Source: a virus
Reading direction: 5' to 3' (one strand)
IMG/VR virus record: IMGVR_UViG_3300031111_000010
Span: 17,177-81,176 of that record
DNA: 64,000 nt
Shown here: piece by piece, positions 1 to 64,000 of the stretch
Layout of the letters: each line of letters begins with the position of its first letter
Position numbering within the stretch: position 1 is the stretch's first letter
Translations under genes and position numbers: made by a program
The notes under the pieces: model-generated
What the model was told of the DNA's origin: nothing
Seen by the model: the letters and a program-made list of their open reading frames with translations, nothing else
The model's database searches: none

Positions 1-372
1 TTTGTTTTTATATTCTATGATACTATTAACAGCTTTCATAAAACATTCATCACTTTTAATCTCAGGATAATCAACAGCAAGAAAATCAACTGTATTCTTT
101 GTAATCTTATCAAATATCTTTAACTCATGTTCTGGAAACTTGTCTATCAAAAACAACTTGATTTCAACAAGCAAATCATCTGCCTGTTTCCTATAGCTTT
201 CAATATCCTTCTTTTTCTCTTTAATCTTTTCTATCTCAACAGTATGATTATAATAGGTACACAACTGAGCAATAATACCTATAATAAATATAACAACACC
301 AATTGTAATAAGTTCAATAGGTCCAATGAACCATGTTACGCAAGCCCAAAGCAAAGCAATAAGATAAATCAT
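1..372 (-). CDS. LemA-like membrane-anchored protein (partial)
   Basis: The frame is open from an ATG at 372 through base 1, so the gene continues past the left edge. AAAGGAG lies just upstream of the start. The first ~45 residues hold two hydrophobic stretches, followed by a charged helix with KKDIESYRKQADDLL, an EHELKIFDKIT segment and YPEIKSDECF. The order DI..R..DL, HE...KIT, YPE+K resembles the LemA family, which has an N-terminal membrane anchor and a helical domain; the family assignment is inference. A good sigma-70-like promoter sits at 397-425. The function of LemA proteins in phages is not established. Confidence 0.6.
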   Translation of the reverse strand, partial: MIYLIALLWACVTWFIGPIELITIGVVIFIIGIIAQLCTYYNHTVEIEKIKEKKKDIESYRKQADDLLVEIKLFLIDKFPEHELKIFDKITKNTVDFLAVDYPEIKSDECFMKAVNSIIEYKNK

Positions 373-396
373 TAAAATCTCCTTTCATATGAAGCG

Positions 397-425
397 ACCA
401 TACATCTTTTGATATGATCTGTCAA
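397..425 (-). promoter_or_regulatory. sigma-70-like promoter
   Basis: Reading the minus strand, TTGACA (425-420), a 17-base spacer, then TATGGT (402-397). It is 25 bases upstream of the LemA-like gene start at 372 and downstream of the end of the preceding gene. Confidence 0.6.
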
Positions 426-448
426 TAGAAAAATATAAAAGCTAAGTA

Positions 449-877
449 TTAAACCTCAACCAATATACCCTGTTTATGAATCAACTTCTTATCTCTAATA
501 ACAGTCATAGGTAATAGCATAGCCGTACCCTTTTGTTTTCTATCCTGTTTCAATACAAAAACAAATTTAATCATATTCGTTTTATACCATAGTGTAAATT
601 CTAATTCATTATAATTCAATTCCTTCTTATATAATCCTCTTGGCTTACAGGTATGATTCTTAATACATTCAATATCATCTTTCAAAGTATCTGTATTATT
701 AATAAACTCAGTAAGCATATGATCTAGTTCTTCAATCTTAATACATGGTTTATTTCTTGAGTGATTTAATCTTTCTAATCCAAAATGTATGGATTCTTCT
801 ATATGAGTGATACCATAATTACCAAGAACCATCTTCCATTTATTTAAAAACTCAGTTCTTTCAGATGCAGTAATCAT
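449..877 (-). CDS. Conserved hypothetical protein, paralogue of the protein at 38755
   Basis: 142 residues, start at 877 overlapping the stop of the preceding gene (ATGA-type coupling). I do not recognise a named family. It aligns by eye along its whole length with the protein at 38755-39270: RNKPCIKIEELDHML corresponds to ENKPPITADELDFVM, LKDDIECIKNHT to LKKDIQAVANNT, and GTAMLLPMTVIRDK to GTAVIVPITILRKK. The copy at 38755 carries an extra N-terminal peptide typical of capsid targeting in this phage, which is missing here. This one may therefore be the cytoplasmic, early-expressed version. Confidence 0.75.
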   Translation of the reverse strand: MITASERTEFLNKWKMVLGNYGITHIEESIHFGLERLNHSRNKPCIKIEELDHMLTEFINNTDTLKDDIECIKNHTCKPRGLYKKELNYNELEFTLWYKTNMIKFVFVLKQDRKQKGTAMLLPMTVIRDKKLIHKQGILVEV

Positions 878-1041
878 AAAATCTCCCTTTTCAATCGTTT
901 CTCTTGCTCATCTAATTTATCTCTCAACTCAAAAGGATTCTCATGAACATAGGACCATGCATTAATCCCAAACATATCCTGCATTAGACGCTGTTGAGTA
1001 ATATTCACAATAGCACCATTAGTCAGTTCATCTCTAAGCAT
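874..1041 (-). CDS. Hypothetical protein, 55 aa
   Basis: The start at 1041 overlaps the end of the upstream gene by 8 bases and the stop overlaps the next ATG by 3, which is the normal packing here. The product is charged, with a C-terminal K/E/R-rich helix after FELRDKLDEQ. GGGAG near its end is the ribosome binding site of the next gene. No family recognised. Confidence 0.6.
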   Translation of the reverse strand: MLRDELTNGAIVNITQQRLMQDMFGINAWSYVHENPFELRDKLDEQEKRLKREIL

Positions 1042-1210
1042 GATCAATTTCCTTTTCTTTTTCTAACTGTTCACAATATTCTTCCCATTTCTTTTCATTA
1101 GGATCATTTTCATTAGGATCATAATCATAATCAACATAATCAGGATCATCATAGTGTTCATCAAACCCATTGCCGTATGCTTCCCTTGCTGCTCTTTCAA
1201 GTTCATTCAT
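1034..1210 (-). CDS. Hypothetical acidic protein, 58 aa
   Basis: ATG at 1210 preceded by GGGAG. The middle is very acidic, with a DPDYVDYDYDP stretch and DPNE repeated twice, and the end is a K/E-rich helix. It overlaps the next gene by 8 bases. No family recognised; acidic small phage proteins of this kind can be DNA mimics, but nothing here proves that. Confidence 0.55.
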   Translation of the reverse strand: MNELERAAREAYGNGFDEHYDDPDYVDYDYDPNENDPNEKKWEEYCEQLEKEKEIDHA

Positions 1211-1221
1211 TTAAATTCTCC

Positions 1222-1344
1222 CTATAATGTCTTAATGATTCCGATCAAGCAATAAGCACAAACACAATAGCAAGTAAGTTTAGCAAAAAGCAAAAACCAC
1301 ACTTCCCCATGACTCAATTTCTTAATTGCTTCTTTCTTATTCAA
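1222..1344 (-). CDS. Small membrane protein, 40 aa (TTG start)
   Basis: TTG at 1344 is preceded by AAGGAGGT with a short 4-base gap. The product has a basic N-terminus (KKEAIKKL) followed by one long hydrophobic, cysteine-containing segment. It is the first gene after the intergenic region and lies downstream of a sigma-70-like promoter at 1379-1407. An internal ATG would give a shorter product without the basic N-terminus. Confidence 0.4.
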   Translation of the reverse strand: MNKKEAIKKLSHGEVWFLLFAKLTCYCVCAYCLIGIIKTL

Positions 1345-1378
1345 AAGACCTCCTTGGTTAATGTTAATCATATGCGTA

Positions 1379-1407
1379 TCTTATATCTTTATATATTGGT
1401 CTGTCAA
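1379..1407 (-). promoter_or_regulatory. sigma-70-like promoter
   Basis: Minus strand TTGACA at 1407-1402, then TATAAG (16-base spacer) or ATAAGA (17). It faces the small genes at 1344-1. Similar TTGACA boxes precede other minus-strand blocks in the window. Confidence 0.5.
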
Positions 1408-1636
1408 GAGAAATCTTTAGTGTATATAAAAAATATATAAAATGGTCAAATAATATATATTTTTAGCAAGAAATTATGCATATTTCATACCAAAAACACC
1501 TGAAAACCCGCATGAATAGGGCTTATATATAAAATATGTAATAAAAACAGCTATATAGGGGTGATATATGGGGGGGAATATATGCCGTACCCACCAAGAC
1601 ACGAAAAAAATTGAAAAAGTGCTGTGAGAATGATAT

Positions 1637-1653
1637 CTGGCATAGGTCTTGCA
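1637..1653 (+). promoter_or_regulatory. sigma-54-like promoter
   Basis: CTGGCAT then TTGCA with the exact GG-N10-GC spacing (GG 1639-1640, GC 1651-1652). Predicted start near 1664. A short AT-only hairpin at 1706-1724 and a long T run follow, so a small RNA of about 85 bases is possible. No coding gene follows. Confidence 0.5.
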
Positions 1654-1752
1654 TCGAATCGCATTCAGAATATATATTTTTTATATACTCTTGATGCTCA
1701 TGTGAATATATAATTTTTATATATCTCATTTTTTTTTATTTTTTTTTTGGTA

Positions 1753-1769
1753 AGCAAGAGTGATGCCAA
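1753..1769 (-). promoter_or_regulatory. sigma-54-like promoter
   Basis: Minus strand TTGGCAT and TTGCT with GG-N10-GC spacing (GG 1767-1766, GC 1755-1754). Predicted start near 1742, 13 bases before the ATG of a doubtful 68-aa ORF at 1523-1729. Confidence 0.55.
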
Positions 1770-1970
1770 CTTTCCATTTTGCGTTGCGATGCACAATCAT
1801 GAATTTCCGAAAAAAATCTTTTTATTTTTCCTTTATATATCAGGGTCTTATATATAACGTCTGATAAGATATAATATGTAAAATCGTGAGCTAAGTGCTT
1901 GATATATAAACGAATATAGGTTTTTTGAGGTTTTTTAATGGTAGGCATAATCTACCATAAATAGTGTGTA

Positions 1971-1987
1971 AGCAACTATCGTGCCAA
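1971..1987 (-). promoter_or_regulatory. sigma-54-like promoter
   Basis: Minus strand TTGGCACG, four bases, TTGCT: a near-perfect match to the RpoN consensus with GG-N10-GC spacing (GG 1985-1984, GC 1973-1972). Predicted start near 1960, 12 bases before the ATG of a doubtful basic 70-aa ORF at 1736-1948. Confidence 0.6.
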
Positions 1988-2003
1988 CCCTGTATATCGG
2001 ATA

Positions 2004-2020
2004 TTGGCACATGTATTGCA
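2004..2020 (+). promoter_or_regulatory. sigma-54-like promoter
   Basis: TTGGCACA, four bases, TTGCA, GG-N10-GC (GG 2006-2007, GC 2018-2019). Only 17 bases from the oppositely oriented box at 1971-1987, and followed 39 bases later by another in the same orientation. Confidence 0.6.
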
Positions 2021-2042
2021 TATATCGCTGAAATTGGCGAAA

Positions 2043-2059
2043 TTGGCATATTCCTTGCA
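2043..2059 (+). promoter_or_regulatory. sigma-54-like promoter
   Basis: TTGGCAT, then TTGCA, GG-N10-GC (GG 2045-2046, GC 2057-2058). Third plus-strand copy in the intergenic region; no plus-strand gene follows it. Confidence 0.55.
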
Positions 2060-2543
2060 TATAGCCGCATCCATAGGGGTCCACATGGTCCACCAGCGAA
2101 ATCCATAGAACCCATAAGAGCCATAAGCAGAAAGGCACATGCAGATTTTACTGAGTTAATTTTACTTGCAGGGGTGTCTGAGCTTGTGATAGACCGCACT
2201 ATTCGCACACTTTCACTAACTCATTGTCAGATTTTTTTCCAGATTCGCTATATATGAAAATTTTTTGGGAAAATTTTTGAAGAAAGTGCCTCAGAATGAT
2301 GTCCAGAGTGACTTTTCTGGTAACTATCTGACTTTTTTAGACATATTTTCAAAGAATCGACCTGAAAACGGATTTTTGACCGTTTTATGACGGTTTAAAA
2401 AAATTTTGGGGAAAAAATCGCAAAAAGTGCCTCAGAATCACTATAATTATAAATATCTGATATCTAAGGAAATATCAAAATATATACAGAAATATATAAA
2501 AAAGTATATAAATTGATATCTTGTTGATTTCATTAATAAAAGT

Positions 2544-2861
2544 CTATGTTGGTGGGGGGTCAAGTATAGAAAATTCCTCAAAGGTAATAAAGTCTTTTTC
2601 TGCAAACCATTTTTCATGCCAACCAAAAGGATAGCCTTTCATTTTATGAGTATAGTTATGGAAATCATATTCTTTAAAGAAATGTGTTTCTCCCATCATC
2701 TCAATCATAGTGTTAGTTAATACCCAATCCAATTTTATTCTATTCAAGGTGATACTCATTCTTATTACACTACCGTCTTTATTCCATTTATCAGCTATAG
2801 GTTTAAAACGATTTTGGAATTGATCTACTGTTATTAAGGTATATTTTATATATTCATTCAT
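2544..2861 (-). CDS. Hypothetical protein, last gene of the small-gene cluster
   Basis: 105 residues, start overlapping the previous stop (ATGA). No family recognised. Near the end it carries FITFEEFSIL followed by LDPPPT, a version of the C-terminal motif shared by its upstream neighbours, here displaced inward by a few residues and with no overlapping gene after it. Confidence 0.7.
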   Translation of the reverse strand: MNEYIKYTLITVDQFQNRFKPIADKWNKDGSVIRMSITLNRIKLDWVLTNTMIEMMGETHFFKEYDFHNYTHKMKGYPFGWHEKWFAEKDFITFEEFSILDPPPT

Positions 2862-3145
2862 AGCGTAAATTCATCCTTATCAATAAAGTTATCTACAGGT
2901 TCTTCTTTAATCCAATCGTCATGATAAACCCAATGATCATCAGTAAGTTCTTGTACCCATCTATAGCCATTATTGTAATCATGTCTATGCCTACCACCTT
3001 CTATTAATGGTTGTACTTCTATGATGGTTCCAAAGTATCGTATCATGTCTTTATTAATAAAGAAGTTGCCTTTATAATGATAACCATCAGATTCACTTCC
3101 ATCTAAATAATCCAGTTCTGATATATTTTTTAATAATATTTTCAT
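2858..3145 (-). CDS. Hypothetical protein with shared C-terminal motif
   Basis: 95 residues, overlapping both neighbours by 4 bases. Aromatic-rich second half (WVQELTDDHWVYHDDWI) and a C-terminus FIDKDEFTL that matches the cluster motif F-[IL]-x-x-x-[ED]-[MF]-x-[LIV]. Function unknown. Confidence 0.75.
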   Translation of the reverse strand: MKILLKNISELDYLDGSESDGYHYKGNFFINKDMIRYFGTIIEVQPLIEGGRHRHDYNNGYRWVQELTDDHWVYHDDWIKEEPVDNFIDKDEFTL

Positions 3146-3522
3146 ACGCTAAACTCACATTGTTTGATGAATCCTATATCTCTATTATGGTACATCGACT
3201 TCCATATATTTCTAAAGTAATTTCTATCCACATCTTTAGTCCATATGCTGTTATGTTGTTTTAAATATCTACCATGGATATCTGTAGCATAATTGGATAT
3301 AAAGAAGATAGCATTAGTATCACCTGTACGTTGCCAGTATTCCCTTATTACATCACGGTACATAAAATCATCCTTGGCATCTATATTAGTCATGAAGGAT
3401 AGACCCTTGTTTTTTATAAAGTCAGTATCAGGACCGGCTGAATGATTTTTATATGGTGGTACATTTAATCTATCATAGTGACCATGGATAAAATCTGAGG
3501 ATTTTTCATTCCAATAACTCAT
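3142..3522 (-). CDS. Hypothetical protein with shared C-terminal motif
   Basis: 126 residues, translationally coupled on both sides (ATGA overlaps). Ends FIKQCEFSV, a divergent copy of the shared C-terminus. Rich in H, Y, W and N. No family recognised. Confidence 0.7.
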   Translation of the reverse strand: MSYWNEKSSDFIHGHYDRLNVPPYKNHSAGPDTDFIKNKGLSFMTNIDAKDDFMYRDVIREYWQRTGDTNAIFFISNYATDIHGRYLKQHNSIWTKDVDRNYFRNIWKSMYHNRDIGFIKQCEFSV

Positions 3523-3800
3523 AATACAAACTCACTTTCTTCTATGAACTCTTGATCTTTTGCATATATTATTCCTGTCCTATGTTCATATCCATAACAA
3601 GTAGATTTATCATTATCGATACTTATTAAACCGGGACATGAATAACAGTCATTACATTTACCGGGACAGAAACGATCTATTTTGGTTATTATTCCTTTTT
3701 TTCTTTTTTCATTTTCAGTTTCAGGATAACCTACATAAACCTTTATTTCCATACCTATCTTTAGATGTTCATATGCATCATGTTTGTAGTAGATACTCAT
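3519..3800 (-). CDS. Hypothetical cysteine-cluster protein with shared C-terminal motif
   Basis: 93 residues. A CPGKCNDCYSCPG segment near residue 45 puts four cysteines within 12 residues and probably binds a metal. The surroundings (IGMEIKVYVGYP, GIITKIDRF) read like a small beta-barrel. Ends FIEESEFVL, identical to the end of the upstream protein, with closely similar DNA. Confidence 0.72.
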   Translation of the reverse strand: MSIYYKHDAYEHLKIGMEIKVYVGYPETENEKRKKGIITKIDRFCPGKCNDCYSCPGLISIDNDKSTCYGYEHRTGIIYAKDQEFIEESEFVL

Positions 3801-4312
3801 AATACAAACTCACTTTCTTCTATAAATAATTTTCTTGGTCTTTCTTTCTTTAATGGTTCTAATTCTTTCTTTATTGCTATATATTCATTTAAAGATGTTA
3901 TTGCTGGTCTTTGAATACCGAAAAAATTCTCTTGACTTTCTATCCTTCTTACTATGCTTTTTATCTGTGAATGTTTTGCTTCTAGATGTCTTAGATGTTC
4001 CAGTTTCTTTCTGTAATAGGAATAAAGAGCATCTTGTTTTGATCTATAGGCAAATAGCTTTCTTGGTGTAATATTATGTTCCAATTGCTTTTTTATCCAT
4101 TTCTTGTATCGTGTATTAACTTCATTTGTATGGTAATGATAGTCTGGTACGATCCAATAGCCTTCAGGGGTTTCTCTGTATGCTCTATATCTGTTTTCTA
4201 TTGGTTCTGCATTATAGCTTCCAGAACATGGGTCTTGATATCGATAGAAATAGATTTCTTCTCTTATCTCTATTGGTGCCATCTCATCAAATCGTAGTGG
4301 GAATATGTTCAT
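3797..4312 (-). CDS. Hypothetical protein with shared C-terminal motif
   Basis: 171 residues, mostly helical and strongly basic in the second half. Overlaps the next ATG. Ends FIEESEFVL like its downstream neighbour; the last ~30 bases of the two genes are almost identical, so gene conversion or duplication of this end is possible. Function unknown. Confidence 0.72.
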   Translation of the reverse strand: MNIFPLRFDEMAPIEIREEIYFYRYQDPCSGSYNAEPIENRYRAYRETPEGYWIVPDYHYHTNEVNTRYKKWIKKQLEHNITPRKLFAYRSKQDALYSYYRKKLEHLRHLEAKHSQIKSIVRRIESQENFFGIQRPAITSLNEYIAIKKELEPLKKERPRKLFIEESEFVL

Positions 4313-4500
4313 AGTTCCATATCGCTTTCTGTTATGAAATTATTATTTGTACATAATTTTTCCATATCATCTATTTGAACATAGTGAGCAGCACAATAAA
4401 ATGGTAGAGTATCTACATCTAGAGTTGTAATTTTGTTTACTCTCAGATTACAGCAATAGTCAGTGTATCGTTTTCTACCTGTTACCGGACAAGTTATCAT
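4309..4500 (-). CDS. Small cysteine-rich protein with shared C-terminal motif
   Basis: 63 residues with five cysteines, including CPVTG at the start and a CC pair, a plausible zinc-binding fold. Ends FITESDMEL. Starts inside the end of the upstream gene. No family recognised. Confidence 0.7.
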   Translation of the reverse strand: MITCPVTGRKRYTDYCCNLRVNKITTLDVDTLPFYCAAHYVQIDDMEKLCTNNNFITESDMEL

Positions 4501-5000
4501 AGTTGCATATCGCTTTCTGAAAGGAAGTCACCTAACTTCTCTCTTTCTTCTTTGCATAGTGGGCATTCTTTATGGAATCTGGTATCATAGAATACTGTAT
4601 TATCACCATGCTTAGTACATTGAGTAAATATATTATATATTCCCGGTTCACCTTCTCTAAGTTCTTGGAGTCTTTTGATTGCTTTATCTATTTCTTTTAT
4701 ATCATCTATATCTATTTCTGCTGATGATTGATTGGAATAGGTAGAAGCAGAAGAAGAACCAAAAGATATAGGAGATAATCGATCAGATATAGGAGATAAT
4801 CGATCAACCCTTTTGGGAATATCGATATCACCGTATTCATCTGTCATTATTGAATGATGTATAGGCCATTTGAATTCAGGTTCTTCTGTAGGTTTTCTTG
4901 AAATGAAATTAAGTTCTCTTTCCTTCCAGTAGTTAACAGGATCAGTTTTTTCTTTGATTGCCTTATATACATTCTCATATAAGTCTTTGAATTTCCACAT
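4497..5000 (-). CDS. Hypothetical protein with shared C-terminal motif
   Basis: 167 residues. AAGGA precedes the ATG at 5000 by 8 bases. It contains a perfect internal repeat DRLSPIS-DRLSPIS encoded by a 21-base direct repeat (about 4775-4815), a serine-rich linker, a helix, and CTKHG...CPLC suggesting a metal site. Ends FLSESDMQL. First gene of a coupled run that reads down to 2544. Confidence 0.72.
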   Translation of the reverse strand: MWKFKDLYENVYKAIKEKTDPVNYWKERELNFISRKPTEEPEFKWPIHHSIMTDEYGDIDIPKRVDRLSPISDRLSPISFGSSSASTYSNQSSAEIDIDDIKEIDKAIKRLQELREGEPGIYNIFTQCTKHGDNTVFYDTRFHKECPLCKEEREKLGDFLSESDMQL

Positions 5001-5057
5001 ATTTATATCCTTATATATACCTTTTTATATACTTTTTTATTTTTCAGAAAGTGAGTA

Positions 5058-5231
5058 TTATTTTATATATCTCTTAGCAGTAAAAGCAATGAACGGATAA
5101 AATAATACGATTGTAAAAAACTGCTTTACATATTCCCATAGAGTAGTATTCGATCTTTGCTCTTGGGTAATTACTATTAGCCATATGATTAATCCACATA
5201 CAAAATATATTCCAAGTAAAAATGATATCAT
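5058..5231 (-). CDS. Small membrane protein, 57 aa
   Basis: The start at 5231 overlaps the preceding stop as ATGA. Two hydrophobic segments (residues 2-20 and 39-52) separated by a polar loop QEQRSNTTLWEYVKQ predict a two-pass membrane protein. It lacks the C-terminal motif of its neighbours and is followed by a gap before the next start at 5000. Confidence 0.6.
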   Translation of the reverse strand: MISFLLGIYFVCGLIIWLIVITQEQRSNTTLWEYVKQFFTIVLFYPFIAFTAKRYIK

Positions 5232-5542
5232 ATTTCCATTTCCTTTTCGTTTATAAAGTCTTCTGGTTCTGGTTCTGCTACTTGAATATTAGAAACTTTA
5301 CAATAATGTCCTTTTGATTTCTCCCACCATTGTAAACATTTTGAACACAGGTAATATTGTTTTTTGCCTCTATCACCTTGACCCCAATATATCTGTATTG
5401 GAATTTCTACTTTCTTCTCATGATACATACAGGAAGATAGACTATAAGTTTCATCCTTGCTTGAAATATAATGTCCAAGTTTATGACAATGTTCAGTTGA
5501 AAAATTATAATGAACACATGATAAACAAATTAAATCACTCAT
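5228..5542 (-). CDS. Hypothetical zinc-site protein with shared C-terminal motif
   Basis: 104 residues with CLSC...HCHKLGH and CSKC...H.C groups, consistent with two small metal-binding modules. Ends FINEKEMEI. Start and stop both overlap neighbours. Function unknown. Confidence 0.72.
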   Translation of the reverse strand: MSDLICLSCVHYNFSTEHCHKLGHYISSKDETYSLSSCMYHEKKVEIPIQIYWGQGDRGKKQYYLCSKCLQWWEKSKGHYCKVSNIQVAEPEPEDFINEKEMEI

Positions 5543-5949
5543 AGTTCCATATCTTTCTCAGTGAGAAATTCCTCTCTTGGTTCTGTTTTTAATTGTATCT
5601 CCCATCTTCCATTTAAAAATATGTATTTTATTTGACCTAATTGTGGCTTATTGGGAATTACGTTTCGTATCTTTATATCACCTTCTCTTGGTTCCCTTCT
5701 ATGTCTATTATCACCAAGAGGACCATATGTTGCCCATCCATCAGAGTTAAGTACTGATATATTTTCACCCCATCGTTCTCTAAATTCCTGTTCTCTCCTT
5801 GCAAGATGCTCTCTCATTCTTCCTTGAACATTGGCATGTGTTCTAAGCCTATCCAGATGTTCATTGTATTTTTTATTTTCTTTGTATTTAATAAAGAAAA
5901 TAACAACCCATGCAAGAACTATTATACCCATAAGAATAAATCGTATCAT
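5539..5949 (-). CDS. Membrane-anchored hypothetical protein with shared C-terminal motif
   Basis: 136 residues. An N-terminal transmembrane helix (residues 2-20) is followed by a charged segment rich in E and R and a C-terminal small domain. Ends FLTEKDMEL, so here the shared peptide would sit on a membrane-tethered protein. Coupled to both neighbours. Confidence 0.7.
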   Translation of the reverse strand: MIRFILMGIIVLAWVVIFFIKYKENKKYNEHLDRLRTHANVQGRMREHLARREQEFRERWGENISVLNSDGWATYGPLGDNRHRREPREGDIKIRNVIPNKPQLGQIKYIFLNGRWEIQLKTEPREEFLTEKDMEL

Positions 5950-6041
5950 TAAAATACTCCTTTAAAACAGAAATCAATAATAGAATATCCCACAATGAAA
6001 AATACTAATATCATAAACAATAAAACAAGTTGTGCTCTCAT
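5949..6041 (-). CDS. Tiny membrane protein, 30 aa
   Basis: ATG at 6041 with GAGG upstream; almost entirely one hydrophobic helix after MRAQ. Its stop overlaps the start of the next gene. Typical of single-pass phage microproteins; role unknown. Confidence 0.45.
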   Translation of the reverse strand: MRAQLVLLFMILVFFIVGYSIIDFCFKGVF

Positions 6042-6154
6042 GTCATTACCTCACTTATAAAATATAATAGTTTATTGATATAAGGAAAAATCATTTCCAA
6101 TCCACCAAAGAAAATAAACATCAACGCAAACCATATTATAAGTCCTGCTATCAA
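6038..6154 (-). CDS. Small membrane protein, non-ATG start
   Basis: An open frame with a transmembrane segment (IAGLIIWFALMFIFFGG) ends in a TGA that overlaps the ATG at 6041. No ATG precedes the hydrophobic part. I chose TTG at 6154; a good AGGAG inside the end of the upstream gene would instead favour an unusual ATT start near 6187. The coupled end supports a real gene; the start is unsure. Confidence 0.4.
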   Translation of the reverse strand: MIAGLIIWFALMFIFFGGLEMIFPYINKLLYFISEVMT

Positions 6155-6177
6155 ACCACAACTATCTTTCGCTATTC

Positions 6178-6564
6178 TTATAATAATTTTAAATCTCCTG
6201 TGATTAAATCGATTTCATCAGACCACCAAGGACCAATAGCACAACAGGTATAAGTAGGTTCCTTAAATTCAGTCCTACCGGCATCCTTGATCAATGCACA
6301 AGGTATCTTTCTGAACTTGGCATGATCATGTACAAAAATCAATACATCTTCATTAGGAACACCAACACATATCTTTACAAATGATTCTTCAAGCCATTGT
6401 TGAGCAGGATCATTCTTAGGAATAAAGATTCTATATTCCTTACTGCCTGAAGCATAGCAATTCAACAAAACAGCTAATGATGCATGAGCACCTTGAGCAA
6501 CCATTTTACCTTTTCTCATATTAAGGTCTTTTCTCATTACGATAACTTGTTTAACTTCTCTCAT
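6178..6564 (-). CDS. pth2: Peptidyl-tRNA hydrolase, Pth2 family
   Basis: 128 residues from ATG at 6564, chosen because it overlaps the previous stop. The Pth2 signature is clear: QVIVMRKDLNMRKGKMVAQ at the start, VLIFVHDHAKFRKIP in the middle, DAGRTEF, then AIGP and the terminal ITGDLKLL. Pth2 enzymes cleave peptidyl-tRNA to recycle stalled tRNA; the family is best known in archaea and eukaryotes and also occurs in large phages. Together with the phage tRNAs and RtcB it points to maintenance of translation during infection. Confidence 0.92.
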   Translation of the reverse strand: MREVKQVIVMRKDLNMRKGKMVAQGAHASLAVLLNCYASGSKEYRIFIPKNDPAQQWLEESFVKICVGVPNEDVLIFVHDHAKFRKIPCALIKDAGRTEFKEPTYTCCAIGPWWSDEIDLITGDLKLL

Positions 6565-6728
6565 ATTTCGTTTACCTTTAACCATTCTTTATATGCATGT
6601 GTATACTTTCTTGGATTCAGTTGGGTATAAAATACAAGTGTATCTCTATCGATTTCATATCCATCAGCATTAATAATATCAGTTTTAACTGAATCTTCTC
6701 CCATATAATATATTTTAAATTCTCTCAT
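6561..6728 (-). CDS. Hypothetical protein, 55 aa
   Basis: Start at 6728 (MREFKIYY) overlaps the upstream stop. Small alpha/beta-looking protein (FKIYYMGEDS, DGYEIDRDTLVFY). Ends in WLKVNEI rather than the cluster motif. No family recognised. Confidence 0.65.
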   Translation of the reverse strand: MREFKIYYMGEDSVKTDIINADGYEIDRDTLVFYTQLNPRKYTHAYKEWLKVNEI

Positions 6729-6916
6729 ATTTCCATTTCCTTTTCTTCTATGAACTCTATTGCTTCCCAATAAAGATATTCCCTATCAATACAATGAAGT
6801 GTACCTGAGAAATAAACATCATTGGGTATGCCCTCATATTTCTCTCTATCGATACACCATCCTACTGAACATCCACCCCTTTGACCATGCTTACATGTAC
6901 TACAACTTATTTCCAT
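6725..6916 (-). CDS. Cysteine-rich hypothetical protein with shared C-terminal motif
   Basis: 63 residues beginning MEISCSTCKHGQRGGCSVGWC, five cysteines in a pattern that suggests a metal site, and ending FIEEKEMEI. Coupled to both neighbours. Function unknown. Confidence 0.7.
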   Translation of the reverse strand: MEISCSTCKHGQRGGCSVGWCIDREKYEGIPNDVYFSGTLHCIDREYLYWEAIEFIEEKEMEI

Positions 6917-7299
6917 TATAACATCATTTCACTTTCAGATATAAAAGCCTTTGCTGGTTTGACATACATTCTTTTTGTAACAAACTTCTTTTTTTCGTAT
7001 TCAGCTTCCCATTTAATATCAGCCAGTGTAATGTTATGTGGTATCTCTTTTACTATCCTATATATACCCCTGTCAATAATTTTTAAATAACCAGCACCTG
7101 TCAGATAGCTTCGATATGTATCTACAGTTCTCTCTTTATAACCATTTCCAACACATTCCATCATTAAATTATATCTAAATATTATATTGTGATCAAATCT
7201 TTCATTGATATAATTTCGCATAAAATCCAGAAGTGGTACTCTACCTCTTGGTCTATATCTTGGTAAATCTTCAGGCATCTCTATTCTAAATCCCGGCAT
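6916..7299 (-). CDS. Hypothetical protein with shared C-terminal motif
   Basis: Start placed at 7299 (MPGFRIEMPED) because AAGGTG lies 6 bases upstream; a GTG three codons earlier is less likely. The middle (NLMMECVGNGYKERTVDTYRSYLTGAGYLK) resembles a winged-helix fold. Ends FISESEMML, with the next ATG overlapping by one base. Confidence 0.7.
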   Translation of the reverse strand: MPGFRIEMPEDLPRYRPRGRVPLLDFMRNYINERFDHNIIFRYNLMMECVGNGYKERTVDTYRSYLTGAGYLKIIDRGIYRIVKEIPHNITLADIKWEAEYEKKKFVTKRMYVKPAKAFISESEMML

Positions 7300-7468
7300 G
7301 TGTATCACCTTGTTGTACTTCTAATAATCTTTCAAGTTCAGTTACTTGTCTGACCAAATCCTGAATCATCTTCTCTTTTTGTTCTACATTATATCGTAGT
7401 GACTCTATAAGAGAATCTTTATCTTCTTCTATTTCTTCTGGTTCATTTCCAAGTATATCATTGAACAT
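7286..7468 (-). CDS. Small coiled-coil protein
   Basis: 60 residues. Residues ~15-52 form a clear heptad-like helix rich in L, E, K and Q. The start lies inside the end of the upstream gene (11-base overlap), and its end overlaps the next start by 14 bases. No family recognised. Confidence 0.65.
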   Translation of the reverse strand: MFNDILGNEPEEIEEDKDSLIESLRYNVEQKEKMIQDLVRQVTELERLLEVQQGDTHAGI

Positions 7469-7733
7469 AAAAATCTTCCTTTGTTAAAAAATTGGCTTGT
7501 GGTCCTGTACATTCATATGGTAATCTTTCTTCTGATAATACTTCTCCTTCCTGATTAAAGTATATAAGGTTATGCCATCTCATATGACCACTACCGCTTT
7601 TCTGTACGCCTTTCATCAAACCACAATACCTACATACCTTTACTTCATCCACCATGATAATTTTGGTTCCTATCCTATGTTGTTTTCTGACTTTACATCG
7701 ATCCTTCTTCTCTTTTTTCCAACTATGTCTCAT
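7458..7733 (-). CDS. Zinc-ribbon-like protein with shared C-terminal motif
   Basis: 91 residues. A basic start, then VCRYCGLMKGVQKSG..H.RWH and a later ECTG suggest a small zinc site. Ends FLTKEDFYVQ, which matches the cluster motif with one extra residue. The motif DNA contains AAGGAAG, which serves the downstream ATG. Confidence 0.7.
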   Translation of the reverse strand: MRHSWKKEKKDRCKVRKQHRIGTKIIMVDEVKVCRYCGLMKGVQKSGSGHMRWHNLIYFNQEGEVLSEERLPYECTGPQANFLTKEDFYVQ

Positions 7734-7999
7734 ATCAAATACATTCCTATCACACCACTAATATATACCATAAAATATGCAAAGAAAACATACATAGAAA
7801 CTTTATCTTTTATATTAACCAAAAAAAGCAATGGAAGACAATATAAAATTCTCATCAGCATTGCTTTATTTAATGTCCATCCAAAATAATTCATACACCA
7901 CAAAATAAAACTATTACTTTCTTCTCCAATAAAAATCGTGAAGACTGAATCTAATATAATTAATAAAAACAATGCTATTGTCCATTTTCTAATTCTCAC
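7730..7999 (-). CDS. Membrane protein, three predicted helices (GTG start)
   Basis: 89 residues; the GTG at 7999 overlaps the upstream stop as GTGA. Hydrophobic stretches at about 6-22, 48-62 and 68-87. It lacks the shared C-terminus although it is in the same operon. Function unknown. Confidence 0.65.
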   Translation of the reverse strand: MRIRKWTIALFLLIILDSVFTIFIGEESNSFILWCMNYFGWTLNKAMLMRILYCLPLLFLVNIKDKVSMYVFFAYFMVYISGVIGMYLI

Positions 8000-8379
8000 A
8001 GTTTCATATCACTTTCTTCTATAAATTCTTTATCTTCTTTATCTAACCTGAAAGGGAATTTTAAAGGTTTCCATTCGTTTCTCATTTTCGTTGATTGATA
8101 TTCTATTACTAATTTTTCCAGTTCCCTTCTTTTCCATTCTATATTATAATCATTTAATGCAGGTTCAACACAATATTGAAGTTCTCTTACTATGATATCA
8201 AATGCTCTTTGAGATATCCTTCTGCCTCTAAACATCTGTATGACACGTTCAATCAATCTATCTTCAGTTCGATGTACTTCCCTTTGATATAATTCTCTTT
8301 CTCTTTCTCTCTCCAATCTTTCATACTGTCCATTGAGAATTCTTCTTTGAACTTCATTCCAATCATTATTAGGTGCCAT
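7996..8379 (-). CDS. Charged helical protein with shared C-terminal motif
   Basis: 127 residues, mostly R/E/K helices and probably coiled coil. Ends FIEESDMKL. Starts one base into the preceding stop (TAATG). No family recognised. Confidence 0.7.
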   Translation of the reverse strand: MAPNNDWNEVQRRILNGQYERLERERERELYQREVHRTEDRLIERVIQMFRGRRISQRAFDIIVRELQYCVEPALNDYNIEWKRRELEKLVIEYQSTKMRNEWKPLKFPFRLDKEDKEFIEESDMKL

Positions 8380-9092
8380 TATATCTCATCCATTGAAAAG
8401 ATAATTGAATTGCTTTTCAGTTCCATTATCTCTTTTCTTAATGATCTTACTTTATTTTCCAACTTACCAATCATGTTATTTCTCTTTAATACCCTATCCT
8501 TATAATCTGAAATTATTTCTTCTTTTCTTTCAAGCGAATCATATAAATTCTCTAATTCCATTTTTACATCACATTCATCACAATCAACACGATTACTGAA
8601 ATGACCAGTTTCAATAAAATCATCCATCATACGTTGCATCATAAAAGCACTATTACCAGCTACTTCAAATAGTCTGTTCAGGAACATAATCATAGAATCT
8701 TTATTCACATGATCTTTCCAACCTCTGATTTGTGTATGCATATCATCCTTTGTTTCGAAAACCGCTTTTGTTTCTTCTTGGATTTGTGCTTGAACTCTGG
8801 CATGTAATTCTTCTCTTACATCCCAAACAGAAGACTCTTGAGAATCTTCTGTTTCTCTTTCCATCATTATTCTTCTTATTAATTCACTACGGTTCTGTCT
8901 TTCCGTAGTATTACTTTCTGCTGCTCTACGTTCTAGATTAGCTGCCATTTCCATGACTTCAAAAGGTCTTAATGATTTACTAAAATTATTAAGTTTTATC
9001 CATCCATTATTAGAACGAATATTAGGAAAACGCCCATGAAGATTATGATAAGCTGTTGTATAACGTCTTATTGCTGACACAGTTTCATTCAT
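8379..9092 (-). CDS. Hypothetical coiled-coil protein, 237 aa
   Basis: Helical protein: an N-terminal ~70 residues, an acidic middle (ERETEDSQESS), and a C-terminal coiled coil (DSLERKEEIISDYKDRVL and KLENKVRSLRKEI). DCDECDVK may bind metal. The C-terminus FSMDEI is only loosely like the shared motif. Function unknown. Confidence 0.7.
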   Translation of the reverse strand: MNETVSAIRRYTTAYHNLHGRFPNIRSNNGWIKLNNFSKSLRPFEVMEMAANLERRAAESNTTERQNRSELIRRIMMERETEDSQESSVWDVREELHARVQAQIQEETKAVFETKDDMHTQIRGWKDHVNKDSMIMFLNRLFEVAGNSAFMMQRMMDDFIETGHFSNRVDCDECDVKMELENLYDSLERKEEIISDYKDRVLKRNNMIGKLENKVRSLRKEIMELKSNSIIFSMDEI

Positions 9093-9157
9093 TTTATTCT
9101 ACCTTTATATTTTCTTGAAATTCTCCATCCTCTACTGCCAGTTCCATACGATTGTTC

Positions 9158-9505
9158 TCATATTTCACCTATATCATCAAATAAATTTTCTTCTTCTTTT
9201 TCTGGTGGTAAATCAATCCAACTACCATCATCTGTATTCCAACCATCACTACCTGCATTCCAAGAATCACCTGTATCCCAAAGGGTATCTTTATTTTCAG
9301 CAACCATATATAATGATTTCAATTCATTATCCCATTCATACATATTTCCAGTTTTTATAAAGATTTCTTCCAATAGCTCATTAGAATAATAGCTACTTGG
9401 AAAATTCTCTGATTCTGTTACTCTAATCCATACCCCTCTTTTCTCTAATTCTCTATCAGGAAATACACTTTTGTATAGCTTCATTACAGATTCTATTTTA
9501 TTCAT
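9158..9505 (-). CDS. Hypothetical acidic protein
   Basis: 115 residues; the start at 9505 overlaps the preceding stop. Acidic, tryptophan-rich C-terminal half (WDTGDSWNAGSDGW). It ends LFDDIGEI. A short stretch at 9110-9157 after it contains no convincing gene. No family recognised. Confidence 0.65.
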   Translation of the reverse strand: MNKIESVMKLYKSVFPDRELEKRGVWIRVTESENFPSSYYSNELLEEIFIKTGNMYEWDNELKSLYMVAENKDTLWDTGDSWNAGSDGWNTDDGSWIDLPPEKEEENLFDDIGEI

Positions 9506-9879
9506 AATCCATATACTCCTATCTTAGCTTCACCATGACCACAAGTAGGACATTTTTCTTCGACCAACCAATAGTTAACATGGAATTTGTTAAGTAATAC
9601 TTGTTTGATTATATCGGCATGGCAGGGTTTAGGTGAGCAGTAGCAAATGAGATTACACTTACCATGTTCAATTAGATATGCTTCGATAATCTGCAATGCT
9701 GAGATTATTGGTCTATCACGCTTTTGGATAGCGTTCTTAAGCATTGCTCCATATCGTTGAAGTACGATAGGTCTTAATTCTTCATCTGTTAACTTAAACG
9801 GATTGGCTAACGGTGAAGGTCTACCTACATAAAATCCATCTCCTGTCCAATTTTTTTTGTTGCGTACAGTGATTTCCAT
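9502..9879 (-). CDS. DUF4326 family protein
   Basis: 125 residues with GRPSPLANPF near residue 19 and CYCSPKPCHADII near residue 84, the two landmarks of DUF4326 proteins, plus a C-terminal CPTCGHG. The family is common in phages and of unknown biochemical role; the conserved Cys/His cluster suggests a metal site. GGAGAAG precedes the ATG at 9879. Confidence 0.8.
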   Translation of the reverse strand: MEITVRNKKNWTGDGFYVGRPSPLANPFKLTDEELRPIVLQRYGAMLKNAIQKRDRPIISALQIIEAYLIEHGKCNLICYCSPKPCHADIIKQVLLNKFHVNYWLVEEKCPTCGHGEAKIGVYGL

Positions 9880-9891
9880 TTCTTCTCCATA

Positions 9892-10200
9892 TCATAACCT
9901 CATTTCTCCATCGGTTAAGAATTTTTCTATTATTTTTTCATATACATGCAAAACATATCTTGGACTACATATCACAGTTTTGATGAATTGTAAATGATTA
10001 TCATCAAAAACACTACCAGTATGCATTGTATAGAATTCTCTTACTTCTGTATTATCTCTGTTTCTTTTATCTATCTCAAACCAGATATTTAAATCTCTAT
10101 TAATCATAGCGATATTTAATACTTTTGATTTTACAGGAACAAGTAATCTTGTTGATGTTTCATGTCCATATTGTAATGAATATTTCCATATTATCTTCAT
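9892..10200 (-). CDS. DUF7352-like hypothetical protein with shared C-terminal motif
   Basis: 102 residues starting MKIIWKYSL, like a widespread family of short phage beta proteins sometimes listed as DUF7352 (recalled, not searched). Ends FLTDGEMRL. Unlike the other motif carriers, the next gene starts 13 bases further on, so the motif is not needed to form an overlapping start. Confidence 0.65.
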   Translation of the reverse strand: MKIIWKYSLQYGHETSTRLLVPVKSKVLNIAMINRDLNIWFEIDKRNRDNTEVREFYTMHTGSVFDDNHLQFIKTVICSPRYVLHVYEKIIEKFLTDGEMRL

Positions 10201-10223
10201 AACATATTTATTTCCTTATAAAA

Positions 10224-10313
10224 TGGAGGAAAGGACAGGATTCGAACCTGCATTAGTGTTACCTAAATAGAGTTTTCAAGACTCATCGACTATTCCCCAC
10301 TGTCAACCTTTCC
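10224..10313 (-). tRNA. tRNA-Ser (anticodon TGA)
   Basis: A class II tRNA with a long variable arm. The acceptor GGAAAGG pairs with CCTTTCC and CCA is encoded. The anticodon stem GAGT/ACTC encloses CTTGAAA, giving anticodon TGA, which reads TCA. The T arm has GGTTCGAATCC. TCA is one of the two codons alternating in the poly-serine linkers of the tail proteins at 25323-37863. Confidence 0.9.
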
Positions 10314-10361
10314 TTATATGTCACCGATTTGTTTAGTATTCATCTTCTTACCTTTTAATAC

Positions 10362-10448
10362 CGGAGAGTACTGGATTTGAACCAGTGCGAGTGTTACCCC
10401 GACCTAGGATTAGCAATCCTGTGCATTACCATACTCTGCCAACTCTCC
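10362..10448 (-). tRNA. tRNA-Ser (anticodon GCT)
   Basis: A class II tRNA: acceptor GGAGAGT/ACTCTCC, discriminator G, long variable arm. The anticodon loop TTGCTAA between GGA and TCC gives anticodon GCT, reading AGC and AGT. CCA is not encoded (GTA follows). It lies 48 bases from tRNA-Ser(TGA); together the two decode the TCA and AGC/AGT codons of the poly-serine linkers. Confidence 0.9.
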
Positions 10449-10475
10449 CGGCACCTTTCTACTTGATCAGAATTG

Positions 10476-10688
10476 TCATGTTACAACATCATCCTTTCCA
10501 TCAGGAATTTTAATTTTACTTATATATACTTCCATACCACAAGCATCACAATGAAGTACATGTCTATGAGTAGTCCATACTTCATCAAATAAATGAATAC
10601 CCTGTATGCAATTAGAGAACTTCCATGCTTCAAGGATTATACCGTATTCTTTCTCACTCAATCCTTCATCTAATTTAGGATGAGTCAT
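10476..10688 (-). CDS. Hypothetical protein with CxxC
   Basis: 70 residues from ATG at 10688. The frame also allows a GTG start at 10730 inside the vWA gene, but no binding site favours it. Contains HRHVLHCDACGMEVYI, a possible half zinc site. Last gene before the tRNAs. No family recognised. Confidence 0.55.
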   Translation of the reverse strand: MTHPKLDEGLSEKEYGIILEAWKFSNCIQGIHLFDEVWTTHRHVLHCDACGMEVYISKIKIPDGKDDVVT

Positions 10689-10698
10689 GCCGATATAT

Positions 10699-11361
10699 TT
10701 ATTTATTATCGTTGTCACCAGAATCACCACCTTGACTATACCAATTCATTACTTGTGTTTTTCCAGCTTTCCTTGTTCCCATATAATTCTTCAGTCCATC
10801 AGTAGTTACACTATATGCATATTTGGTTTTATCTTTGTCATGACTCATCACATTATCAAATGAAAATCCCATATTGACAGCTACTTCCTTATCGATGTTC
10901 TCACCCAAAAATACAAATGTCCACTTTCCTGTAGCTTCCAGTTCTTTAATCAGATTTTTTATTCTCTGTCTGCCTTCTTCACCAGCATAATCGCTTGAAG
11001 TATTCTCTTGACCATCTGTTTGAATGATCACCAATGCTGCCTTATCTATTCTCTTTTCAGCATCCATCTTCAATCTAATATTATTTATACAATTCCCAAT
11101 GGCATCATACAAGGCAGTCATACCACCTGTCCACCAATGATTCATTTGTTTTACTTCCGATATTGGCATGTTCTCCACGTTACAATGAATTTGATCATCA
11201 AACTCAATGATGGTCACTATATTATCCATTGTTTCATCATCTTCTTTAAGTAGGGTTGCTCGTTGTTCATTGAAATTTGATATAGCAAGATCAACATTAC
11301 TACCCATTGAACCTGAATGATCTTGAACAAAACCAATATATGTTACTGCATTTGCTTTCAT
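10699..11361 (-). CDS. von Willebrand factor A domain protein
   Basis: 220 residues, a single vWA domain. The metal-dependent adhesion site is complete: DHSGS at residues 14-18, T in GGMTALYDA near 80, and QTDGQEN near 112. Such domains bind partner proteins through a divalent metal; free-standing phage versions have no settled role. The yeaH product at 47159 has a second vWA domain. The C-terminus is a flexible GGDSGDNDNK tail. Confidence 0.85.
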   Translation of the reverse strand: MKANAVTYIGFVQDHSGSMGSNVDLAISNFNEQRATLLKEDDETMDNIVTIIEFDDQIHCNVENMPISEVKQMNHWWTGGMTALYDAIGNCINNIRLKMDAEKRIDKAALVIIQTDGQENTSSDYAGEEGRQRIKNLIKELEATGKWTFVFLGENIDKEVAVNMGFSFDNVMSHDKDKTKYAYSVTTDGLKNYMGTRKAGKTQVMNWYSQGGDSGDNDNK

Positions 11362-11504
11362 AAATTAATTACCCCCATTTTTTGTAAAATTCCTACAATT
11401 AGTGATAGTATACCTACTATAATTACAAAAATAATAAGCCAAGCAAATCCACCTATTGCTAATTTTGCAGTTAAACTTATTGCACTTAATAGCCATTCAA
11501 TCAT
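11358..11504 (-). CDS. Small membrane protein, 48 aa
   Basis: ATG at 11504 has AAGGAG upstream, and the stop overlaps the vWA gene start (ATGA). Nearly the whole protein is hydrophobic, with two possible helices joined by a glycine. Probably a membrane microprotein co-expressed with the vWA protein. Confidence 0.6.
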   Translation of the reverse strand: MIEWLLSAISLTAKLAIGGFAWLIIFVIIVGILSLIVGILQKMGVINL

Positions 11505-11513
11505 ATCTTCTCC

Positions 11514-11753
11514 TTAATATGCCCAATCAGGATCAGGCATGTAAACTTTTTTCTTCGGTTTCTTGCGTTGAGCTTTATTCTCTTTTGGAAGAAAAAGATC
11601 ATCTATTTCTTTTTGAGCTTCAAGATATCGTTTTGATGTTCTTGGTCTGATATCATGATTCTTCTCATATTCCAAAGCAAAATCCCTTTGCTTCCATAAC
11701 CTTGCAAGTGTTTCTGATACACCATTTAAAATATCCGATTCTTGTCTACTCAT
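11514..11753 (-). CDS. Hypothetical basic protein, 79 aa
   Basis: Start at 11753 (MSRQESDILNG) overlaps the end of the upstream gene and has GGAG 10 bases before it. Helical first half, then a KKPKKKVY basic patch and acidic-aromatic end DPDWAY. No family recognised. Confidence 0.65.
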   Translation of the reverse strand: MSRQESDILNGVSETLARLWKQRDFALEYEKNHDIRPRTSKRYLEAQKEIDDLFLPKENKAQRKKPKKKVYMPDPDWAY

Positions 11754-12270
11754 CAAATTCAATCTCCAATGTATAGTTAATATAATCAACGATTTCTTCA
11801 GGATCATTACTTTCAATCTTCTCAATCCATACAGGAAAATCTTTATCCTGATAGTATCGTTTACATCGTTGGAGGAATTTTTTCAATGGTCCGATAATAG
11901 AAGGTGGCACTTCCACAACTGTCTTGGTATCAGGATTAATGAAACCAATCAAATCTTCTTCTTCTATTTCATTCTCAGTCCATGAATTCTGAACAAAGTA
12001 ACCAGTGAACTCAGACCATTTTTCTGCTCTTTGTTTTGCAAGATCAAGACCGAATCCCGGTTCATGTTGACCATTTACATAATCAAATTCATCCAGCTTG
12101 TTACACATAGAAAAACCAATCATAACAGCATCGGGATTTTCAGGATTGATACCACAATACAGAACACCTTTTTTCTGCCGACCTACACCATTACCTTTTA
12201 CGATGATCTTTCCATCATCATCACGTTTCGGTTTCCTACCACTTTTTCTAATGTATTCAATAATTTCCAT
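11746..12270 (-). CDS. Hypothetical protein, 174 aa
   Basis: Start at 12270 chosen because AAAGGAG is correctly spaced and the promoter at 12296-12324 lies upstream; an ATG further up would sit inside the promoter. Basic N-terminus (RKSGRKPKRDDDGK), then a globular part with KKGVLYCGINPENPDAVMIGF. Function unknown. Confidence 0.7.
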   Translation of the reverse strand: MEIIEYIRKSGRKPKRDDDGKIIVKGNGVGRQKKGVLYCGINPENPDAVMIGFSMCNKLDEFDYVNGQHEPGFGLDLAKQRAEKWSEFTGYFVQNSWTENEIEEEDLIGFINPDTKTVVEVPPSIIGPLKKFLQRCKRYYQDKDFPVWIEKIESNDPEEIVDYINYTLEIEFDE

Positions 12271-12295
12271 ACGAATCTCCTTTCGATTTTCTGAC

Positions 12296-12324
12296 ACCCT
12301 ATCAGAATATAAGATAGATGTCAA
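12296..12324 (-). promoter_or_regulatory. sigma-70-like promoter
   Basis: Minus strand TTGACA (12324-12319), 17 bases, TAGGGT (12301-12296), 26 bases upstream of the start at 12270. The -10 is weak but the spacing matches other TTGACA promoters in the window. Confidence 0.5.
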
Positions 12325-12333
12325 GACATTTTT

Positions 12334-12573
12334 TTATAACTTCCTTTTACAACATGGGCATTTATCAGTTTCAGTAGTAATCTTTTTAACACCAGCACCA
12401 AGATTGTAAACTTTAAAAGGGATGTTTTCTTCTGATAATCGTATAATCATATACTGAGCCGCTTTATTAAATGATGTTGTATGTGAGATTACAGTAAGTT
12501 CAGGAGTTACATGATCATACATTTTAATCTCATCATTTAATTTATTCATCCATTTTTTACTTACAACCTTCAT
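12334..12573 (-). CDS. Hypothetical protein with C-terminal CPCC
   Basis: 79 residues: an N-terminal helix, a middle (AAQYMIIRLSEENIPFKVYNLGAG) resembling a small alpha/beta unit, and a terminal DKCPCCKRKL that could be half a zinc site. AGGAAGG precedes the ATG. No family recognised. Confidence 0.65.
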   Translation of the reverse strand: MKVVSKKWMNKLNDEIKMYDHVTPELTVISHTTSFNKAAQYMIIRLSEENIPFKVYNLGAGVKKITTETDKCPCCKRKL

Positions 12574-12587
12574 ATTACCTTCCTTTC

Positions 12588-13436
12588 TTAATAATCACTT
12601 GTAATCGTTAAATGAAAAGGCATGTCAGTCAGTTTCCTACGGGTCCATAGATAAGTATCCACATCACCAATATGCCATCCTAATTCTTCTCTCATCTTCT
12701 CACATACTCTAATTGTTGCTGCTCTAATCTGGATTTCCTCAAGCGAATTTTTGGGTATCAGTTTCCCTTCATATATATCTTCTTCTAATGAAGGTGAATA
12801 TTGAAGGCACCCAAAATGCCTGAGAATTTTTGGTACTTGATAATCTGCTGGTACAGGTAATACTATATCTTTATACCATTCAAACTTACGGTAAATCTGA
12901 ATAAAGAATAACGATGCTCTTTTTAAAAAGATATCAGATGCAAATCCTTGAAAGTATCTACACATCATATCAATATCAGCATTTTTATTAACTACTTCTC
13001 TGGCAAAGTTCTCACCCTTTTGATCTTCCAGTAATTCCAATAGATGTCTTTTTCGTTCTTCAAGCATGGGAAATCTATTAACTGAAAGCAATTCAATCAA
13101 AGTATATATAACCTTAGAAAATCTTGTATCATAAGACTTGGATAGTTTAAATGCATACTCAAGGCATTCATACATTGCTGTAGAGGATACATTGTTAGGT
13201 CTGATATCAGATACACCATACCAGTAACAATAGTTGATTGAGCTTGCTACCAGTTCCTTTAATACTTCATTATATATACCTATCTGATACTTCTCATTAT
13301 CATCAAAGAATTTCGGTGGTCCATCTTTTCTCATTCTCTCAATTACTCTATCTACAGTAGACCAAGCTATTTTTACATATTCAGGTTTTGTAGCTAACGC
13401 CTGATCTGCAACTTCAAATACATTTTTTATAATCAT
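12588..13436 (-). CDS. Queuosine salvage (Qng1/DUF2419)-like protein
   Basis: 282 residues. The C-terminal half carries landmarks I associate with the queuosine salvage family: KRASLFFIQIYRKF, PADYQVPKILRHFGCLQYS, then EEIQIRAATIRVCEKM and a late YLWTRR...PFHLTITSDY; the N-terminal INYCYWYG also fits. Qng1 enzymes release queuine from queuosine nucleoside or its 5'-phosphate for reuse in tRNA. Here it could feed queuine to host tRNA modification or act on a modified phage base. The fold is fairly secure, the substrate is inference. Confidence 0.62.
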   Translation of the reverse strand: MIIKNVFEVADQALATKPEYVKIAWSTVDRVIERMRKDGPPKFFDDNEKYQIGIYNEVLKELVASSINYCYWYGVSDIRPNNVSSTAMYECLEYAFKLSKSYDTRFSKVIYTLIELLSVNRFPMLEERKRHLLELLEDQKGENFAREVVNKNADIDMMCRYFQGFASDIFLKRASLFFIQIYRKFEWYKDIVLPVPADYQVPKILRHFGCLQYSPSLEEDIYEGKLIPKNSLEEIQIRAATIRVCEKMREELGWHIGDVDTYLWTRRKLTDMPFHLTITSDY

Positions 13437-13448
13437 ATATTCTCCTTT

Positions 13449-13679
13449 CTATATTACCTTTCCATTGATTTCTTTTATAGGTCTTAAATGTCTTTTGGAA
13501 GATGTTACGCATATAGGATCAGGTGTTATCCATTTCAATCCACATGGACAAGTATAAACACACGCTTGATTCTGTATTAACATAGAATCACATTGTGGAC
13601 AAAAATAAGCTACTGTATCTAATGCATGTTCATCTTCTTCTTGGGTTGTATCTGTTACATTTATTACATCATTTATCAT
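13449..13679 (-). CDS. Zinc-ribbon hypothetical protein
   Basis: 76 residues with CPQC and CPCG separated by 16 residues, a typical zinc ribbon, after an acidic N-terminus. The start overlaps the SLOG gene's stop (ATGA-type). Possibly a nucleic-acid-binding adaptor; no family recognised. Confidence 0.7.
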   Translation of the reverse strand: MINDVINVTDTTQEEDEHALDTVAYFCPQCDSMLIQNQACVYTCPCGLKWITPDPICVTSSKRHLRPIKEINGKVI

Positions 13680-14059
13680 ACTATTATAATTTCTCCTTCT
13701 GGATAAAATTTTCTGAACTTTTTGAGTGTGTCTTCGCTACCACCAAATTCTCTTTGGAGAACTTCTTTTAATGGTTCATGTGGTCTGACAAGACAAGCTA
13801 TGATAATATCAGAAGTCTTAGCCACTGATGTATTCCTTGCAAAGAATTCTTTTCTGGTTTTTTTCTTAGGTGGAAATAAAAGAATGGGAATGCCATAACC
13901 GAAAGCTATCTTTTCAGCAAAGGCATCCCCACCTTGTGGACATCCACCACTGACTATCCAATCACCTTCTTGATAGATTTCAAAGAAGGCATCATGTACA
14001 AGTTGATAGTCAGTTCTGATATTTCGTTTTCTTGTTCCAATAATTCCTATTTTTTTCAT
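13676..14059 (-). CDS. SLOG-domain protein (DUF2493/YspA-like)
   Basis: 127 residues with the Rossmann-like landmarks of the SLOG superfamily: GIIGTRKR at the start, SGGCPQGGDAFAE at about 37-49, and RN plus a SDIIIACL strand later. SLOG proteins bind nucleotides or NAD-derived ligands; some act in phage defence or RNA metabolism. It sits next to rtcB, so a role in RNA end or nucleotide handling is possible but unproven. Confidence 0.8.
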   Translation of the reverse strand: MKKIGIIGTRKRNIRTDYQLVHDAFFEIYQEGDWIVSGGCPQGGDAFAEKIAFGYGIPILLFPPKKKTRKEFFARNTSVAKTSDIIIACLVRPHEPLKEVLQREFGGSEDTLKKFRKFYPEGEIIIV

Positions 14060-14060
14060 A

Positions 14061-15272
14061 TCATCCTTTCACAACTGCTAACGGCTTAAGCTCCACGGCT
14101 ATATCTACAAGGTCTTTTTGATTATCCATGACGGTAGAAATATCCTTGTATGCTCCACTTGCCTCATCAAGATCAGATACGTTTCGAATACCATGGACAA
14201 TACCCTGTTCATCCAGCTTCTTAATCTCATCCTTCAGGTTCAACTTCTCCTTGGCCTTTGATCTACTCATCAATCGACCAGAACCATGAGAACAAGACTT
14301 GAAACTTTCAGAATTACCCTTACCAACTACAATGTAGCTCTTGGTTCCCTGACTACCCGGAATGATACCATACTCATCTTCATATGCTCTGGTAGCACCC
14401 TTACGATGCACCAGCACATTCTTACCAAAATGATTCTCCAATGCAGCATAGTTATGATGAATGTTGATATTGGTATTCTTAGCAGCAGTATCAAACTGAA
14501 CATCTACATGGTTTGATATAGCTTCCATTACTCTCTGCATCATCAACTGACGATTAGCCAATGCAAAGTTACAGCAATAGTTCATTTCCTGAAAATACAT
14601 CTTTCCTTCTTTGCTATCGAAAGGAAGAAAAGCTAACTGCCAACTTTTAGGAACATTAGACTGCCATTTTTCATTCAATTCAATAGCAATCTTATTATAG
14701 TGAGTAGCAACCTTATTACCCAAGTTTCTACTACCAGAATGAATCATGATCCAAATGTAGCCATCACTACCCTGCTGGATTTCAATGAAATGATTTCCAC
14801 CACCCAAAGTACCAATCTGCTTCTTAGCACTATCCCATTCATCATAGATAACAGTATTATTGAAGTCAAAAAAATCAACAGGTAAATTGGGAATATTATG
14901 ATCATCTTTATTATGCTTGAAACCAACAGGCACCAGCTTACGGATATCACCCATGATCTTTTTCAAGATGGTCTTATCTAAGCTACCAGCAAACAGGGAA
15001 GTTCTTAAAGCTATCATACCGCAACCGATATCAACACCCACGGCATTAGGCACGATGTAACCCTGAGTAGCCATAACACCACCAATAGGCATACCATAAC
15101 CCTGATGCATATCGGGCATACCAGCAACATGATGGAAAACAAAAGGCAACATAGATAAATGCTCCATCTGTTCAAGAGCACCAGCTTCCACTTCACCTAA
15201 CCATAATTTGATAGGCACTCGATATTCACCATGCTTATATATAACATTGAAATTATTTTTTAACTGTATCAT
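14061..15272 (-). CDS. rtcB: RtcB RNA ligase
   Basis: 403 residues, full length for RtcB. Landmarks in order: AGMPDMHQGYGMPIGGV, VGVDIGCGM, GTLGGGNHFIE, HSGSRNLG, the VLVHRKGATRA segment, GIIPGSQG and SHGSGRLMSRS. Conserved Cys and His residues for two manganese ions and the guanylylated histidine are visible. RtcB joins 2',3'-cyclic phosphate or 3'-phosphate RNA ends to 5'-OH ends with GTP. In a phage it can repair tRNAs or mRNAs cut by host nucleases. GAGG precedes the ATG. Confidence 0.96.
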   Translation of the reverse strand: MIQLKNNFNVIYKHGEYRVPIKLWLGEVEAGALEQMEHLSMLPFVFHHVAGMPDMHQGYGMPIGGVMATQGYIVPNAVGVDIGCGMIALRTSLFAGSLDKTILKKIMGDIRKLVPVGFKHNKDDHNIPNLPVDFFDFNNTVIYDEWDSAKKQIGTLGGGNHFIEIQQGSDGYIWIMIHSGSRNLGNKVATHYNKIAIELNEKWQSNVPKSWQLAFLPFDSKEGKMYFQEMNYCCNFALANRQLMMQRVMEAISNHVDVQFDTAAKNTNINIHHNYAALENHFGKNVLVHRKGATRAYEDEYGIIPGSQGTKSYIVVGKGNSESFKSCSHGSGRLMSRSKAKEKLNLKDEIKKLDEQGIVHGIRNVSDLDEASGAYKDISTVMDNQKDLVDIAVELKPLAVVKG

Positions 15273-15417
15273 TTTTCATTTCCTCAATAGTTTTTTCTAT
15301 TGCTTCTCTGGTATTATCCTTTCCATCCGAATTTTTATGATGGAGCATTCTCTCTCCTACACAAATAGGACAAAAAGGAGTCCCATATTTTTGATTGTGT
15401 TTTTTACAATAGTTCAC
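15253..15417 (-). CDS. Small zinc-finger-like protein, 54 aa (GTG start)
   Basis: GTG at 15417 with GGAG 9 bases upstream. Contains CKKHNQKYGTPFCPIC, a compact C-x2-H...C-x2-C zinc site, followed by a helical tail. It overlaps the rtcB start by 20 bases, so the two are probably translated together. Confidence 0.55.
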   Translation of the reverse strand: MNYCKKHNQKYGTPFCPICVGERMLHHKNSDGKDNTREAIEKTIEEMKNDTVKK

Positions 15418-15453
15418 TATAACACACTCCTATAAAAAAAGAAACCTATTTTT

Positions 15454-15669
15454 TTAAATAGAATCCCAAGGTGTTTCACAGTTCCAGCATCGATTATTAT
15501 TGCAGAATAGTTCCTGCTCAGTCACAGAAGCACCACAAGCAGTACATTCCATTTCCTCATCAATCTCATCCAGAAAATCCTTGAGATCATCAGCAGTATC
15601 AAAGGCATAGAAGTTACCATTGGGATTCTCTACCAGTTTATCATTGATAATAAAACCTTTGCGTACCAT
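15454..15669 (-). CDS. C4 zinc-ribbon protein, 71 aa
   Basis: ATG at 15669 is fused to the preceding stop (TAATG) and has AAAGGA upstream, which decides the start over earlier ATGs. The N-terminal half is small and acidic; the C-terminal half has CTACG and CNNNRCWNC, a C4 zinc ribbon. Function unknown. Confidence 0.65.
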   Translation of the reverse strand: MVRKGFIINDKLVENPNGNFYAFDTADDLKDFLDEIDEEMECTACGASVTEQELFCNNNRCWNCETPWDSI

Positions 15670-15782
15670 TATTTCCATCCTTTCTTTCTGGCTATTTCCA
15701 GAAACCATTCACCAGCAACAGCAGCAAGATATCCAATAAAACACATTACAAACATGAAACCCAAAACCTTTAACAATGCCAT
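15669..15782 (-). CDS. Tiny membrane protein, 37 aa
   Basis: ATG at 15782 with AAAGGAG. A single hydrophobic segment (about residues 3-25) followed by a basic tail ARKKGWK. Stop fused to the next start as TAATG. Confidence 0.6.
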   Translation of the reverse strand: MALLKVLGFMFVMCFIGYLAAVAGEWFLEIARKKGWK

Positions 15783-15792
15783 GATAACTCCT

Positions 15793-15993
15793 TTAGATAT
15801 AGGGTTTAATACTCCAAAGAAATTTTTTAGCAATCTCAATCATTTCTTCTCGCAGTTCAGGATGATCCTTGAATGCTTTGATTGCAGCTTTCTGATATTT
15901 ATAACCAAGCTGATATTCAGTACCATGATCACAGGCAAAATGATAGGATGCTTGGTAACCGTCTTTTGCAAATTGTTCTAAAATCTCGTTCAT
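15793..15993 (-). CDS. Hypothetical protein, 66 aa
   Basis: Helical, mixed charge, with YHFACDHGTEYQLGYKYQ in the middle. AAAAGGA precedes the ATG. No family recognised. Confidence 0.65.
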   Translation of the reverse strand: MNEILEQFAKDGYQASYHFACDHGTEYQLGYKYQKAAIKAFKDHPELREEMIEIAKKFLWSIKPYI

Positions 15994-16022
15994 TTCTAAT
16001 CCTTTTAGTTAGTTATTATCGC

Positions 16023-16042
16023 CAAGGGGGTTTACCCCCTTG
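16023..16042 (-). terminator. GC hairpin after the 16045 gene
   Basis: Perfect 8-base stem CAAGGGGG/CCCCCTTG with a four-base loop directly after the stop of the minus-strand gene. No U run follows; instead TGGCGATA follows, as after other hairpins here. It may be a 3'-end stabiliser or processing site rather than a simple terminator. Confidence 0.5.
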
Positions 16043-16044
16043 AG

Positions 16045-16545
16045 TTAATCCCAATGGTTTTCGTAGTATTCACCACCATGAGAGAAGGTGAAATAACCCT
16101 TGCGATAGCTGCACTGTTCTTTTTTATTACCCTGCACGATGAAAGGATAAGAACCAATAAATGAAGTACCACTACCGAAATTTCTTACATGTAACCGGAA
16201 CTCAGGACCAACAACCCTATTACCAGCTTTGGCTTTACCATTTCCACCAAATTCTTGACCATTGGTGATCGTTTCAACCATCCGACACTTGACGGTTTTA
16301 CCAGTAGGAGAAACATCAATGATCTTGGCAAAATTATTAATGGTCATATTATAACCATATGAAGCATGAAGTTTTTTGCCTACCCATTCATGTTTCTTAA
16401 CAGATTTCTTGACAGCTTTCTTGATCTTACGGGTTTTCTTTTCTACCTTTTGAAATTCAGGCACTTCATCATCTCTCAAAGTAGTCAGACTGTTGATTCC
16501 TCTTGCCCTCAGAATTGCCATGTCTTTTTCGGTCAATCGGCTCAT
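16045..16545 (-). CDS. Hypothetical protein, 166 aa
   Basis: Basic helical N-terminal third (KKTRKIKKAVKKSVKK) and a beta-rich C-terminal domain with several glycines (FGSGTSFIGSYPF). AAAGGAC precedes the ATG and a sigma-70-like promoter lies at 16575-16603. No family recognised. Confidence 0.7.
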   Translation of the reverse strand: MSRLTEKDMAILRARGINSLTTLRDDEVPEFQKVEKKTRKIKKAVKKSVKKHEWVGKKLHASYGYNMTINNFAKIIDVSPTGKTVKCRMVETITNGQEFGGNGKAKAGNRVVGPEFRLHVRNFGSGTSFIGSYPFIVQGNKKEQCSYRKGYFTFSHGGEYYENHWD

Positions 16546-16574
16546 TTTAAGTCCTTTCGTTGAGTGTTTCTTTT

Positions 16575-16603
16575 ATATTATATGATGTGATTTACCCTGT
16601 CAA
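16575..16603 (-). promoter_or_regulatory. sigma-70-like promoter
   Basis: Minus strand TTGACA at 16603-16598, then TATAAT with a 15-base spacer or TAATAT with 17. It drives the gene starting at 16545. Confidence 0.6.
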
Positions 16604-16617
16604 GTCTTTTTTTCGCC

Positions 16618-16634
16618 ATGGGGCAAAGCCCCAT
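16618..16634. terminator. GC hairpin
   Basis: ATGGGGC/GCCCCAT, 7-base stem, 3-base loop, just after the stop of the 16638 gene. On the minus strand it is followed by GGCGAAAAAAA, on the plus strand by ATTTTATTTTTT. Confidence 0.5.
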
Positions 16635-16637
16635 ATT

Positions 16638-16874
16638 TTATTTTTTGAGATACCGTTTCATAGCTGCCATGGCCTTTGCCTTTGTATCATAACCATGCAT
16701 ATTGTTCAATCTGCTGTTGAATCCTGCGTGACCAAAAGTAATAAACCATCTTTTGGTTTCAGGAAGCATGGCAACCGCATTTTCACAGTTAGCATCCCGG
16801 CAAAAACCAGTTTCGTAACAAGATTTGGCAGAAAAAAGAATGTTGTTAAGGGATTCTTGAATCGGAATGCTCAT
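16638..16874 (-). CDS. Hypothetical protein under sigma-54-like control
   Basis: 78 residues. The open frame extends to 16910, but that ATG is at the predicted transcription start; the ATG at 16874 has AAAGGA and a ~32-base leader, so I start there. The product has conserved-looking aromatic and glycine positions (RWFITFGHAGFNSRL) and KAMAAMKRYLKK at the end. Function unknown. Confidence 0.65.
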   Translation of the reverse strand: MSIPIQESLNNILFSAKSCYETGFCRDANCENAVAMLPETKRWFITFGHAGFNSRLNNMHGYDTKAKAMAAMKRYLKK

Positions 16875-16917
16875 TGTTTTGTCCTTTCGGTTTGGTTTGA
16901 AGTTACTCATATATATT

Positions 16918-16934
16918 GCAGTTGCTGTGCCAAG
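16918..16934 (-). promoter_or_regulatory. sigma-54-like promoter
   Basis: Minus strand CTTGGCACA, then CTGCA, GG-N10-GC (GG 16931-16930, GC 16919-16918). Predicted start near 16906. Paired palindromes that could bind an enhancer protein lie about 85-110 bases upstream at 17004-17039. Confidence 0.7.
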
Positions 16935-17003
16935 ATTGTAATTTTTTTTATATAGTTATTTCAGTCACTTGAAAAATTAGTATTTTTGATTGGGTAAAAA
17001 ACA

Positions 17004-17039
17004 TGACAAAAATTGTCAAACTTATGACAAAAATTGTCC
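17004..17039. promoter_or_regulatory. Tandem palindromic upstream activating sites
   Basis: Two copies of the 15-base palindrome TGACAAAAATTGTCA (the second ends TGTCC) with centres 21 bases apart, two helical turns. They lie between two divergent sigma-54-like promoters (16918 minus, 17102 plus) at typical enhancer distance from both. The same tandem pair, with TTTTT instead of AAAAA centres, occurs at 45622-45657 upstream of a third such promoter. Confidence 0.65.
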
Positions 17040-17101
17040 AGATAGTTATATACTTTACTCCGGTAAATTTGTAAGTACTTGATATTATTACAAGTGAAAA
17101 G

Positions 17102-17118
17102 TTGGCACAGGGTCTGCA
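17102..17118 (+). promoter_or_regulatory. sigma-54-like promoter
   Basis: TTGGCACA, four bases, CTGCA, GG-N10-GC (GG 17104-17105, GC 17116-17117). Predicted start near 17129, only 2 bases before the ATG at 17131. Confidence 0.7.
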
Positions 17119-17130
17119 TATAAGTATGGC

Positions 17131-17364
17131 ATGAAAACACAAGATATAGAAAAGCTGACTATTCCTAAACAGTATGCTCAAATTGAAGATAAGACTTTTG
17201 AGATGCTTGAAGATGAATTGATGGATGTATATAATAGGTATCCAGATTATAATGATCCTGAATATGGTGGCAAGGGTTTCAATGCAATGGTTGATCTTTT
17301 TGCTTCTGATGATTTTTACCATGAACATTATGTAGCTAAAGAATATCTTAAACTGAAAGGATAA
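17131..17364 (+). CDS. Hypothetical protein, 77 aa, sigma-54-like control
   Basis: First gene of the plus-strand block. The ATG is almost at the predicted transcription start, so the mRNA would be leaderless, unless translation begins at an internal ATG near 17203. Acidic, tyrosine-rich (YNRYPDYNDPEYGGKG). A second gene follows 3 bases after its stop. No family recognised. Confidence 0.65.
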   Translation: MKTQDIEKLTIPKQYAQIEDKTFEMLEDELMDVYNRYPDYNDPEYGGKGFNAMVDLFASDDFYHEHYVAKEYLKLKG

Positions 17365-17367
17365 AAA

Positions 17368-17595
17368 ATGGATATCATCGAAAAGATCATGAAAGAGCAG
17401 ATGGGTTTTATTGTAGATGATAATCAGCTTCTTCAGATTATCGCCATTGACCCTAATTATGAAATTCTGATTCGGGCAAATCTTTATCGTATAGTTGTAC
17501 CTGCTTATAAAGTGGTGGAGAAGATAAAGAAAATCAATGATGAAAAAAATAATCATGTTCGTGATATTTCTATTGGTTTTACCCGTATCGGTTAA
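17368..17595 (+). CDS. Hypothetical protein, 75 aa
   Basis: AAAGGA in the end of the upstream gene precedes the ATG. Helical, hydrophobic middle (ILIRANLYRIVVPAYKVVEKI). Co-transcribed with 17131-17364. Function unknown. Confidence 0.65.
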   Translation: MDIIEKIMKEQMGFIVDDNQLLQIIAIDPNYEILIRANLYRIVVPAYKVVEKIKKINDEKNNHVRDISIGFTRIG

Positions 17596-17603
17596 AAAAG
17601 TTC

Positions 17604-17632
17604 TTGACAGGGAACATATTGTTTGATATGTT
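17604..17632 (+). promoter_or_regulatory. sigma-70-like promoter with operator-like inverted repeat
   Basis: TTGACA (17604-17609), 17 bases, TATGTT (17627-17632). The 10-base inverted repeat GGGAACATAT/ATATGTTCCC fills the space between and across the -10, a good position for a repressor. It faces the DUF932 gene. Confidence 0.6.
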
Positions 17633-17664
17633 CCCTTCATAACCTCAAAAAAGGAGTGTGTAAC

Positions 17665-18582
17665 ATGACGTTTTTTCAAGCAATCGAAACTAAAGATGTA
17701 AACGTGGCTATGGAAGCAGGTAACCATAACTTTGAAGCTATCAAAGAAGATTTGTTTACTGCTGATGGTCTTCGTATTCCCGATCATGTTGCTGTTCTCA
17801 ATCAAAACACTGGTGATTATTTGGGTACAGTTGGCAGGGGTTACGAACCAGTTCAACCGGAAACATTCTATGAGTTAGCTGATGAGTTCATCGAATCAAC
17901 TGATGCAATGATTGATGGTGTTCTCAATTTCAGGAATGGATCAACTATGGGTCTGTCCTTTCATATCGCAGATCGTGAGTATATCGCTGGTGATCCGATT
18001 TCACTCCGGTTCATGATGGTCAATGGTTTTGATGGTTGGCAGGGTCTGAATGGTTTTGCTCCTACCAATCGGATAGCTTGTCTGAATGTATGTAATTCAT
18101 CCAATCGTGTCTATAACCTGAAGCATACCAAAAATGTTCTCAATCGTGTTCAGGTTGTCAAGAACATGCTCAAGTATTATCAGAATGAGATTGCATCATT
18201 TGATGATAAGATGAATTATCTTGTTGGACATCGTATGAATGAAGCAGAGGCTGTCAAGTGGTTTCGTTCTCTGTTTCCGAAACCTACTTCCCGTAGGTCT
18301 GAAACCATACTGGATAACAAGGTTGCGGTTTTTGTTGATTGTCTATTGCATGGTAGGGGTTCTGAAATTGCTGGTGTTCGTGGAACGTCTTACGGTGCTT
18401 TTCAGGCACTTACTGAGTATATCAACCACCACCGTTCAGTTCGGGTAACAGAAGGTAGAGAAGAAGATGAAGTCCGTTTTGAAGCTATCCATTTTGGTAC
18501 TGGTAACTCTCTTACTCAGCGTGGATTGACTTCTCTTACCACTGGTTTCGGTTTTACTGCTGACGAATTTCGTATCGATTAA
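17665..18582 (+). CDS. DUF932 family protein
   Basis: 305 residues from the ATG at 17665, which has AAGGAG; an earlier in-frame start lies within the promoter. The pattern GTVGRGYEPVQPETFYELADEF, FRNGSTMGLSFHI and RIACLNVCNS is typical of DUF932 (phage/plasmid-like protein TIGR03299). The family is widespread on mobile elements and of unproven function, often early expressed. Confidence 0.85.
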   Translation: MTFFQAIETKDVNVAMEAGNHNFEAIKEDLFTADGLRIPDHVAVLNQNTGDYLGTVGRGYEPVQPETFYELADEFIESTDAMIDGVLNFRNGSTMGLSFHIADREYIAGDPISLRFMMVNGFDGWQGLNGFAPTNRIACLNVCNSSNRVYNLKHTKNVLNRVQVVKNMLKYYQNEIASFDDKMNYLVGHRMNEAEAVKWFRSLFPKPTSRRSETILDNKVAVFVDCLLHGRGSEIAGVRGTSYGAFQALTEYINHHRSVRVTEGREEDEVRFEAIHFGTGNSLTQRGLTSLTTGFGFTADEFRID

Positions 18583-18586
18583 AAAT

Positions 18587-18626
18587 ACTGTCAAGGGGAA
18601 TTTTTTCTAAAGTTTCCCTTGACAGT
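18587..18626 (+). terminator. Hairpin overlapping a promoter
   Basis: Perfect 11-base stem ACTGTCAAGGG/CCCTTGACAGT after the DUF932 stop. The 3' arm contains the TTGACA of the next promoter and is followed by TGGCGATA. Confidence 0.55.
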
Positions 18627-18647
18627 GGCGATAAGATATAGTAAGAA
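18619..18647 (+). promoter_or_regulatory. sigma-70-like promoter
   Basis: TTGACA (18619-18624), 17 bases, TAAGAA (18642-18647). It lines up base for base with the promoter at 44859-44887 (TTGACA-RTGGCGA...-TARGAA). It drives the 49-aa acidic protein. Confidence 0.5.
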
Positions 18648-18686
18648 CATAATCATTAATTGAAACTTTAATTGAAAGGATATAAG

Positions 18687-18836
18687 ATGAATTCATTTCT
18701 TGAAGGACCGCATTCTGATGAATTGGAGAATCTTAAAGAAGATGTTGATTTTGAGATTTTTGATCTTGAAGAATTCGATACTTGCATGAAAGAAGGAGTT
18801 GAGGATCGTGGTATGGAGGATGATGTACCATTTTAA
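18687..18836 (+). CDS. Acidic miniprotein with SSB-like C-terminal tail
   Basis: 49 residues, ATG at 18687 with AAAGGA. Very acidic (about 19 D/E) and ending EDDVPF, which resembles the DDIPF tail of bacterial single-stranded DNA binding proteins. In SSB that tail recruits many repair and replication proteins. No OB fold is present, so this could compete with host SSB for partners. It has its own promoter and a strong terminator. Confidence 0.7.
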   Translation: MNSFLEGPHSDELENLKEDVDFEIFDLEEFDTCMKEGVEDRGMEDDVPF

Positions 18837-18853
18837 ATGGGTGTGCTCTGTTA

Positions 18854-18885
18854 AGAAGGGATGGTAGTTTTCTACCATCCCTTCT
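18854..18885. terminator. Bidirectional terminator
   Basis: Perfect 14-base stem AGAAGGGATGGTAG/CTACCATCCCTTCT with a TTTT loop, between the convergent gene ends at 18836 (plus) and 18887 (minus). T-rich sequence follows on the plus strand. Confidence 0.85.
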
Positions 18886-18886
18886 T

Positions 18887-19936
18887 TTATTGGGTATATT
18901 GAGTAACCGTATCAGCAACTTTATTGGATACTTTACTGCTTATTCTTTTCACTGTCGGTATAACTTCACGAACTTCTTTTTCCCTTGCATTATCTCTTGC
19001 TTTGGCATTTGCAACACTATTAGTATCGACGTTGATAATAGTACCATACTGAATGGTTCCTGCATATAATGGACTTAAATCTTGGAATGTCAATTGTAAA
19101 TTACAGCTACTTGGATATCCTTTTATATAAGGAGAATTCCATGTTGGTTGAACAGCTATAAGAGCACATGTTCGATAGTCTATAAATGGCACTGGAAATG
19201 TTGATACTTCAAACATATAAGGAAAATCAATAGTAACACCACCTTCATTAATTAAATCAGGAGATGAGTATTTCATTAATGCTTGGATAGGTTCAATCAA
19301 TTGTTTTTCTGGATGATTATCATTATTTCTCATTTCATTAAACAATACAAATTCAAGAATCAATTGTCTTCTATCTGAATTAGCATAATACATTGGTGTA
19401 TCTATTTTCCATTTTTGTATACTATGTCCCGGCATAGCTGCAAGTGCCTTCTGTGCCAAACCTTCTACTGTAATAGACTCTTTTGCTCTTTTAGGAGAAG
19501 ATGTTGATTTATCTTTAGCACTATCTGAAAGATATTGTTGTTCAACTTCTTTTAGTTTAGCACCAATATAATTTCCTATTGCATTTGATCCTGATTTTAA
19601 TTCATTGGTTAATTTGACAAGTGATCTTGCTTTCTGAGCTAATCTTGATGCTACTGATTCATATGCTTCCCAATGATGAACAACATTCTCATTTAAAGAT
19701 AATGGTGCGAGAAATTCAAATGTAACATTAGTATCAGCCGTTGAGATTGGAGCATCAGCACCTTTACTATATTGATCAAGTATTTTCTTAGGTCGCATTC
19801 TAATCCATACAGAACCACTTCTGCTTTCTTCTCCTTTTGACCATGGAGAAATACCAAAAGGTCTTCTATATAGTTTTACGTCCTGTGATTCTTTATCTCT
19901 TGTTGATCTTGGTCCTTTTCTATGTGTTGTTGCCAT
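18887..19936 (-). CDS. gp48: Baseplate tail-tube cap, gp48-like
   Basis: 349 residues (T4 gp48 is 364). FEFLAPLSLNENVVHHWEAYES and the C-terminal ALIAVQPTWNSPYIKGYPSSC...LTFQDLSPLY match the conserved parts of T4-like gp48 as I recall them. In T4, gp48 caps the central hub and starts tube polymerisation with gp54. It directly follows the tape-measure gene (TAATG fusion), which fits. gp54 is the main alternative. Confidence 0.7.
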   Translation of the reverse strand: MATTHRKGPRSTRDKESQDVKLYRRPFGISPWSKGEESRSGSVWIRMRPKKILDQYSKGADAPISTADTNVTFEFLAPLSLNENVVHHWEAYESVASRLAQKARSLVKLTNELKSGSNAIGNYIGAKLKEVEQQYLSDSAKDKSTSSPKRAKESITVEGLAQKALAAMPGHSIQKWKIDTPMYYANSDRRQLILEFVLFNEMRNNDNHPEKQLIEPIQALMKYSSPDLINEGGVTIDFPYMFEVSTFPVPFIDYRTCALIAVQPTWNSPYIKGYPSSCNLQLTFQDLSPLYAGTIQYGTIINVDTNSVANAKARDNAREKEVREVIPTVKRISSKVSNKVADTVTQYTQ

Positions 19937-21528
19937 TAGAATCCTTGTGAGTTAAGTGTATTTATTGCTAAACCAAAATTATCTATTTCATCAGGAACTT
20001 GTTTAACATCTCCTTGTCCACCATTACTTCTTAGTCCTGAGAACCAGTTACCAACTCCCCTTCTTAATTGTGCTGCATATGTTCCTTCTTGTATTCTTTT
20101 CATTGCTTCTTGGTTTTCTTTATGCCATTGTTCTTCTCTTTTTGCTTCTTCTTCTTTCTCTTTTACTCTTGATTCAACACCAGCTACATCAACCCCTCTT
20201 GCTATCTCTGCTGCTTTTAATGATCTTGCATTTTCTAATGTTGATTTTTTTGTTGGATGATTTGTAAGCATCATATCCATTTTCATACCACGAATATTAT
20301 TAGCCAATTCTTTACCTACCATTGGAATAGAACTAGCAGCATTAGCAGCATTTTCAATCATACCATTTATTAGACCCGTAAAAAAATTACTCAATTTTAT
20401 TCCAAAATTTACGATATCATTTATAAACTGACCAGTAAGAAAGTAATCCCATCCTGCTTTCATTGCTTTCATCCACTCATCCAGTTTGGCTTGTACATCC
20501 ATTTCCTCACCAAACATTTTCATAGCAAGATTCATTGTATTTAAGAATAATGAAAGTGGAAGTTCAATCCAATCATCTAAAGCTGCCCAAAGACCTTCTC
20601 TTACCTTATCCCATTTAGTACCTACTGTTTTCTCATATGCTTCCATAAAATCCAATACATCTAATAAAATAGCTATTGGAAGAAGTAATCTTTTTATTCC
20701 TAATTTTAACAATCCCATTGATTTTTTTAAATAAGGAATATCATCTATCCACTTTAGCCACTTTGATTTTCTCAACATTGCTAATCCTTCACCAAGTTTC
20801 TTAAATTTAGGACTCATAGAAATCAATCCACCAAGACCCATTAAAGTAGCAAGTCTATCACCCAAGTATCCCGCCAATCCTTTTATTATACCTGCTAATA
20901 TCAGACCCAATAAAGTAGCCATACCTATATCTTTAGCTGTAACTTTCTTATTGAGAAAATCCATCTTGAATCGTTTCATTTGTAAAGCAAGCATTTTTCT
21001 TAAAAGTTTTACTTGAGTACCCGCCCATTTAGGTGTTTTTTGAAACAGGAATTCCCATGCTCCTTTGGTTGCTGATACAATAGAATCTTTCATAGAACCT
21101 AACAAAGCAAACCATTCTGATTCCTCACCGAATAAACTGAGAAAATGAGATTTTAATTCTTGGAAGAATCGAGTAAAGTGTTGAGCGACATTCATTACCA
21201 TGTTCTTTGTTTTACCAAGAACACCAAAACTCATTTTGTTTGCCAATCTAAATGTTGCTTCGGTCATGTCTAATACTTTACCCCATGCACCTTCACGTTT
21301 CTTTATAAATCTACCATTTTCATCTCTGGCTCTTTCTGTAAATGCTCTTTGTCTTTTCTGTTGTTCTTCTTGTTCATCAGTAATTTTCAACCATTTGTCA
21401 AGCATCTCACGTTCTTTCTCGCTCATTGCTTTGACTTGTGCTGAACTACCAACATACATTTTTAAAATGTTTACTGCTTCAGAAACAGTCTTATTAAGAG
21501 ATTTTAATTCTTGATCTGTAGTTGCCAT
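19936..21528 (-). CDS. Tail tape measure protein (gp29-like)
   Basis: 530 residues (T4 gp29 is 590). Long amphipathic helices, several hydrophobic segments (IGMATLLGLILAGIIKGLAG at ~202 and LLLPIAILLDVLDF at ~283), and a charged coiled coil near the end. It lies between the frameshift gene pair and the tube cap, the usual place of a tape measure. It sets tail length and probably enters the host membrane with the DNA. No close family recall, so the call rests on order and composition. Confidence 0.7.
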   Translation of the reverse strand: MATTDQELKSLNKTVSEAVNILKMYVGSSAQVKAMSEKEREMLDKWLKITDEQEEQQKRQRAFTERARDENGRFIKKREGAWGKVLDMTEATFRLANKMSFGVLGKTKNMVMNVAQHFTRFFQELKSHFLSLFGEESEWFALLGSMKDSIVSATKGAWEFLFQKTPKWAGTQVKLLRKMLALQMKRFKMDFLNKKVTAKDIGMATLLGLILAGIIKGLAGYLGDRLATLMGLGGLISMSPKFKKLGEGLAMLRKSKWLKWIDDIPYLKKSMGLLKLGIKRLLLPIAILLDVLDFMEAYEKTVGTKWDKVREGLWAALDDWIELPLSLFLNTMNLAMKMFGEEMDVQAKLDEWMKAMKAGWDYFLTGQFINDIVNFGIKLSNFFTGLINGMIENAANAASSIPMVGKELANNIRGMKMDMMLTNHPTKKSTLENARSLKAAEIARGVDVAGVESRVKEKEEEAKREEQWHKENQEAMKRIQEGTYAAQLRRGVGNWFSGLRSNGGQGDVKQVPDEIDNFGLAINTLNSQGF

Positions 21529-21530
21529 TA

Positions 21531-21695
21531 TTATTTATCCATTGCTTTTTTCTCTGCTTCTAAATCCTTGATTAATATATTCACATAAATATCTTTTTCA
21601 AATTCTGCCATTCTGTTTGTTTCAGATACTGGCATATTACATTTTTTAGCAAGAATATATTGTTGTTCAATTATATCCTGAAAATTACCCCACAA
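21531..21695 (-). CDS. Frameshift extension of the gp26-like protein
   Basis: An open frame of 54 codons in the -1 frame relative to the end of the gp26-like gene, finishing just before the tape measure. It has no ATG at its start and no ribosome binding site. It is read by slipping on T_TTT_TTT at 21713-21707, adding 58 residues (from WLIN) to give a product of about 307 aa. A TTG at 21695 is the only alternative start. This is the layout of tail assembly chaperones in other tailed phages. Confidence 0.65.
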   Translation of the reverse strand: MWGNFQDIIEQQYILAKKCNMPVSETNRMAEFEKDIYVNILIKDLEAEKKAMDK

Positions 21696-21700
21696 ATTAA

Positions 21701-22453
21701 TTAACCAAAAAAATTTTGCTGAATTGGTATATCACTTACTTCTTCATATTGACAATGTTGGCATTTTACCTTCTGTTCTAATTTCCATCCAAAAGTCATA
21801 TTATCTACTTCTTTTCTTATAGCTTCCATTCCTGCCAGTGGAATGTTCTCTATGAAATACATTCTATCTTTGATATCAATATCACTATCCAATCCAGATG
21901 GTGTTTCGATTTTATCTATTGCACATGCATGAAACATAACCTGAAAGATATATGCTTTCTGAGTATCACTGAGACTTTTTGGGAAGTATTTTGGTTTCAT
22001 ATCTTCTTTCTGGTGTTTTCTTTTTATATGTCTCAGATGCACTTTTATCTGACCAAGTTCTACAATATGATTTTCTTCACTATCTAAATTTGTTAATTCC
22101 AATTCATCCAGATTTACTCTGTTCAATGATTGAGATTTACATTTAGGACAATCAAATTTAAACTCAAGTACTTCTCCTTTTGTCTTCTTACGAATTTCCA
22201 TCAATAAGAACATTTTATCATATAGATAAAGATCATCCATATTGAACCCTTCAGATGAAACACTTGATGATATCAAATCATCAAGTGCCTGTTCTTGTAC
22301 TACATAATTTGTTTCATTCTCATAAGTGAGAAGTCTTTTAATTTGACCCGTTGTTAATGGTTTGAATTTAACTACTTTTTTACTTCCCGGTAATTGACAT
22401 TCAAACTCATATACATTTACATAATCTAAAAAATTCGGTTTGTTATCTGACAT
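21701..22453 (-). CDS. gp26: gp26-like baseplate/tail assembly protein (T4_baseplate family)
   Basis: 250 residues. KFKPLTTGQIKRLL near residue 30 and two zinc pairs, CPKC at ~102 and CQHC at ~235, match the T4 gp26-type family (Pfam T4_baseplate, recalled). A late promoter at 22475-22482 and AAGGAG precede the ATG. The last codons form a slippery heptamer, so it may act as a tail chaperone with a frameshifted long form. Confidence 0.75.
   Translation of the reverse strand: MSDNKPNFLDYVNVYEFECQLPGSKKVVKFKPLTTGQIKRLLTYENETNYVVQEQALDDLISSSVSSEGFNMDDLYLYDKMFLLMEIRKKTKGEVLEFKFDCPKCKSQSLNRVNLDELELTNLDSEENHIVELGQIKVHLRHIKRKHQKEDMKPKYFPKSLSDTQKAYIFQVMFHACAIDKIETPSGLDSDIDIKDRMYFIENIPLAGMEAIRKEVDNMTFGWKLEQKVKCQHCQYEEVSDIPIQQNFFG
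21707..21713 (-). other. -1 ribosomal frameshift site (T_TTT_TTT)
   Basis: Seven T in the zero-frame phase AAT TTT TTT GGT TAA, so tandem slippage at T_TTT_TTT moves into an open frame of 58 codons that ends next to the tape-measure gene. Confidence 0.65.
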
Positions 22454-22474
22454 ATTTTCTCCTTTTCTACAGTT

Positions 22475-22482
22475 TATTTATA
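22475..22482 (-). promoter_or_regulatory. T4-like late promoter
   Basis: TATAAATA on the minus strand, 22 bases upstream of the gp26-like ATG, with AAGGAG in between. Confidence 0.65.
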
Positions 22483-22484
22483 TA

Positions 22485-23027
22485 TTAACCACCAGTTTCA
22501 GTGAAACTTGTTTCATGGTAGCTGTAAGTAAATGTTACATCAAACTGAGCGATTTCAGTGGTAGAGTAGTCCATTTGAATTTGTGCTACTTCTTTAGGCC
22601 ATGCATCGTGAATTGTGAACTCAAGAATGACTTGACCTTCATAACCAATCATCTGTAATCTCTGGTCTGCCATAAACACATCATGAGTACTATAGAAGTT
22701 AGTCACTGGATCATGGCATAGATTTGACCATTCCTCAAATGTTTGTCTAATCTTAGCGTCTTTATCCACATTGAAAGTAATAACAACATCTGTATAGGTA
22801 TGTTTACCCGGAAACTTCCAATCGAATCCTTGCCAGTTTAGAACCACTTCTTCAAGAGCAGTTGATGGCATCTGAGCAGTCTTTACTAAATAAATAGCAT
22901 CCTCTTGACTAACACTCGCACCAAGACCTCCCGGCCATTGTGGTTGGTAGTAGAACAGGCTTGACTTTGCTCCATCTCCGAATCTTGCTTTAAATGCTTC
23001 TATATTAAATGATCTTACATCAGGCAT
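22485..23027 (-). CDS. gp19: Tail tube protein gp19
   Basis: 180 residues (T4 gp19 is 163). Features of the gp19 fold: QMPSTALEEVVLNWQGFDWKFPG, then VILEFTIHDAWPKEVAQIQMDYS and QFDVTFTYSYHE. It polymerises into the inner tail tube. AAGGAG precedes the ATG. The N-terminal ~180 residues of the proteins at 26235, 28773 and 35989 share this fold. Confidence 0.85.
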   Translation of the reverse strand: MPDVRSFNIEAFKARFGDGAKSSLFYYQPQWPGGLGASVSQEDAIYLVKTAQMPSTALEEVVLNWQGFDWKFPGKHTYTDVVITFNVDKDAKIRQTFEEWSNLCHDPVTNFYSTHDVFMADQRLQMIGYEGQVILEFTIHDAWPKEVAQIQMDYSTTEIAQFDVTFTYSYHETSFTETGG

Positions 23028-23039
23028 TTTCTTATCTCC

Positions 23040-23360
23040 TTATTTCTTCATTTTTAATTTTTTTAAGGCTTTTTCTAAATCAGGTATTACTTTGGTTTTG
23101 AAAGTTTTTAGACTTTGCAATGCACCATCATAATTTTCATAACCAATCATTCTTTGAATATCTTTAGGCCAACCAACTAATACTTGAACAAGTCCAAATG
23201 CCTCTTTATCTTTTATACCTTTACCAGCAGTATAATCTTCTTCCATAGGCATATCTTTTTTGCCTTTTCTTTTTTTCTTTTTCATTCCAGTACCATCTTT
23301 GCTTCCAGCACCAGAACCATCACACTTCTCATCCATATATTGTAAAAATCTACTCATCAT
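23040..23360 (-). CDS. Small basic protein with capsid-targeting-like N-terminus
   Basis: 106 residues. Begins MMSRFLQYMDE, like the putative capsid-targeting peptides of the head proteins, followed by a KKKKRKGKK patch and a helical domain. It lies between sheath and tube genes. It may be packaged in the head or be a tail assembly factor; function unknown. Confidence 0.6.
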   Translation of the reverse strand: MMSRFLQYMDEKCDGSGAGSKDGTGMKKKKRKGKKDMPMEEDYTAGKGIKDKEAFGLVQVLVGWPKDIQRMIGYENYDGALQSLKTFKTKVIPDLEKALKKLKMKK

Positions 23361-23375
23361 TTTCTCCTGTTATAA

Positions 23376-23391
23376 GGGGGGTAAACCCCCC
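23376..23391 (-). terminator. G/C hairpin after gp18
   Basis: GGGGGG/CCCCCC stem with a four-base loop about 10 bases past the sheath stop codon. TTATAA follows on the minus strand. Similar G/C hairpins occur at 16023 and 53637. Confidence 0.5.
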
Positions 23392-23399
23392 CCATTATT

Positions 23400-25238
23400 T
23401 TATGGTGTTGATGCTGCAACCAGTTCGGTAAAACTTGCTCCTGTCTTAGTAGCAATCAAGTTCAGCACGATAAATTCTGCTGCTCTTGTAGGTTTGATAT
23501 AAATATCACACCAAAGTTCATTTCGATCAATTCTCTCTGCTGAGTTGTTTCTCTCATCACAGACAATTAGGTAATCGAAAATTCCCCTTCTTGCTACGAT
23601 ATCTCTCAAGAAAGGATCGATCATATTAATGATAGCCAATCTTGTGAAGGTATCATTTGGTTCAAACAGGAAGTACTTCAATGCGGTACTTACCGCTTTA
23701 CCGATTATGATAAATAGTCTTCTCACATTAACTCTATTAAATGCTGAAGATTTATCAAGCATGTTTTTCTGACCCCATACAACCTTTCCTTGACCCGGAA
23801 AGCTCACGATAGGATTCAGACCATTCTTATAAAGAATATCTCTTTCACCCTTTACAGGATTCCAACCAAGTTTCCTTACATTATTTATTTGACCTCTATT
23901 CAAACCTGCTGGTGCAAACCATGCTTCTGCTACATCGTCAGTATTTGCGTAAATACCAGCAACATGTCCTGAAGCTGGTATCCATCTATGTTTAGCATTC
24001 CACTTATCATAGACTTCTAACCAGTTTGCATAAGTAGCAACATAACTTGTGTTGATATTCAAATTATATGTATCATGATTTCCAAATCTATAATCTCTAC
24101 AATCAGTAGCTTCACTACCTTTATTATTTACTACTAATGATTTAGGTACATCCAAAACACCAACTGCATCTGCTCTTGCAATACAGGTAGTATTAATATA
24201 TTCCTTAACAGTAGTAGATTTACCAGAATCTATAAAGATATTAACATCAATTGATTCTGGATCAGCGTATAAATCAATTGCCTCCATAATATCAGCATCT
24301 TGTACAACATCACCGTTACCTCTTGCTCCACCACCAAGTGATTGATAATCTGCCATTCCCAATGTAGAGAAGTCTTTATTCTTAAATAATGCTGTAGTTG
24401 CTACTCTAATATAACTTGAGTTATTATTAATCCAATTCTCAACGTAGATATTAGCACCAGTATCATCAACTTCATCAGGATCAGAACTTACAAGATGAAC
24501 TTCTACTATTTCATAGGGAACCGGATTCTTATTAATATTTTCTTGTTTTGCTCTCTTTACTAGAACAAGAAATTGTTTATCATTATCAAAAGAAGCATCT
24601 ACTTCTTGATCTAAATCATCATATAATGTTGCTGATAATCCAAGACTTGCTGCTGCTGTTCCTTGTCTTACACCATTATAAGCATTTCTACCTACAATTG
24701 CTATTTTAACATAGTTACCCCATTCCCCTCTACTTGAAGCAATAAATGCCATATCCTGACCATTCTCTGGTCTACCTGTATCGAATGTGGTATCCTCATC
24801 ACCAAAGTAATCAGGGTCTTTTGAATCAAAATCACTTAACTGATATCCGTTTGCTGTTGTATATGCTGTAAACACATCCCCTCCTGCTGAAACTGCTGTT
24901 GCCATTGTTCCATAACTACCCGCAAAGGTAGCTGATGGAGCTAATACTCTTGTACAGTACAAATTTTGACCGAATTGAAGAAATCCTGCTGCTGCCATGA
25001 TATCTTCATATGATTGACCTCTCTTTGAGAAACCACCTGCTGCTACTGATAATGCTTCCTCTGGTCTACCAAAGATATCAACTAATTCATCAATATCGTT
25101 TACCAATTGTGTCTTTAACTCTGGACCTTTCCATGTATCTCTAAGGGTGATAACACCGATAGATGTTGCTACTGCTGGAATGGTAGTAGTTAAATCAATT
25201 TCGTTTACGTCCACCAAAGGACTTAGATACATTGCCAT
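23400..25238 (-). CDS. gp18: Tail sheath protein gp18
   Basis: 612 residues from ATG at 25238, chosen because GGAGG lies 6 bases upstream. The N-terminus (YLSPLVDVNEIDLTTTIP, GVITLRDTWKGP) and the C-terminal half (LDVPKSL, GHVAGIYANTDDVAEAWFAPAGLNRG, GQGKVVWGQKNML, RLFIIIGKAV) are classic contractile sheath features; T4 gp18 is 659 aa. It surrounds the tube and contracts to inject. Its first ~110 residues are duplicated in the gene at 25323. A late promoter lies at 25289-25296. Confidence 0.93.
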   Translation of the reverse strand: MAMYLSPLVDVNEIDLTTTIPAVATSIGVITLRDTWKGPELKTQLVNDIDELVDIFGRPEEALSVAAGGFSKRGQSYEDIMAAAGFLQFGQNLYCTRVLAPSATFAGSYGTMATAVSAGGDVFTAYTTANGYQLSDFDSKDPDYFGDEDTTFDTGRPENGQDMAFIASSRGEWGNYVKIAIVGRNAYNGVRQGTAAASLGLSATLYDDLDQEVDASFDNDKQFLVLVKRAKQENINKNPVPYEIVEVHLVSSDPDEVDDTGANIYVENWINNNSSYIRVATTALFKNKDFSTLGMADYQSLGGGARGNGDVVQDADIMEAIDLYADPESIDVNIFIDSGKSTTVKEYINTTCIARADAVGVLDVPKSLVVNNKGSEATDCRDYRFGNHDTYNLNINTSYVATYANWLEVYDKWNAKHRWIPASGHVAGIYANTDDVAEAWFAPAGLNRGQINNVRKLGWNPVKGERDILYKNGLNPIVSFPGQGKVVWGQKNMLDKSSAFNRVNVRRLFIIIGKAVSTALKYFLFEPNDTFTRLAIINMIDPFLRDIVARRGIFDYLIVCDERNNSAERIDRNELWCDIYIKPTRAAEFIVLNLIATKTGASFTELVAASTP

Positions 25239-25288
25239 ATTTTCCTCCATTTTCAGATATTAATCTGAGCTTTTCTATCCTTCATATA

Positions 25289-25296
25289 TATTTATA
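25289..25296 (-). promoter_or_regulatory. T4-like late promoter
   Basis: TATAAATA on the minus strand about 50 bases upstream of the gp18 ATG. Confidence 0.7.
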
Positions 25297-25322
25297 TTTT
25301 TTAAACTTTTTTTTCAGTTATG

Positions 25323-26201
25323 TTATGCTGGTAGTACTGACGATTCACTTGAACTTGAGCTTAATGAACTTGAACTTAAAGAACCACAAACCAAGAACTC
25401 AATATTTGTTACACTAAATGATGTACTATCAGCATAATTAGTAAATGTTAATAGAGTTAAGTCATTTGAAGTCCATTCAATATCAAATGTTCCCATACCA
25501 GAAGGAGTAACAGTACCATATTCACCAGCAGAAACATTAGTTGATAAAAGTTCATTAGTTGGAAAATCAAAAGAACGTAATTCCATTGTTAGTGGAATAT
25601 CCGGTGTCCATGTAACTCTTATTTTACTAGGTCTAAATCCAGATGCCCATGGCGATGGCTCAGTCAATGGAGCTAAACCAACACCCGGATAAGCGAAAGT
25701 AACACTATCCCATTGTTCTAATTCAGAATTCCATGTTGCTCCCCCTTCAAGATCCTCCCATATTGTATTATCAAAATAGGTTTGCCAAGTAGGAGGACCA
25801 AATGGACAAGATGAACTACTGCTATTACTAGTCGAACTACTGCTATTGCTTCCCCCTAATTCTTCTACTGTTCCATAACAACCTGCAAAGGTAGCACTTG
25901 GTGCGAGTACTCTTGTACAATATAAATTCTGTCCAAATTGTAAGAAACCAGCAGCAGATAGTAAATCTTCATATGATTGACCTCTCTTTGAAAATCCGTT
26001 TGCTGATACTGATAATGCTTCCTCTGGTCTACCAAAAGTATCTATCAATTCATCAATGGAATTTACTAATTGAACTTTTAATTCCGGTCCTTTCCATGTA
26101 TCCCTTAATATAATAACTCCTATTGACGTAGCAACAGCAGGTATTGTTGTGCTTAAATCAATTTCATTTACATCTACAAGGGGTGATAAATACATTGTCA
26201 T
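25323..26201 (-). CDS. Sheath N-terminal domain fused to serine linkers and a novel domain
   Basis: 292 residues. Residues 1-~112 are nearly identical to the sheath protein; the rest of the sheath is absent. A serine-rich linker follows (SSSSTSNSSSSS), then a ~140-residue beta-rich domain (CPFGPPTWQTYF to SVTNIEFLVCG) and a short serine-rich end. GGAGAA precedes the ATG and a late promoter lies at 26232. It could insert into the sheath lattice and display the new domain outward; that is inference. The close match to gp18 means recent duplication or ongoing recombination. Confidence 0.8.
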   Translation of the reverse strand: MTMYLSPLVDVNEIDLSTTIPAVATSIGVIILRDTWKGPELKVQLVNSIDELIDTFGRPEEALSVSANGFSKRGQSYEDLLSAAGFLQFGQNLYCTRVLAPSATFAGCYGTVEELGGSNSSSSTSNSSSSSCPFGPPTWQTYFDNTIWEDLEGGATWNSELEQWDSVTFAYPGVGLAPLTEPSPWASGFRPSKIRVTWTPDIPLTMELRSFDFPTNELLSTNVSAGEYGTVTPSGMGTFDIEWTSNDLTLLTFTNYADSTSFSVTNIEFLVCGSLSSSSLSSSSSESSVLPA

Positions 26202-26231
26202 ATTATTCTCCTAAAAATATTCTTCTATTCT

Positions 26232-26239
26232 TATTTATA
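26232..26239 (-). promoter_or_regulatory. T4-like late promoter
   Basis: TATAAATA on the minus strand, 30 bases upstream of the ATG at 26201 with GGAGAA in between. It overlaps the end of the upstream gene. Confidence 0.65.
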
Positions 26240-28691
26240 AAATAAAAGGTTCAGTTGGTACTGTGAAATCAGATTTATATAAACATTTATATTTAGTAAC
26301 TCTCCATTCATCCCAATAACTTCTAAAATTCTCAGAACCAGCGTTATTTCCTCCAAAATGAAATCTAGTTTGTGTTAAATCATTTCCATTATCTCCATGA
26401 GTTTCTTCTGTTATTCTTATACCATTTACAAAATATCTCCATATATAACCTTCTCTTGTTAAAGCTATATGACTCCATACATCATTAGCTATAACTGCTC
26501 CATTAGAAGGAGAAACTACATTTACATAAACACCAGAACCATATGTTTGAACAAATAATACACAAGGACTTGATGTAGCTTCATGTATAATCCAAAGACC
26601 ACCTGCTGTAGCATTATTTCCTATTTGAAAAACTCTACCATATGCATCTCCCAATCCATTATTAGCTGGTCTTATCCATCCTTCAATAGTAAAGTCTTCT
26701 GTTCTTAATGCTTCTGGTGGGAGAGCAGTTCTAGAAAGTAAAGTATCCGTATCACCATCACATCCTAAAGAAGAAGACCCAAATTTGAATTGTGCTGTTC
26801 TCAATCCAGCATTATCATAATGACCAAAAGCATCTAATCCACGAACATCATCATCTACTACTTGACTAAGGTTTGGTCCTTCAAAATGGACAAGAGATAT
26901 AACTTTAGCACTTGTACTTGAAGAACTACTCACTGAATTTGATGAACTACTAAATGAGCTTGAAGATTCAGAAGAACTTGAAGAACTCTCACTTGAAGAA
27001 GAAGAACTATATGATCCTTCTATAAGCATGTGATCATTAAAAATATACATTGTTGTTTTATTTTTATTTGTATCTAATAGGTCATCTAAAACTCTCCATT
27101 CAGCAACTATACCATCCCATCTTGAATTTGGATTATTAATTAATCCACCTAATCCAAAATTATAATCATCATAATCATCATTTCCTGAAGAACCAGTACC
27201 ATCATCATAGAAAATCTCACCTAAATATACTTTAGGATTAGTTACTGTCATAGTTTGAGAATAAGAATACCATACATCACCTGATGCTGTATCACTAAAA
27301 CTAGTACTTCTACCACCAGTTACATTACACCATGCTCTTGCAGGATTAGTTGTATCATACCACAAACATCTATCATTTTGACCCATAAAAGGACCACTAG
27401 CAGTAGTTTTTATTGCAGGATCATTATCAGCTTTAAAGAACATTTCTATTTGAGCAGATGTATAAAATCTTGTTTTCTTAATATTAGTATCAAGATATTG
27501 ATCAACACCATTGAAATGCCATCCATAACCCATTGGTGTATCTTCTACCCATGCACTTGCTGGTAAAGTATTTGTTATATTAAAACTTCCATTTGCTGAA
27601 TTATAAAAAGTAGATGCACTTGCTGGTTCATCAAAGTGTATTACTTGTCTATATTGTTGATTATTTCCAAGTACAGCTTCACTCCATACTGATTGTGCTG
27701 GTGTAGTTCCTTTTATACCAACATTAGCTGAATTATCAACACCATCAATTCTCACTATTATGTTTCTATTTACACCTATATTTAAAGGCATAGCAAACCA
27801 AATTATAGGATTACCAGTATTCCAATTTAATATCTCAGCAGGATATTCAGTACCATCTGATGCTAATTTTATATGTAAATTCTCTAATGGTTTTCCACTT
27901 TGAACTATTGGAGATGTTTCATCAAGTTTTAACATTACAGGATAAACATTATTTCTGAATATATTAGCACCACTTGTATGATAAAATAGTTCTATTGGTG
28001 TAAATGAGAAAGAGCTTGAGCTTGACGATAAACTTGAGCTTGAGCTTGAGCTTGAAGAACTATAACTTGAGCTTGAGCTTGAGCTTGAAGAACTTAGGCT
28101 TGAAGATGAAGATGATCGTTCTGATTCGCTACTTGATGATTTACTACTTGAACTAAACTCAATTGACCATGCTGTATCTCTTACATAGAAGTAATCATAA
28201 TTGAAATTGACAGTACTTTCTAATAACACATCTCCTTCATGTTGAGAAAAAGAAACTTCTCCCATTGTGCTAGGCCAGATACCTACAAAGATAACTTCTA
28301 ATATTGCATATCCATAATTATTAGTGACAACAAGAGAACAATCAACTGAATACTCATCATGATATTCAGATATTTTATTGTTATTATTGTTAATATAACT
28401 CATCCAATCGAATAATAATTTCCAATTATAAAGCAATGAATCGACAGTAAAGCTAACCATCCATGGATCATATTCCATTGGTATCATTCCACGCTTTGTT
28501 TTATTACCTTGCCATCTATGTTCTTCATTTGCTAAAGTAATTGATGGAAGCATTGTGGTATGGATATTCATAATAAATGGATTATTAGCACCGATAGAAT
28601 TCTCACCGGGAATTAATGGAAACACTAATTGATAATTCGTAGGTGTTCCCTTATCCATATTATTCAAATTTGATGTGTTACATACTATCAT
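26235..28691 (-). CDS. Tail-tube-domain / poly-Ser / LamG protein
   Basis: 818 residues. Residues 1-~180 are a gp19-like tube domain (LVVTNNYGYAILEVIFVGIWPSTMGEVSFSQHEGDVLLESTV). A poly-serine linker (~182-245) leads to a DUF2341-like domain (ENLHIKLASDGTEYPAEI) and a LamG-like domain. A second serine linker (~575-610) leads to a C-terminal LamG domain (HFEGPN...FTIEGWIRP...WSHIALTREGY). LamG folds commonly bind glycans. It is one of three paralogues in a row. Its late box is 5 bases from the ATG, so the mRNA may be leaderless. Confidence 0.8.
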   Translation of the reverse strand: MIVCNTSNLNNMDKGTPTNYQLVFPLIPGENSIGANNPFIMNIHTTMLPSITLANEEHRWQGNKTKRGMIPMEYDPWMVSFTVDSLLYNWKLLFDWMSYINNNNNKISEYHDEYSVDCSLVVTNNYGYAILEVIFVGIWPSTMGEVSFSQHEGDVLLESTVNFNYDYFYVRDTAWSIEFSSSSKSSSSESERSSSSSSLSSSSSSSSSSYSSSSSSSSSSLSSSSSSFSFTPIELFYHTSGANIFRNNVYPVMLKLDETSPIVQSGKPLENLHIKLASDGTEYPAEILNWNTGNPIIWFAMPLNIGVNRNIIVRIDGVDNSANVGIKGTTPAQSVWSEAVLGNNQQYRQVIHFDEPASASTFYNSANGSFNITNTLPASAWVEDTPMGYGWHFNGVDQYLDTNIKKTRFYTSAQIEMFFKADNDPAIKTTASGPFMGQNDRCLWYDTTNPARAWCNVTGGRSTSFSDTASGDVWYSYSQTMTVTNPKVYLGEIFYDDGTGSSGNDDYDDYNFGLGGLINNPNSRWDGIVAEWRVLDDLLDTNKNKTTMYIFNDHMLIEGSYSSSSSSESSSSSSESSSSFSSSSNSVSSSSSTSAKVISLVHFEGPNLSQVVDDDVRGLDAFGHYDNAGLRTAQFKFGSSSLGCDGDTDTLLSRTALPPEALRTEDFTIEGWIRPANNGLGDAYGRVFQIGNNATAGGLWIIHEATSSPCVLFVQTYGSGVYVNVVSPSNGAVIANDVWSHIALTREGYIWRYFVNGIRITEETHGDNGNDLTQTRFHFGGNNAGSENFRSYWDEWRVTKYKCLYKSDFTVPTEPFIL

Positions 28692-28696
28692 AATCT

Positions 28697-28704
28697 TATT
28701 TATA
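28697..28704 (-). promoter_or_regulatory. T4-like late promoter, close to ATG
   Basis: TATAAATA ends 5 bases before the ATG at 28691. The same TATAAATAAGATT-ATG spacing is kept in the paralogue at 33617 (GATAAATA), and 37863 is similar. Confidence 0.55.
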
Positions 28705-28772
28705 TATACCGTAAAATATTAACTTGTGCTTAAATTACTTCCTTTATCAATAGAATACTAAACTGCTATATC

Positions 28773-31700
28773 TTAAAGTGTAAGAAGATCGCCCATAATA
28801 TTATGTGATACCGCTTTAGCATAAGCATCTGAACGTCCAGCAAGAGACAGTCTGAATTCAGACATAAGCCACTCATGTTTGTCTCCATAGACAGGACGAT
28901 ACCCATACACTTGAAAAAGAACGGAATCGGTGTCAGTACTTGATTCTAATAATACTTCTCCATTATTATATATAGTTAGTGTACTTGATGTTCTCTTAAC
29001 TATAAAATGAGTCCACTCACCAACAACAATATCAGCATCCTCGTAATTTGTGCTGCTGCCCCCACTATCAAGATCAACATAAATCTTTACATTTGCGTGA
29101 AAGGCTATTCCTTGGTAAGAATTTCCAGAAGCATTTCTGCATATACTGGCAACAAACGTGGGAGGGAGTTCTTGTCTGTTATATAAAAAGTCTAAAGTAA
29201 AATCTCCTGATATAGAAAAGTCTTCTGATATATAATCATTAACTCCATCAAAGTGGATATGAGCATATCCATCTTCTCTTGAAAAAACTGGTGTTCCGTG
29301 AAGTGTTCCATCATGAGCATTTACAGTAGAATCTGTGGCATCTTCTACTAAATGCCAAACCGCTTCATAGTCCTCATCCCATACACCTTGAGCAGCAATT
29401 TCTCCTGTCTCCCCTATATAACCTGTTATTCCGTCACATGAGTTAATTGTGAAGTTGTCAAGTGTTACATCAACAACCCCATTATTCTCTTGCTCAAAAA
29501 ATAATTGAACAGTGAGATCATTTGAATTACTCGTTACCAAACTTATTCCATCTGTATTACCTGAACCCCATACCCACTCATCAGTCACCCCCCAATAATA
29601 GGCAGTTATCAATCCACTACTATTTCTAGTAAGTCTTAACTTACCAGTAGTATGAGCAGTCCACAAAGAGGTTTCAGTTCTATCTGTTCCATATACTCTA
29701 TATTCTTGATCCCCATCAGAACTTTTCTGCATGTTAATCAAACCAATTTGGGAACCAGCATCCAATAATCTGAATATAGGTAAGTGATGAAAACCATCAT
29801 CTGGAGTTGTGAGAGAAATAATATCAAAATCAATTTGAATATCAAATGCTCCAGACAGAATAAAATTACTATCAATTTGAGTTTTGTGATTTGCATCATC
29901 TCCAAGAGAATTATATTCCAATTTATTATTTTGAATACTCAGATAATCAGAACCAACAGAAACGGTTTTTGTCCATTTGGCAGAGTCAGGAGAGCTACCA
30001 TCTTCTCCTGTGAAATCATCAAATACTTCAGGAGAAGTTATTACCCGTTCGTAATTATTTTCTTCACCAAAAACAACCTTGATGGTAGTGTCTTCACTAC
30101 TGGAAGCTGACGGAATTCTCGCATGAAGAATACCAAGATCATTTGTTGGGTTCCATTCTTCTACTTCTGTGTAACATTCAACATCATCTACAGTGATATG
30201 GAGATACTTCCAATCTGTAGTCTCTGTAGCAGATACAATAGTAGATGGAAGAACTATTCTTACCGGAAAGTTGGTAAGAGTGGCATCAATTTTACTACTA
30301 TCTATTGTGTAATATAGTGGTGGTGTAGTAGAACTTGAGCTTGAACTTGATTGACTTGAACTACTTCCTTCTGTTAATAGTATATTTTTCAATACTGCAT
30401 TTGTAGCTTTTAACCATGCAGCAGATCGAGTAATAGAAGATATCCGAACTTCTCCAATTTGCCCATTAAACCAAATGGACGATGGATTATCCCTATTATC
30501 TTTTCCAATTTTTAGTGAATAATCATTTTGCAGACTTCCTGATCCTAAAGTATCATCATTATTTTTTGTCACTGTATCTTCTATTCCAGAAACAAATAGC
30601 TTCAGAATTTCACTCGCACCCGATCCATCGTAAGTATGAGCAAGATAATAAAATTCATCATCTTCTAAAATGATGTCTGCGGTATAATCTTTTACATCTG
30701 ATGAACCTTCTCTTAAGTAAACCCTGAACTGCTGTGAGTCAGTGAATTCAAAATTTATTGCTCCGACTGAAGAATTGCGATAGTTGCCAATGATCACACC
30801 CCTGTCGTTATCTCTTTCACCAAGAACAAATGCTTCAAATGAATGTTTTTCATCTCCTTGTAAATCCAGAACATTCACATCAGTGTCGGTTCCCATATAA
30901 TCGTTACTGCCATCAAAATCTATTGCTTTACCAAATACTCCATCTACTAAATCACCAGAAGTCATACTACCATAAGTAGTACAATGTCTCTCATGGGAAG
31001 TAGAATCAAGGACCACCTTTGAAGCATCCGTTGGGTCTTGATTCATATGGTAAACCATTTCAAAACCAGAATTCCATACATTCTGTGCAGCAGATGTTCC
31101 AGTAGAACCAATATAAGAATTATTACTTCCATATTCTAATTTAAGATTGATATCATGTCCACTTGGAATAAATGGAACTTTAGTCCATATTGTTCCAGAT
31201 GTTTCCCAACTTTCAACTTCAGTAAATAATTCAGTACCACCAGATGTTACATGTAAATTCTCATATGAATTAGCACTTGTAAAATCAGATGGAAGTATTA
31301 TACCTACTGGAAAATCTATTAAGTTCTCATCTATATTATTACTATCAATGGTGTAATATAATGGTGGTGTAGTACTACTTGAACTTGAACTTGAAAGAGA
31401 ACTACTACTACTTGAACTTGAACTTGAAAGAGAACTTGAAGAACTTGAACTTGAAAGAGAACTTGAAGAACTTGAGCTTGAAGAACTTACTGATGGACAA
31501 ATAACAGTACCACTATTGACAATAAAATTATCAATATCACATCTATTATTATCACCTGCATTATAGTCATACATTAAGAATCTAACAAAACAATCATCTG
31601 TAGTCATTGTTTTACTACCAGCAGAAGACCAACTACCAGAATTAGCATTATCATAATATACTGATACTGTTGATCCACTTCTTGTTATTCTTAATCTACC

Positions 31701-33617
31701 ATAATCATTTGTTCTTCCATAAGTATCATCATCAGGCGAACCTGTACTAAATCTTCTCAAGTAATTATTTCCACCTTGATATTGTGGTTTTATAAAAACA
31801 AAATATCCATTATCAAAGTGAATTTCTATAGCCATTCCAGCAGCAAAATTATTATTAGTTACTAAATTTTTATAATCACATTGAATATCAAAATCACCAC
31901 TTATCTTAAATTTTGAATCAATATATGCATTATCACCACCAGCATTATTTGAACCAGTTAAAGTAAATCTAGCAGCAGATGCACTTATTTTTACATCATA
32001 AGCTGTAGGTGAATAATCAGTAGTTATCGCTGTCCATCTATTAGGATTAAGATCATCACCATCTGCTCCTGAAAAATCATCACTTGCTGTTATGAAGCAA
32101 GAGCTTGAACTTGAGCTTGAAAGAGAACTACTACTACTTGAACTTGAGCTTGAAAGAGAACTACTAGAAGAATTACTTGAGCTTGAAAGAGAACTACTAG
32201 AAGAATTACTTGAGCTTGAAAGAGAACTACTACTCAAAGAAATACTTGAAGAACTGCTTGAATAACCATCACTTGGTGGTAAGAATCCTTCTGGTGGTGT
32301 ATATTCTAATTGATATGTTCTTGATCTAATTTTACATTTTTGTTTAATATCAGTATTAATAGCAAAAAATGCACTTGATCCTATAAATTCAGTTTCAGTA
32401 TAAGATGGAGAACCAGAAACACCCGGAAGACCTGTATCCCATGTTCCATTTTTTCCAAACCAAATATCACCAGTACCCATATCCCATGCTATCATCATAA
32501 CATCCGGTGCAGCCCAATTATGATTATAGGTAAAATAAGTACCATCATGATATAATCTATTAAAATAATTTATAGTACCAACACCAACAGCACTTCCATC
32601 TTGTCCTATAAATCCATTATCTCTATGATTACCATCCATTAAACCAAATCCCGGCCAATGAAATGAAGTAGAGCTTGCTTCTATCCATTCTAACTCTATA
32701 TACCATTTACCAGTGGTAGTATATCCAACAGTTCTCATTATATCATTATTTGATGTATTATTATGATGTATTTCTCTATCTTGATCAAAAAAATCATAAT
32801 TTGATGCTGTTGTATATGTAGAATCAAATCTGAATAAATCTAAAAATGTACTTGAAGATTCAGAACTTGAAGATTTAGAGCTTGAGCTTATCGATGAACT
32901 TGAAGAACTCAGGCTTGAGCTTGAGCTTGACATAGAACTTGAGCTTGAGCTTGAAGAAGAACTCAGGCTTGAGCTTGAGCTTGACAGAGAACTTGAGCTT
33001 GAGCTTGAAGAAGAACTCAGGCTTGAGCTTGATGATGATATCCAAGATCGACTACTAGATGATTGAGAACTTGAACTAAATTCAGCAGTCCATTCTGTAT
33101 CCCTAATATAGAAGTAATCATAATTAAAGTTTACAGTACTTTCTAATAGCATATCTCCTTCACGTTGAGAAAAGGATATCTCACCAATCTGCATAGGCCA
33201 AATATCTACAAAGATGATTTCTTTCACCATATTACCATAGTTATCAGTAATCACCATTGCAGCATCAACAGAATACTCACTATGATATTCAGCTATTTTA
33301 TCATTGTTATTGTTGATAAACTGCATCCATTTTCTCAGTAAATTCCAGTTAGCAAGATTTACATCTACAACAAAACTTACTAACCAAGGATCAAATTCCA
33401 TAGGTGATAGAGCACGTTTAGATTTAGTTCCATGCCATCTAAGTTCTTCTACTGCTATTGAAACTGGTGGAACAATAGCTGAATGTATGTTCATAACAAA
33501 AGGATTATTAGCGGCTATAGTAGTCTCTGTGGGTATCTTAGGAAATATCAATTGATAATTCGTAGGAGTACTCTTATCTATGTTATTCAAATTTGATGTG
33601 CTACATACTATACTCAT
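28773..33617 (-). CDS. Giant tail-tube-domain / poly-Ser / lectin-like protein
   Basis: 1614 residues, the largest gene in the window. Order: gp19-like domain (1-~180); serine linker; SPRY-like domain (GKWYIELEW, AWDMGTGDIWFGKNGTW); serine linker; concanavalin-like domain (DDFSGADGDDLNPNRW); serine linker; DUF2341 plus LamG (YYTIDSNNIDENLIDFPVG, GVFGKAIDFDGSNDY); linker; DUF2341, concanavalin-like and LamG domains. A multi-domain adhesin on a tube-like anchor. Serine linkers use alternating TCA and AGC/AGT. Its function is inferred to be cell or glycan binding. Confidence 0.8.
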   Translation of the reverse strand: MSIVCSTSNLNNIDKSTPTNYQLIFPKIPTETTIAANNPFVMNIHSAIVPPVSIAVEELRWHGTKSKRALSPMEFDPWLVSFVVDVNLANWNLLRKWMQFINNNNDKIAEYHSEYSVDAAMVITDNYGNMVKEIIFVDIWPMQIGEISFSQREGDMLLESTVNFNYDYFYIRDTEWTAEFSSSSQSSSSRSWISSSSSSLSSSSSSSSSSLSSSSSSLSSSSSSSSSSMSSSSSSLSSSSSSISSSSKSSSSESSSTFLDLFRFDSTYTTASNYDFFDQDREIHHNNTSNNDIMRTVGYTTTGKWYIELEWIEASSTSFHWPGFGLMDGNHRDNGFIGQDGSAVGVGTINYFNRLYHDGTYFTYNHNWAAPDVMMIAWDMGTGDIWFGKNGTWDTGLPGVSGSPSYTETEFIGSSAFFAINTDIKQKCKIRSRTYQLEYTPPEGFLPPSDGYSSSSSSISLSSSSLSSSSNSSSSSLSSSSNSSSSSLSSSSSSSSSSLSSSSSSSCFITASDDFSGADGDDLNPNRWTAITTDYSPTAYDVKISASAARFTLTGSNNAGGDNAYIDSKFKISGDFDIQCDYKNLVTNNNFAAGMAIEIHFDNGYFVFIKPQYQGGNNYLRRFSTGSPDDDTYGRTNDYGRLRITRSGSTVSVYYDNANSGSWSSAGSKTMTTDDCFVRFLMYDYNAGDNNRCDIDNFIVNSGTVICPSVSSSSSSSSSSLSSSSSSSSLSSSSSSSSSSLSSSSSSSTTPPLYYTIDSNNIDENLIDFPVGIILPSDFTSANSYENLHVTSGGTELFTEVESWETSGTIWTKVPFIPSGHDINLKLEYGSNNSYIGSTGTSAAQNVWNSGFEMVYHMNQDPTDASKVVLDSTSHERHCTTYGSMTSGDLVDGVFGKAIDFDGSNDYMGTDTDVNVLDLQGDEKHSFEAFVLGERDNDRGVIIGNYRNSSVGAINFEFTDSQQFRVYLREGSSDVKDYTADIILEDDEFYYLAHTYDGSGASEILKLFVSGIEDTVTKNNDDTLGSGSLQNDYSLKIGKDNRDNPSSIWFNGQIGEVRISSITRSAAWLKATNAVLKNILLTEGSSSSQSSSSSSSTTPPLYYTIDSSKIDATLTNFPVRIVLPSTIVSATETTDWKYLHITVDDVECYTEVEEWNPTNDLGILHARIPSASSSEDTTIKVVFGEENNYERVITSPEVFDDFTGEDGSSPDSAKWTKTVSVGSDYLSIQNNKLEYNSLGDDANHKTQIDSNFILSGAFDIQIDFDIISLTTPDDGFHHLPIFRLLDAGSQIGLINMQKSSDGDQEYRVYGTDRTETSLWTAHTTGKLRLTRNSSGLITAYYWGVTDEWVWGSGNTDGISLVTSNSNDLTVQLFFEQENNGVVDVTLDNFTINSCDGITGYIGETGEIAAQGVWDEDYEAVWHLVEDATDSTVNAHDGTLHGTPVFSREDGYAHIHFDGVNDYISEDFSISGDFTLDFLYNRQELPPTFVASICRNASGNSYQGIAFHANVKIYVDLDSGGSSTNYEDADIVVGEWTHFIVKRTSSTLTIYNNGEVLLESSTDTDSVLFQVYGYRPVYGDKHEWLMSEFRLSLAGRSDAYAKAVSHNIMGDLLTL

Positions 33618-33622
33618 AATCT

Positions 33623-33630
33623 TATTTATC
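33623..33630 (-). promoter_or_regulatory. Late-promoter-like box, close to ATG
   Basis: GATAAATA, one mismatch to the T4-like consensus, 5 bases before the ATG at 33617. It contains the stop codon of the upstream gene. Confidence 0.45.
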
Positions 33631-35992
33631 CTGAACTTGAACTTGAACTTGAACTACTTCCTTCTGTTAATAGTATATTTTTCAATACTGCATTTGTAGC
33701 TTTTAACCATGCAGCAGATCGGGCAATATTAGAAATACGAACTTCCTCTACTTCTCCTGCTCTATATCCAATTGTTGAGTCTGGTGTTCCACCAATACCA
33801 ATGGTATCAATACCTGTAGGCCAAGCATCTCCACCAGTATCCTCTTGCTCTGTTCCTCCATTAGTATATAATTTTCTACTCGTAGAAGTAACTAACGCTG
33901 AAGCTAAATAAGCAAATTCTCCTGCATCAAGACTTACTGTTCCATTTAAAAGAGTAGTACCAGTCGAGTAAAAATTTAATCTTCCAATGTTTCCATACAT
34001 ATTAAGTAATACCATTTGATCTGGTTCACTAACATCTCCAATTCCAACTGACGGATTGTTATTTGATGCTGCTGTAATAGTAGCACGACCAGCACATTCT
34101 AAGGTAGCAGGGTAATCTGTTAAACCAGAAACACTTGCAGTAACAATATCGTTGTTACCATCAAAATCTATTGCTTTACCAAATACTCCATCTATCAAAT
34201 CATCTGAAGTCATTGATCCATTAAATGATCCATTATGTAAATTAGAAGTACTATCTAATAATGTTCCACCAGTTGGATTTTGACTCATATGATATACAGC
34301 TACAAAGTTCTCATCCCATACTGTCTGTGCAGCACTTGTACCCGTAGAACCAATATAAGAATTATTACTATTATATTCTAATGTCAGTACTGTATCTCTG
34401 TTTGCTGGTATCCAAGGAACTTTAGTCCATATTGTTCCAGATGTTTCCCATGTATCTACTTCAGTATAAAGTTCATTACCACCTGATACAGTAACATGTA
34501 AATTCTCATATGAATTAGCACTTGTAAAATCAGATGGAAGTATTATACCTACTGGAAAATCTATTAAGTTCTCATCAATCTTACTACTATCTATTGTGTA
34601 ATATAGTGGTGGTGTAGTACTACTTGAACTTGAACTTGAAGTAGAAGAACTTGAACTACTTCCTTCTGTTAATAGTATATTTTTCAATACTGCATTTGTA
34701 GCTTTTAACCATGCTGATGATCTTTGTATATTAGAAACTCTTACTTCTCCTATTTGACAATTTAGATAATCAACAGAGAAATAATTATCTGGTACTTTCG
34801 CTAATAATGGAGGACTAAAATCAGCAGTTCCATTAGGAGCAGAGATAGAATCTGTGTCATCATTTTTGTATATATTAAAAGTACCATTTACTTCATATGA
34901 TGCAGCAAAGTATTCAAATACATCAAGATTGACAGGACTAATAGTTAAAATTACTTCATTACCATCTACACCAAATCTATAATCCCATGAACTACCATTA
35001 TTGAAATTATAAATTCTAAGTCTATCTGAAAAATCTGATCTATCGGAAACAAAAATAGGAGCATAATTATTACTACCACCTAAAACATCTATTAAAGTAA
35101 ATACTTCAACTGTTCCTATGGTATTATCCATTACATCTGGCATACTTATATAATCATTACTACCATCAAAATCTATTGCTTTACCAAATACTCCATCTAC
35201 TAAATCACCAGAAGTCATAGAACCATGGGTATCACCATGATTTCCATTAACTGTGGAATCTAAAATTGTATCTGTTCCATCGGTTGGGTCTTGACTCATA
35301 TGATATACAGCTACAAAGTTCTCATTCCATACATTCTGTGCAGCAACTTCTCCTGTTTGACTTATATTCCAAGGAACAATAACATCACAAGAATTTATAG
35401 CAAAATTATCAAAGGTATAAACTAATGGTGTTGCTGAAGTAGAATTACGATATGCCATAAATCCTACATAAACATCGTCTTCTATCCAAGTATGTGCTGA
35501 ACCTATTTGTGACCATGAACCATCTTCTTCATTTTTATAATAAGCTGATACTTGATTTCCTACTCGTTTAATTCTAAATTTATTAGTATAAGGATTCGAT
35601 TTGCTACTTATATTAACTTCATCCCAAGAATCATTACTACCAGCATCATCATATCTGAAATAAGCATAGGGGGTTCCCGATCTATTTATTAGTCCTACAA
35701 AACCCCATTCAGAAGTATTATTGTCTTTATTCGGAGAAATATAAACTCCACCTTGTTGAATACTTACTACTTGACCTGTAACAGTTACAAAGTCAAACTC
35801 TATTTCAAAATCACCTTTAATTATTCTATTGAGAGTTTTATAATGATTTCCGCTATTACCTGATGAAATGGTCATTTGTGCTTCATTATCATCTATAACA
35901 GTAGAACCTGTTCCACTATTACCAGCAGCATCATACCACCATTCTTTTGAGAAATCATCTCCATTTGTTCCTGTAAAATCATCAATTATCAT
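33626..35992 (-). CDS. Lectin-like domain protein, second half of a split adhesin gene
   Basis: 788 residues: concanavalin-like domain (FDDFTG-type start, 1-~205), LamG (~215-470), serine linker, DUF2341 plus LamG, and a terminal SSSSSSSSSG. It has no gp19-like anchor. Its ATG overlaps the TGA of the gene at 35989 (ATGA) in the -1 frame. In the 1614-aa paralogue the equivalent domains are continuous (NNYERVITSPEVFDDFTG), so this and 35989-37863 look like two parts of one ancestral gene, now coupled or broken. It ends exactly at the next promoter. Confidence 0.75.
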   Translation of the reverse strand: MIIDDFTGTNGDDFSKEWWYDAAGNSGTGSTVIDDNEAQMTISSGNSGNHYKTLNRIIKGDFEIEFDFVTVTGQVVSIQQGGVYISPNKDNNTSEWGFVGLINRSGTPYAYFRYDDAGSNDSWDEVNISSKSNPYTNKFRIKRVGNQVSAYYKNEEDGSWSQIGSAHTWIEDDVYVGFMAYRNSTSATPLVYTFDNFAINSCDVIVPWNISQTGEVAAQNVWNENFVAVYHMSQDPTDGTDTILDSTVNGNHGDTHGSMTSGDLVDGVFGKAIDFDGSNDYISMPDVMDNTIGTVEVFTLIDVLGGSNNYAPIFVSDRSDFSDRLRIYNFNNGSSWDYRFGVDGNEVILTISPVNLDVFEYFAASYEVNGTFNIYKNDDTDSISAPNGTADFSPPLLAKVPDNYFSVDYLNCQIGEVRVSNIQRSSAWLKATNAVLKNILLTEGSSSSSSTSSSSSSSTTPPLYYTIDSSKIDENLIDFPVGIILPSDFTSANSYENLHVTVSGGNELYTEVDTWETSGTIWTKVPWIPANRDTVLTLEYNSNNSYIGSTGTSAAQTVWDENFVAVYHMSQNPTGGTLLDSTSNLHNGSFNGSMTSDDLIDGVFGKAIDFDGNNDIVTASVSGLTDYPATLECAGRATITAASNNNPSVGIGDVSEPDQMVLLNMYGNIGRLNFYSTGTTLLNGTVSLDAGEFAYLASALVTSTSRKLYTNGGTEQEDTGGDAWPTGIDTIGIGGTPDSTIGYRAGEVEEVRISNIARSAAWLKATNAVLKNILLTEGSSSSSSSSSG

Positions 35993-37863
35993 TCGGTTAT
36001 TTCCTTTGAATAATTATTGCTACCATATTCCAATTTCAATACTGTATCACTTGCAGATGGAATAAATGGTACTTTAGTCCAAATTACTGCTCTATCATTA
36101 GAAGGTTCCCATACATCTACTTCAGTATAAAGTTCTGTATTACCACCTGACACTGTAACATGTAGATTTTGCCATCCAGAAGTAGGTTGACTTGAAATAA
36201 ATCCTGTACCTGAAACATTAATACCTACTGGAAAATTTGTTAAGTTCTCATCAATTTTACTACTATCTATTGTATAGTAAAGTGTTGATATAGTAGAAGT
36301 AGAAGCAGAACTTACACTTGAACTTGAAGATTCTGAGCTTGAACTACTCACTGAACTTGAAGATTCTGAGCTTGAACTACTTACTGAACTTGAAGATTCT
36401 GAGCTTGAACTTGAATAACTTGAACTTGAATAACTTGAACTTGAACTTGAGCTTGAAAGAGAACTTGAAGATTCACTTGAGCTTGAACTTGAGCTTGAAC
36501 TTGAAAGAGAACTTGAAGATTCACTTGAGCTTGAACTTGAAAGAGAACTTGAAGATTCACTTGAGCTTGAACTTGAAAGAGAACTTGAAGATTCACTTGA
36601 GCTTGATTGACTTGAGCTTGAAATATTATAATATTCTATTTCACAAGGATAAATTAAAACACCACCACCTTCTGTTGTTGATGTTGCTCCCCACTTATTA
36701 TCACCACCATAATAACGACTTGTATCATTTCTTAATTTAAACCATCTTGCAGTCTGTGGTGTATCGAAGTCTACTCTAAATGCAAATTCATATCCAGTTC
36801 CTAAAACTGAAGGTGAATGAATTGGTGGTTTAATCCATGTATCAATCCATTCCCATGTTATTCCATCATCTGATTTATATGCACCAACTACTCCACTATC
36901 ATTATCAACCCATGCATCATAAATACGACTTGATGATGATGTTCTAAACCAGAAAATAATACCATTGATTGTCATTGGTTCTGTTGTAGCCACCCAAAAT
37001 GACGTATTATAACCAACATAATCATTATCTGCTACTGCATATATATTACCATCTATTAGTCCGGGATATGATGCTGAGTTTTCTGTTACAAGAGGATTAG
37101 GATTCCATCCACTCCATGCACCTACAAGATACGTCGAAGAAGAACTTGATTTTGATGAACTTGATTTTGATGAACTTGAGCTTGAACTTGAAAGAGAACT
37201 TGAAGATTCACTTGAGCTTGAACTTGAGCTTGAAGAACTCAGGCTTGAACTTGAGCTTGAAGAACTCAGGCTTGAACTTGATGATGATGTCCAAGATTTA
37301 GAAGAAGAAGATCGAGAAGAAGAACTAAATTCAGCAGTCCAAGCTGTACTTCTCACATAGAAATAATCATATTCAAAGGTGACCATACTTTCTAATACAA
37401 TATCACCTTCTCTTTGTGACATTCCAATTTCTGCTAACTGAGTAGGCCAAATATCAACAAACACTATTTCCATAACAGGTTTTTTATAGTTGTTCGTAAT
37501 TATCATTGATGCATCAACTGAATATTCTTTATGATATTCAGCTATTTTATCACAATTATTATTGATATAACTCATCCACCTGAATAATAAACTCCAATTA
37601 TCCAATCGTGAATCAACAACAAAGTTAACCATCCAACTTTCAAATTCTAATGGGTTTAAGTCATACTTGACTTTATTACCTTGCCAACTTATCTCATTAA
37701 CCCCTATATTCAAGGATGGAATAACAGCAGAGAAGATATTCATTACGAAAGGATTGTTAGACGCAATACTACTTTCAGTTGGTATCAGGGGAAATACCAA
37801 CTGAAAATTTGTAGGTGTGGCCTTGTCTATATTATTAAGGTTGGATGTATTGCATACTATCAT
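35989..37863 (-). CDS. Tail-tube-domain / poly-Ser protein with discoidin-like domain, first half of a split gene
   Basis: 624 residues: gp19-like domain (1-~180), serine linker, an F5/8C- or discoidin-like domain (GAWSGWNPNPLV to YPCEIEYYN), a long serine linker with SES and SLS repeats coded by a 36-base tandem repeat, then DUF2341 (YYTIDSSKIDENLTNFPVG). The DUF2341 part ends early at LEYGSNNYSKEITE, where the paralogue continues. The following gene overlaps the stop. Late box 37869-37876. Confidence 0.78.
   Translation of the reverse strand: MIVCNTSNLNNIDKATPTNFQLVFPLIPTESSIASNNPFVMNIFSAVIPSLNIGVNEISWQGNKVKYDLNPLEFESWMVNFVVDSRLDNWSLLFRWMSYINNNCDKIAEYHKEYSVDASMIITNNYKKPVMEIVFVDIWPTQLAEIGMSQREGDIVLESMVTFEYDYFYVRSTAWTAEFSSSSRSSSSKSWTSSSSSSLSSSSSSSSLSSSSSSSSSSESSSSLSSSSSSSSKSSSSKSSSSSTYLVGAWSGWNPNPLVTENSASYPGLIDGNIYAVADNDYVGYNTSFWVATTEPMTINGIIFWFRTSSSSRIYDAWVDNDSGVVGAYKSDDGITWEWIDTWIKPPIHSPSVLGTGYEFAFRVDFDTPQTARWFKLRNDTSRYYGGDNKWGATSTTEGGGVLIYPCEIEYYNISSSSQSSSSESSSSLSSSSSSESSSSLSSSSSSESSSSLSSSSSSSSSSESSSSLSSSSSSSSYSSSSYSSSSSESSSSVSSSSSESSSSVSSSSSESSSSSVSSASTSTISTLYYTIDSSKIDENLTNFPVGINVSGTGFISSQPTSGWQNLHVTVSGGNTELYTEVDVWEPSNDRAVIWTKVPFIPSASDTVLKLEYGSNNYSKEITE
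36425..36605 (-). repeat. 36-base tandem repeat coding SES/SLS-poly-Ser
   Basis: At least three near-perfect copies of a 36-base unit (plus strand begins CTTGAGCTTGAACTTGAAAG) within the serine linker of the 35989 gene. Each unit codes 12 residues, mostly serine with one E and one L. Such repeats favour length change and recombination. Confidence 0.75.
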
Positions 37864-37868
37864 ACATT

Positions 37869-37876
37869 TATTTATA
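37869..37876 (-). promoter_or_regulatory. T4-like late promoter, close to ATG
   Basis: TATAAATA on the minus strand, 5 bases upstream of the ATG at 37863; same compact layout as 28697 and 33623. Confidence 0.5.
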
Positions 37877-37900
37877 CATTTTTAGTTGGTTTGAGATTAT

Positions 37901-38758
37901 TTACGGTGTGATTTTTCTCACTCCATTAGGAATATATGAACCACTTGTACTTCCATATGGTTCAAATAAATTATATTTTATCATCGCATCATCTACTGTA
38001 CCACCTGATGGTATACTTCCTTTAATTTCATATGTAATACCTCTTGATGCTGGTGTTCCTGATGCACCAGAAGTAAAGGTTGATCCAGTATCACCTTGAT
38101 TAACATATGTTCTAAAGGATTGAGCATCAGTAAAATAACTACCATAAATTTTTTGAATCAAACCAACATCTGATGATGGTTTAAAGAACCAAGTCTGAAC
38201 TTCAAAATCCAATGTATAGTTAATTACTCTATACTCAAGGTCTGCCATTTCATGTGATATTTCTGGTGTAGCTGATCTAAAGATAATCTTAGTATCAAAT
38301 GCTATATCAAGATCATCTATATAAATTCTCACAAAGATATGTGGACAAAAGAATGGTAAGATTTGTTCCATTATCTGATCTATGTCAGTCATATGCAATG
38401 CCCATATATTCATTGTGAAGGTAAGGTTATATGGACATGGATGGAGAAATTGTGATACTGATCCTTGTACTATATTATCACAGTTAGCAGTAAAGGCATG
38501 AAAACTGTTTACCTTTCTATCAGCAGCATAATCGATAGCACTAATATATGCTGTGATCATAGGCAACATTTCATCATCTTTTCTCTCATCAAACCAGTAG
38601 TATACTTTTTCTTTCACAGAATGTTTGATAGGAACTTTTATCCATCTATCAATAGTTCTTCCATCATCTGAATATCTTGCAATTTTTATATCGTTAAAAG
38701 CGTCAAAAAATTGTATAATCGTTTTTCTGAACACATTAAAAAAGAAATATGTTTTCAT
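37901..38758 (-). CDS. gp15: Tail sheath stabiliser / tail completion protein gp15
   Basis: 285 residues (T4 gp15 is 272). Matches gp15 in order: FFFNVFRKTIIQFFDAFNDIKIAR, RWIKVPIKHSVKEKVYYW, YNLTFTMNIWALHMTDIDQIMEQILPFF, and ITYTLDF-like NYTLDFEVQTWFF. gp15 caps the finished tail and joins it to the neck. The start overlaps the previous stop (ATGA). Confidence 0.88.
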   Translation of the reverse strand: MKTYFFFNVFRKTIIQFFDAFNDIKIARYSDDGRTIDRWIKVPIKHSVKEKVYYWFDERKDDEMLPMITAYISAIDYAADRKVNSFHAFTANCDNIVQGSVSQFLHPCPYNLTFTMNIWALHMTDIDQIMEQILPFFCPHIFVRIYIDDLDIAFDTKIIFRSATPEISHEMADLEYRVINYTLDFEVQTWFFKPSSDVGLIQKIYGSYFTDAQSFRTYVNQGDTGSTFTSGASGTPASRGITYEIKGSIPSGGTVDDAMIKYNLFEPYGSTSGSYIPNGVRKITP

Positions 38759-39270
38759 CTAACTGTTCTCTCCACTATGACTTCAACGCCACGTTTAGTT
38801 TTAAATCCTTTTTTTCTCAAGATTGTTATAGGAACAATAACAGCAGTTCCTTTTAAATTTTTATTAGAAACACTTCCTATTGTTCCACCTTGTTTATAAT
38901 CTTGATGTAAAGCTATTGCTAAATTTATATTTGTACTTTTACTTTTTATTGTATATTCGATATTATTAGGTGGTATATTATTTTTATCTACACCTTTCTT
39001 CTTGGCAGTATTATTAGCAACAGCCTGAATGTCTTTCTTTAATGTACTTCCCATTTTACTCACAAAAGCATTCATTACAAAATCTAATTCATCTGCCGTA
39101 ATAGGTGGTTTATTTTCTGATCTGTTTACTCTAAAGTCTCTCTTTCCCATATGACTTGAGAATTCAAATGCAGTCAATCCCATTGGTTTCAGTTTAGCAA
39201 ACCATTTATTCTCAAATGCTTTTATTTCTCCCATTGAAACGTCTTCTTTTAAATAATTTTTAAATCTCAT
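38755..39270 (-). CDS. Capsid-targeted paralogue of the 449-877 protein
   Basis: 171 residues from the ATG at 39270 (GGGAG upstream); an earlier ATG lacks a binding site. Begins MRFKNYLKE, a likely head-targeting peptide with a gp21-type cut site after KE. The rest is homologous to the protein at 449-877. Role unknown; in this position it may be a neck or internal protein. Confidence 0.7.
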   Translation of the reverse strand: MRFKNYLKEDVSMGEIKAFENKWFAKLKPMGLTAFEFSSHMGKRDFRVNRSENKPPITADELDFVMNAFVSKMGSTLKKDIQAVANNTAKKKGVDKNNIPPNNIEYTIKSKSTNINLAIALHQDYKQGGTIGSVSNKNLKGTAVIVPITILRKKGFKTKRGVEVIVERTVR

Positions 39271-39364
39271 ATATTCTCCCAAAGGATAGAGGCGAATGCA
39301 GTTCGATATGTTCTCACATATCATAGACAATTACTAATGTCCCTTCATTTATACTATTTCTTTA

Positions 39365-40012
39365 CTAAAATCCATAAACACTACTATCATAACTATCTCC
39401 ATAATCAAATATATCATCACTTTCATCCTCTATCTCATCGTTATCACCAAATGCTGTCAGTGGTTCAGAAGTAGTATCCAAAATTCTATTTGGATCAGTC
39501 GGTTCTCTGGTGAATCTTGAAATTTCTCTTGCAGAGTCAGACTCATCTGAATATCTGTAAGGTTTAAGAACAAAACCCCATATCATCTTTTTTAGCTGGA
39601 ATATCTTTTCTTCCTCATGAACATCAGCTATTTCATATGCTCTATCATTCCATACCGTAATAATAGCATCTCCGGGTTTAGGATGATAACCTGCTGATAC
39701 ATCTCTTGAGAATGTAAATTTAGGTAGACTTGTAAAAGATATTTCTTCTTCTGAATTGATACCAAATCCAGTAGTCAATGTAGGTTCTTCTGTAGGTTCA
39801 TATATAAGTTTAGTTTCAAATGGTCCTTCATATTTAGACTGAACACTTTCACCATATAGATAATCCCTATGAATTTCTTTTCTTATATAATACTTACAAT
39901 AGATACCTGATATATCGGTAAATTCAGATATTACTGATTGGAATAGTTCATGCTCTACATTGTCTTGTAGATGATGCATATCCCATAAAGGTTTTGTTGT
40001 ATTGATACCCAT
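39365..40012 (-). CDS. gp14: Neck protein gp14
   Basis: 215 residues (T4 gp14 is 256). ISGIYCKYYIRKEI..DYLYGE and PGDAIITVWNDRAYEIADVHEEEKIFQLKK fit gp14, followed by an acidic low-complexity C-terminus (FGDNDEIEDESDDIFDYG). gp14 and gp13 form the head-tail neck. GAGG precedes the ATG. Neighbours gp13 and gp15 support the call. Confidence 0.82.
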   Translation of the reverse strand: MGINTTKPLWDMHHLQDNVEHELFQSVISEFTDISGIYCKYYIRKEIHRDYLYGESVQSKYEGPFETKLIYEPTEEPTLTTGFGINSEEEISFTSLPKFTFSRDVSAGYHPKPGDAIITVWNDRAYEIADVHEEEKIFQLKKMIWGFVLKPYRYSDESDSAREISRFTREPTDPNRILDTTSEPLTAFGDNDEIEDESDDIFDYGDSYDSSVYGF

Positions 40013-40297
40013 TTATTTTCCTCTTTTTTCTATTGGTAACCATACATAATTAACTGAAGATTTATAATTTTTATGGTTTTCATCTATTATGTTAAATGTT
40101 AAATATACATGGTTTTCAAGTATTTCCCATATAAATTCAAACTTCATATACTTCTCTTGAACTTTGTGCTTCTTAGCGAGAACCTTTCTCGCTAAAGCAA
40201 TATCATTTTCTTTTATATTGTATTTTTTAGATAGCTTTTTATTCAGGTTATCATTATACTGATTTATACTTTCTTTTATATATTGTTTTAATCTCAT
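40013..40297 (-). CDS. Small protein with capsid-targeting-like N-terminus
   Basis: 94 residues beginning MRLKQYIKES, which fits the targeting peptide plus cut site after KE. The rest is basic and ends in a beta-rich segment. The start overlaps the upstream stop. Function unknown; probably an internal head protein. Confidence 0.65.
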   Translation of the reverse strand: MRLKQYIKESINQYNDNLNKKLSKKYNIKENDIALARKVLAKKHKVQEKYMKFEFIWEILENHVYLTFNIIDENHKNYKSSVNYVWLPIEKRGK

Positions 40298-40677
40298 CCT
40301 ATTAATTTTTCTTGTGTTTCCATTATTATAATTAATGCTTCTTCAAGTCTTTTTACTCTTGCTTTCAGTTTAGTGATTTCCTGTGATTCATTAAGCGGTT
40401 CTTTTATACTTGTACTACCACCTCTTGCTTTTTCTTTTAATGCATTCATTCTCTTTTCCATTGCAGCATCAATAGCACTCCAATCTGTATGATCTTCTTC
40501 TAATCCATCATGTGAAGTTTCGTTTACAGGATCACCTAATGGTGCTTCTGGTTTTGAACCACCATCAACACCACCTTCTGCTTGAGCATACATCTTGTTT
40601 GTAATCTGTTGCATATCAATCTTTTTAAATGCACTTCCATCTTTTAACATTTTCTCATACGCTGTTATTTCTGACAT
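40294..40677 (-). CDS. Hypothetical virion-region protein with coiled coil
   Basis: 127 residues; flexible glycine-rich middle (AEGGVDGGSKPEAPLGDP), a helix, and a C-terminal coiled coil (ITKLKARVKRLEEALIIIM). It lies among neck genes. No family recognised. Confidence 0.65.
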   Translation of the reverse strand: MSEITAYEKMLKDGSAFKKIDMQQITNKMYAQAEGGVDGGSKPEAPLGDPVNETSHDGLEEDHTDWSAIDAAMEKRMNALKEKARGGSTSIKEPLNESQEITKLKARVKRLEEALIIIMETQEKLIG

Positions 40678-40686
40678 ATTATCTCC

Positions 40687-41025
40687 TTATTTTGTTTTAT
40701 CCTCTGCTTCTTCTTCTCCTTCATCTTCATATTCATCCCATTGAGGATCAACCTTTTCAAGTATGTATTCAAACTCACCTACATGAACTTTTTCCTCATT
40801 AGCAATATCTTGAAGGATTTCTTTTAAATCTTTGTCAGTTGCTTGTGGTATCATCTGTTCATAAAGATTAGCTGCATCCAGTTCAGCTACCATAGCCAAT
40901 CTTGCAATAGCAGCATCCAATAATTTTCCTTTTTTACTCGCTACTAATTCATTAAATTGAACAAACAATTCATTCAACGCTTTTGGTTTTTTACTTTCTG
41001 TTAAATAATTACTTAGTCTACTCAT
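40687..41025 (-). CDS. Ferritin-like protein with capsid-targeting-like N-terminus
   Basis: 112 residues. MSRLSNYLTES matches the putative head-targeting peptide, with a cut after TE. A helical pair follows: AELDAANLYEQM and DIANEEKVHVGEFEYIL, giving E-x6-E...E-E-x-x-H as in ferritin-like iron proteins of the encapsulin-cargo type. The tail is acidic. If the peptide is used, a ferritin-like enzyme would be enclosed in the phage head, handling iron or oxidants. The fold is likely; the packaging is inference. Confidence 0.65.
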   Translation of the reverse strand: MSRLSNYLTESKKPKALNELFVQFNELVASKKGKLLDAAIARLAMVAELDAANLYEQMIPQATDKDLKEILQDIANEEKVHVGEFEYILEKVDPQWDEYEDEGEEEAEDKTK

Positions 41026-41033
41026 ATTTTCAC

Positions 41034-41915
41034 CTATCCTAATAAAATACCATAACCTTCATGGCTTTCTTCTAATCTTAATCTCTCATCTAATGTTTCT
41101 TTTTCTTGTATACCTTCTTGTATTAGCTGATCACCATCTAAGGCAATACCAATATTACCAATGGAATTAAATTGAGCGAATTTACTTCTTATTCTACCCA
41201 ACATAATCTTACACTCTGCCAATGCATAATCGAATATCCAATCAGAAGTATAAAAATTAGTATCGGAACTTCCTGCTCTTAGACCAGTTCTTTTCCATGT
41301 AGACTGAGAATTATTAGATTCCATATTAGCATAATGACTTCCTTCCATCATATACGATCTGACTAATAAAAATCCGGGCGAGTCATATGTTACTACTTGA
41401 CCATTCTCATCTGTTACTTCTAATGTGTTTCCTGATGGTGGTGCTGGTTGTACTTCTAATTGATTTGTGTATCGATGATATTTATAATTGTAGATTGAAG
41501 GTGTATATCGATCTAATGTCTTTAGCCAATCAATAGCAATATGATAACTTATAATAGAACTACCATATCCTCTATTAGCCCACAACAGACCATCGTATGC
41601 TCCCCTTGAATACATAAAATTCTCAACAGTAAACAAGGTGTTAATTCCATATCCTCTACCATTATCGTCATAATCTACAATTTCAGTAACACCAACAGGA
41701 AGATCATAAAAATTTTGATTAGCTAAAAGTAATACAGTAAAATAGGTATCTACAGTAGCATTACCTGCACCCCATTTTACCCATTTGTCTTTAGCATAAT
41801 CTATTGCATCATAAATCTGTATATCTTCCAGTTCGACTTTGACAACAGGCGCACCTAATCTTCTCTTTATTTTCTCAGAAAGTTCTGCCTTACTGAGTCT
41901 GATATCTAATGCCAT
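41034..41915 (-). CDS. gp13: Neck protein gp13
   Basis: 293 residues (T4 gp13 is 309). KRRLGAPVVKVELEDIQIYDAIDYA at the start and LIQEGIQEKETLDERLRLEESHEGYGILLG at the end match gp13 closely, in the same order as in T4. It seals the portal after packaging together with gp14. Confidence 0.88.
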   Translation of the reverse strand: MALDIRLSKAELSEKIKRRLGAPVVKVELEDIQIYDAIDYAKDKWVKWGAGNATVDTYFTVLLLANQNFYDLPVGVTEIVDYDDNGRGYGINTLFTVENFMYSRGAYDGLLWANRGYGSSIISYHIAIDWLKTLDRYTPSIYNYKYHRYTNQLEVQPAPPSGNTLEVTDENGQVVTYDSPGFLLVRSYMMEGSHYANMESNNSQSTWKRTGLRAGSSDTNFYTSDWIFDYALAECKIMLGRIRSKFAQFNSIGNIGIALDGDQLIQEGIQEKETLDERLRLEESHEGYGILLG

Positions 41916-42199
41916 TATTGATCTCCTATTTGCATTTCACGCTTTTTCATTGATCTAGCTCTTTTTTTCATGGCCTTTTTTTGAATACCAACATTAGCCT
42001 TAATTTTTCTACCTCTCAAAAGAGCCGCTTTAAACAGATTTTTTTTCTCAGCCGGTTTCATTATTATACATTTATTGTCCTTAACTTTCATACCATCAGG
42101 ACATATTCTTTTTCTTTTTACCTTTCCTTTCCTAATTACTTTTTTGAAACTCTCATCAAGTGAGAATAAATTTATTTTATCAATTATATCCATAGTCAA
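41915..42199 (-). CDS. Very basic small protein
   Basis: 94 residues, about 30 K/R. Starts MTMDIIDKINLFSLDES, possibly another targeting peptide with cut after LDE. Contains a CPDGMKVKDNKC loop and a K/R-rich tail, so DNA binding is plausible. Late box at 42213-42220. No family recognised. Confidence 0.65.
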   Translation of the reverse strand: MTMDIIDKINLFSLDESFKKVIRKGKVKRKRICPDGMKVKDNKCIIMKPAEKKNLFKAALLRGRKIKANVGIQKKAMKKRARSMKKREMQIGDQ

Positions 42200-42212
42200 T
42201 TCCTCATAACTA

Positions 42213-42220
42213 TATTTATA
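42213..42220 (-). promoter_or_regulatory. T4-like late promoter
   Basis: TATAAATA on the minus strand, upstream of the ATG at 42199 and of the neck gene block. Confidence 0.65.
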
Positions 42221-42225
42221 TTTTT

Positions 42226-43788
42226 TTAGTAATCAAAAACATTTGAATCTGTTAACCATGACCAATCATCTACATCATCTTCAATATCAGATAAGATACC
42301 CCAAGCATCATTTTCTTTTTCATCCTTTTTAAACTCCCAATCTTCTGACATTACGTTCATTTCAAAGATAAACAATCCCCAAAACATAGCATCAACAAGA
42401 TCATCAGGTTTATCTTTACCATAGAATTTAGATTCATCTTCAATATAGGAACTTAACTGTTCGATAGTTTCTTTATCATTTATTTTAACAGAACCATCTT
42501 CTATGAGTTTTTTCATAAGAAGAACAGCTTTAGGTTTATTATTTCTATTTGATCTGATACCAAGATTTATTGCTTTCGCACCAGTGTTGACCAATCCTTC
42601 ATTCTCATATGTCCACCATAACTGACCAATAACAGCAGACCCCTCACCATTATTCTCACACATAACATAAGCACTATTATAATAAATACTAAGTCTATGA
42701 ATGATTTGTGAAAATTGATAAACATCTGTCATATTATCTTGAAATACTGCTACTTGTTCCATGTTGATTGGCATTCTTGAATTTATTTTGAAAATTTGAA
42801 TACAAGAATCATGCTCACCAGTACCCTTGGCAGGATCAACACCCATAACATATACAGCACCTTCTTTCGGTTTCTCCCAAACTCTTAATCTATCTTTAAG
42901 ATCATAGAATTCAGGTTCAACATGAGTATTTAATAAAGTTCTCAATACTTCTGGACTGATAACGGTATTTGTAGAACCAAGAAACTTACAACCAAACTCT
43001 TGATTAAATCCATGGATACCAAGATTTTTAATTTGTTCTCTTGCCCATGCATTATCTCTCCCCGGTACTCTATCCCAAAGTACTTTTTGAGCTACAAATG
43101 AATTAGCATCTTCTTTATTAGGATTAACAGCACCCATCCAAATTCTATGAAAGATATTGAACATACCATTTGGTGTTGAAATAATAATAATCTTTGATTC
43201 TGTTGATGATGAAATGGTAGGATAGTTTGAAGACCAGAAATCTTCTGCGTTGTTTTTAGGTACGAATGCAAACTCATCACAGATAACGATGTTCATAGGC
43301 CAACCTCTAAAGGCATCCTGAGTGGTAGCTGAGATGATTAGCTTAGTGCCATTATCGAAAGTGATAGACGTTTTAGCGTACTCTGTGACCCCCGGCTTGA
43401 GCCAAGGTGGTAGACCTTCATACATACGCTTCATGCCATCTAGAATACGTTTAGCAGATGATTCCTTATTGGATACCATACCAATGTTCTTATCTGCATT
43501 AAAGATAGCATACCAAAGAGCATAGGCAGCAACGATTGTTGTTTTACCACTCTGTCTTGCCCATAATCCTACAAAAAATCTGTTATTAGCTAGTAGTTCA
43601 AGAGTCTCATTCTGATAATCTCTTGGTTCAAATAATACTTCTCCATGATCTAATGTTACAATTTTCACATAGTTTTGTACGAAATAATGAATATCATCAC
43701 GACATTTCACTATTTCCTCAACCATATCTTGAGTATATTCCATCTCCTGATTTGGTCTTTTTACATAATCATCATAACGTATTGCCAT
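42226..43788 (-). CDS. gp17: Large terminase subunit gp17
   Basis: 520 residues. ATPase: Walker A ARQSGKTT at 77-84, Walker B NIVICDE ending at ~172 with the adjacent acidic pair. Nuclease: VMGVDPAKGTGEHD near 315-328 and a late DDLVDAMFW. It drives DNA into the head and cuts concatemers. T4 gp17 is 610 aa; this one is shorter. GGGAG precedes the ATG; late box at 43817. Confidence 0.95.
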   Translation of the reverse strand: MAIRYDDYVKRPNQEMEYTQDMVEEIVKCRDDIHYFVQNYVKIVTLDHGEVLFEPRDYQNETLELLANNRFFVGLWARQSGKTTIVAAYALWYAIFNADKNIGMVSNKESSAKRILDGMKRMYEGLPPWLKPGVTEYAKTSITFDNGTKLIISATTQDAFRGWPMNIVICDEFAFVPKNNAEDFWSSNYPTISSSTESKIIIISTPNGMFNIFHRIWMGAVNPNKEDANSFVAQKVLWDRVPGRDNAWAREQIKNLGIHGFNQEFGCKFLGSTNTVISPEVLRTLLNTHVEPEFYDLKDRLRVWEKPKEGAVYVMGVDPAKGTGEHDSCIQIFKINSRMPINMEQVAVFQDNMTDVYQFSQIIHRLSIYYNSAYVMCENNGEGSAVIGQLWWTYENEGLVNTGAKAINLGIRSNRNNKPKAVLLMKKLIEDGSVKINDKETIEQLSSYIEDESKFYGKDKPDDLVDAMFWGLFIFEMNVMSEDWEFKKDEKENDAWGILSDIEDDVDDWSWLTDSNVFDY

Positions 43789-43816
43789 ATTATCTCCCTT
43801 TTATTCTATTCATATT

Positions 43817-43824
43817 TATTTATA
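43817..43824 (-). promoter_or_regulatory. T4-like late promoter
   Basis: TATAAATA on the minus strand 28 bases upstream of the terminase ATG. Confidence 0.7.
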
Positions 43825-43847
43825 TTTTCTTAGCTTATGAATAGAAA

Positions 43848-43875
43848 AAGGGAAGATGATTTCTCATCTTCCCTT
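43848..43875 (-). terminator. Intrinsic terminator
   Basis: Perfect 12-base stem AAGGGAAGATGA/TCATCTTCCCTT with a GAAA tetraloop on the minus strand, running into TTTTT. It ends the J-domain transcript and isolates the late terminase promoter. Confidence 0.9.
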
Positions 43876-43921
43876 GGGGCATAACTGGCAGTCACGCTTT
43901 TATTTTAAAGTATTTTATTTG

Positions 43922-44281
43922 TCAAGCATAAGCATTGATTTGTTTAATATATTTATAATCCCAAATAAACCACATCCCATGCTTCTTATATCTTTGCCAT
44001 CTGTTCTTTTCGATGTCAAAGATACTTCCATCACCATAATGATAAAACTTTTTATCCTCAGTTACAGTATATCGAATGCCTTGATTTTTCTTACCTACTT
44101 TTTGACGTTCAGCCAGAAGATATTCATATGCTTCATTAACATATAGGAATTGTTCTGGTCTACCACCATGATCAGGATGGAATTTAAGGCATAAGAGGCG
44201 ATATTTTCGCTTCAAAGCATCTTCTGTGACCTTGGATATATCTTCTACCTTAAATAGCCTTAAATAGCCTCTAACGTCCAT
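43922..44281 (-). CDS. J-domain (DnaJ-like) protein
   Basis: 119 residues. Residues ~1-60 form a J domain with the HPD motif at 35-37 (LKFHPDHGG) and NEAYEYLL. J proteins stimulate Hsp70 ATPase, so this probably steers the host DnaK. No zinc or substrate domain is present. The C-terminal half is basic and aromatic (IEKNRWQRYKKHGMWFIW). The start overlaps the upstream stop. Confidence 0.88.
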   Translation of the reverse strand: MDVRGYLRLFKVEDISKVTEDALKRKYRLLCLKFHPDHGGRPEQFLYVNEAYEYLLAERQKVGKKNQGIRYTVTEDKKFYHYGDGSIFDIEKNRWQRYKKHGMWFIWDYKYIKQINAYA

Positions 44282-44461
44282 TTACGAAACCTTTTGCGGA
44301 ATGATGTTTACTGTCCACTCAGGATGCTTGCAGTATGCTCTGATTTGATCATCAATCAAATACTCATTGATCTTGAATCTGATCGAATTGACAACCTTCT
44401 TGACTTTGAATCCCATTTCACAATCCCGTAAATCCTCTACTACCAATGTTTTCTTTTTCAT
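44282..44461 (-). CDS. Hypothetical protein, 59 aa
   Basis: ATG at 44461 with AAGGAG. Small, with EMGFKVKKVVNSIRFKINEYL and a C-terminal HPEWTVNIIPQKV. Located between the structured RNA and the J-domain gene. No family recognised. Confidence 0.65.
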   Translation of the reverse strand: MKKKTLVVEDLRDCEMGFKVKKVVNSIRFKINEYLIDDQIRAYCKHPEWTVNIIPQKVS

Positions 44462-44474
44462 TTCTTTTCTCCTT

Positions 44475-44640
44475 TTTTTACGAACTTACCTGTTAGTAGG
44501 TATACAATGTGATCCTTGCCAACATCCCACTTCCCGTATAACTAACCCTCAGTTCGTATCGCCAAGGGAATATATCAGGACTTAACCACATGGGATAGGT
44601 TTGACCCTATATTTTTCTCAGCCCTGATATACCCCCATGT
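44475..44640 (-). ncRNA. Candidate structured RNA, two domains
   Basis: Intergenic, co-directional with its neighbours. Domain 1 (minus 5'): CCTGATATA/TATATCAGG ends (44631-44623 with 44579-44571), inner CCTAT/ATAGG hairpin at 44595-44610 and outer C5/G3 ends. Domain 2: TACGAACT/AGTTCGTA (44479-44486 with 44551-44558), inner GTTAGT/ACTAAC and TATAC/GTATA helices, and an ATGT/ACAT tip. Linked by CTTGGCGA. All these helices are perfect complements. I know no matching RNA family; it could be a stable RNA, a leader element or a processing site. Confidence 0.6.
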
Positions 44641-44642
44641 TC

Positions 44643-44822
44643 TTAGATCAGACCGAAATGCTCATCGATTTTGGCTTGATATGCTGCTTTGCGTTTTTGA
44701 TTTGCCTTGGTTCGCAATCCCTGCAAACGTGCCAGTTCGACAGCAGAGGCAGCAGTTTCGGCTTTGATGTTGACGTTAACAGCGGTGATTTCCACAGTTT
44801 CTTTTTCCTGATAATGCAACAT
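44643..44822 (-). CDS. Hypothetical protein, 59 aa
   Basis: ATG at 44822 with AAAGGAG. Helical, alanine- and charge-rich (ETAASAVELARLQGLRTKAN). Driven by the promoter at 44859-44887 and followed by the structured RNA. No family recognised. Other frames here are longer but lack binding sites. Confidence 0.6.
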   Translation of the reverse strand: MLHYQEKETVEITAVNVNIKAETAASAVELARLQGLRTKANQKRKAAYQAKIDEHFGLI

Positions 44823-44858
44823 GATAAATCTCCTTTGTTAATGATTAGTGTTTCGTTA

Positions 44859-44887
44859 TTCCTATCAGATCGTTTCGCCATTGTCAA
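44859..44887 (-). promoter_or_regulatory. sigma-70-like promoter
   Basis: Minus strand TTGACA (44887-44882), 17 bases, TAGGAA (44864-44859). The TTGACA lies in the 3' arm of a hairpin (44882-44909), as at 18619. Confidence 0.5.
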
Positions 44888-44909
44888 GGGGTTTTTACAC
44901 CCCCTGACA
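44882..44909 (-). terminator. Hairpin overlapping a promoter
   Basis: Minus strand TGTCAGGGG and CCCCTTGACA form a stem with one bulge, after the stop of the 44916 gene, followed by ATGGCGAAA. It may terminate or process one transcript while its DNA serves the next promoter. Confidence 0.5.
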
Positions 44910-44915
44910 TTTTTT

Positions 44916-45446
44916 TTACTGGTTGATTACTTCGGACTCAACCTTACCTTTCGGACCAAGAACAAAGCTCATGTAAGCATCGTTCATATATCCACGAACA
45001 AAGATTTTCTTTCCAAGTTTGCTAACAGAATCAATATTTTCTGTAACTGCCAGCAGATGATTGTATGCTTTCCACTGTGAAGGAGTGAACTCACTTTTGG
45101 ACATCTTGTAGTCACCATACCGATCTTTAACTACGATAAACTCATCATTTTCATCCCACTCGACTTCATCAAAACCGATACCAGCTACCATGATCAGCGT
45201 ACCATCTTCCATCTCCATCAGGTCACCAACACTGGTAGACCGACTTTCCTCTACCTTATAGACACCATCATTTTCCCACCATGCGGTATCGATGTGATTG
45301 GTTTTCTGAAAGGCAACACCAAGATCGTTTCCAACGACTTCAGCTACCAGTTTATAATTGGATTTAACAGGCTTGTAAGTACCCTTTTCGGCAAAGTGAA
45401 GATTGCTGTTAATAGCCCAATTGGTAGTGTGATAAACTTTGATCAT
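44916..45446 (-). CDS. Hypothetical protein under sigma-54-like control
   Basis: 176 residues from the ATG at 45446, which has AAGGAG; the sigma-54-like start near 45489 leaves a 43-base leader, so earlier ATGs are unlikely. Acidic with a TSVGDLMEMEDGTLIMVAGIGFDEVEW segment seen in uncharacterised phage proteins. Function unknown. Confidence 0.7.
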   Translation of the reverse strand: MIKVYHTTNWAINSNLHFAEKGTYKPVKSNYKLVAEVVGNDLGVAFQKTNHIDTAWWENDGVYKVEESRSTSVGDLMEMEDGTLIMVAGIGFDEVEWDENDEFIVVKDRYGDYKMSKSEFTPSQWKAYNHLLAVTENIDSVSKLGKKIFVRGYMNDAYMSFVLGPKGKVESEVINQ

Positions 45447-45500
45447 TTTGGTTTCTCCTTGGTTTATGGTCGCTTTCGTTTTCATTTGCCTATATATAAT

Positions 45501-45517
45501 GCAGACCGTGTGCCAAG
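45501..45517 (-). promoter_or_regulatory. sigma-54-like promoter
   Basis: Minus strand CTTGGCACA, four bases, CTGCA with GG-N10-GC (GG 45514-45513, GC 45502-45501). Paired palindromes lie 105-140 bases upstream at 45622-45657. Confidence 0.7.
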
Positions 45518-45561
45518 ATTGAAAAAAATCATAAAAAAATATAAGTAGTTGGATTATAAAG

Positions 45562-45600
45562 AAAAAAACCCAATAGGGATCAAATGACCCCCATTAGGCT
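45562..45600 (-). terminator. Intrinsic terminator after spoVR
   Basis: On the minus strand CCTAATGGGGGTC and GATCCCTATTGGG pair over 13 positions including three G-T, with an ATTT loop, then TTTTTTT. It ends the prkA-yeaH-spoVR transcript. Confidence 0.85.
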
Positions 45601-45621
45601 TTTCGTATTTTAGGGAATTTG

Positions 45622-45657
45622 TGACAATTTTTGTCAAACATATGACAATTTTTGTCA
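45622..45657. promoter_or_regulatory. Tandem palindromic upstream activating sites
   Basis: Two perfect copies of TGACAATTTTTGTCA with centres 21 bases apart; the second overlaps the spoVR stop codon. It matches the tandem pair at 17004-17039 and, like it, lies upstream of a sigma-54-like promoter. Confidence 0.65.
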
Positions 45658-47169
45658 TAAGTCTATTTCAATATTCGAATCAATCTCTTTAGACTTATTT
45701 GCTACATACTTAAATTTCATCTTGTTTTTAATGGTTTCCAGATTACATTTTTCACCCCACAAAAACTGAATATGTTCAAGGGTTTTTTGTGCATACTCAG
45801 GATCAAGATCAGCACCAATATGTTCATGTTTGAGTAACAATTCACCCTGTTTGTGATAATTACCATCCATAACGAACACTTTTGGAATACCACTATGTGC
45901 AAAACTTCTAATAATAATTTGGCAGATTTCTTTTGCTGTATTATCTGTGATTACTACTTCTTCCATAAAAACATTGGATTGAATTGCATACATATATAAA
46001 TCCAATTTTCTAACCAGTTTTGGAGTTAAGAAGTTATGCATAAACATCCAATCATTACTTGTACGGAGAACTTTAAACATCTTCTCCATACCCTTCATAG
46101 ATTTATCATCGTAGTTCATCTTTAAATCATGGTCGGTAGTTTCATCATAATCTTTACCATGTTGACCTTTATTCCAACGATCTACAATATCTTCCCACAT
46201 TTCACATCCTATCAAATAGGGATTCATGCTGAAAGGATTTTTTGATTTAACAAGAGAATTGCTATAGTTACATTCAGCATGTTCAGTAGCTGTAAGCAAT
46301 CCTTCCCGAAATAACTGCCTGAGAATTCTTTCATGCCAGAAGGTAGCAAATCCTTCATTCATATATTTGGTTTTGATATTCGGCCAAACATACTGACCCC
46401 ATGCTCTGATAATTTCAAGAATATCTTTTTGCCATGTTGAAAGGTTTCGGGAATGATCAATAACATACCTGATTAAATCTTCAGTAGGTTCAACAGGAGT
46501 TTTATTCTTCAAAGCAACATACAGAGCATTGTTGTATCTTTCCCTTTCCATATCGGCCTGAGAATCATCTTCAAATAAATCCATGAATTCAGTAACAGAT
46601 TTATCATGTTTCTTCTGTTTCTTCTGTTCAAATATACGTTCTATTTTTTCATCTTCAGTTTCTTGACTTAACCAAGGATTTGAATGAAGCATAATTGAAT
46701 GACCAGCATCAATAGTAGATTCAACCAAATCGATACCATACTTATTAATATAATCCTCAATTCGATTGGATGCATTGCTTAATCTACTAGCAATGTTCTC
46801 ATCATTCTCAACATGATACTGATTCATATTGAAGAAAGCAACATGACCTACAACGTGAGCAATAATCAATGCCTGTAGAGCAATTGTATTATCTTTCATT
46901 AGATATGCTCTTGCAGGATTGGTATTGACTACTACTTCATAAGGTAGACCAGCACCTATTTTCTCATAGATAGTTCGTTGTTTTTCATAATCCCTTCCGA
47001 ATTTCCATGATCGAATCTGACCCGGAATTCCATATGCCATTATCTCAAACATCTTTTCAGCAGGAATGACATCGAATTCAATATCACAGAATTCCAGACC
47101 ATTTTCTTTTGCAATTTCATAAATACGCTGTTCTATTTTTTGTAGTCTTTTTAATTCACTATTTTGCAT
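45655..47169 (-). CDS. spoVR: SpoVR family protein
   Basis: 504 residues, full length for SpoVR/YcgB. AYGIPGQIRSWKFGRDYEKQ, YEVVVNTNPARAYLM, AHVVGHVAFF and GFATFWHERI are characteristic. The molecular function is unknown; in bacteria it goes with prkA and yeaH in stress, stationary-phase or sporulation programmes. The start overlaps the yeaH gene by 11 bases, so all three phage genes form one operon. Confidence 0.93.
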   Translation of the reverse strand: MQNSELKRLQKIEQRIYEIAKENGLEFCDIEFDVIPAEKMFEIMAYGIPGQIRSWKFGRDYEKQRTIYEKIGAGLPYEVVVNTNPARAYLMKDNTIALQALIIAHVVGHVAFFNMNQYHVENDENIASRLSNASNRIEDYINKYGIDLVESTIDAGHSIMLHSNPWLSQETEDEKIERIFEQKKQKKHDKSVTEFMDLFEDDSQADMERERYNNALYVALKNKTPVEPTEDLIRYVIDHSRNLSTWQKDILEIIRAWGQYVWPNIKTKYMNEGFATFWHERILRQLFREGLLTATEHAECNYSNSLVKSKNPFSMNPYLIGCEMWEDIVDRWNKGQHGKDYDETTDHDLKMNYDDKSMKGMEKMFKVLRTSNDWMFMHNFLTPKLVRKLDLYMYAIQSNVFMEEVVITDNTAKEICQIIIRSFAHSGIPKVFVMDGNYHKQGELLLKHEHIGADLDPEYAQKTLEHIQFLWGEKCNLETIKNKMKFKYVANKSKEIDSNIEIDL

Positions 47170-48514
47170 CGGTTTCCTCTCTTTCTGGATGGTGTAAACT
47201 CAACATGTGCTGAAGACAAGGCCAAATATGACTTTTATCTTTAATAACTGACAATAAGAAATGTAAATCATTATTGATCCAAAACTTACCTTCCTTACTC
47301 AAAGTAGATTCCTGAAATTTCCAATTCTTTAGACACTCAGGAAGTAGAGTAGAGAAACCATACTCATACTGTATATCACTATCACCAAACAAATCGTGAT
47401 ATGGTTTAATCTCAACATAAGAAAGCATATTGATTTTTTTAGCAACCATATCTTCCATTGATGATACTGCTTCCTTTGGTTCCCAATCTTCACCATCAGA
47501 GCAGTATACAGCATAAATGTTCCATTCATCAAGTGGATATTCAGTATCAATGATATAGTTGGCTTTATCAAATGCAGACTTAGCAACTGTACCACCTGTT
47601 TCACCACCATAGAAGAAAGTATTTTCATCTACTTCTAATGCACGATCAGTATGTTGGATAAATCGAATTTCAACTGCTTCATACTGCTTACGGAGAAAAT
47701 TAATCATCCAAAACAATAGACTTTTGACAAGATATTTTTTATCGGGAGTCATTGAACCTGATACATCCATCATAGCAAATACTACTGCCTTTGAACAAAT
47801 CTCTTTTTCTTCTTCGATCTGTTTGTATCGTAAATCATCATCATGAATGAGGAAACCAGTAGGTTCATTACCATTTAATTCACCATCCACTATGATACGA
47901 ACAGCTTCTTCAATATCACCTTTGCCTTGCTGTAATGCTTTACAGGCATCTTCATATGAACAATCTGTTTGTTCCATTACTTCTCTAACAAACATGATGT
48001 TACGCTTTGCTGCTTCTCTCATAGTACGTTTTTTATGAATCCTTGCAAACGTACCTTTTTTGGAGATGGATTCAAACTTCCATCCTTTGGGTATTTCAAT
48101 GGAGTTTTTCTTTTTCGGATCAAGCCAAGGTAAACCTAAATCTTCCATCATTACATCAATCAACTGATCAATATCAATTTCAACTTCCATATCACCAGCA
48201 CCATGACCTTGACCAGCACCTTGACCTTGATCACCACCTTGTTTTGGTCTTCTACCAATAACATCACCAGCTTGACCATCACCTTGACCAATACCACCAC
48301 CACCTTTACCGGGAGTAGCATGGATAAAACGATAGTCTTTTAATCCCTTTACTGGTACTCTGACTTTCTTTTTACCTTCTTGGGTAATGATATTCTCAGT
48401 ACCAATGACATCTCTTACATTTTTTCGGATAGCTTCATCTATTTTCTCTTGATGTCTTTTGGCATCAGTAACCCCTTTTTTGGTATCCCATGTTTCATGA
48501 TATACAATTGTCAT
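47159..48514 (-). CDS. yeaH: YeaH/YhbH (DUF444) family protein
   Basis: 451 residues. DUF444 features: an RFIHATPGKGGGGIGQGDGQ region, RTMREAAKRN, and a C-terminal vWA-like domain with FAMMDVSGSMTPDKK near residue 250 and GGETGGTVAKSAF. A partner of the PrkA kinase in bacteria. AAAGGA precedes the ATG. A tRNA-Ala lies between it and prkA. Confidence 0.92.
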   Translation of the reverse strand: MTIVYHETWDTKKGVTDAKRHQEKIDEAIRKNVRDVIGTENIITQEGKKKVRVPVKGLKDYRFIHATPGKGGGGIGQGDGQAGDVIGRRPKQGGDQGQGAGQGHGAGDMEVEIDIDQLIDVMMEDLGLPWLDPKKKNSIEIPKGWKFESISKKGTFARIHKKRTMREAAKRNIMFVREVMEQTDCSYEDACKALQQGKGDIEEAVRIIVDGELNGNEPTGFLIHDDDLRYKQIEEEKEICSKAVVFAMMDVSGSMTPDKKYLVKSLLFWMINFLRKQYEAVEIRFIQHTDRALEVDENTFFYGGETGGTVAKSAFDKANYIIDTEYPLDEWNIYAVYCSDGEDWEPKEAVSSMEDMVAKKINMLSYVEIKPYHDLFGDSDIQYEYGFSTLLPECLKNWKFQESTLSKEGKFWINNDLHFLLSVIKDKSHIWPCLQHMLSLHHPEREETDAK

Positions 48515-48535
48515 AAGTTAGTCCTTTATATTTTA

Positions 48536-48611
48536 TGGTGGATGGGAAGGGATTCGAACCCTCAACCTCTGCCTTGCAAGGGCATTGCTCTCCCGTTGAG
48601 CTACCGCACCC
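48536..48611 (-). tRNA. tRNA-Ala (anticodon TGC)
   Basis: 76 bases with encoded CCA and discriminator A. Anticodon loop CTTGCAA between TGCC and GGCA gives TGC. The acceptor has the G3-U70 wobble that identifies alanine tRNA and one C-C mismatch near its base. T arm GGTTCGAATCC. It lies within the prkA-yeaH operon. Confidence 0.88.
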
Positions 48612-48625
48612 ACATTCAACTTATA

Positions 48626-50608
48626 TTATGATTCTCTCCGCAAAATCTCACCGACGAACCCAAGGATAGCAGAGGCGCAATGTTTACAGTACCCCTTCTT
48701 CTCCAAGGTTCTCAATGCACGACTTCTTCTCGCTTTAACCTTAGAATCAGTAGAAACCGTATTGGCAATCGAAAGCTGAACAACATTCTTAAGATCATTC
48801 ATCAGCTTTTTCTCAATTGCATCTTTCAAGGGTTTATATGTATCCCACTTCCATTCCTTACCATCTTCCAAGGTATCTGACTTATAAACATAAACACCTT
48901 TTCGGAATTCACGTTTGGATTCCATGGGTACAGGGATTAGTTCTTCTACTGCTCTCATGATCTTTTCATCAGGATCACGATATTCACCAGTGATATCATC
49001 GAATACTGTTTCTTCTTTACAGAAGGCTTTACAGTTAATATCATATCGATTGAACAGTTCATTTGCCTGATCTTCAAAGGCATGGATAAAGGCTTTGCTA
49101 ACTTCTCTTTTAGCAAATTCCTTGTATTCCGAAACAACTGAATCTTCTTTCGAAATGAGAAGTTGCATATACTTCTCTTTATCCTTTTCATTACCACCCA
49201 TATGATGCTCAAAGTTATCCCTTAAAGCACGAATCATATCAAGAGCAGTAATACATCCTTTGTATCTTTCATCACCAGTTTCGACGTTATCTTTCTGACC
49301 AAGTGCAATGTTGATAGCATTGGTGATAAATCGTGGTGATATACCTGTCATACATTCACCGTTTTCTCGACCTTCTTGCCGAATCAGTTTGATGTCTTTG
49401 TCTTTACCCTTTGAGAACTCATCAAGGAACTCATTGTTGTAAAGTTTCATCTTCTGAATCGGATTGATTTTCTTAGAAGGATACAAACGAGTCAGAATTG
49501 CAAACTGAGCAGCAACTTCCAGAGCACCCGGAGAAATATGGATATCAGAGAACTCAGATTCTGCAATCAACTTCTGATAGATTTTAATTTCATCAGCAAT
49601 GGTATCATTCCATGGCACCTTGACATAATACATACGGTCATGGAGTGCTTCATTTGCTGGATCATTTCTGAACTTGTCGAATTCAGTCTGGTTAGTATGA
49701 CTGAGAATCAACTCATCCAAATACATCTGAGGAAATCCCGGTGTTTTGATAACCTGTTCCTGTGCAAGAGTAATCAACACATGATGGAACTTGATATCAG
49801 CTTTGAGAATTTCGATATACTCAATGACCCCACGGTTAGCTACTTGAAGCTCACCATCAAACTGATATGCTCTTGGATCACTTTCCGAATACATATGCAG
49901 TTTAGCCATATTTACTCTACCAATCAACTCAGTAATATCTTGAGATTTAGGATCAGAAGGAGTAAATGTACCAATGGAAGTTCTACGCTGTTCGGATATT
50001 TTAACCAGTTCCACAGGAAATTCATGCCAACGGGCAAAACCATCTTTGTCGGTAAATTCGCTGTCAAGACGCAACTGGCATACAGGACATAACTCACCTT
50101 CGATTTTTACACCCAACTTCTTATTCCACTCATCACGAAACTGTTGTGGAATTGCATGGAGTGGGTCTTCATGGATAGGACAACCTTGGATAGCAAACAA
50201 AGGAGTATCATCCATTTCCAGACCACGTTTGATTAATGCAGCAATGGTGGACTTACCACCAGAAACCGGACCCATCAACATCAGGATACGTTTACCTGTT
50301 TCGGTTCTCCTTGCTGCTGCCTTGAGGAACTTCATCATATCATGAATCGGTTCGTAGCTACCAAAGATTTTACCATCAAAGAACTTGTATCTTACCAAGT
50401 CTTCATAGCCTTTGGTTTTACGGTTTTCTGGAACAGGTTCAGTTCCATGTTTCATGATCATATTGTAAATTCTGGCAGGAGCAAGTGTAGAAATCTCAGG
50501 ATGAGCAATTACCTCATTCATGTATTCTATCAACTGACCTTCCCATTTAGTAGGACCAACCTGTTCCTGTTGTGATAGCATTAATTCCCTAAAATCTTCA
50601 TTCATCAT
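48626..50608 (-). CDS. prkA: PrkA serine protein kinase-like AAA protein
   Basis: 660 residues, full length for PrkA/YeaG. P-loop GPVSGGKST at 113-121; then IQGCPIHEDPLHAIP, IEGELCPVC, IGTFTPSDPKSQDITELIG, ESDPRAYQFDGELQVANRG and the C-terminal domain. It resembles the Bacillus-type PrkA more than E. coli YeaG. In bacteria it is reported as a kinase or AAA protease in stress responses. Here it heads an operon with yeaH and spoVR, an intact host-like module in a phage. Confidence 0.94.
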   Translation of the reverse strand: MMNEDFRELMLSQQEQVGPTKWEGQLIEYMNEVIAHPEISTLAPARIYNMIMKHGTEPVPENRKTKGYEDLVRYKFFDGKIFGSYEPIHDMMKFLKAAARRTETGKRILMLMGPVSGGKSTIAALIKRGLEMDDTPLFAIQGCPIHEDPLHAIPQQFRDEWNKKLGVKIEGELCPVCQLRLDSEFTDKDGFARWHEFPVELVKISEQRRTSIGTFTPSDPKSQDITELIGRVNMAKLHMYSESDPRAYQFDGELQVANRGVIEYIEILKADIKFHHVLITLAQEQVIKTPGFPQMYLDELILSHTNQTEFDKFRNDPANEALHDRMYYVKVPWNDTIADEIKIYQKLIAESEFSDIHISPGALEVAAQFAILTRLYPSKKINPIQKMKLYNNEFLDEFSKGKDKDIKLIRQEGRENGECMTGISPRFITNAINIALGQKDNVETGDERYKGCITALDMIRALRDNFEHHMGGNEKDKEKYMQLLISKEDSVVSEYKEFAKREVSKAFIHAFEDQANELFNRYDINCKAFCKEETVFDDITGEYRDPDEKIMRAVEELIPVPMESKREFRKGVYVYKSDTLEDGKEWKWDTYKPLKDAIEKKLMNDLKNVVQLSIANTVSTDSKVKARRSRALRTLEKKGYCKHCASAILGFVGEILRRES

Positions 50609-50624
50609 AACATTTTTCCTTTCA

Positions 50625-51149
50625 TTAGTTGTTGGTTTGTACTTCTTCTACTTCTTCTACTTCTTCTACTTCTTCTACTTCATCACTCTGACCAATTCTT
50701 CTTAAAGACCCATCTTGGATGGATTTTAAAATATCTTCTCTGGACGCAATCAAAACATTAGTTGTACCGTTTGTTGGTCCTCTTACCACCTTTGCTTCTC
50801 TAATAGCAAGTTCTTTTTCCTTTAATAATACTAATGCTTTTCTCACATCCATATATTCAGTTTGATTTTTATCTGTAAGTATCTCCTTTGATGCTTGTGT
50901 TACAGAATTTATAACCGTACCTGCTACTTCTGCTAACCTTGCTGTAAAATTACCGTTATTCATTTCATGTTGAATCTTCTCTAATAATTGATTAGCATTA
51001 TAGATGTTCTTTCTCAAAGCATCTATGGCATCGTTATAATCTATTTCTGTATCAAAGTCAACCTTTTTTTCTTCAGCTTCATTATCAATCCTGTTTGTAT
51101 CTGAAAAAATTTCATCTAAACCTCTTAAATCTAACTCATTATTTGGCAT
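50625..51149 (-). CDS. gp16: Small terminase subunit, gp16-like
   Basis: 174 residues from the ATG at 51149 (AGGAGG upstream). The order DTEIDYNDAIDALRKNIYNANQLL, ARLAEVAGTVINSV, then NVLIASREDILKSI parallels T4 gp16 (164 aa): an acidic start, a central helical pair and a late strand. The end is five EVE repeats (about 50635-50680), probably an expandable tract. gp16 recognises DNA and regulates gp17. Identification is by pattern, without alignment. Confidence 0.62.
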   Translation of the reverse strand: MPNNELDLRGLDEIFSDTNRIDNEAEEKKVDFDTEIDYNDAIDALRKNIYNANQLLEKIQHEMNNGNFTARLAEVAGTVINSVTQASKEILTDKNQTEYMDVRKALVLLKEKELAIREAKVVRGPTNGTTNVLIASREDILKSIQDGSLRRIGQSDEVEEVEEVEEVEEVQTNN

Positions 51150-51229
51150 ATCTGTTAATCCTCCTAATAAATATAACTGTCTACAGATATTTATCAAGGC
51201 TTATATAAAAAAAATTTAAAAAAGTCAAG

Positions 51230-51248
51230 AAAAAAGGTCACCTTTTTT
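51230..51248. terminator. Short bidirectional hairpin
   Basis: AAAAAAGG-TCA-CCTTTTTT, between the divergent gp16 gene and the plus-strand block. Stem mostly A-T; terminator-like on either strand but weak. Confidence 0.35.
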
Positions 51249-51257
51249 TTAAGTTTA

Positions 51258-51266
51258 TGTTATAAT
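51258..51266 (+). promoter_or_regulatory. Extended -10 promoter
   Basis: TGTTATAAT, a perfect extended -10, 22 bases before the ATG at 51289, with AAGGAG between. No clear -35. It drives the plus-strand metabolic block. Confidence 0.6.
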
Positions 51267-51288
51267 GCCTTTTATTTAAGGAGAGTCT

Positions 51289-52248
51289 ATGAATATATTG
51301 GTTACAGGAGCATGTGGTTTAGTAGGTTCACATTTATGTGATTTGTTGTTATCTCAAGGACATACAGTGTTTGGCCTTGATAATTTATTGAATGGTAAGA
51401 TCGAAAATCTACCTAAAGGAGTAGATTTCATTAAACATGATGTTGAAATACCACTTTGTGGTAATCCATTTTTAGGTGTTGATATTGATAGGATATATCA
51501 TTTGGCTTGTCCTGCTTCACCAGTACATTATCAACGTACACCTATTAAGACAATGTTATCATCGATCATGGGAACATATAATATGCTTGAATTGGCATAT
51601 GCTAATAATGCCAGATTTCTTTATACTTCCAGTTCAGAAGTGTATGGAAACACAAAGAACCAACCCATATCCGAATTACAGTTAGGAGAAGATATAGATA
51701 CATTAGCAGATCGATCTTGTTATGTAGAAGGTAAACGGGCATCGGAAACTCTAATATGGAATTATATCAAAGAGAAAGAATTGGATGTGAGAATTGCAAG
51801 GTTGTTTAATATCTTTGGTCCAAGGATGGCAAAAGATGATGGTAGAGTAATAGCAAGTTTTATGTATGAACGTCCTATTCATATTCATGGTAAAGGAGAA
51901 CAGAAACGATCTTTTACTTATGTTACAGATTGTGTTGAAGGATTGAATAGATTGATGGAATATGATAATCCCCATAAACCCATTAATATCGGTAATCCTA
52001 ATGGTTATATTAGTATTAAGAAGTTAGCTATGATAATGTTTGAATTAATGGAAGAAGAACTTGTTGAAGGAATGGATGAATTTTGTGAGGATTGTACAGT
52101 AGTTCATACAGCAGATAGGTCAGACTCAGAAGTATTTCAGCGTATGCCTGATATTTCAGAAGCTATCTATTATTTAAAATGGAGTCCTAAAGTTCCTATT
52201 ATAGAAGGACTTGAAATGACAATAAAGGAGATGAAGAATGACGATTAG
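51289..52248 (+). CDS. NAD-dependent sugar-nucleotide epimerase/decarboxylase (UXS-like)
   Basis: 319 residues. TGACGLVGSH nucleotide-binding motif at the start; HLACPASPVHYQRTPIKTMLSS and SSSEVYGNTKNQP; catalytic YVEGK; LFNIFGPRM..DDGRV; KRSFTYVTDCVEGL. These features place it in the UDP-glucuronate decarboxylase branch of the extended SDR family. It probably makes or alters a sugar nucleotide for DNA or surface glycosylation. It overlaps the next gene by 11 bases. Confidence 0.85.
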   Translation: MNILVTGACGLVGSHLCDLLLSQGHTVFGLDNLLNGKIENLPKGVDFIKHDVEIPLCGNPFLGVDIDRIYHLACPASPVHYQRTPIKTMLSSIMGTYNMLELAYANNARFLYTSSSEVYGNTKNQPISELQLGEDIDTLADRSCYVEGKRASETLIWNYIKEKELDVRIARLFNIFGPRMAKDDGRVIASFMYERPIHIHGKGEQKRSFTYVTDCVEGLNRLMEYDNPHKPINIGNPNGYISIKKLAMIMFELMEEELVEGMDEFCEDCTVVHTADRSDSEVFQRMPDISEAIYYLKWSPKVPIIEGLEMTIKEMKNDD

Positions 52249-52726
52249 TTGGGATGAGTATTTTATGACAATGGCATATCTGGCAGCAATGAGAAGTAAA
52301 GATGAATCAACTCATTGTGGTGCTGTGATTGTAGATGAAGTTAATAATGTGGTTGCTACTGGTTATAACTCATTTGTAAGAGGAATAGATGATAACAATC
52401 CAGATAGACAAAAAAGACCAGAAAAATATTTATGGTTTGAACATGGAGAAAGAAACGCTATTTATTCTGCTGCCATGAGAGGATGTAAACTTAATGGATG
52501 TAAAATATATGTTACTGGTATTCCTTGTGCTGATTGTGCAAGAGGAATAATTCAAGTTGGTATTAAGGAAGTCATTGTTGAAAAAAGAGAAAGTTTTGGT
52601 GAAGAATGGAATGATAGTATGAAGGTAACAATGAAAATGTTTGAAGAAGCTGGAATTAAATTTAGATTGACAGATGTAAAATTTATTAGAGAGATATATG
52701 AGTTTACAAGGGGAGAAAAGCTGTAA
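52238..52726 (+). CDS. dCMP deaminase
   Basis: 162 residues. Cytidine deaminase zinc motifs HGERNA at ~70 and PCADCAR at ~94, with AAMRSKDESTHCGAVIVD and GYNSFVRGI typical of deoxycytidylate deaminases. It makes dUMP from dCMP to feed thymidylate synthesis for an AT-rich genome. A coupled start precedes the kinase-like gene. Confidence 0.9.
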   Translation: MTISWDEYFMTMAYLAAMRSKDESTHCGAVIVDEVNNVVATGYNSFVRGIDDNNPDRQKRPEKYLWFEHGERNAIYSAAMRGCKLNGCKIYVTGIPCADCARGIIQVGIKEVIVEKRESFGEEWNDSMKVTMKMFEEAGIKFRLTDVKFIREIYEFTRGEKL

Positions 52727-53100
52727 TGGTAATATGGATAACTGGAAAATCATCAGCAGGTAAAACAGTATATGCCAAACGATTTAAAAGATTATTCGAA
52801 TCAATGGGAGAAAAGGTTTTACTTTTGGATTCTGATGTGGTAAGGGATCAAGTAGACAATCAAGGATATACTGATGAAAGTAGAGAAAAACACATAATGG
52901 ATATTGCAGATTATGCTGCTATTGCTGAGAGACAAGGATTCTTGGTTATAATAGCAATAATATCACCTAAGAAAGAATGGCGAATGAAAGCAAGAAAGAA
53001 GTTTGAGAAGTCTATGCTCATATACATGCCTGATGGTAAGTTATGGGAAGGAACAGAATATGAAGAACCAGACCATGAAGAAATGATGGTGGAAGGATAA
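52726..53100 (+). CDS. APS-kinase-like P-loop protein
   Basis: 124 residues. P-loop GKSSAGKT at 7-14 and LLDSDVVRDQVDNQGYTDESREK, the core of adenylylsulfate kinase (CysC), with AIISPKKEW and a C-terminal YEEPDHEE. Shorter than CysC (~200), so the lid region is reduced. It may phosphorylate a sugar, nucleotide or sulfate donor together with the UXS-like enzyme; the substrate is unknown. Confidence 0.75.
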   Translation: MVIWITGKSSAGKTVYAKRFKRLFESMGEKVLLLDSDVVRDQVDNQGYTDESREKHIMDIADYAAIAERQGFLVIIAIISPKKEWRMKARKKFEKSMLIYMPDGKLWEGTEYEEPDHEEMMVEG

Positions 53101-53105
53101 AATAT

Positions 53106-53477
53106 ATGGCAGAAAAGTTTTCTAATGTAGATAAAGATCAACGCAGAGCAATTGAAGAAGAACTTGAAAGTAAATCTCAATCACTTGGTATGGATAGTTA
53201 TGAATCATATGGAAGTGATGCACAAACTGGAATGAAAGAATTAGTTGGTATGTGTTATAACTGTAAGAATCTTAATTATTGTAAAACTGAATTTGGTACT
53301 GTTCATGCTGTTTGTGCTATGTTTGAATTTAAACTGAGTGGTAGAAATAGAATTACTGAATGTAATCTTCACTCACCCAAAAACGTACTATCTCTTAATG
53401 AAATGTACTCTATTGCATATCTTATTGATCCAGATACAAATAAAAAAGTTAAAGGGTTTGTAGGAGATAAGAAATGA
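53106..53477 (+). CDS. Cysteine-rich hypothetical protein
   Basis: 123 residues; the middle carries CYNCKNLNYC...CAMFEFKL...C, five cysteines in a spacing that suggests a zinc or iron-sulfur site, common in phage proteins of unknown role. Overlaps the next start by 4 bases. Confidence 0.7.
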   Translation: MAEKFSNVDKDQRRAIEEELESKSQSLGMDSYESYGSDAQTGMKELVGMCYNCKNLNYCKTEFGTVHAVCAMFEFKLSGRNRITECNLHSPKNVLSLNEMYSIAYLIDPDTNKKVKGFVGDKK

Positions 53478-53647
53478 AATATACAAATAAAAAAACAGGA
53501 AAAGAATATAACAGAGTAGGTAATGTTTTAAATGCTACCAATGCTAATGATGGTGAAGTAATGGTTTTATATGAAAGAAAAGGTAATTTTTATGTTAGAG
53601 AAGTAGATGAATTTTATGAGAAGTTTGAAATAACAAGGGGGGATTAA
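53474..53647 (+). CDS. DUF1653-like small protein, 57 aa
   Basis: ATG at 53474 overlaps the previous stop. NKKTGKEYNRVGNVLNATN, VMVLYERKGNFYVREVDEF resemble the short DUF1653 fold. The stop lies in the terminator at 53637-53655. Confidence 0.55.
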   Translation: MKYTNKKTGKEYNRVGNVLNATNANDGEVMVLYERKGNFYVREVDEFYEKFEITRGD

Positions 53648-53655
53648 ACCCCCCC
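53637..53655. terminator. G/C hairpin between convergent genes
   Basis: GGGGGG and CCCCCC around ATTAAA, overlapping the end of the plus gene and just before the end of the minus gene at 53665. Similar to hairpins at 16023 and 23376. Confidence 0.6.
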
Positions 53656-53664
53656 ATTCACTAT

Positions 53665-53805
53665 TTAGTCTGTTGGCCCGACTTGAGTAGTATCTTCTAT
53701 TTCTGTTGCTGCTTGATTATCAAAATGACTATCGATATATAAAGCACCAAGTCCAAGTAGAATAGCTACTAACAAGGCAATAGCCCATCCTTTCTTACCT
53801 TTCAT
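53665..53805 (-). CDS. Small membrane-anchored protein, 46 aa, late expressed
   Basis: ATG at 53805 with AAGGAGG; earlier in-frame starts lie on the other side of the late promoter. One N-terminal membrane helix ([17 protein letters not shown]) and a short acidic tail. Its own late box TATAAATA at 53826-53833. Could be a virion or lysis accessory protein. Confidence 0.7.
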
Positions 53806-53825
53806 AATAATATCCTCCTTATCTA

Positions 53826-53833
53826 TATTTATA
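53826..53833 (-). promoter_or_regulatory. T4-like late promoter
   Basis: TATAAATA on the minus strand, 20 bases upstream of the ATG at 53805 with AAGGAGG between. Confidence 0.7.
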
Positions 53834-53853
53834 TTTTTAAATTTATTTTTTAC

Positions 53854-53882
53854 TTGACAAAGCCTGTGTCTTATGATACGGG
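53854..53882 (+). promoter_or_regulatory. Possible sigma-70-like promoter with inverted repeat
   Basis: TTGACA (53854-53859), 17 bases, TACGGG. The -10 is poor. AAAGCC...GGCTTT arms (53858-53886) form an inverted repeat over the site. It precedes the HNH-like gene and may be an operator or the leader of that gene. Confidence 0.35.
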
Positions 53883-53892
53883 CTTTGTTATT

Positions 53893-54360
53893 ATGATAAA
53901 TCAAAGATTTGGAAAACTAACTGTGGTAAGAGAGAACGGCAAGGCACCTAACAGATGTATCATATATGAATGTCTGTGTGATTGTGGTGAGCTATATAAT
54001 GTTCGTGGAGATATGCTAAGAAACGGCTCAATGTATCAATGTAAGAAATGCCGTTATGAGAATAGCAAGCTAACCAAACATGGGCAAAGAAAAGCAAACG
54101 ATACCTCTCCTACTTATGAATCATGGAAGGGTATGAGAAACAGATGTCTCAATCCTAAAAACTATGATTATAAGAACTATGGTGGTAGAGGAATTATGGT
54201 CTGTGAACGATGGACTGTGTTTGAAAACTTTTTTGCTGATATGGGTGAACGTCCCGAAGGAATGACATTAGATCGTATAGATAATGACGGTCATTATGAA
54301 CCATCAAATTGTAAGTGGTCTACCTATAAAGAACAAGCCAATAATAGGAGAGAAAGATGA
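53893..54360 (+). CDS. HNH-like homing endonuclease
   Basis: 155 residues from ATG at 53893; a TTG start at 53854 would lie in the promoter. An N-terminal zinc part ([10 protein letters not shown]...CKKC) is followed by [41 protein letters not shown] and [18 protein letters not shown]. This is the widespread mobile endonuclease-like family often annotated HNH or AP2. A paralogue lies at 56957. Probably a mobile, self-propagating gene. Confidence 0.8.
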
Positions 54361-54623
54361 TAAAAATAATATCAAAAAAGAGATATCAAAAAATTCTCAA
54401 ATTGGAACATGATAGATATTTCGAAGACCAAGATAATACAGTAGAAGCATATAAACTTTTATCATTCTGTTATGATATTATAAAAGATAATGAGAAATAT
54501 AAAGAACATTGGATAAAAAGACATATCAATAGATGGCTTGTGGATAATTTTGTAATAGGGTTGATTCATAAAGAGAATGAAAAAAAATTACAAGAAAGAA
54601 TAAAAAAAGGGAAGTGGTCATAA
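54357..54623 (+). CDS. Hypothetical protein, 88 aa
   Basis: Start overlaps the HNH-like stop (ATGA), so co-translated. Helical, basic ([27 protein letters not shown]). No family recognised. Ends inside a bidirectional terminator. Confidence 0.65.
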
Positions 54624-54637
54624 CTCCACTCCCCTTT
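54606..54637. terminator. Bidirectional terminator
   Basis: 12-base stem AAAGGGAAGTGG/CCACTCCCCTTT (one G-T). Seven T follow on the minus strand, T4 on the plus strand. It ends the gp23 transcript and the plus-strand block. Confidence 0.8.
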
Positions 54638-54661
54638 TATATCTTTCAATCTACTCGCTAA

Positions 54662-55903
54662 TTACTGAGGCAGATTAGACAACTGAATCAGTTGATAATA
54701 CTCTCTCGCTCCAAAAAGGTGATTATGAATTGCATATCTACTCATCAAACCAACAGTTGGATGGAATGAGTTTTCGAATACTGCTCTACTTGCCAGCAAC
54801 TGAATGTATGGCAGATAGATAACACCAGTATCATATTCGGATGGACCCTTATAACCGACGATAATTTGATCTCTTGTTTCAAAGGTATCTCTATAAACTA
54901 CGAGTCTACCATCAAGAGAACCAATTCTACTCACACCAGTAGGTTGAGTAGTAACGTCACCGGGAACAGGTGCGATAGCAAAAGCTGCCAGAGTTTCAAG
55001 AACAGCAACTGCTCTTGGGTTACCGACTAACCAGTTACCAGAACCACGTCTAGTATTGATAGCGATGTCTTGAGTTCTACGGATAATGTGGTGATACAAT
55101 TCTCTGTATCTTTCCATTTCCCATCTACCCTTAACACCTTGAGCACTTGCCAAGAAATCCCATGTGGTATCATATCCAGAAACACCCCTTACTGTAGCAT
55201 CGATAGCTGCAATAAGTTCTCTGTCGATTTCCTGTGTGATTTCGTAAGCAAGAATGTCCATCATTTCTTCCTCAAGATTCAAGCCATGCATAGCCTTAAG
55301 GTCTTGAGCAATTTCTAATGACCATCTGCTTCTCAATTTTCTGGTTTTCGCTTCTACCTGAGTCTTTTCAACAGTCAGGTTGACTTCTCTGATATGAGTA
55401 CCAGTACCAATACCAAGTCCAATGTCAGAACCAACAGTTCCGGGTGTAGTTCCTAAAGAACCAAGAGCTTCACCAGCAGATGTGATGTATGATCCTGAGT
55501 AACTTGTATCAATGTTGTTGTAACCCAATTCAGTAGAGTTAGCAGTATAAGTTCCAGCAGTTGTTCCTGCTCTAAAACGTAGAGCAAAGGCCAAACCAAC
55601 AGGTCCGGTCAATGGCTGAACACCCACCAACTGATGTGCTACCAGTTCAGGGAAAGTTCTTCTTACCATTGGTACAGCAATTTTGTGAAACATACCAGAA
55701 GTAGGATAGTTAGCACCATCGATACCTCTACCATCACCAGCACCCAAAGAATCAGCACCAGTACCCCATCCAGTTGTTTCCATCAAGAAATTATGCTGGT
55801 TTTCAAGCATAATTGCAGTAGACTTTCTTACTCTGTCGGAATCGATTGATTTACCTTCTTTAAGAACCGCATCCCACTTTTTCACTAAGTCTCTAATATC
55901 CAT
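54662..55903 (-). CDS. gp23: Major capsid protein gp23
   Basis: 413 residues (T4 gp23 is 521 before cleavage). FPELVAHQLVGVQPLTGPVGLAFALRF, then LSIEIAQDLKAMHG-like WSLEIAQDLKAMHGLNLE, and NWLVGNPRAVAVLE with GFYKGPSEYD-like segments are T4 gp23 features of the HK97 fold. The first ~40 residues are a probable propeptide; LME|T near residue 42 suits gp21 cleavage. It follows scaffold and protease genes as in T4. Confidence 0.93.
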   Translation of the reverse strand: MDIRDLVKKWDAVLKEGKSIDSDRVRKSTAIMLENQHNFLMETTGWGTGADSLGAGDGRGIDGANYPTSGMFHKIAVPMVRRTFPELVAHQLVGVQPLTGPVGLAFALRFRAGTTAGTYTANSTELGYNNIDTSYSGSYITSAGEALGSLGTTPGTVGSDIGLGIGTGTHIREVNLTVEKTQVEAKTRKLRSRWSLEIAQDLKAMHGLNLEEEMMDILAYEITQEIDRELIAAIDATVRGVSGYDTTWDFLASAQGVKGRWEMERYRELYHHIIRRTQDIAINTRRGSGNWLVGNPRAVAVLETLAAFAIAPVPGDVTTQPTGVSRIGSLDGRLVVYRDTFETRDQIIVGYKGPSEYDTGVIYLPYIQLLASRAVFENSFHPTVGLMSRYAIHNHLFGAREYYQLIQLSNLPQ

Positions 55904-55955
55904 AAGTCATTTCCTCCCGTTAAAATTTTGTACTAAAAAATCTCAACAATTTTAT

Positions 55956-56798
55956 TTACACTTTATTCTCTTTGAGAACTTTCATGTAACGATCAAGATG
56001 TGCTTTGAAGGGAGAATCTTCTTCCAACGATTCGTCTTTCTTCTCATCGTCTTCATCTTCTTCATCGTCTTCATCGTCTTCATCATCATCTTCATCGTCT
56101 TTTTCTTTCATATCTTTTTTCTTTTTATCGTCTTTCTTTTCATCGTCTTCATCGTCTTCATCATCGTCTTTCTTTTCATCGTCTTCATCGTCTTCATCAT
56201 CCTTATCGTATGCTTCAACAATGATTTCGAATTTTCTGTCGATTTCATCACGATCCTTGACACCTTCTAACATTGCCAGTACATGAGTAGTTTGTTCGAC
56301 GGTTAATCCATCACATTTCTGTCTCAAGTATAATTCAGCCGCAAGTTCCTGTGCGTCACTCTTGGTTTCAAGTTTTTCGGCAATAGTTTTGTCAAGTTCT
56401 TCTCTTAGACTCTGAATTTCAGTCTTAGCTTCCTTTAATAGAGCTTTAACTTCTTCATCCAGTAATCCTTCATCAACACCAAGTCTAACCTTGAATTGTT
56501 CGATTAGATCAGAATAAAGCTCACCCTTTCTTGCGTATTCAAGAACTTTGTCAGGAATAGTCATTTCGCTTTCCAGAATTTCATCAACAAAGTTAGAGAA
56601 CTTTGAAGTAATGTCTTCTTTGTAAGCATCAAACTTTTCCTCATACTGTTCAATGAGTTTATCCTTCTCTACCTTCAACATTTCGTTAACGGTTTCTTGG
56701 GCTTTAACTTCAATCAAAGTATCTAATTTCTCTTTGATTGCATCCTGTTTCTGTTCGTCCAATTTCTGGACACCAAGCATTTCAAGAAGTTTATCCAT
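55956..56798 (-). CDS. gp22: Prohead scaffold protein gp22
   Basis: 280 residues (T4 gp22 is 269). Long helices, EYARKGELYSDLIEQFKVRLGVDEGLL in the middle, and a very acidic C-terminal tract of D/E/K repeats followed by SPFKAHLDRYMKVLKE. The core scaffold of the prohead, normally cut up by gp21. The acidic tract is coded by simple repeats and is longer than I expect in this family. Confidence 0.85.
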   Translation of the reverse strand: MDKLLEMLGVQKLDEQKQDAIKEKLDTLIEVKAQETVNEMLKVEKDKLIEQYEEKFDAYKEDITSKFSNFVDEILESEMTIPDKVLEYARKGELYSDLIEQFKVRLGVDEGLLDEEVKALLKEAKTEIQSLREELDKTIAEKLETKSDAQELAAELYLRQKCDGLTVEQTTHVLAMLEGVKDRDEIDRKFEIIVEAYDKDDEDDEDDEKKDDDEDDEDDEKKDDKKKKDMKEKDDEDDDEDDEDDEEDEDDEKKDESLEEDSPFKAHLDRYMKVLKENKV

Positions 56799-56910
56799 AA
56801 GTTATTCCCTCCTATACTAATTTCTACTATATATTTAGTTATTTTAAGTAATTATGTTTATTTTCTCTTTTTCTCAGTATATACTATTGTTTTAAATTAT
56901 TTATTGACAT

Positions 56911-56918
56911 ATAAATAT
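56911..56918 (+). promoter_or_regulatory. T4-like late promoter, plus strand
   Basis: TATAAATA on the plus strand 38 bases before the ATG at 56957, the only clear plus-strand late box with a gene. It gives an inserted endonuclease-like gene late expression. Confidence 0.6.
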
Positions 56919-56956
56919 TATTGATTATAATAAGTCATACTGTATAGGAGAAAAAA

Positions 56957-57823
56957 ATGAATGATATAATTGGAAAAAAATTTGGAGTATTAAAAATATT
57001 ATCTCATGCATATTATGATGGAAAACATCATTATTATTTTGCTGAGTGTGAAAACTGTAATCAGAGTATTATAGTACATAGAAATAATCTATTAAATGGT
57101 AGAACAAAATCATGTGGATGTTTAAAAAAAATAAAAGAAAAGAAAGCGAGAAAAAAAAGATATAAACATGGACATATAATAAATGGAAAAAGAACTCCAA
57201 CATATGGTTCTTGGTTTAATATGAAGCAAAGATGTTTGAATCCTAATAATCCAGCATATATGAGATATGGTGGTAGAGGAATTACTGTATGTAAAAGATG
57301 GATGGAGTTTACAAATTTTTTAACTGATATGGGTGAACGTCCTAATAATAAAACTATAGATAGAATAGACAATGATGGTAATTATGAACCTGATAATTGT
57401 AAATGGAGTACAATATCAGAACAAAGAAAAAATAATAGTTACAATATTGATAAAGAAGAATTAAAAAAAAGAAAACTTGAAAAAAGAAAAAGAATAAAAA
57501 GAGAAGAAACAAAAAGAAGAAAAATAGAAAAATTAGAAAAACCATTATTTAGATTACATGGAAGTGTTATTCCATTTGATTATTTTAGAAAGGATGGTAA
57601 GATTTATTATAAAGTATTATGTAAATGTAGAAAACCATTTGTTATTTATAAAGGTAATATGAAAGATGATATGTCTTGTTCTTTTTGTGGAAGAAAATAT
57701 AGAGGTAGAAATACTGATTTTATAAAAGTAAAATATACTGATAAATTAAAAAAAGCATTTGATGTTTTATATGATAATGGATATATAAAAACAAAGAAAT
57801 TAGCCCATATTGTAAGATTATAA
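56957..57823 (+). CDS. HNH-like homing endonuclease, paralogue
   Basis: 288 residues, AGGAG before the ATG. Same family as 53893: an N-terminal zinc segment (CENCNQS, CGCL), SWFNMKQRCLNPNNPAYMRYGGRGI, VCKRW, NFLTDMGERP, DRIDNDGNYEPDNCKWST. Then a very basic stretch and an extra C-terminal domain with CKCRKPF and CSFCGRK, a second zinc site. It is inserted on the opposite strand in the head gene block and has its own late box and terminator. Confidence 0.82.
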   Translation: MNDIIGKKFGVLKILSHAYYDGKHHYYFAECENCNQSIIVHRNNLLNGRTKSCGCLKKIKEKKARKKRYKHGHIINGKRTPTYGSWFNMKQRCLNPNNPAYMRYGGRGITVCKRWMEFTNFLTDMGERPNNKTIDRIDNDGNYEPDNCKWSTISEQRKNNSYNIDKEELKKRKLEKRKRIKREETKRRKIEKLEKPLFRLHGSVIPFDYFRKDGKIYYKVLCKCRKPFVIYKGNMKDDMSCSFCGRKYRGRNTDFIKVKYTDKLKKAFDVLYDNGYIKTKKLAHIVRL

Positions 57824-57825
57824 AA

Positions 57826-57870
57826 GGCTGAAATCACGGTATAATCGCAATTTCAGCCTCCATTTTTTAT
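57826..57870 (+). terminator. Intrinsic terminator
   Basis: GGCTGAAAT/ATTTCAGCC, 9-base stem, followed by TCCATTTTTTATT, directly after the HNH-like stop. Confidence 0.85.
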
Positions 57871-57886
57871 TACGGAATAATCGGGT

Positions 57887-58366
57887 TTATTTTCTCAATT
57901 TCTTCCAATCAGTACCTTTAGTACCACCAGCTTGATATTTCTTAGGTAGAAAATTATCATAATTTCCCAATTCTGCTTCATCAAACCATTCCTCTACCCA
58001 TTCCTCTGCTGCTGCTTGTCTGGTAGCAGTACTAAACATACTATGCCAATCATCACCACTACCATAATCTTTAGCATATTTCTGTGCAGCAAATTTCATA
58101 AGGTTATTGGCGATACCTTTTACTGCCATTGCCTTATTAAATTTACCCTGTGCTACTTTAGTAATGTAGTTTTTAATAAATGGCAGGGTTGATTGTTTAT
58201 AAAGTTGAGCATCATTATCAAGAAATATCTTTAGTTCTTTGACTGCTTCTTTATCTACTACTCCTTTTGCTTCATTCATAAGCATTTGTTTATATGCTTC
58301 TTGAATTTTCCTATTGGAATCTGAACTTTCATAATCCCTTTTTAGTTTTTCTGGTATTACTTTCAT
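57887..58366 (-). CDS. Head internal protein with shared N-terminal helix
   Basis: 159 residues. N-terminal SDSNRKIQEAYKQMLMNEA is like those of three neighbours and holds gp21-type cut sites (QE|A, NE|A). The rest is helical, basic, with a KKYQAGGTKGTDWKK end. Probably packaged in the head; function unknown. Confidence 0.68.
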   Translation of the reverse strand: MKVIPEKLKRDYESSDSNRKIQEAYKQMLMNEAKGVVDKEAVKELKIFLDNDAQLYKQSTLPFIKNYITKVAQGKFNKAMAVKGIANNLMKFAAQKYAKDYGSGDDWHSMFSTATRQAAAEEWVEEWFDEAELGNYDNFLPKKYQAGGTKGTDWKKLRK

Positions 58367-58368
58367 AT

Positions 58369-58641
58369 TTATTTCCCCTTTTTAAATTTCTTATATGCTT
58401 TACTTTTATATGCGAAATTCAACCATTCTTCTTTTGTTGTTCCTTTTTTTAATCCTTGATCTTTTTGAGCAAGTTCCCATGCTTCATCTTCTCCACCACC
58501 AGTAGCAAGTATTTTTACTGCATCAAGAAAAGTCATTTTCATAGATGCTTCTAAAATCTTATCATATGCAGAAAGAATCTTCTCATTACTACTTCTATTT
58601 GTGGTTTCTCTACCAATTATGTTTTCATATAGCTGTGCCAT
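58369..58641 (-). CDS. Head internal protein with shared N-terminus, 90 aa
   Basis: Begins with LYENIIGRETTNRSSNEKIL then SAYDKILEAS, almost identical to the start of the protein at 58651, then diverges into a basic helical part ending AYKKFKKGK. A cut after ILE would free the basic part. Modular targeting is likely. Confidence 0.7.
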   Translation of the reverse strand: MAQLYENIIGRETTNRSSNEKILSAYDKILEASMKMTFLDAVKILATGGGEDEAWELAQKDQGLKKGTTKEEWLNFAYKSKAYKKFKKGK

Positions 58642-58650
58642 TTTTTACTC

Positions 58651-59088
58651 CTAATCATCGTATGCTGGTTCAATAGCTAAAAGACCCTGTTTGGATTTAG
58701 GTACTTTCAATTTCTTAATTGCCAATAGTTTAGCGTTATACAAATCTTTTGCTTCTTCTTTCTTAATTTCAAGTTTCTTTCCATTAAAGATAGCAATCCA
58801 TCCTGCCATTTGTTTTGCTTCTTTTAGATCAGTGCTTTCTTTTAGCTTTTTAATTTGAGCATCAGTAAATTTGAATTTACTTCTCAAAATCTTCTCTGCT
58901 TCTTCTGCACTTGGACCACCCATAAACTTTCCTTTTGCTGGATTTTTTACAGTATCCTTTAAAATTTTAAGCTGATGTTTATCTGGAACACTAGCTTCTA
59001 AAATCTTATCATATGCGGAAAGAATCTTCTCATTACTATCCCTATTGGTAGTATCTCTACCAATTATGTTCTCATATAGTTGTCCCAT
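58651..59088 (-). CDS. Head internal protein with shared N-terminus, 145 aa
   Basis: First ~33 residues (LYENIIGRDTTNRDSNEKIL, SAYDKILEAS) match 58369; the remainder is unrelated and basic, with EEAEKILRSKFKFTDAQIKKL and KQGLLAIEPAYDD. Together they show one leader on different cargoes. Confidence 0.7.
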   Translation of the reverse strand: MGQLYENIIGRDTTNRDSNEKILSAYDKILEASVPDKHQLKILKDTVKNPAKGKFMGGPSAEEAEKILRSKFKFTDAQIKKLKESTDLKEAKQMAGWIAIFNGKKLEIKKEEAKDLYNAKLLAIKKLKVPKSKQGLLAIEPAYDD

Positions 59089-59090
59089 TT

Positions 59091-59696
59091 TTATTCTCCA
59101 AATAGTTCATCGATTGTACTCATCAGATATTTAAAATATGCTTTCTGAGCTTCTTCGATCTGTCTTTTATCTATTTTATCCTTCTCTTTGATACCACCCG
59201 GAATATCAAACTCTTGACCTTCATAGATACCATTTACCCATGATGGCTTGTTTGAAGGATCAGTAACCAAGTCATAAGTAATCAGATGGAAATCCTCATT
59301 AACATATCCATCCTCACCTACTGTACCTAATCCTCTTGAAGAAATACCCATTGCCCCTTCTTTAACAAGAGTCTTTGCAATGTTACCCATAGGTGTATCT
59401 AATAGTTTAGCCTTTCCGTATACGTTATTACCTTTCCAATCCAAGTTCTCAATCTTCAAAGCAATCTTGTCAGGGTTTACTTCTGGATTAGGTGGATGTC
59501 CTAATTCACCCCATAGGCAGTTCTTACCAATCTTCTCTTGAACTTTGGTAACTTCTCTCTCAAGAATTTCTCTACCATACTTTCTTTTGTTATTGTTTTC
59601 CATTTCAGCAGTAGAAAAGATACCTGCAATATATAATTGTTTATCTTTTCCTTCTGTTAATGCAAAATCATAACTGGTTTCTGTAATAAGTTTCAT
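59091..59696 (-). CDS. gp21: Prohead protease gp21
   Basis: 201 residues (T4 gp21 is 212). Catalytic His in LWGELGHPPNPEVNP at ~71 and Ser in MGISSRGLG at ~119, with AEMENNNKRKYGREILEREV. A serine protease that cuts scaffold and targeting peptides at (L/I)xE-like sites. It overlaps the previous gene. Autocleavage near its N-terminus (LITE|T) is plausible. Confidence 0.92.
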   Translation of the reverse strand: MKLITETSYDFALTEGKDKQLYIAGIFSTAEMENNNKRKYGREILEREVTKVQEKIGKNCLWGELGHPPNPEVNPDKIALKIENLDWKGNNVYGKAKLLDTPMGNIAKTLVKEGAMGISSRGLGTVGEDGYVNEDFHLITYDLVTDPSNKPSWVNGIYEGQEFDIPGGIKEKDKIDKRQIEEAQKAYFKYLMSTIDELFGE

Positions 59697-59890
59697 TATT
59701 CTTCTCCCTCATCATCTGTTTTATCATCAGAAGCAGCAGGGGGAGGATTCAAGTCATTAGCCAATCCTAACTTGTCCTTGATAAACTGATCTCTCTTACC
59801 TGCGATCTCCTGTTTAATAATATCTTTTGCATCTACAAATTCGTCATTTTCAAAATGATCTAACGCTTTCTTAATTTTCTCTTTGTCCAT
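59696..59890 (-). CDS. Prohead core protein, gp67/gp68-like
   Basis: 64 residues; ALDHFENDEFVDAKDIIKQEI and a FIKDKLGL end of helix with an acidic tail resemble small prohead core proteins of T4-like phages. It precedes gp21 as in T4. The call rests on position and pattern. Confidence 0.5.
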   Translation of the reverse strand: MDKEKIKKALDHFENDEFVDAKDIIKQEIAGKRDQFIKDKLGLANDLNPPPAASDDKTDDEGEE

Positions 59891-59904
59891 TTCACATTCT
59901 CCTT

Positions 59905-60366
59905 TTACATTGCTTCTAATGCTGATTTAAAATATGTTTGCATATGAGCAAGTGTTCTTAGTTGTTTTTTATAATTCTCATCATATTTCTCATCACCAAC
60001 ACCAGATGTCTTATAGCTACCAAAACTAGGTTCTTCTCCATATTTAGCCATATGAGCTTGTTTCTGTATATCATTCCATTGATCTTGAGTCATTTTGATG
60101 AGTTTTTGTAATTCTGCTTTACTGGTCTTTACACCAGTTCTCTTAAGGACTTCGGCTCTTTGTTTTTTACTCAATGCAGAAGTTGTTACTCCTACCTTTC
60201 CTATATTCATCTTTTTGAAACCCAAGTCTTTTACTTCAAAATCTTGTTGTAGCTTTCCAAACAAAACCATAGCTTTCTTTGGTACACCTTTTATGTTATC
60301 AGTATACATCTCATTTACTATTACTTGTTTGTATGCCTCAAAAATTTTTTCGTTTTCCTTTAGCAT
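59905..60366 (-). CDS. Head internal protein, 153 aa
   Basis: Begins MLKENEKIFEAYKQVIVNEM, the same leader type as 57887, with cut sites FE|A and NE|M. The rest is helical and basic. Two late boxes lie upstream (60384-60401). Function unknown. Confidence 0.65.
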   Translation of the reverse strand: MLKENEKIFEAYKQVIVNEMYTDNIKGVPKKAMVLFGKLQQDFEVKDLGFKKMNIGKVGVTTSALSKKQRAEVLKRTGVKTSKAELQKLIKMTQDQWNDIQKQAHMAKYGEEPSFGSYKTSGVGDEKYDENYKKQLRTLAHMQTYFKSALEAM

Positions 60367-60383
60367 TTCATTATCTCCAAAGT

Positions 60384-60401
60384 TATTTATATATATTTAT
60401 A
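60384..60401 (-). promoter_or_regulatory. Two overlapping T4-like late boxes
   Basis: TATAAATA at 60401-60394 and again at 60391-60384 on the minus strand, upstream of the ATG at 60366 and the gp21 block. Confidence 0.65.
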
Positions 60402-60411
60402 ATTTTATTTC

Positions 60412-60723
60412 TTATATGATCCAATTCATGGTATCACCAAATCCTAATTCAAATAAAATAGAACTTGCGAATTCTTGAGCAGTTTTATCGCCTTTCTTTC
60501 CTGCTGCCAATGATTTCTTTAATATATCATATGTTTCTTTTGCAGAAAAATTATTACCTTTCAATGGTATTCCTACTCTTTTAGTCATTGCTTTATCTTC
60601 TTTATTACCACTCAAATCATATTCATATGTTCCATCTATACTTTCAAATTCCAATTCTTCTTTGAATTTTTTAAAGTTTGGTATTTTCCTACCTTCTGTT
60701 AGGTATTTATCAATTAAATTCAT
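60412..60723 (-). CDS. Protein with capsid-targeting-like N-terminus, 103 aa
   Basis: ATG at 60723 with GGAGG. MNLIDKYLTEG matches the targeting peptide with cut after TE. The rest is mixed, ending ELGFGDTMNWII. Follows gp20 in the head block. Function unknown. Confidence 0.65.
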   Translation of the reverse strand: MNLIDKYLTEGRKIPNFKKFKEELEFESIDGTYEYDLSGNKEDKAMTKRVGIPLKGNNFSAKETYDILKKSLAAGKKGDKTAQEFASSILFELGFGDTMNWII

Positions 60724-60733
60724 TTTTCCTCCA

Positions 60734-62341
60734 TTACCAATTTGATGTGTTTCCACCATCTTCTTCGGCCAATCCAAGTTGTGTATCCTTTTTCTTACCT
60801 TCTACGTTCTCTTGAATTTCCTCATCATCCCATTTTAGGTAACGCTTCATCAAATAATATTTACTCATCTCTGGTCTATCTGCCAACATTTGATAATTAT
60901 TAAATCTGGAATCAGTAAACATCTGTTCCATTTGTTCCTTATATTTAGAAGGTGGATTCATAACTACTTCTATCTTACGATTATTAACTTCATAAGGTTG
61001 TTTCATTCCTCTGAATTCTAAATGTAGAATGAACATGTCAGTTAGGTCTTTACATATTTTCTTTTGTTGACGTTCAAGAAATTTAGCCCATTTAATTTCA
61101 TCTCTTGAAATCTCTGATGTCTGAGCACCACCAAACATCATTTCTGCATCTCTACCTTCTTGTGTTGCTGTTACTCTTGAAGCAGGATATTTCAATGCTC
61201 TATAAAGTTTCTTTTGGAAATAATAAACATCATCTAATTCCGAAAACATATTAGTGTTACCACCAATCGTATCGATATCAGAACCACGACCATCAGCAGA
61301 TTGTGGTAAATAAAAGTTCTCAAGAATACCCATGACATCAGGTTCATTGGATAGTTTACCTGTATTTGGATCATAGGATTGCTTCTTGGTCATTTTCTGT
61401 TTAATCTTCTCAACATATTTCAATGCTTTATCTTTAGGCATTGATCCTGTATCAATTTTGAATACATATCTTTCTGGTGCTCTTACAATTCTCATTATTA
61501 TAACAGCAGTTTCAAGAAGTTTTAACTGATTGAATGGCACTCTTGCTTTATCCAGATATCCTATAATCTCATATCGTGATGCACCATAAATACCATAATC
61601 AACAAAACCAATCTGATTAGGATCGAAAAGAACAAGCTCACCTTTGCTTGCCATTTTTCTAGCTTCTTCTATTGTCATTGGTTTTTTTGTTTTAGGTTTT
61701 AGATATTGAATAAAATTTGTTATTTGTCCTGATGTTGGATCATAGTAGTAATCCATTGTTTCAGAAGGAAGTTTTTTTACATTGAGAATACCACCTTTTG
61801 ATTTTCCTTTTCTTTTGTCGATTATTCTTTCATAGAATAACCTACCATCTATATAATAGGTCCAAAGAAAATCCCAAATAACATCCTTCATATCAATTTG
61901 TTCTCTGAATAATTTATCAAATTCTCTTTTCAGGTTATTTACTATGTTTTCATTGGAAGCTAAATTTTTATCTCTGATTTCTAAATGGAATACCTCACCG
62001 ATATCATCTTCCTGTGTACTTTCGTTTACTGCGTCTTCGATAACATCAGAAATCTCAGGTGTGCTTGCCATCTGACGATATTCCATAATTCGTTGTACTT
62101 CATTCTCAAATACTCTATTGATATATGAATTATAAAATAAATTGAAACCTTGAACTTGAATGGAATTGAAACCGGGAATTTCAGCAAGTGTTTCCCAACC
62201 TTCACCCTTTTGAGCCATAACGGTTTTGAGAGTTTTACCATATTCTCCCTTACCACTAAAGGCTTTAATTTCTTCTGTTACCACATTTTGTTCTTGTGGA
62301 GCAGCATCATCACCCCAAGCTAAACCAAATAATTTTCCCAT
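60734..62341 (-). CDS. gp20: Portal protein gp20
   Basis: 535 residues (T4 gp20 is 524). MEYRQMASTPEISDVIEDAVNE, WDFLWTYYIDGRLFYERIID, IMRIVRAPERYVFKIDTGSMPKDKA and NLGELDDVYYFQKKLYRALKYP-like SELDDVYYFQKKLYRALKYPASR are portal features. A dodecamer at the DNA entry vertex. Late box at 62373-62380. Confidence 0.95.
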   Translation of the reverse strand: MGKLFGLAWGDDAAPQEQNVVTEEIKAFSGKGEYGKTLKTVMAQKGEGWETLAEIPGFNSIQVQGFNLFYNSYINRVFENEVQRIMEYRQMASTPEISDVIEDAVNESTQEDDIGEVFHLEIRDKNLASNENIVNNLKREFDKLFREQIDMKDVIWDFLWTYYIDGRLFYERIIDKRKGKSKGGILNVKKLPSETMDYYYDPTSGQITNFIQYLKPKTKKPMTIEEARKMASKGELVLFDPNQIGFVDYGIYGASRYEIIGYLDKARVPFNQLKLLETAVIIMRIVRAPERYVFKIDTGSMPKDKALKYVEKIKQKMTKKQSYDPNTGKLSNEPDVMGILENFYLPQSADGRGSDIDTIGGNTNMFSELDDVYYFQKKLYRALKYPASRVTATQEGRDAEMMFGGAQTSEISRDEIKWAKFLERQQKKICKDLTDMFILHLEFRGMKQPYEVNNRKIEVVMNPPSKYKEQMEQMFTDSRFNNYQMLADRPEMSKYYLMKRYLKWDDEEIQENVEGKKKDTQLGLAEEDGGNTSNW

Positions 62342-62372
62342 ATGTTACTCCTAAAGTATAGTCTTCTCATTA

Positions 62373-62380
62373 TATTTATA
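62373..62380 (-). promoter_or_regulatory. T4-like late promoter
   Basis: TATAAATA on the minus strand 31 bases upstream of the gp20 ATG. Confidence 0.7.
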
Positions 62381-62388
62381 TTTTTTAA

Positions 62389-63468
62389 TCAATCTCTCAC
62401 CATATCTAATGTAAAACAATGAAATCCACCAGCAAATATACGTCTATGTCTATGTTGAACTGGTATAGGTGTAAATCCATTTTCATCTAAAAAATCAATC
62501 AACTCAGGACAAAGAGAATTTACAATAATTTTATTTCCATCTATACTTAGCATGTTCAAATCAATATATTTACTTGTTAAATATAATTGATCAGATGGAT
62601 AATCAGGAAACCAATTATCCTTTGGTTGTGGTGGTACTAATATATCCCATTTCTGTAACCAATCAGGTAGTTTATTTAAAATACTCTTGTTTCTTAACAT
62701 GAGCTTTCCTTCAGCAAGTGGAACAATAAAACTATCTGTATGATTATCAGCAATATTTCTCAGTTTATATAATTTATATCCTTTAGGTTCAAGATAGTTT
62801 TTTAACCAATTGAATCCTAATAAGTGATTTTTATTTGCCACATTAACAAGAAGTTTTTTACCGAATCGTGTTATTTGTGCAGCATCGATCATCATCTCAT
62901 GTTCATAATCAAATTCATTATCAATCTGTTCTTCTATAAAATCAACATCTGTATAGTGCATTTGATTAACTGCATATGATAGATCAAATGATTTATCTGT
63001 CATAATAGGTCTAGGCATATTAACCCAACCAGCACCCTCTTTAAAATACTTATAGAATATAGGCTTGAGTAAATCATTTTCAAAATATCTACTTCTTATA
63101 CAACAAGGTGTTTCGATTATTTCATCACCTATTACTATTGCTTGATCCCTTATATTCAAAGCAGGTACACAAACAGATTCCCAATATGGAGTCTTAAATT
63201 TATGTATACTTTTTAATGGTGTAGGTCTGTGTACTTTGATATCTAAAGATTCTAAAGTTCTTACCAATCCATTCAGGTCTTCGTTCAACTCATCTATATA
63301 TTGTCCTTTTATTAGAAGATTATCTTCATTATCTCTATGCCAGAAATAATATGCATTATCATTGAAAAATAACTTGAATGATAAATCTAATTGATATGAG
63401 TGTAATTTAAAGCTATCCCCTACAATTACTTCTCTTAGTCTTGACCATTCATTATGACTGTTTAACAT
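62389..63468 (-). CDS. Amidinotransferase (GATM/StrB1-like)
   Basis: 359 residues from the ATG at 63468 (GGAG upstream). EWSRLREVIVG at the start; CVPALNIRDQAIVIGDEIIETP; DAAQITRFGKKLLV; the HTDSFIVPL histidine; and GGFHCFTLDMVR with the catalytic cysteine. This family transfers the amidino group of arginine to an amine. The acceptor here is unknown; a hypermodified base or secreted metabolite is possible. It overlaps the radical SAM gene. Confidence 0.85.
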   Translation of the reverse strand: MLNSHNEWSRLREVIVGDSFKLHSYQLDLSFKLFFNDNAYYFWHRDNEDNLLIKGQYIDELNEDLNGLVRTLESLDIKVHRPTPLKSIHKFKTPYWESVCVPALNIRDQAIVIGDEIIETPCCIRSRYFENDLLKPIFYKYFKEGAGWVNMPRPIMTDKSFDLSYAVNQMHYTDVDFIEEQIDNEFDYEHEMMIDAAQITRFGKKLLVNVANKNHLLGFNWLKNYLEPKGYKLYKLRNIADNHTDSFIVPLAEGKLMLRNKSILNKLPDWLQKWDILVPPQPKDNWFPDYPSDQLYLTSKYIDLNMLSIDGNKIIVNSLCPELIDFLDENGFTPIPVQHRHRRIFAGGFHCFTLDMVRD

Positions 63469-64000
63469 ATTTCTCCATTTCAAGTATAGTTGACTTATAA
63501 CCCTTTTCTTCTCTCATTATTGGTTTTAATCTCATAAATCTATTGATATATTCCTTTTGGGATACTGAACAATAATAGTATTTAGGGCATTCATTTATTG
63601 ATTTATTTATTTCAGGAATAACACAATTCAAATCCCAATATTCATATTTTATTCCATATTTTTTAGGATTATTATACATATCTGATCCAACAGATAAAGT
63701 ATATAAAAATGTAAATACTTCTACTTTATATATTTTTGCAAGTTCTTTCGCTATTTCAAAATCTATTTGAAATGATTCTTCGCTTTCATTTGGCATACAA
63801 AATATAAGATATATTTGGTGTATAATATCATGTTTTGCTGTTTCATTAGCAAGATCAAATAATTGATCTTTTGTTATATTAGCACTTTTATTTGCTTCTA
63901 TTCTTTTTTCTGTTGCAAATGCATCTAATCCCAATCTTAATGTATGAAAATTAGATTCTTTTAATGTTCGTATCATATCAAAATCTAAATTATCATATAC
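63452..64000 (-). CDS. Radical SAM enzyme, C-terminal part (runs off right edge)
   Basis: The frame is open to base 64000. HTLRLGLDAFATEKR, LIFCMPNESEESFQIDFEIAKEL and FTFLYTLSVGS match the C-terminal half of radical SAM proteins with the EAGE-like and F-G-P segments; the CxxxCxxC part is outside the window. It overlaps and is co-directional with the amidinotransferase. Substrate unknown. Confidence 0.75.
   Translation of the reverse strand, partial: VYDNLDFDMIRTLKESNFHTLRLGLDAFATEKRIEANKSANITKDQLFDLANETAKHDIIHQIYLIFCMPNESEESFQIDFEIAKELAKIYKVEVFTFLYTLSVGSDMYNNPKKYGIKYEYWDLNCVIPEINKSINECPKYYYCSVSQKEYINRFMRLKPIMREEKGYKSTILEMEKYVKQS

Follow-up and report, generated by a model that had tools for sequence, protein, structure and literature searches.

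Why would a phage keep genes for a sugar-nucleotide decarboxylase, a deaminase and an unusually short APS-kinase-like protein in one tightly packed run, and need the three products work together at all? The question arises from a block within the window, that is, the whole 64,000-nucleotide stretch of DNA analysed here, which corresponds to positions 17177-81176 of an 81,176-base virus record (G000). A preliminary description had named the three genes, and all three ORFs are indeed present at the positions it gave, with their identities confirmed by family matches. Together with their neighbours they are as follows.

48626-50608, minus strand: PrkA-type kinase (PF08298, 7e-109)
50625-51197, minus strand: 190-residue ORF, the divergent neighbour of the block (no family match in Pfam, PHROGs or NCBIfam)
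51289-52248, plus strand: UDP-xylose synthase (UXS)-like NAD-dependent decarboxylase/epimerase of 319 residues (PF01370, 5e-45; human UXS1, 4gll/2b69, 253 bits)
52238-52726, plus strand: dCMP deaminase of 162 residues with an HGE ... PCADC zinc site (PF00383, 7e-23; phrog_174, 1.5e-38)
52726-53100, plus strand: lidless APS-kinase-like protein of 124 residues (PF01583, 9e-20 over residues 1-96)
53106-53477, plus strand: Cys-rich protein of 123 residues, next after the kinase and conserved in relatives
53474-53647, plus strand: 57-residue protein, with which the co-directional run closes (weak matches to DUF1653 and phrog_16021)
54662-55903, minus strand: T4-type (gp23-like) major capsid protein (33-35% in the best tblastn rows against gp23-type capsid proteins)

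The tight overlap described for these genes amounts to 11 nt between the UXS-like and deaminase ORFs and 1 nt (TAATG) between the deaminase and kinase ORFs, and the 57-residue ORF overlaps the Cys-rich gene by 4 nt. The single promoter proposed for the block is not borne out, since 19 promoter-like sites were found as against 20.3 expected from shuffled sequences. A search of 50400-54700 in Rfam gave no match. Terminator-like stems, several of them overlapping, numbered 9 in 50900-54700 against 0.9 expected from shuffles, and include those at 54605-54638 and 53637-53655; the longest of them is a minus-strand stem just beyond where the capsid gene ends.

The block occupies the plus strand between the PrkA gene, with the 190-residue ORF intervening, and the capsid gene. 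The minus strand carries capsid, portal, scaffold, protease and terminase genes, of which the capsid alone is backed by a search and the others are named from their ORFs and position, as well as a PrkA-DUF444-SpoVR set. PrkA, the same gene order and the 190-residue ORF recur in the loci L002, L003 and L004/L005, marking the equivalent genomic place, and the capsid protein is 93-95% identical between the window and L002-L004. The phage-borne PrkA, DUF444 (YeaH) and SpoVR set (45655-50608, minus strand) is also retained next to the block in L002, L003 and L004, the L002 contig beginning inside SpoVR; PrkA matches among GenBank phages comprise 16 records, namely 11 Thermus phages, 4 uncultured huge phages and 1 Enterobacter phage. 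Two related-looking ORFs of homing-endonuclease type, with no Pfam match, flank the capsid and scaffold genes (53854-54360 and 56957-57823, both plus strand).

Other features of the window may be mentioned here. Large proteins with long serine runs (SSSSS), perhaps surface or fibre proteins, are encoded at 25323-37863 on the minus strand beside a probable tail sheath gene, and an RNA-related set on the same strand consists of a peptidyl-tRNA hydrolase PTH2, a queuosine salvage protein and an RtcB ligase (6178-6585, 12588-13436 and 14061-15272). Thirteen small ORFs of this record (window 2858-10200, minus strand, and L008 15847-16128) end in a C-terminal tag of roughly F-[IL]-x-[EK]-x-[DE]-[MF]-x-[LIV], for example EFLTEKDMEL and NFITESDMEL; shuffled ORF ends gave 0.1 on average, for a pattern that was defined after seeing the ORFs. 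As the codons of the tag vary and its residues stay constant, its conservation looks to be at the protein level.

The kinase, as had been remarked, is much shorter than CysC (124 residues as against 194 in Salmonella CysC). On alignment with the Salmonella enzyme, a lid-sized stretch (21+4 columns) was found to be deleted in all 15 viral members, so that every one of them lacks about 25 lid residues, among which are the Arg that stacks on ATP and the active-site Lys. The other 14 members are 36-83% identical to the window kinase and, as read, are mostly 111-151 residues long (211 in L020), with L010 and L018 cut in the alignment at the point where their tblastn match ends. A truncation by frameshift or assembly error was considered and is ruled out, because members at such identities have the same deletion and the dN/dS of about 0.14-0.38 (six comparisons, four phages) indicates purifying selection. 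After the deletion most viral members have a YEEPD-like end as in CysC, to which the tail of the Archaeoglobus APS kinase gives a weak match.

In the passages of PMC4373884 concerned with the M. tuberculosis CysC, the lid is given as residues 552-581, carrying Arg559 and Lys562, its closure is described as essential, and APS is held by Asp480, Arg483, Phe492, Arg497 and Ser524. By our mapping the latter five correspond to D37, R40, Y48, R53 and S80 of the window kinase, which thus has the APS-binding Arg/Arg/aromatic residues of CysC together with its P-loop and LDGD-type motif. K13, D35 and R40 are invariant in 15/15 members, D37 and R53 are nearly so, and position 48 is aromatic in 14 of them (Pro in L004). 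Trp107, also invariant in all 15, is located near the position at which Phe576 of the mycobacterial enzyme stacks on the adenine of APS; a takeover of this role by Trp107 is a guess. The protein scores 71.7 bits against the curated PF01583 cut-off of 21.1 and falls short of that of the equivalog TIGR00455 (75.6 vs 138.7 bits). As the lid motif RDxKGxY, which holds Arg559 and Lys562, is missing, we call the protein APS-kinase-like and not CysC. Because the lost lid carries these two residues, and its closure is described as essential in the mycobacterial enzyme, the sequence gives no assurance of APS kinase activity.

The AlphaFold model of the kinase (pLDDT 90) has the fold of an APS kinase. 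Its top structural match is the APS kinase 7yq0 (Z 18.0, 1.7 A), in which 120 of the 124 residues align and the match runs over 3-146 of the chain and 1-121 of the model. The best 30 solved matches (Z 18.0-14.2) consist without exception of APS kinases and of APS-kinase-like domains within larger proteins, with gluconate kinase as the next fold at Z 12.7. In the Foldseek viral library the best match is an uncultured phage CysC. In a tree of 42 rows, in which the lid columns were kept and near-identical copies (L005, L016, L017, L019, L143, L146, L148 and L155) and a doubtful CysC (L167) were left out, a single branch with support 98/96 unites 18 lidless rows, the window among them. Further short viral APS-kinase-like proteins without the lid motif (L162-L166, 124-144 residues from the match start) fall outside this branch, some on long branches, and therefore lid loss may be older or repeated; a home-made model detects a sulfotransferase-like ORF in the flanks of 2 of these 5. 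No cellular relatives of the short kinase were found in two genome-contig scans made by short peptide patterns only. Plasmid records matching the kinase number 413, and among the 10 listed, 7 are annotated cysN and 1 cysC.

A pointer to the role of this kinase comes from its company. Sulfotransferases of the PF13469 (Sulfotransfer_3) family were detected in 16 of 22 kinase-bearing records (14/19 and 2/3), over the curated cut-off in 13 (12/19 and 1/3), as against 1 of 50 dCMP-deaminase-bearing viral records, and none over the cut-off, in a control that takes 50 of 80 deaminase loci and was neither dereplicated nor matched by host, habitat or genome type. Fisher's test gives p of about 3e-10 by record or by lineage, a value to be taken as a guide only since the records are related and the control unmatched. 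For the lineage count, G003/G004, G012/G014/G015 and G017/G018 were merged by us, leaving 18 lineages, 14 of them with a sulfotransferase, and the control was left unmerged. L126 (G070), where the home-made model and not PF13469 detects a sulfotransferase, was counted as without. Several matches stay below the cut-off, those in the closest relatives, G001 and G004, among them. Sulfotransfer_1 occurs in 8/19 kinase records and Sulfotransfer_2 in 3/22.

The two genes are often adjacent. Measured between the edges of the profile matches, with one record per lineage, the nearest sulfotransferase match lies within 0.7 kb of the kinase in 9 of the 14 lineages having one and at 8-49 kb in the other 5, and the two ORFs overlap in L009 and L012. 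Neighbours of the kinase in L009-L015 resemble sulfotransferases and sugar enzymes; out of nine candidate ORFs, eight match Pfam Sulfotransfer_1, _2 or _3 over the cut-off and the remaining one, in L011, matches weakly (E 0.008), and a tenth is a UDP-glucose dehydrogenase. As regular partners of the kinase, UDP-glucose dehydrogenase and family-2 glycosyltransferases were rejected, being present in only 1/22 and 6/22 records, respectively. The home-made sulfotransferase model matched the flanks of 9/17 lidless loci, 4/22 lid-bearing loci (L140-L161, where L154 and L155 are one letter off the motif and were counted by eye), 2/6 further loci without the lid motif (L162-L167) and 1/80 control loci. 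PF13469 is preferred to this model, since its training set consisted of sulfotransferases from the lidless loci and the flanks are shorter in the control. On these matches the lidless form is not alone in its link to sulfotransferases, which also accompany lid-bearing viral CysC at four loci.

The window's own 81-kb record contains no sulfotransferase (PF13469, PF00685, PF03567) and no family-2 glycosyltransferase, so that the assignment of its kinase to sulfation rests on relatives. The sequence of this record stops shortly after the portal gene. G001 is the closest long relative (capsid protein 95% identical) and continues 48 kb further; beyond the portal gene it carries glycosyltransferase, CmcI-type methyltransferase, DegT aminotransferase and epimerase genes, with a sub-threshold sulfotransferase-like ORF (E 1.4e-4) about 49 kb from the kinase. 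Past its portal gene G004 has UDP-galactopyranose mutase and DegT genes, and a fragment at the record end gives a weak Sulfotransfer_1 match. The surface-glycan precursors suggested in the preliminary description thus gain indirect support from the kinase family's sulfotransferases and the relatives' sugar genes, support which does not extend to a sulfotransferase in the window's own record.

The UXS-like protein is assigned by its nearest solved relatives, four UXS1 sequences scoring 250-253 bits and the next protein, an epimerase, 122. The YxxxK motif and UXS segments are present, with GACGLVG, YVEGK and QRMPDI retained, and the copies in L003 and L004 are 70-71% identical. A single-protein scan detected no relatives, and an alignment scan yielded three copies of the phage group (the L003-L005 contigs) and one distant match at 28%. 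Because UDP-glucose dehydrogenase is found in 1/22 records, the enzyme would need host UDP-glucuronate. In the deaminase, which scores over the PF00383 cut-off, H69, E71, C97 and C100 of the HxE and PCxxC site are invariant in four sequences; it would most simply serve DNA precursor supply and is probably separate from a glycan pathway. In the Cys-rich protein, C50, C53, C59, C70 and C86 are invariant in six sequences. Its gene is conserved in L002, L003, L004, L021 and L022, in the last directly after the deaminase, and it matches no family in Pfam, PHROGs or NCBIfam; its AlphaFold model, at pLDDT 39, is unusable.

Taken together, these observations lead us to regard it as on balance probable that the block provides precursors in activated form for a glycan which is phage-directed and probably sulfated, and that it includes one unrelated nucleotide enzyme. 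The lidless kinase would phosphorylate APS made by the host to PAPS, the sulfate donor, from which phage sulfotransferases would transfer sulfate to a glycan of the virion or of the infected cell; for this phage, the sulfotransferase would be encoded in the unseen part of the genome. The UXS-like enzyme would convert host UDP-glucuronate to UDP-xylose for the same or another glycan, and the dCMP deaminase would feed dUMP to DNA synthesis, outside the glycan pathway.

A different view is that the site between PrkA and capsid is permissive and has gathered late or accessory genes by chance, with the kinase, the UXS-like enzyme and the deaminase acting in separate processes. Viral loci with the short kinase numbered 6 in a single-protein scan, 18 in an alignment scan and 21 with a wider alignment, and the block is found at the equivalent place in L002, L003 and L004/L005. 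UXS is absent from L002. L022 has the UXS end, the deaminase and the Cys-rich gene and lacks the kinase; the gene of a 68-residue CxxC protein (232-438, plus strand) separates the UXS end from the deaminase there. Two types occupy the deaminase slot, a short one in the window and L022 (161 residues in L022) and one of 198-210 residues in L002-L004, the latter being 44-46% identical to the window deaminase. In 14 more distant kinase loci (L006, L007, L009-L020; 11 lineages by our merging), the fetched flanks contain no match to the window UXS or deaminase. These differences between loci would fit a chance collection, and the missing UXS, the two deaminase types and the absent kinase mean that the three genes need not be one pathway. 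Against it, the order UXS, deaminase, kinase and Cys-rich gene is retained in L003 and L004, where protein identity to the window is 56-78% for the UXS-like, kinase and Cys-rich proteins and 46% for the deaminase. As the kinase is conserved under purifying selection and the block content varies, we conclude that the kinase gene is real and the gene set loose, and we hold a mere chance collection to be rather doubtful.

It is also conceivable that in losing the lid the protein switched to another substrate and acts as a different nucleotide or sugar-nucleotide kinase, the product of which is used or modified by the neighbours of sulfotransferase fold. APS-kinase homologues with other nucleotide substrates exist, for example Campylobacter Cj1415; the lost lid touches both nucleotides in CysC, and the shortfall against TIGR00455 points the same way. 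However, the protein retains the residues binding the phosphosulfate and the adenine of APS, with Arg40 in every aligned member and Arg53 in nearly all, and the genetic link to sulfotransferases likewise tells against a changed substrate, which we consider unlikely.

The published interpretation of viral cysC is that of a sulfur-assimilation auxiliary gene, which would here raise the supply of PAPS that is reduced in the host to sulfite and cysteine. The parts of PMC10914622 that deal with cysC describe 62 such genes in 7,334 freshwater phage genomes as belonging to assimilatory sulfate reduction, and the corresponding passages of PMC9529941 interpret likewise three Challenger Deep viral CysC of 109-135 residues, which group with CysC from other viruses and separately from those of prokaryotes; in both, viral cysC is counted as a sign of a viral part in sulfur cycling. 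The fold and the APS-site residues of the window kinase are the same as in CysC, and a host may supply cysH. Nevertheless, a PAPS reductase of cysH type (PF01507) occurs in only 1/22 kinase records and in 0/5 of G000-G004, which may be fragments, although the same profile matched 14/14 genomes of a positive control. ATP sulfurylase (PF01747) exceeds the cut-off in 0/19 records, the one sub-threshold match having internal stops, and sulfotransferases are frequent in these records as described above. The sulfotransferase link, the rarity of PAPS reductase and the lack of ATP sulfurylase favour PAPS for sulfation, from host-made APS, over assimilation, which we find quite improbable for this kinase.

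A hypermodified DNA base, with the deaminase supplying the pyrimidine, the UXS-like enzyme a pentose donor and the kinase activating or sulfating the base, accords with the pentose-modified cytosines that the relevant passages of PMC6024577 and PMC12838424 describe in phages RB69 and Thanatos and with the citation of Iyer 2013 on phage nucleotide sulfation in PMC10829341, but the modified-base precursors of the preliminary description are highly improbable since no gene of the thymidylate synthase/dCMP hydroxymethylase family (PF00303) was found in G000-G004, which are probably fragments (5/22 kinase records have one), and the fetched flanks of the 14 distant kinase loci contain no match to the window's UXS or deaminase. 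The Tet_JBP family (PF12851) was detected in 0/22 kinase records, with the control likewise silent.

Returning to the reading of a sulfated glycan, a more general proposal can tentatively be made, which we think possible and somewhat short of probable. The lidless proteins may be a virus-specific clade of minimal APS kinases devoted to sulfation and not assimilation, forming with sulfotransferases a portable PAPS-plus-sulfotransferase module by which many phages build sulfated, possibly xylose-containing glycans, and a part of viral 'cysC' may belong here. If short viral cysC does serve sulfotransferases, part of the sulfur-cycling interpretation would shift to the synthesis of sulfated glycans; an APS kinase of about 120 residues that works without a lid would, in addition, put the function of the lid to the test. 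The word 'sulfotransferase' is absent from the main texts of PMC9529941 and PMC10914622. Viral sulfotransferases are listed in PMC13079714 and mentioned in PMC10829341, the pertinent passage of which suspects nucleotide or protein modification, citing Iyer 2013. Among the titles and abstracts listed from the openly licensed literature, none describes a lidless APS kinase or its pairing with sulfotransferases in phages.

Among known systems, the pentose-modified DNA of RB69 and Thanatos resembles the present case in that phages make use of an activated pentose, as suggested here. As far as the cited passages go, these phages act on hydroxymethylcytosine or carry a hydroxymethylase-type gene, of which none was found in G000-G004 (probably fragments), and Thanatos makes its UDP-xylose by a pyrophosphorylase and not by UXS (PMC12838424). 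The phage UXS-like protein and UXS1 (4gll, 2b69) are alike over the whole length and have in common the YxxxK and Rossmann motifs and the DGRV and RxPDI segments; the phage protein differs in a Ser in place of Thr in the SSEVYG segment and is 4 residues shorter after DGRV. The short Challenger Deep and freshwater viral CysC, likened here by their description in part of the sources, perhaps belong to the same family as the window kinase, and what is added to them is the loss of the lid and the sulfotransferase link. The CysC of a huge phage (LR756500), of MT838634 and of Pseudomonas phage Y4, three relatives from GenBank records, are likewise phage-borne APS kinase domains, but all three have a full lid. 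Finally, the cellular CysC of Archaeoglobus (7yq0) and M. tuberculosis and the window kinase have a common fold, P-loop, LDGD-type motif, APS-binding arginines and YEEPD-like end, and what sets the viral proteins apart is the absence of the lid with its ATP-stacking Arg and active-site Lys.
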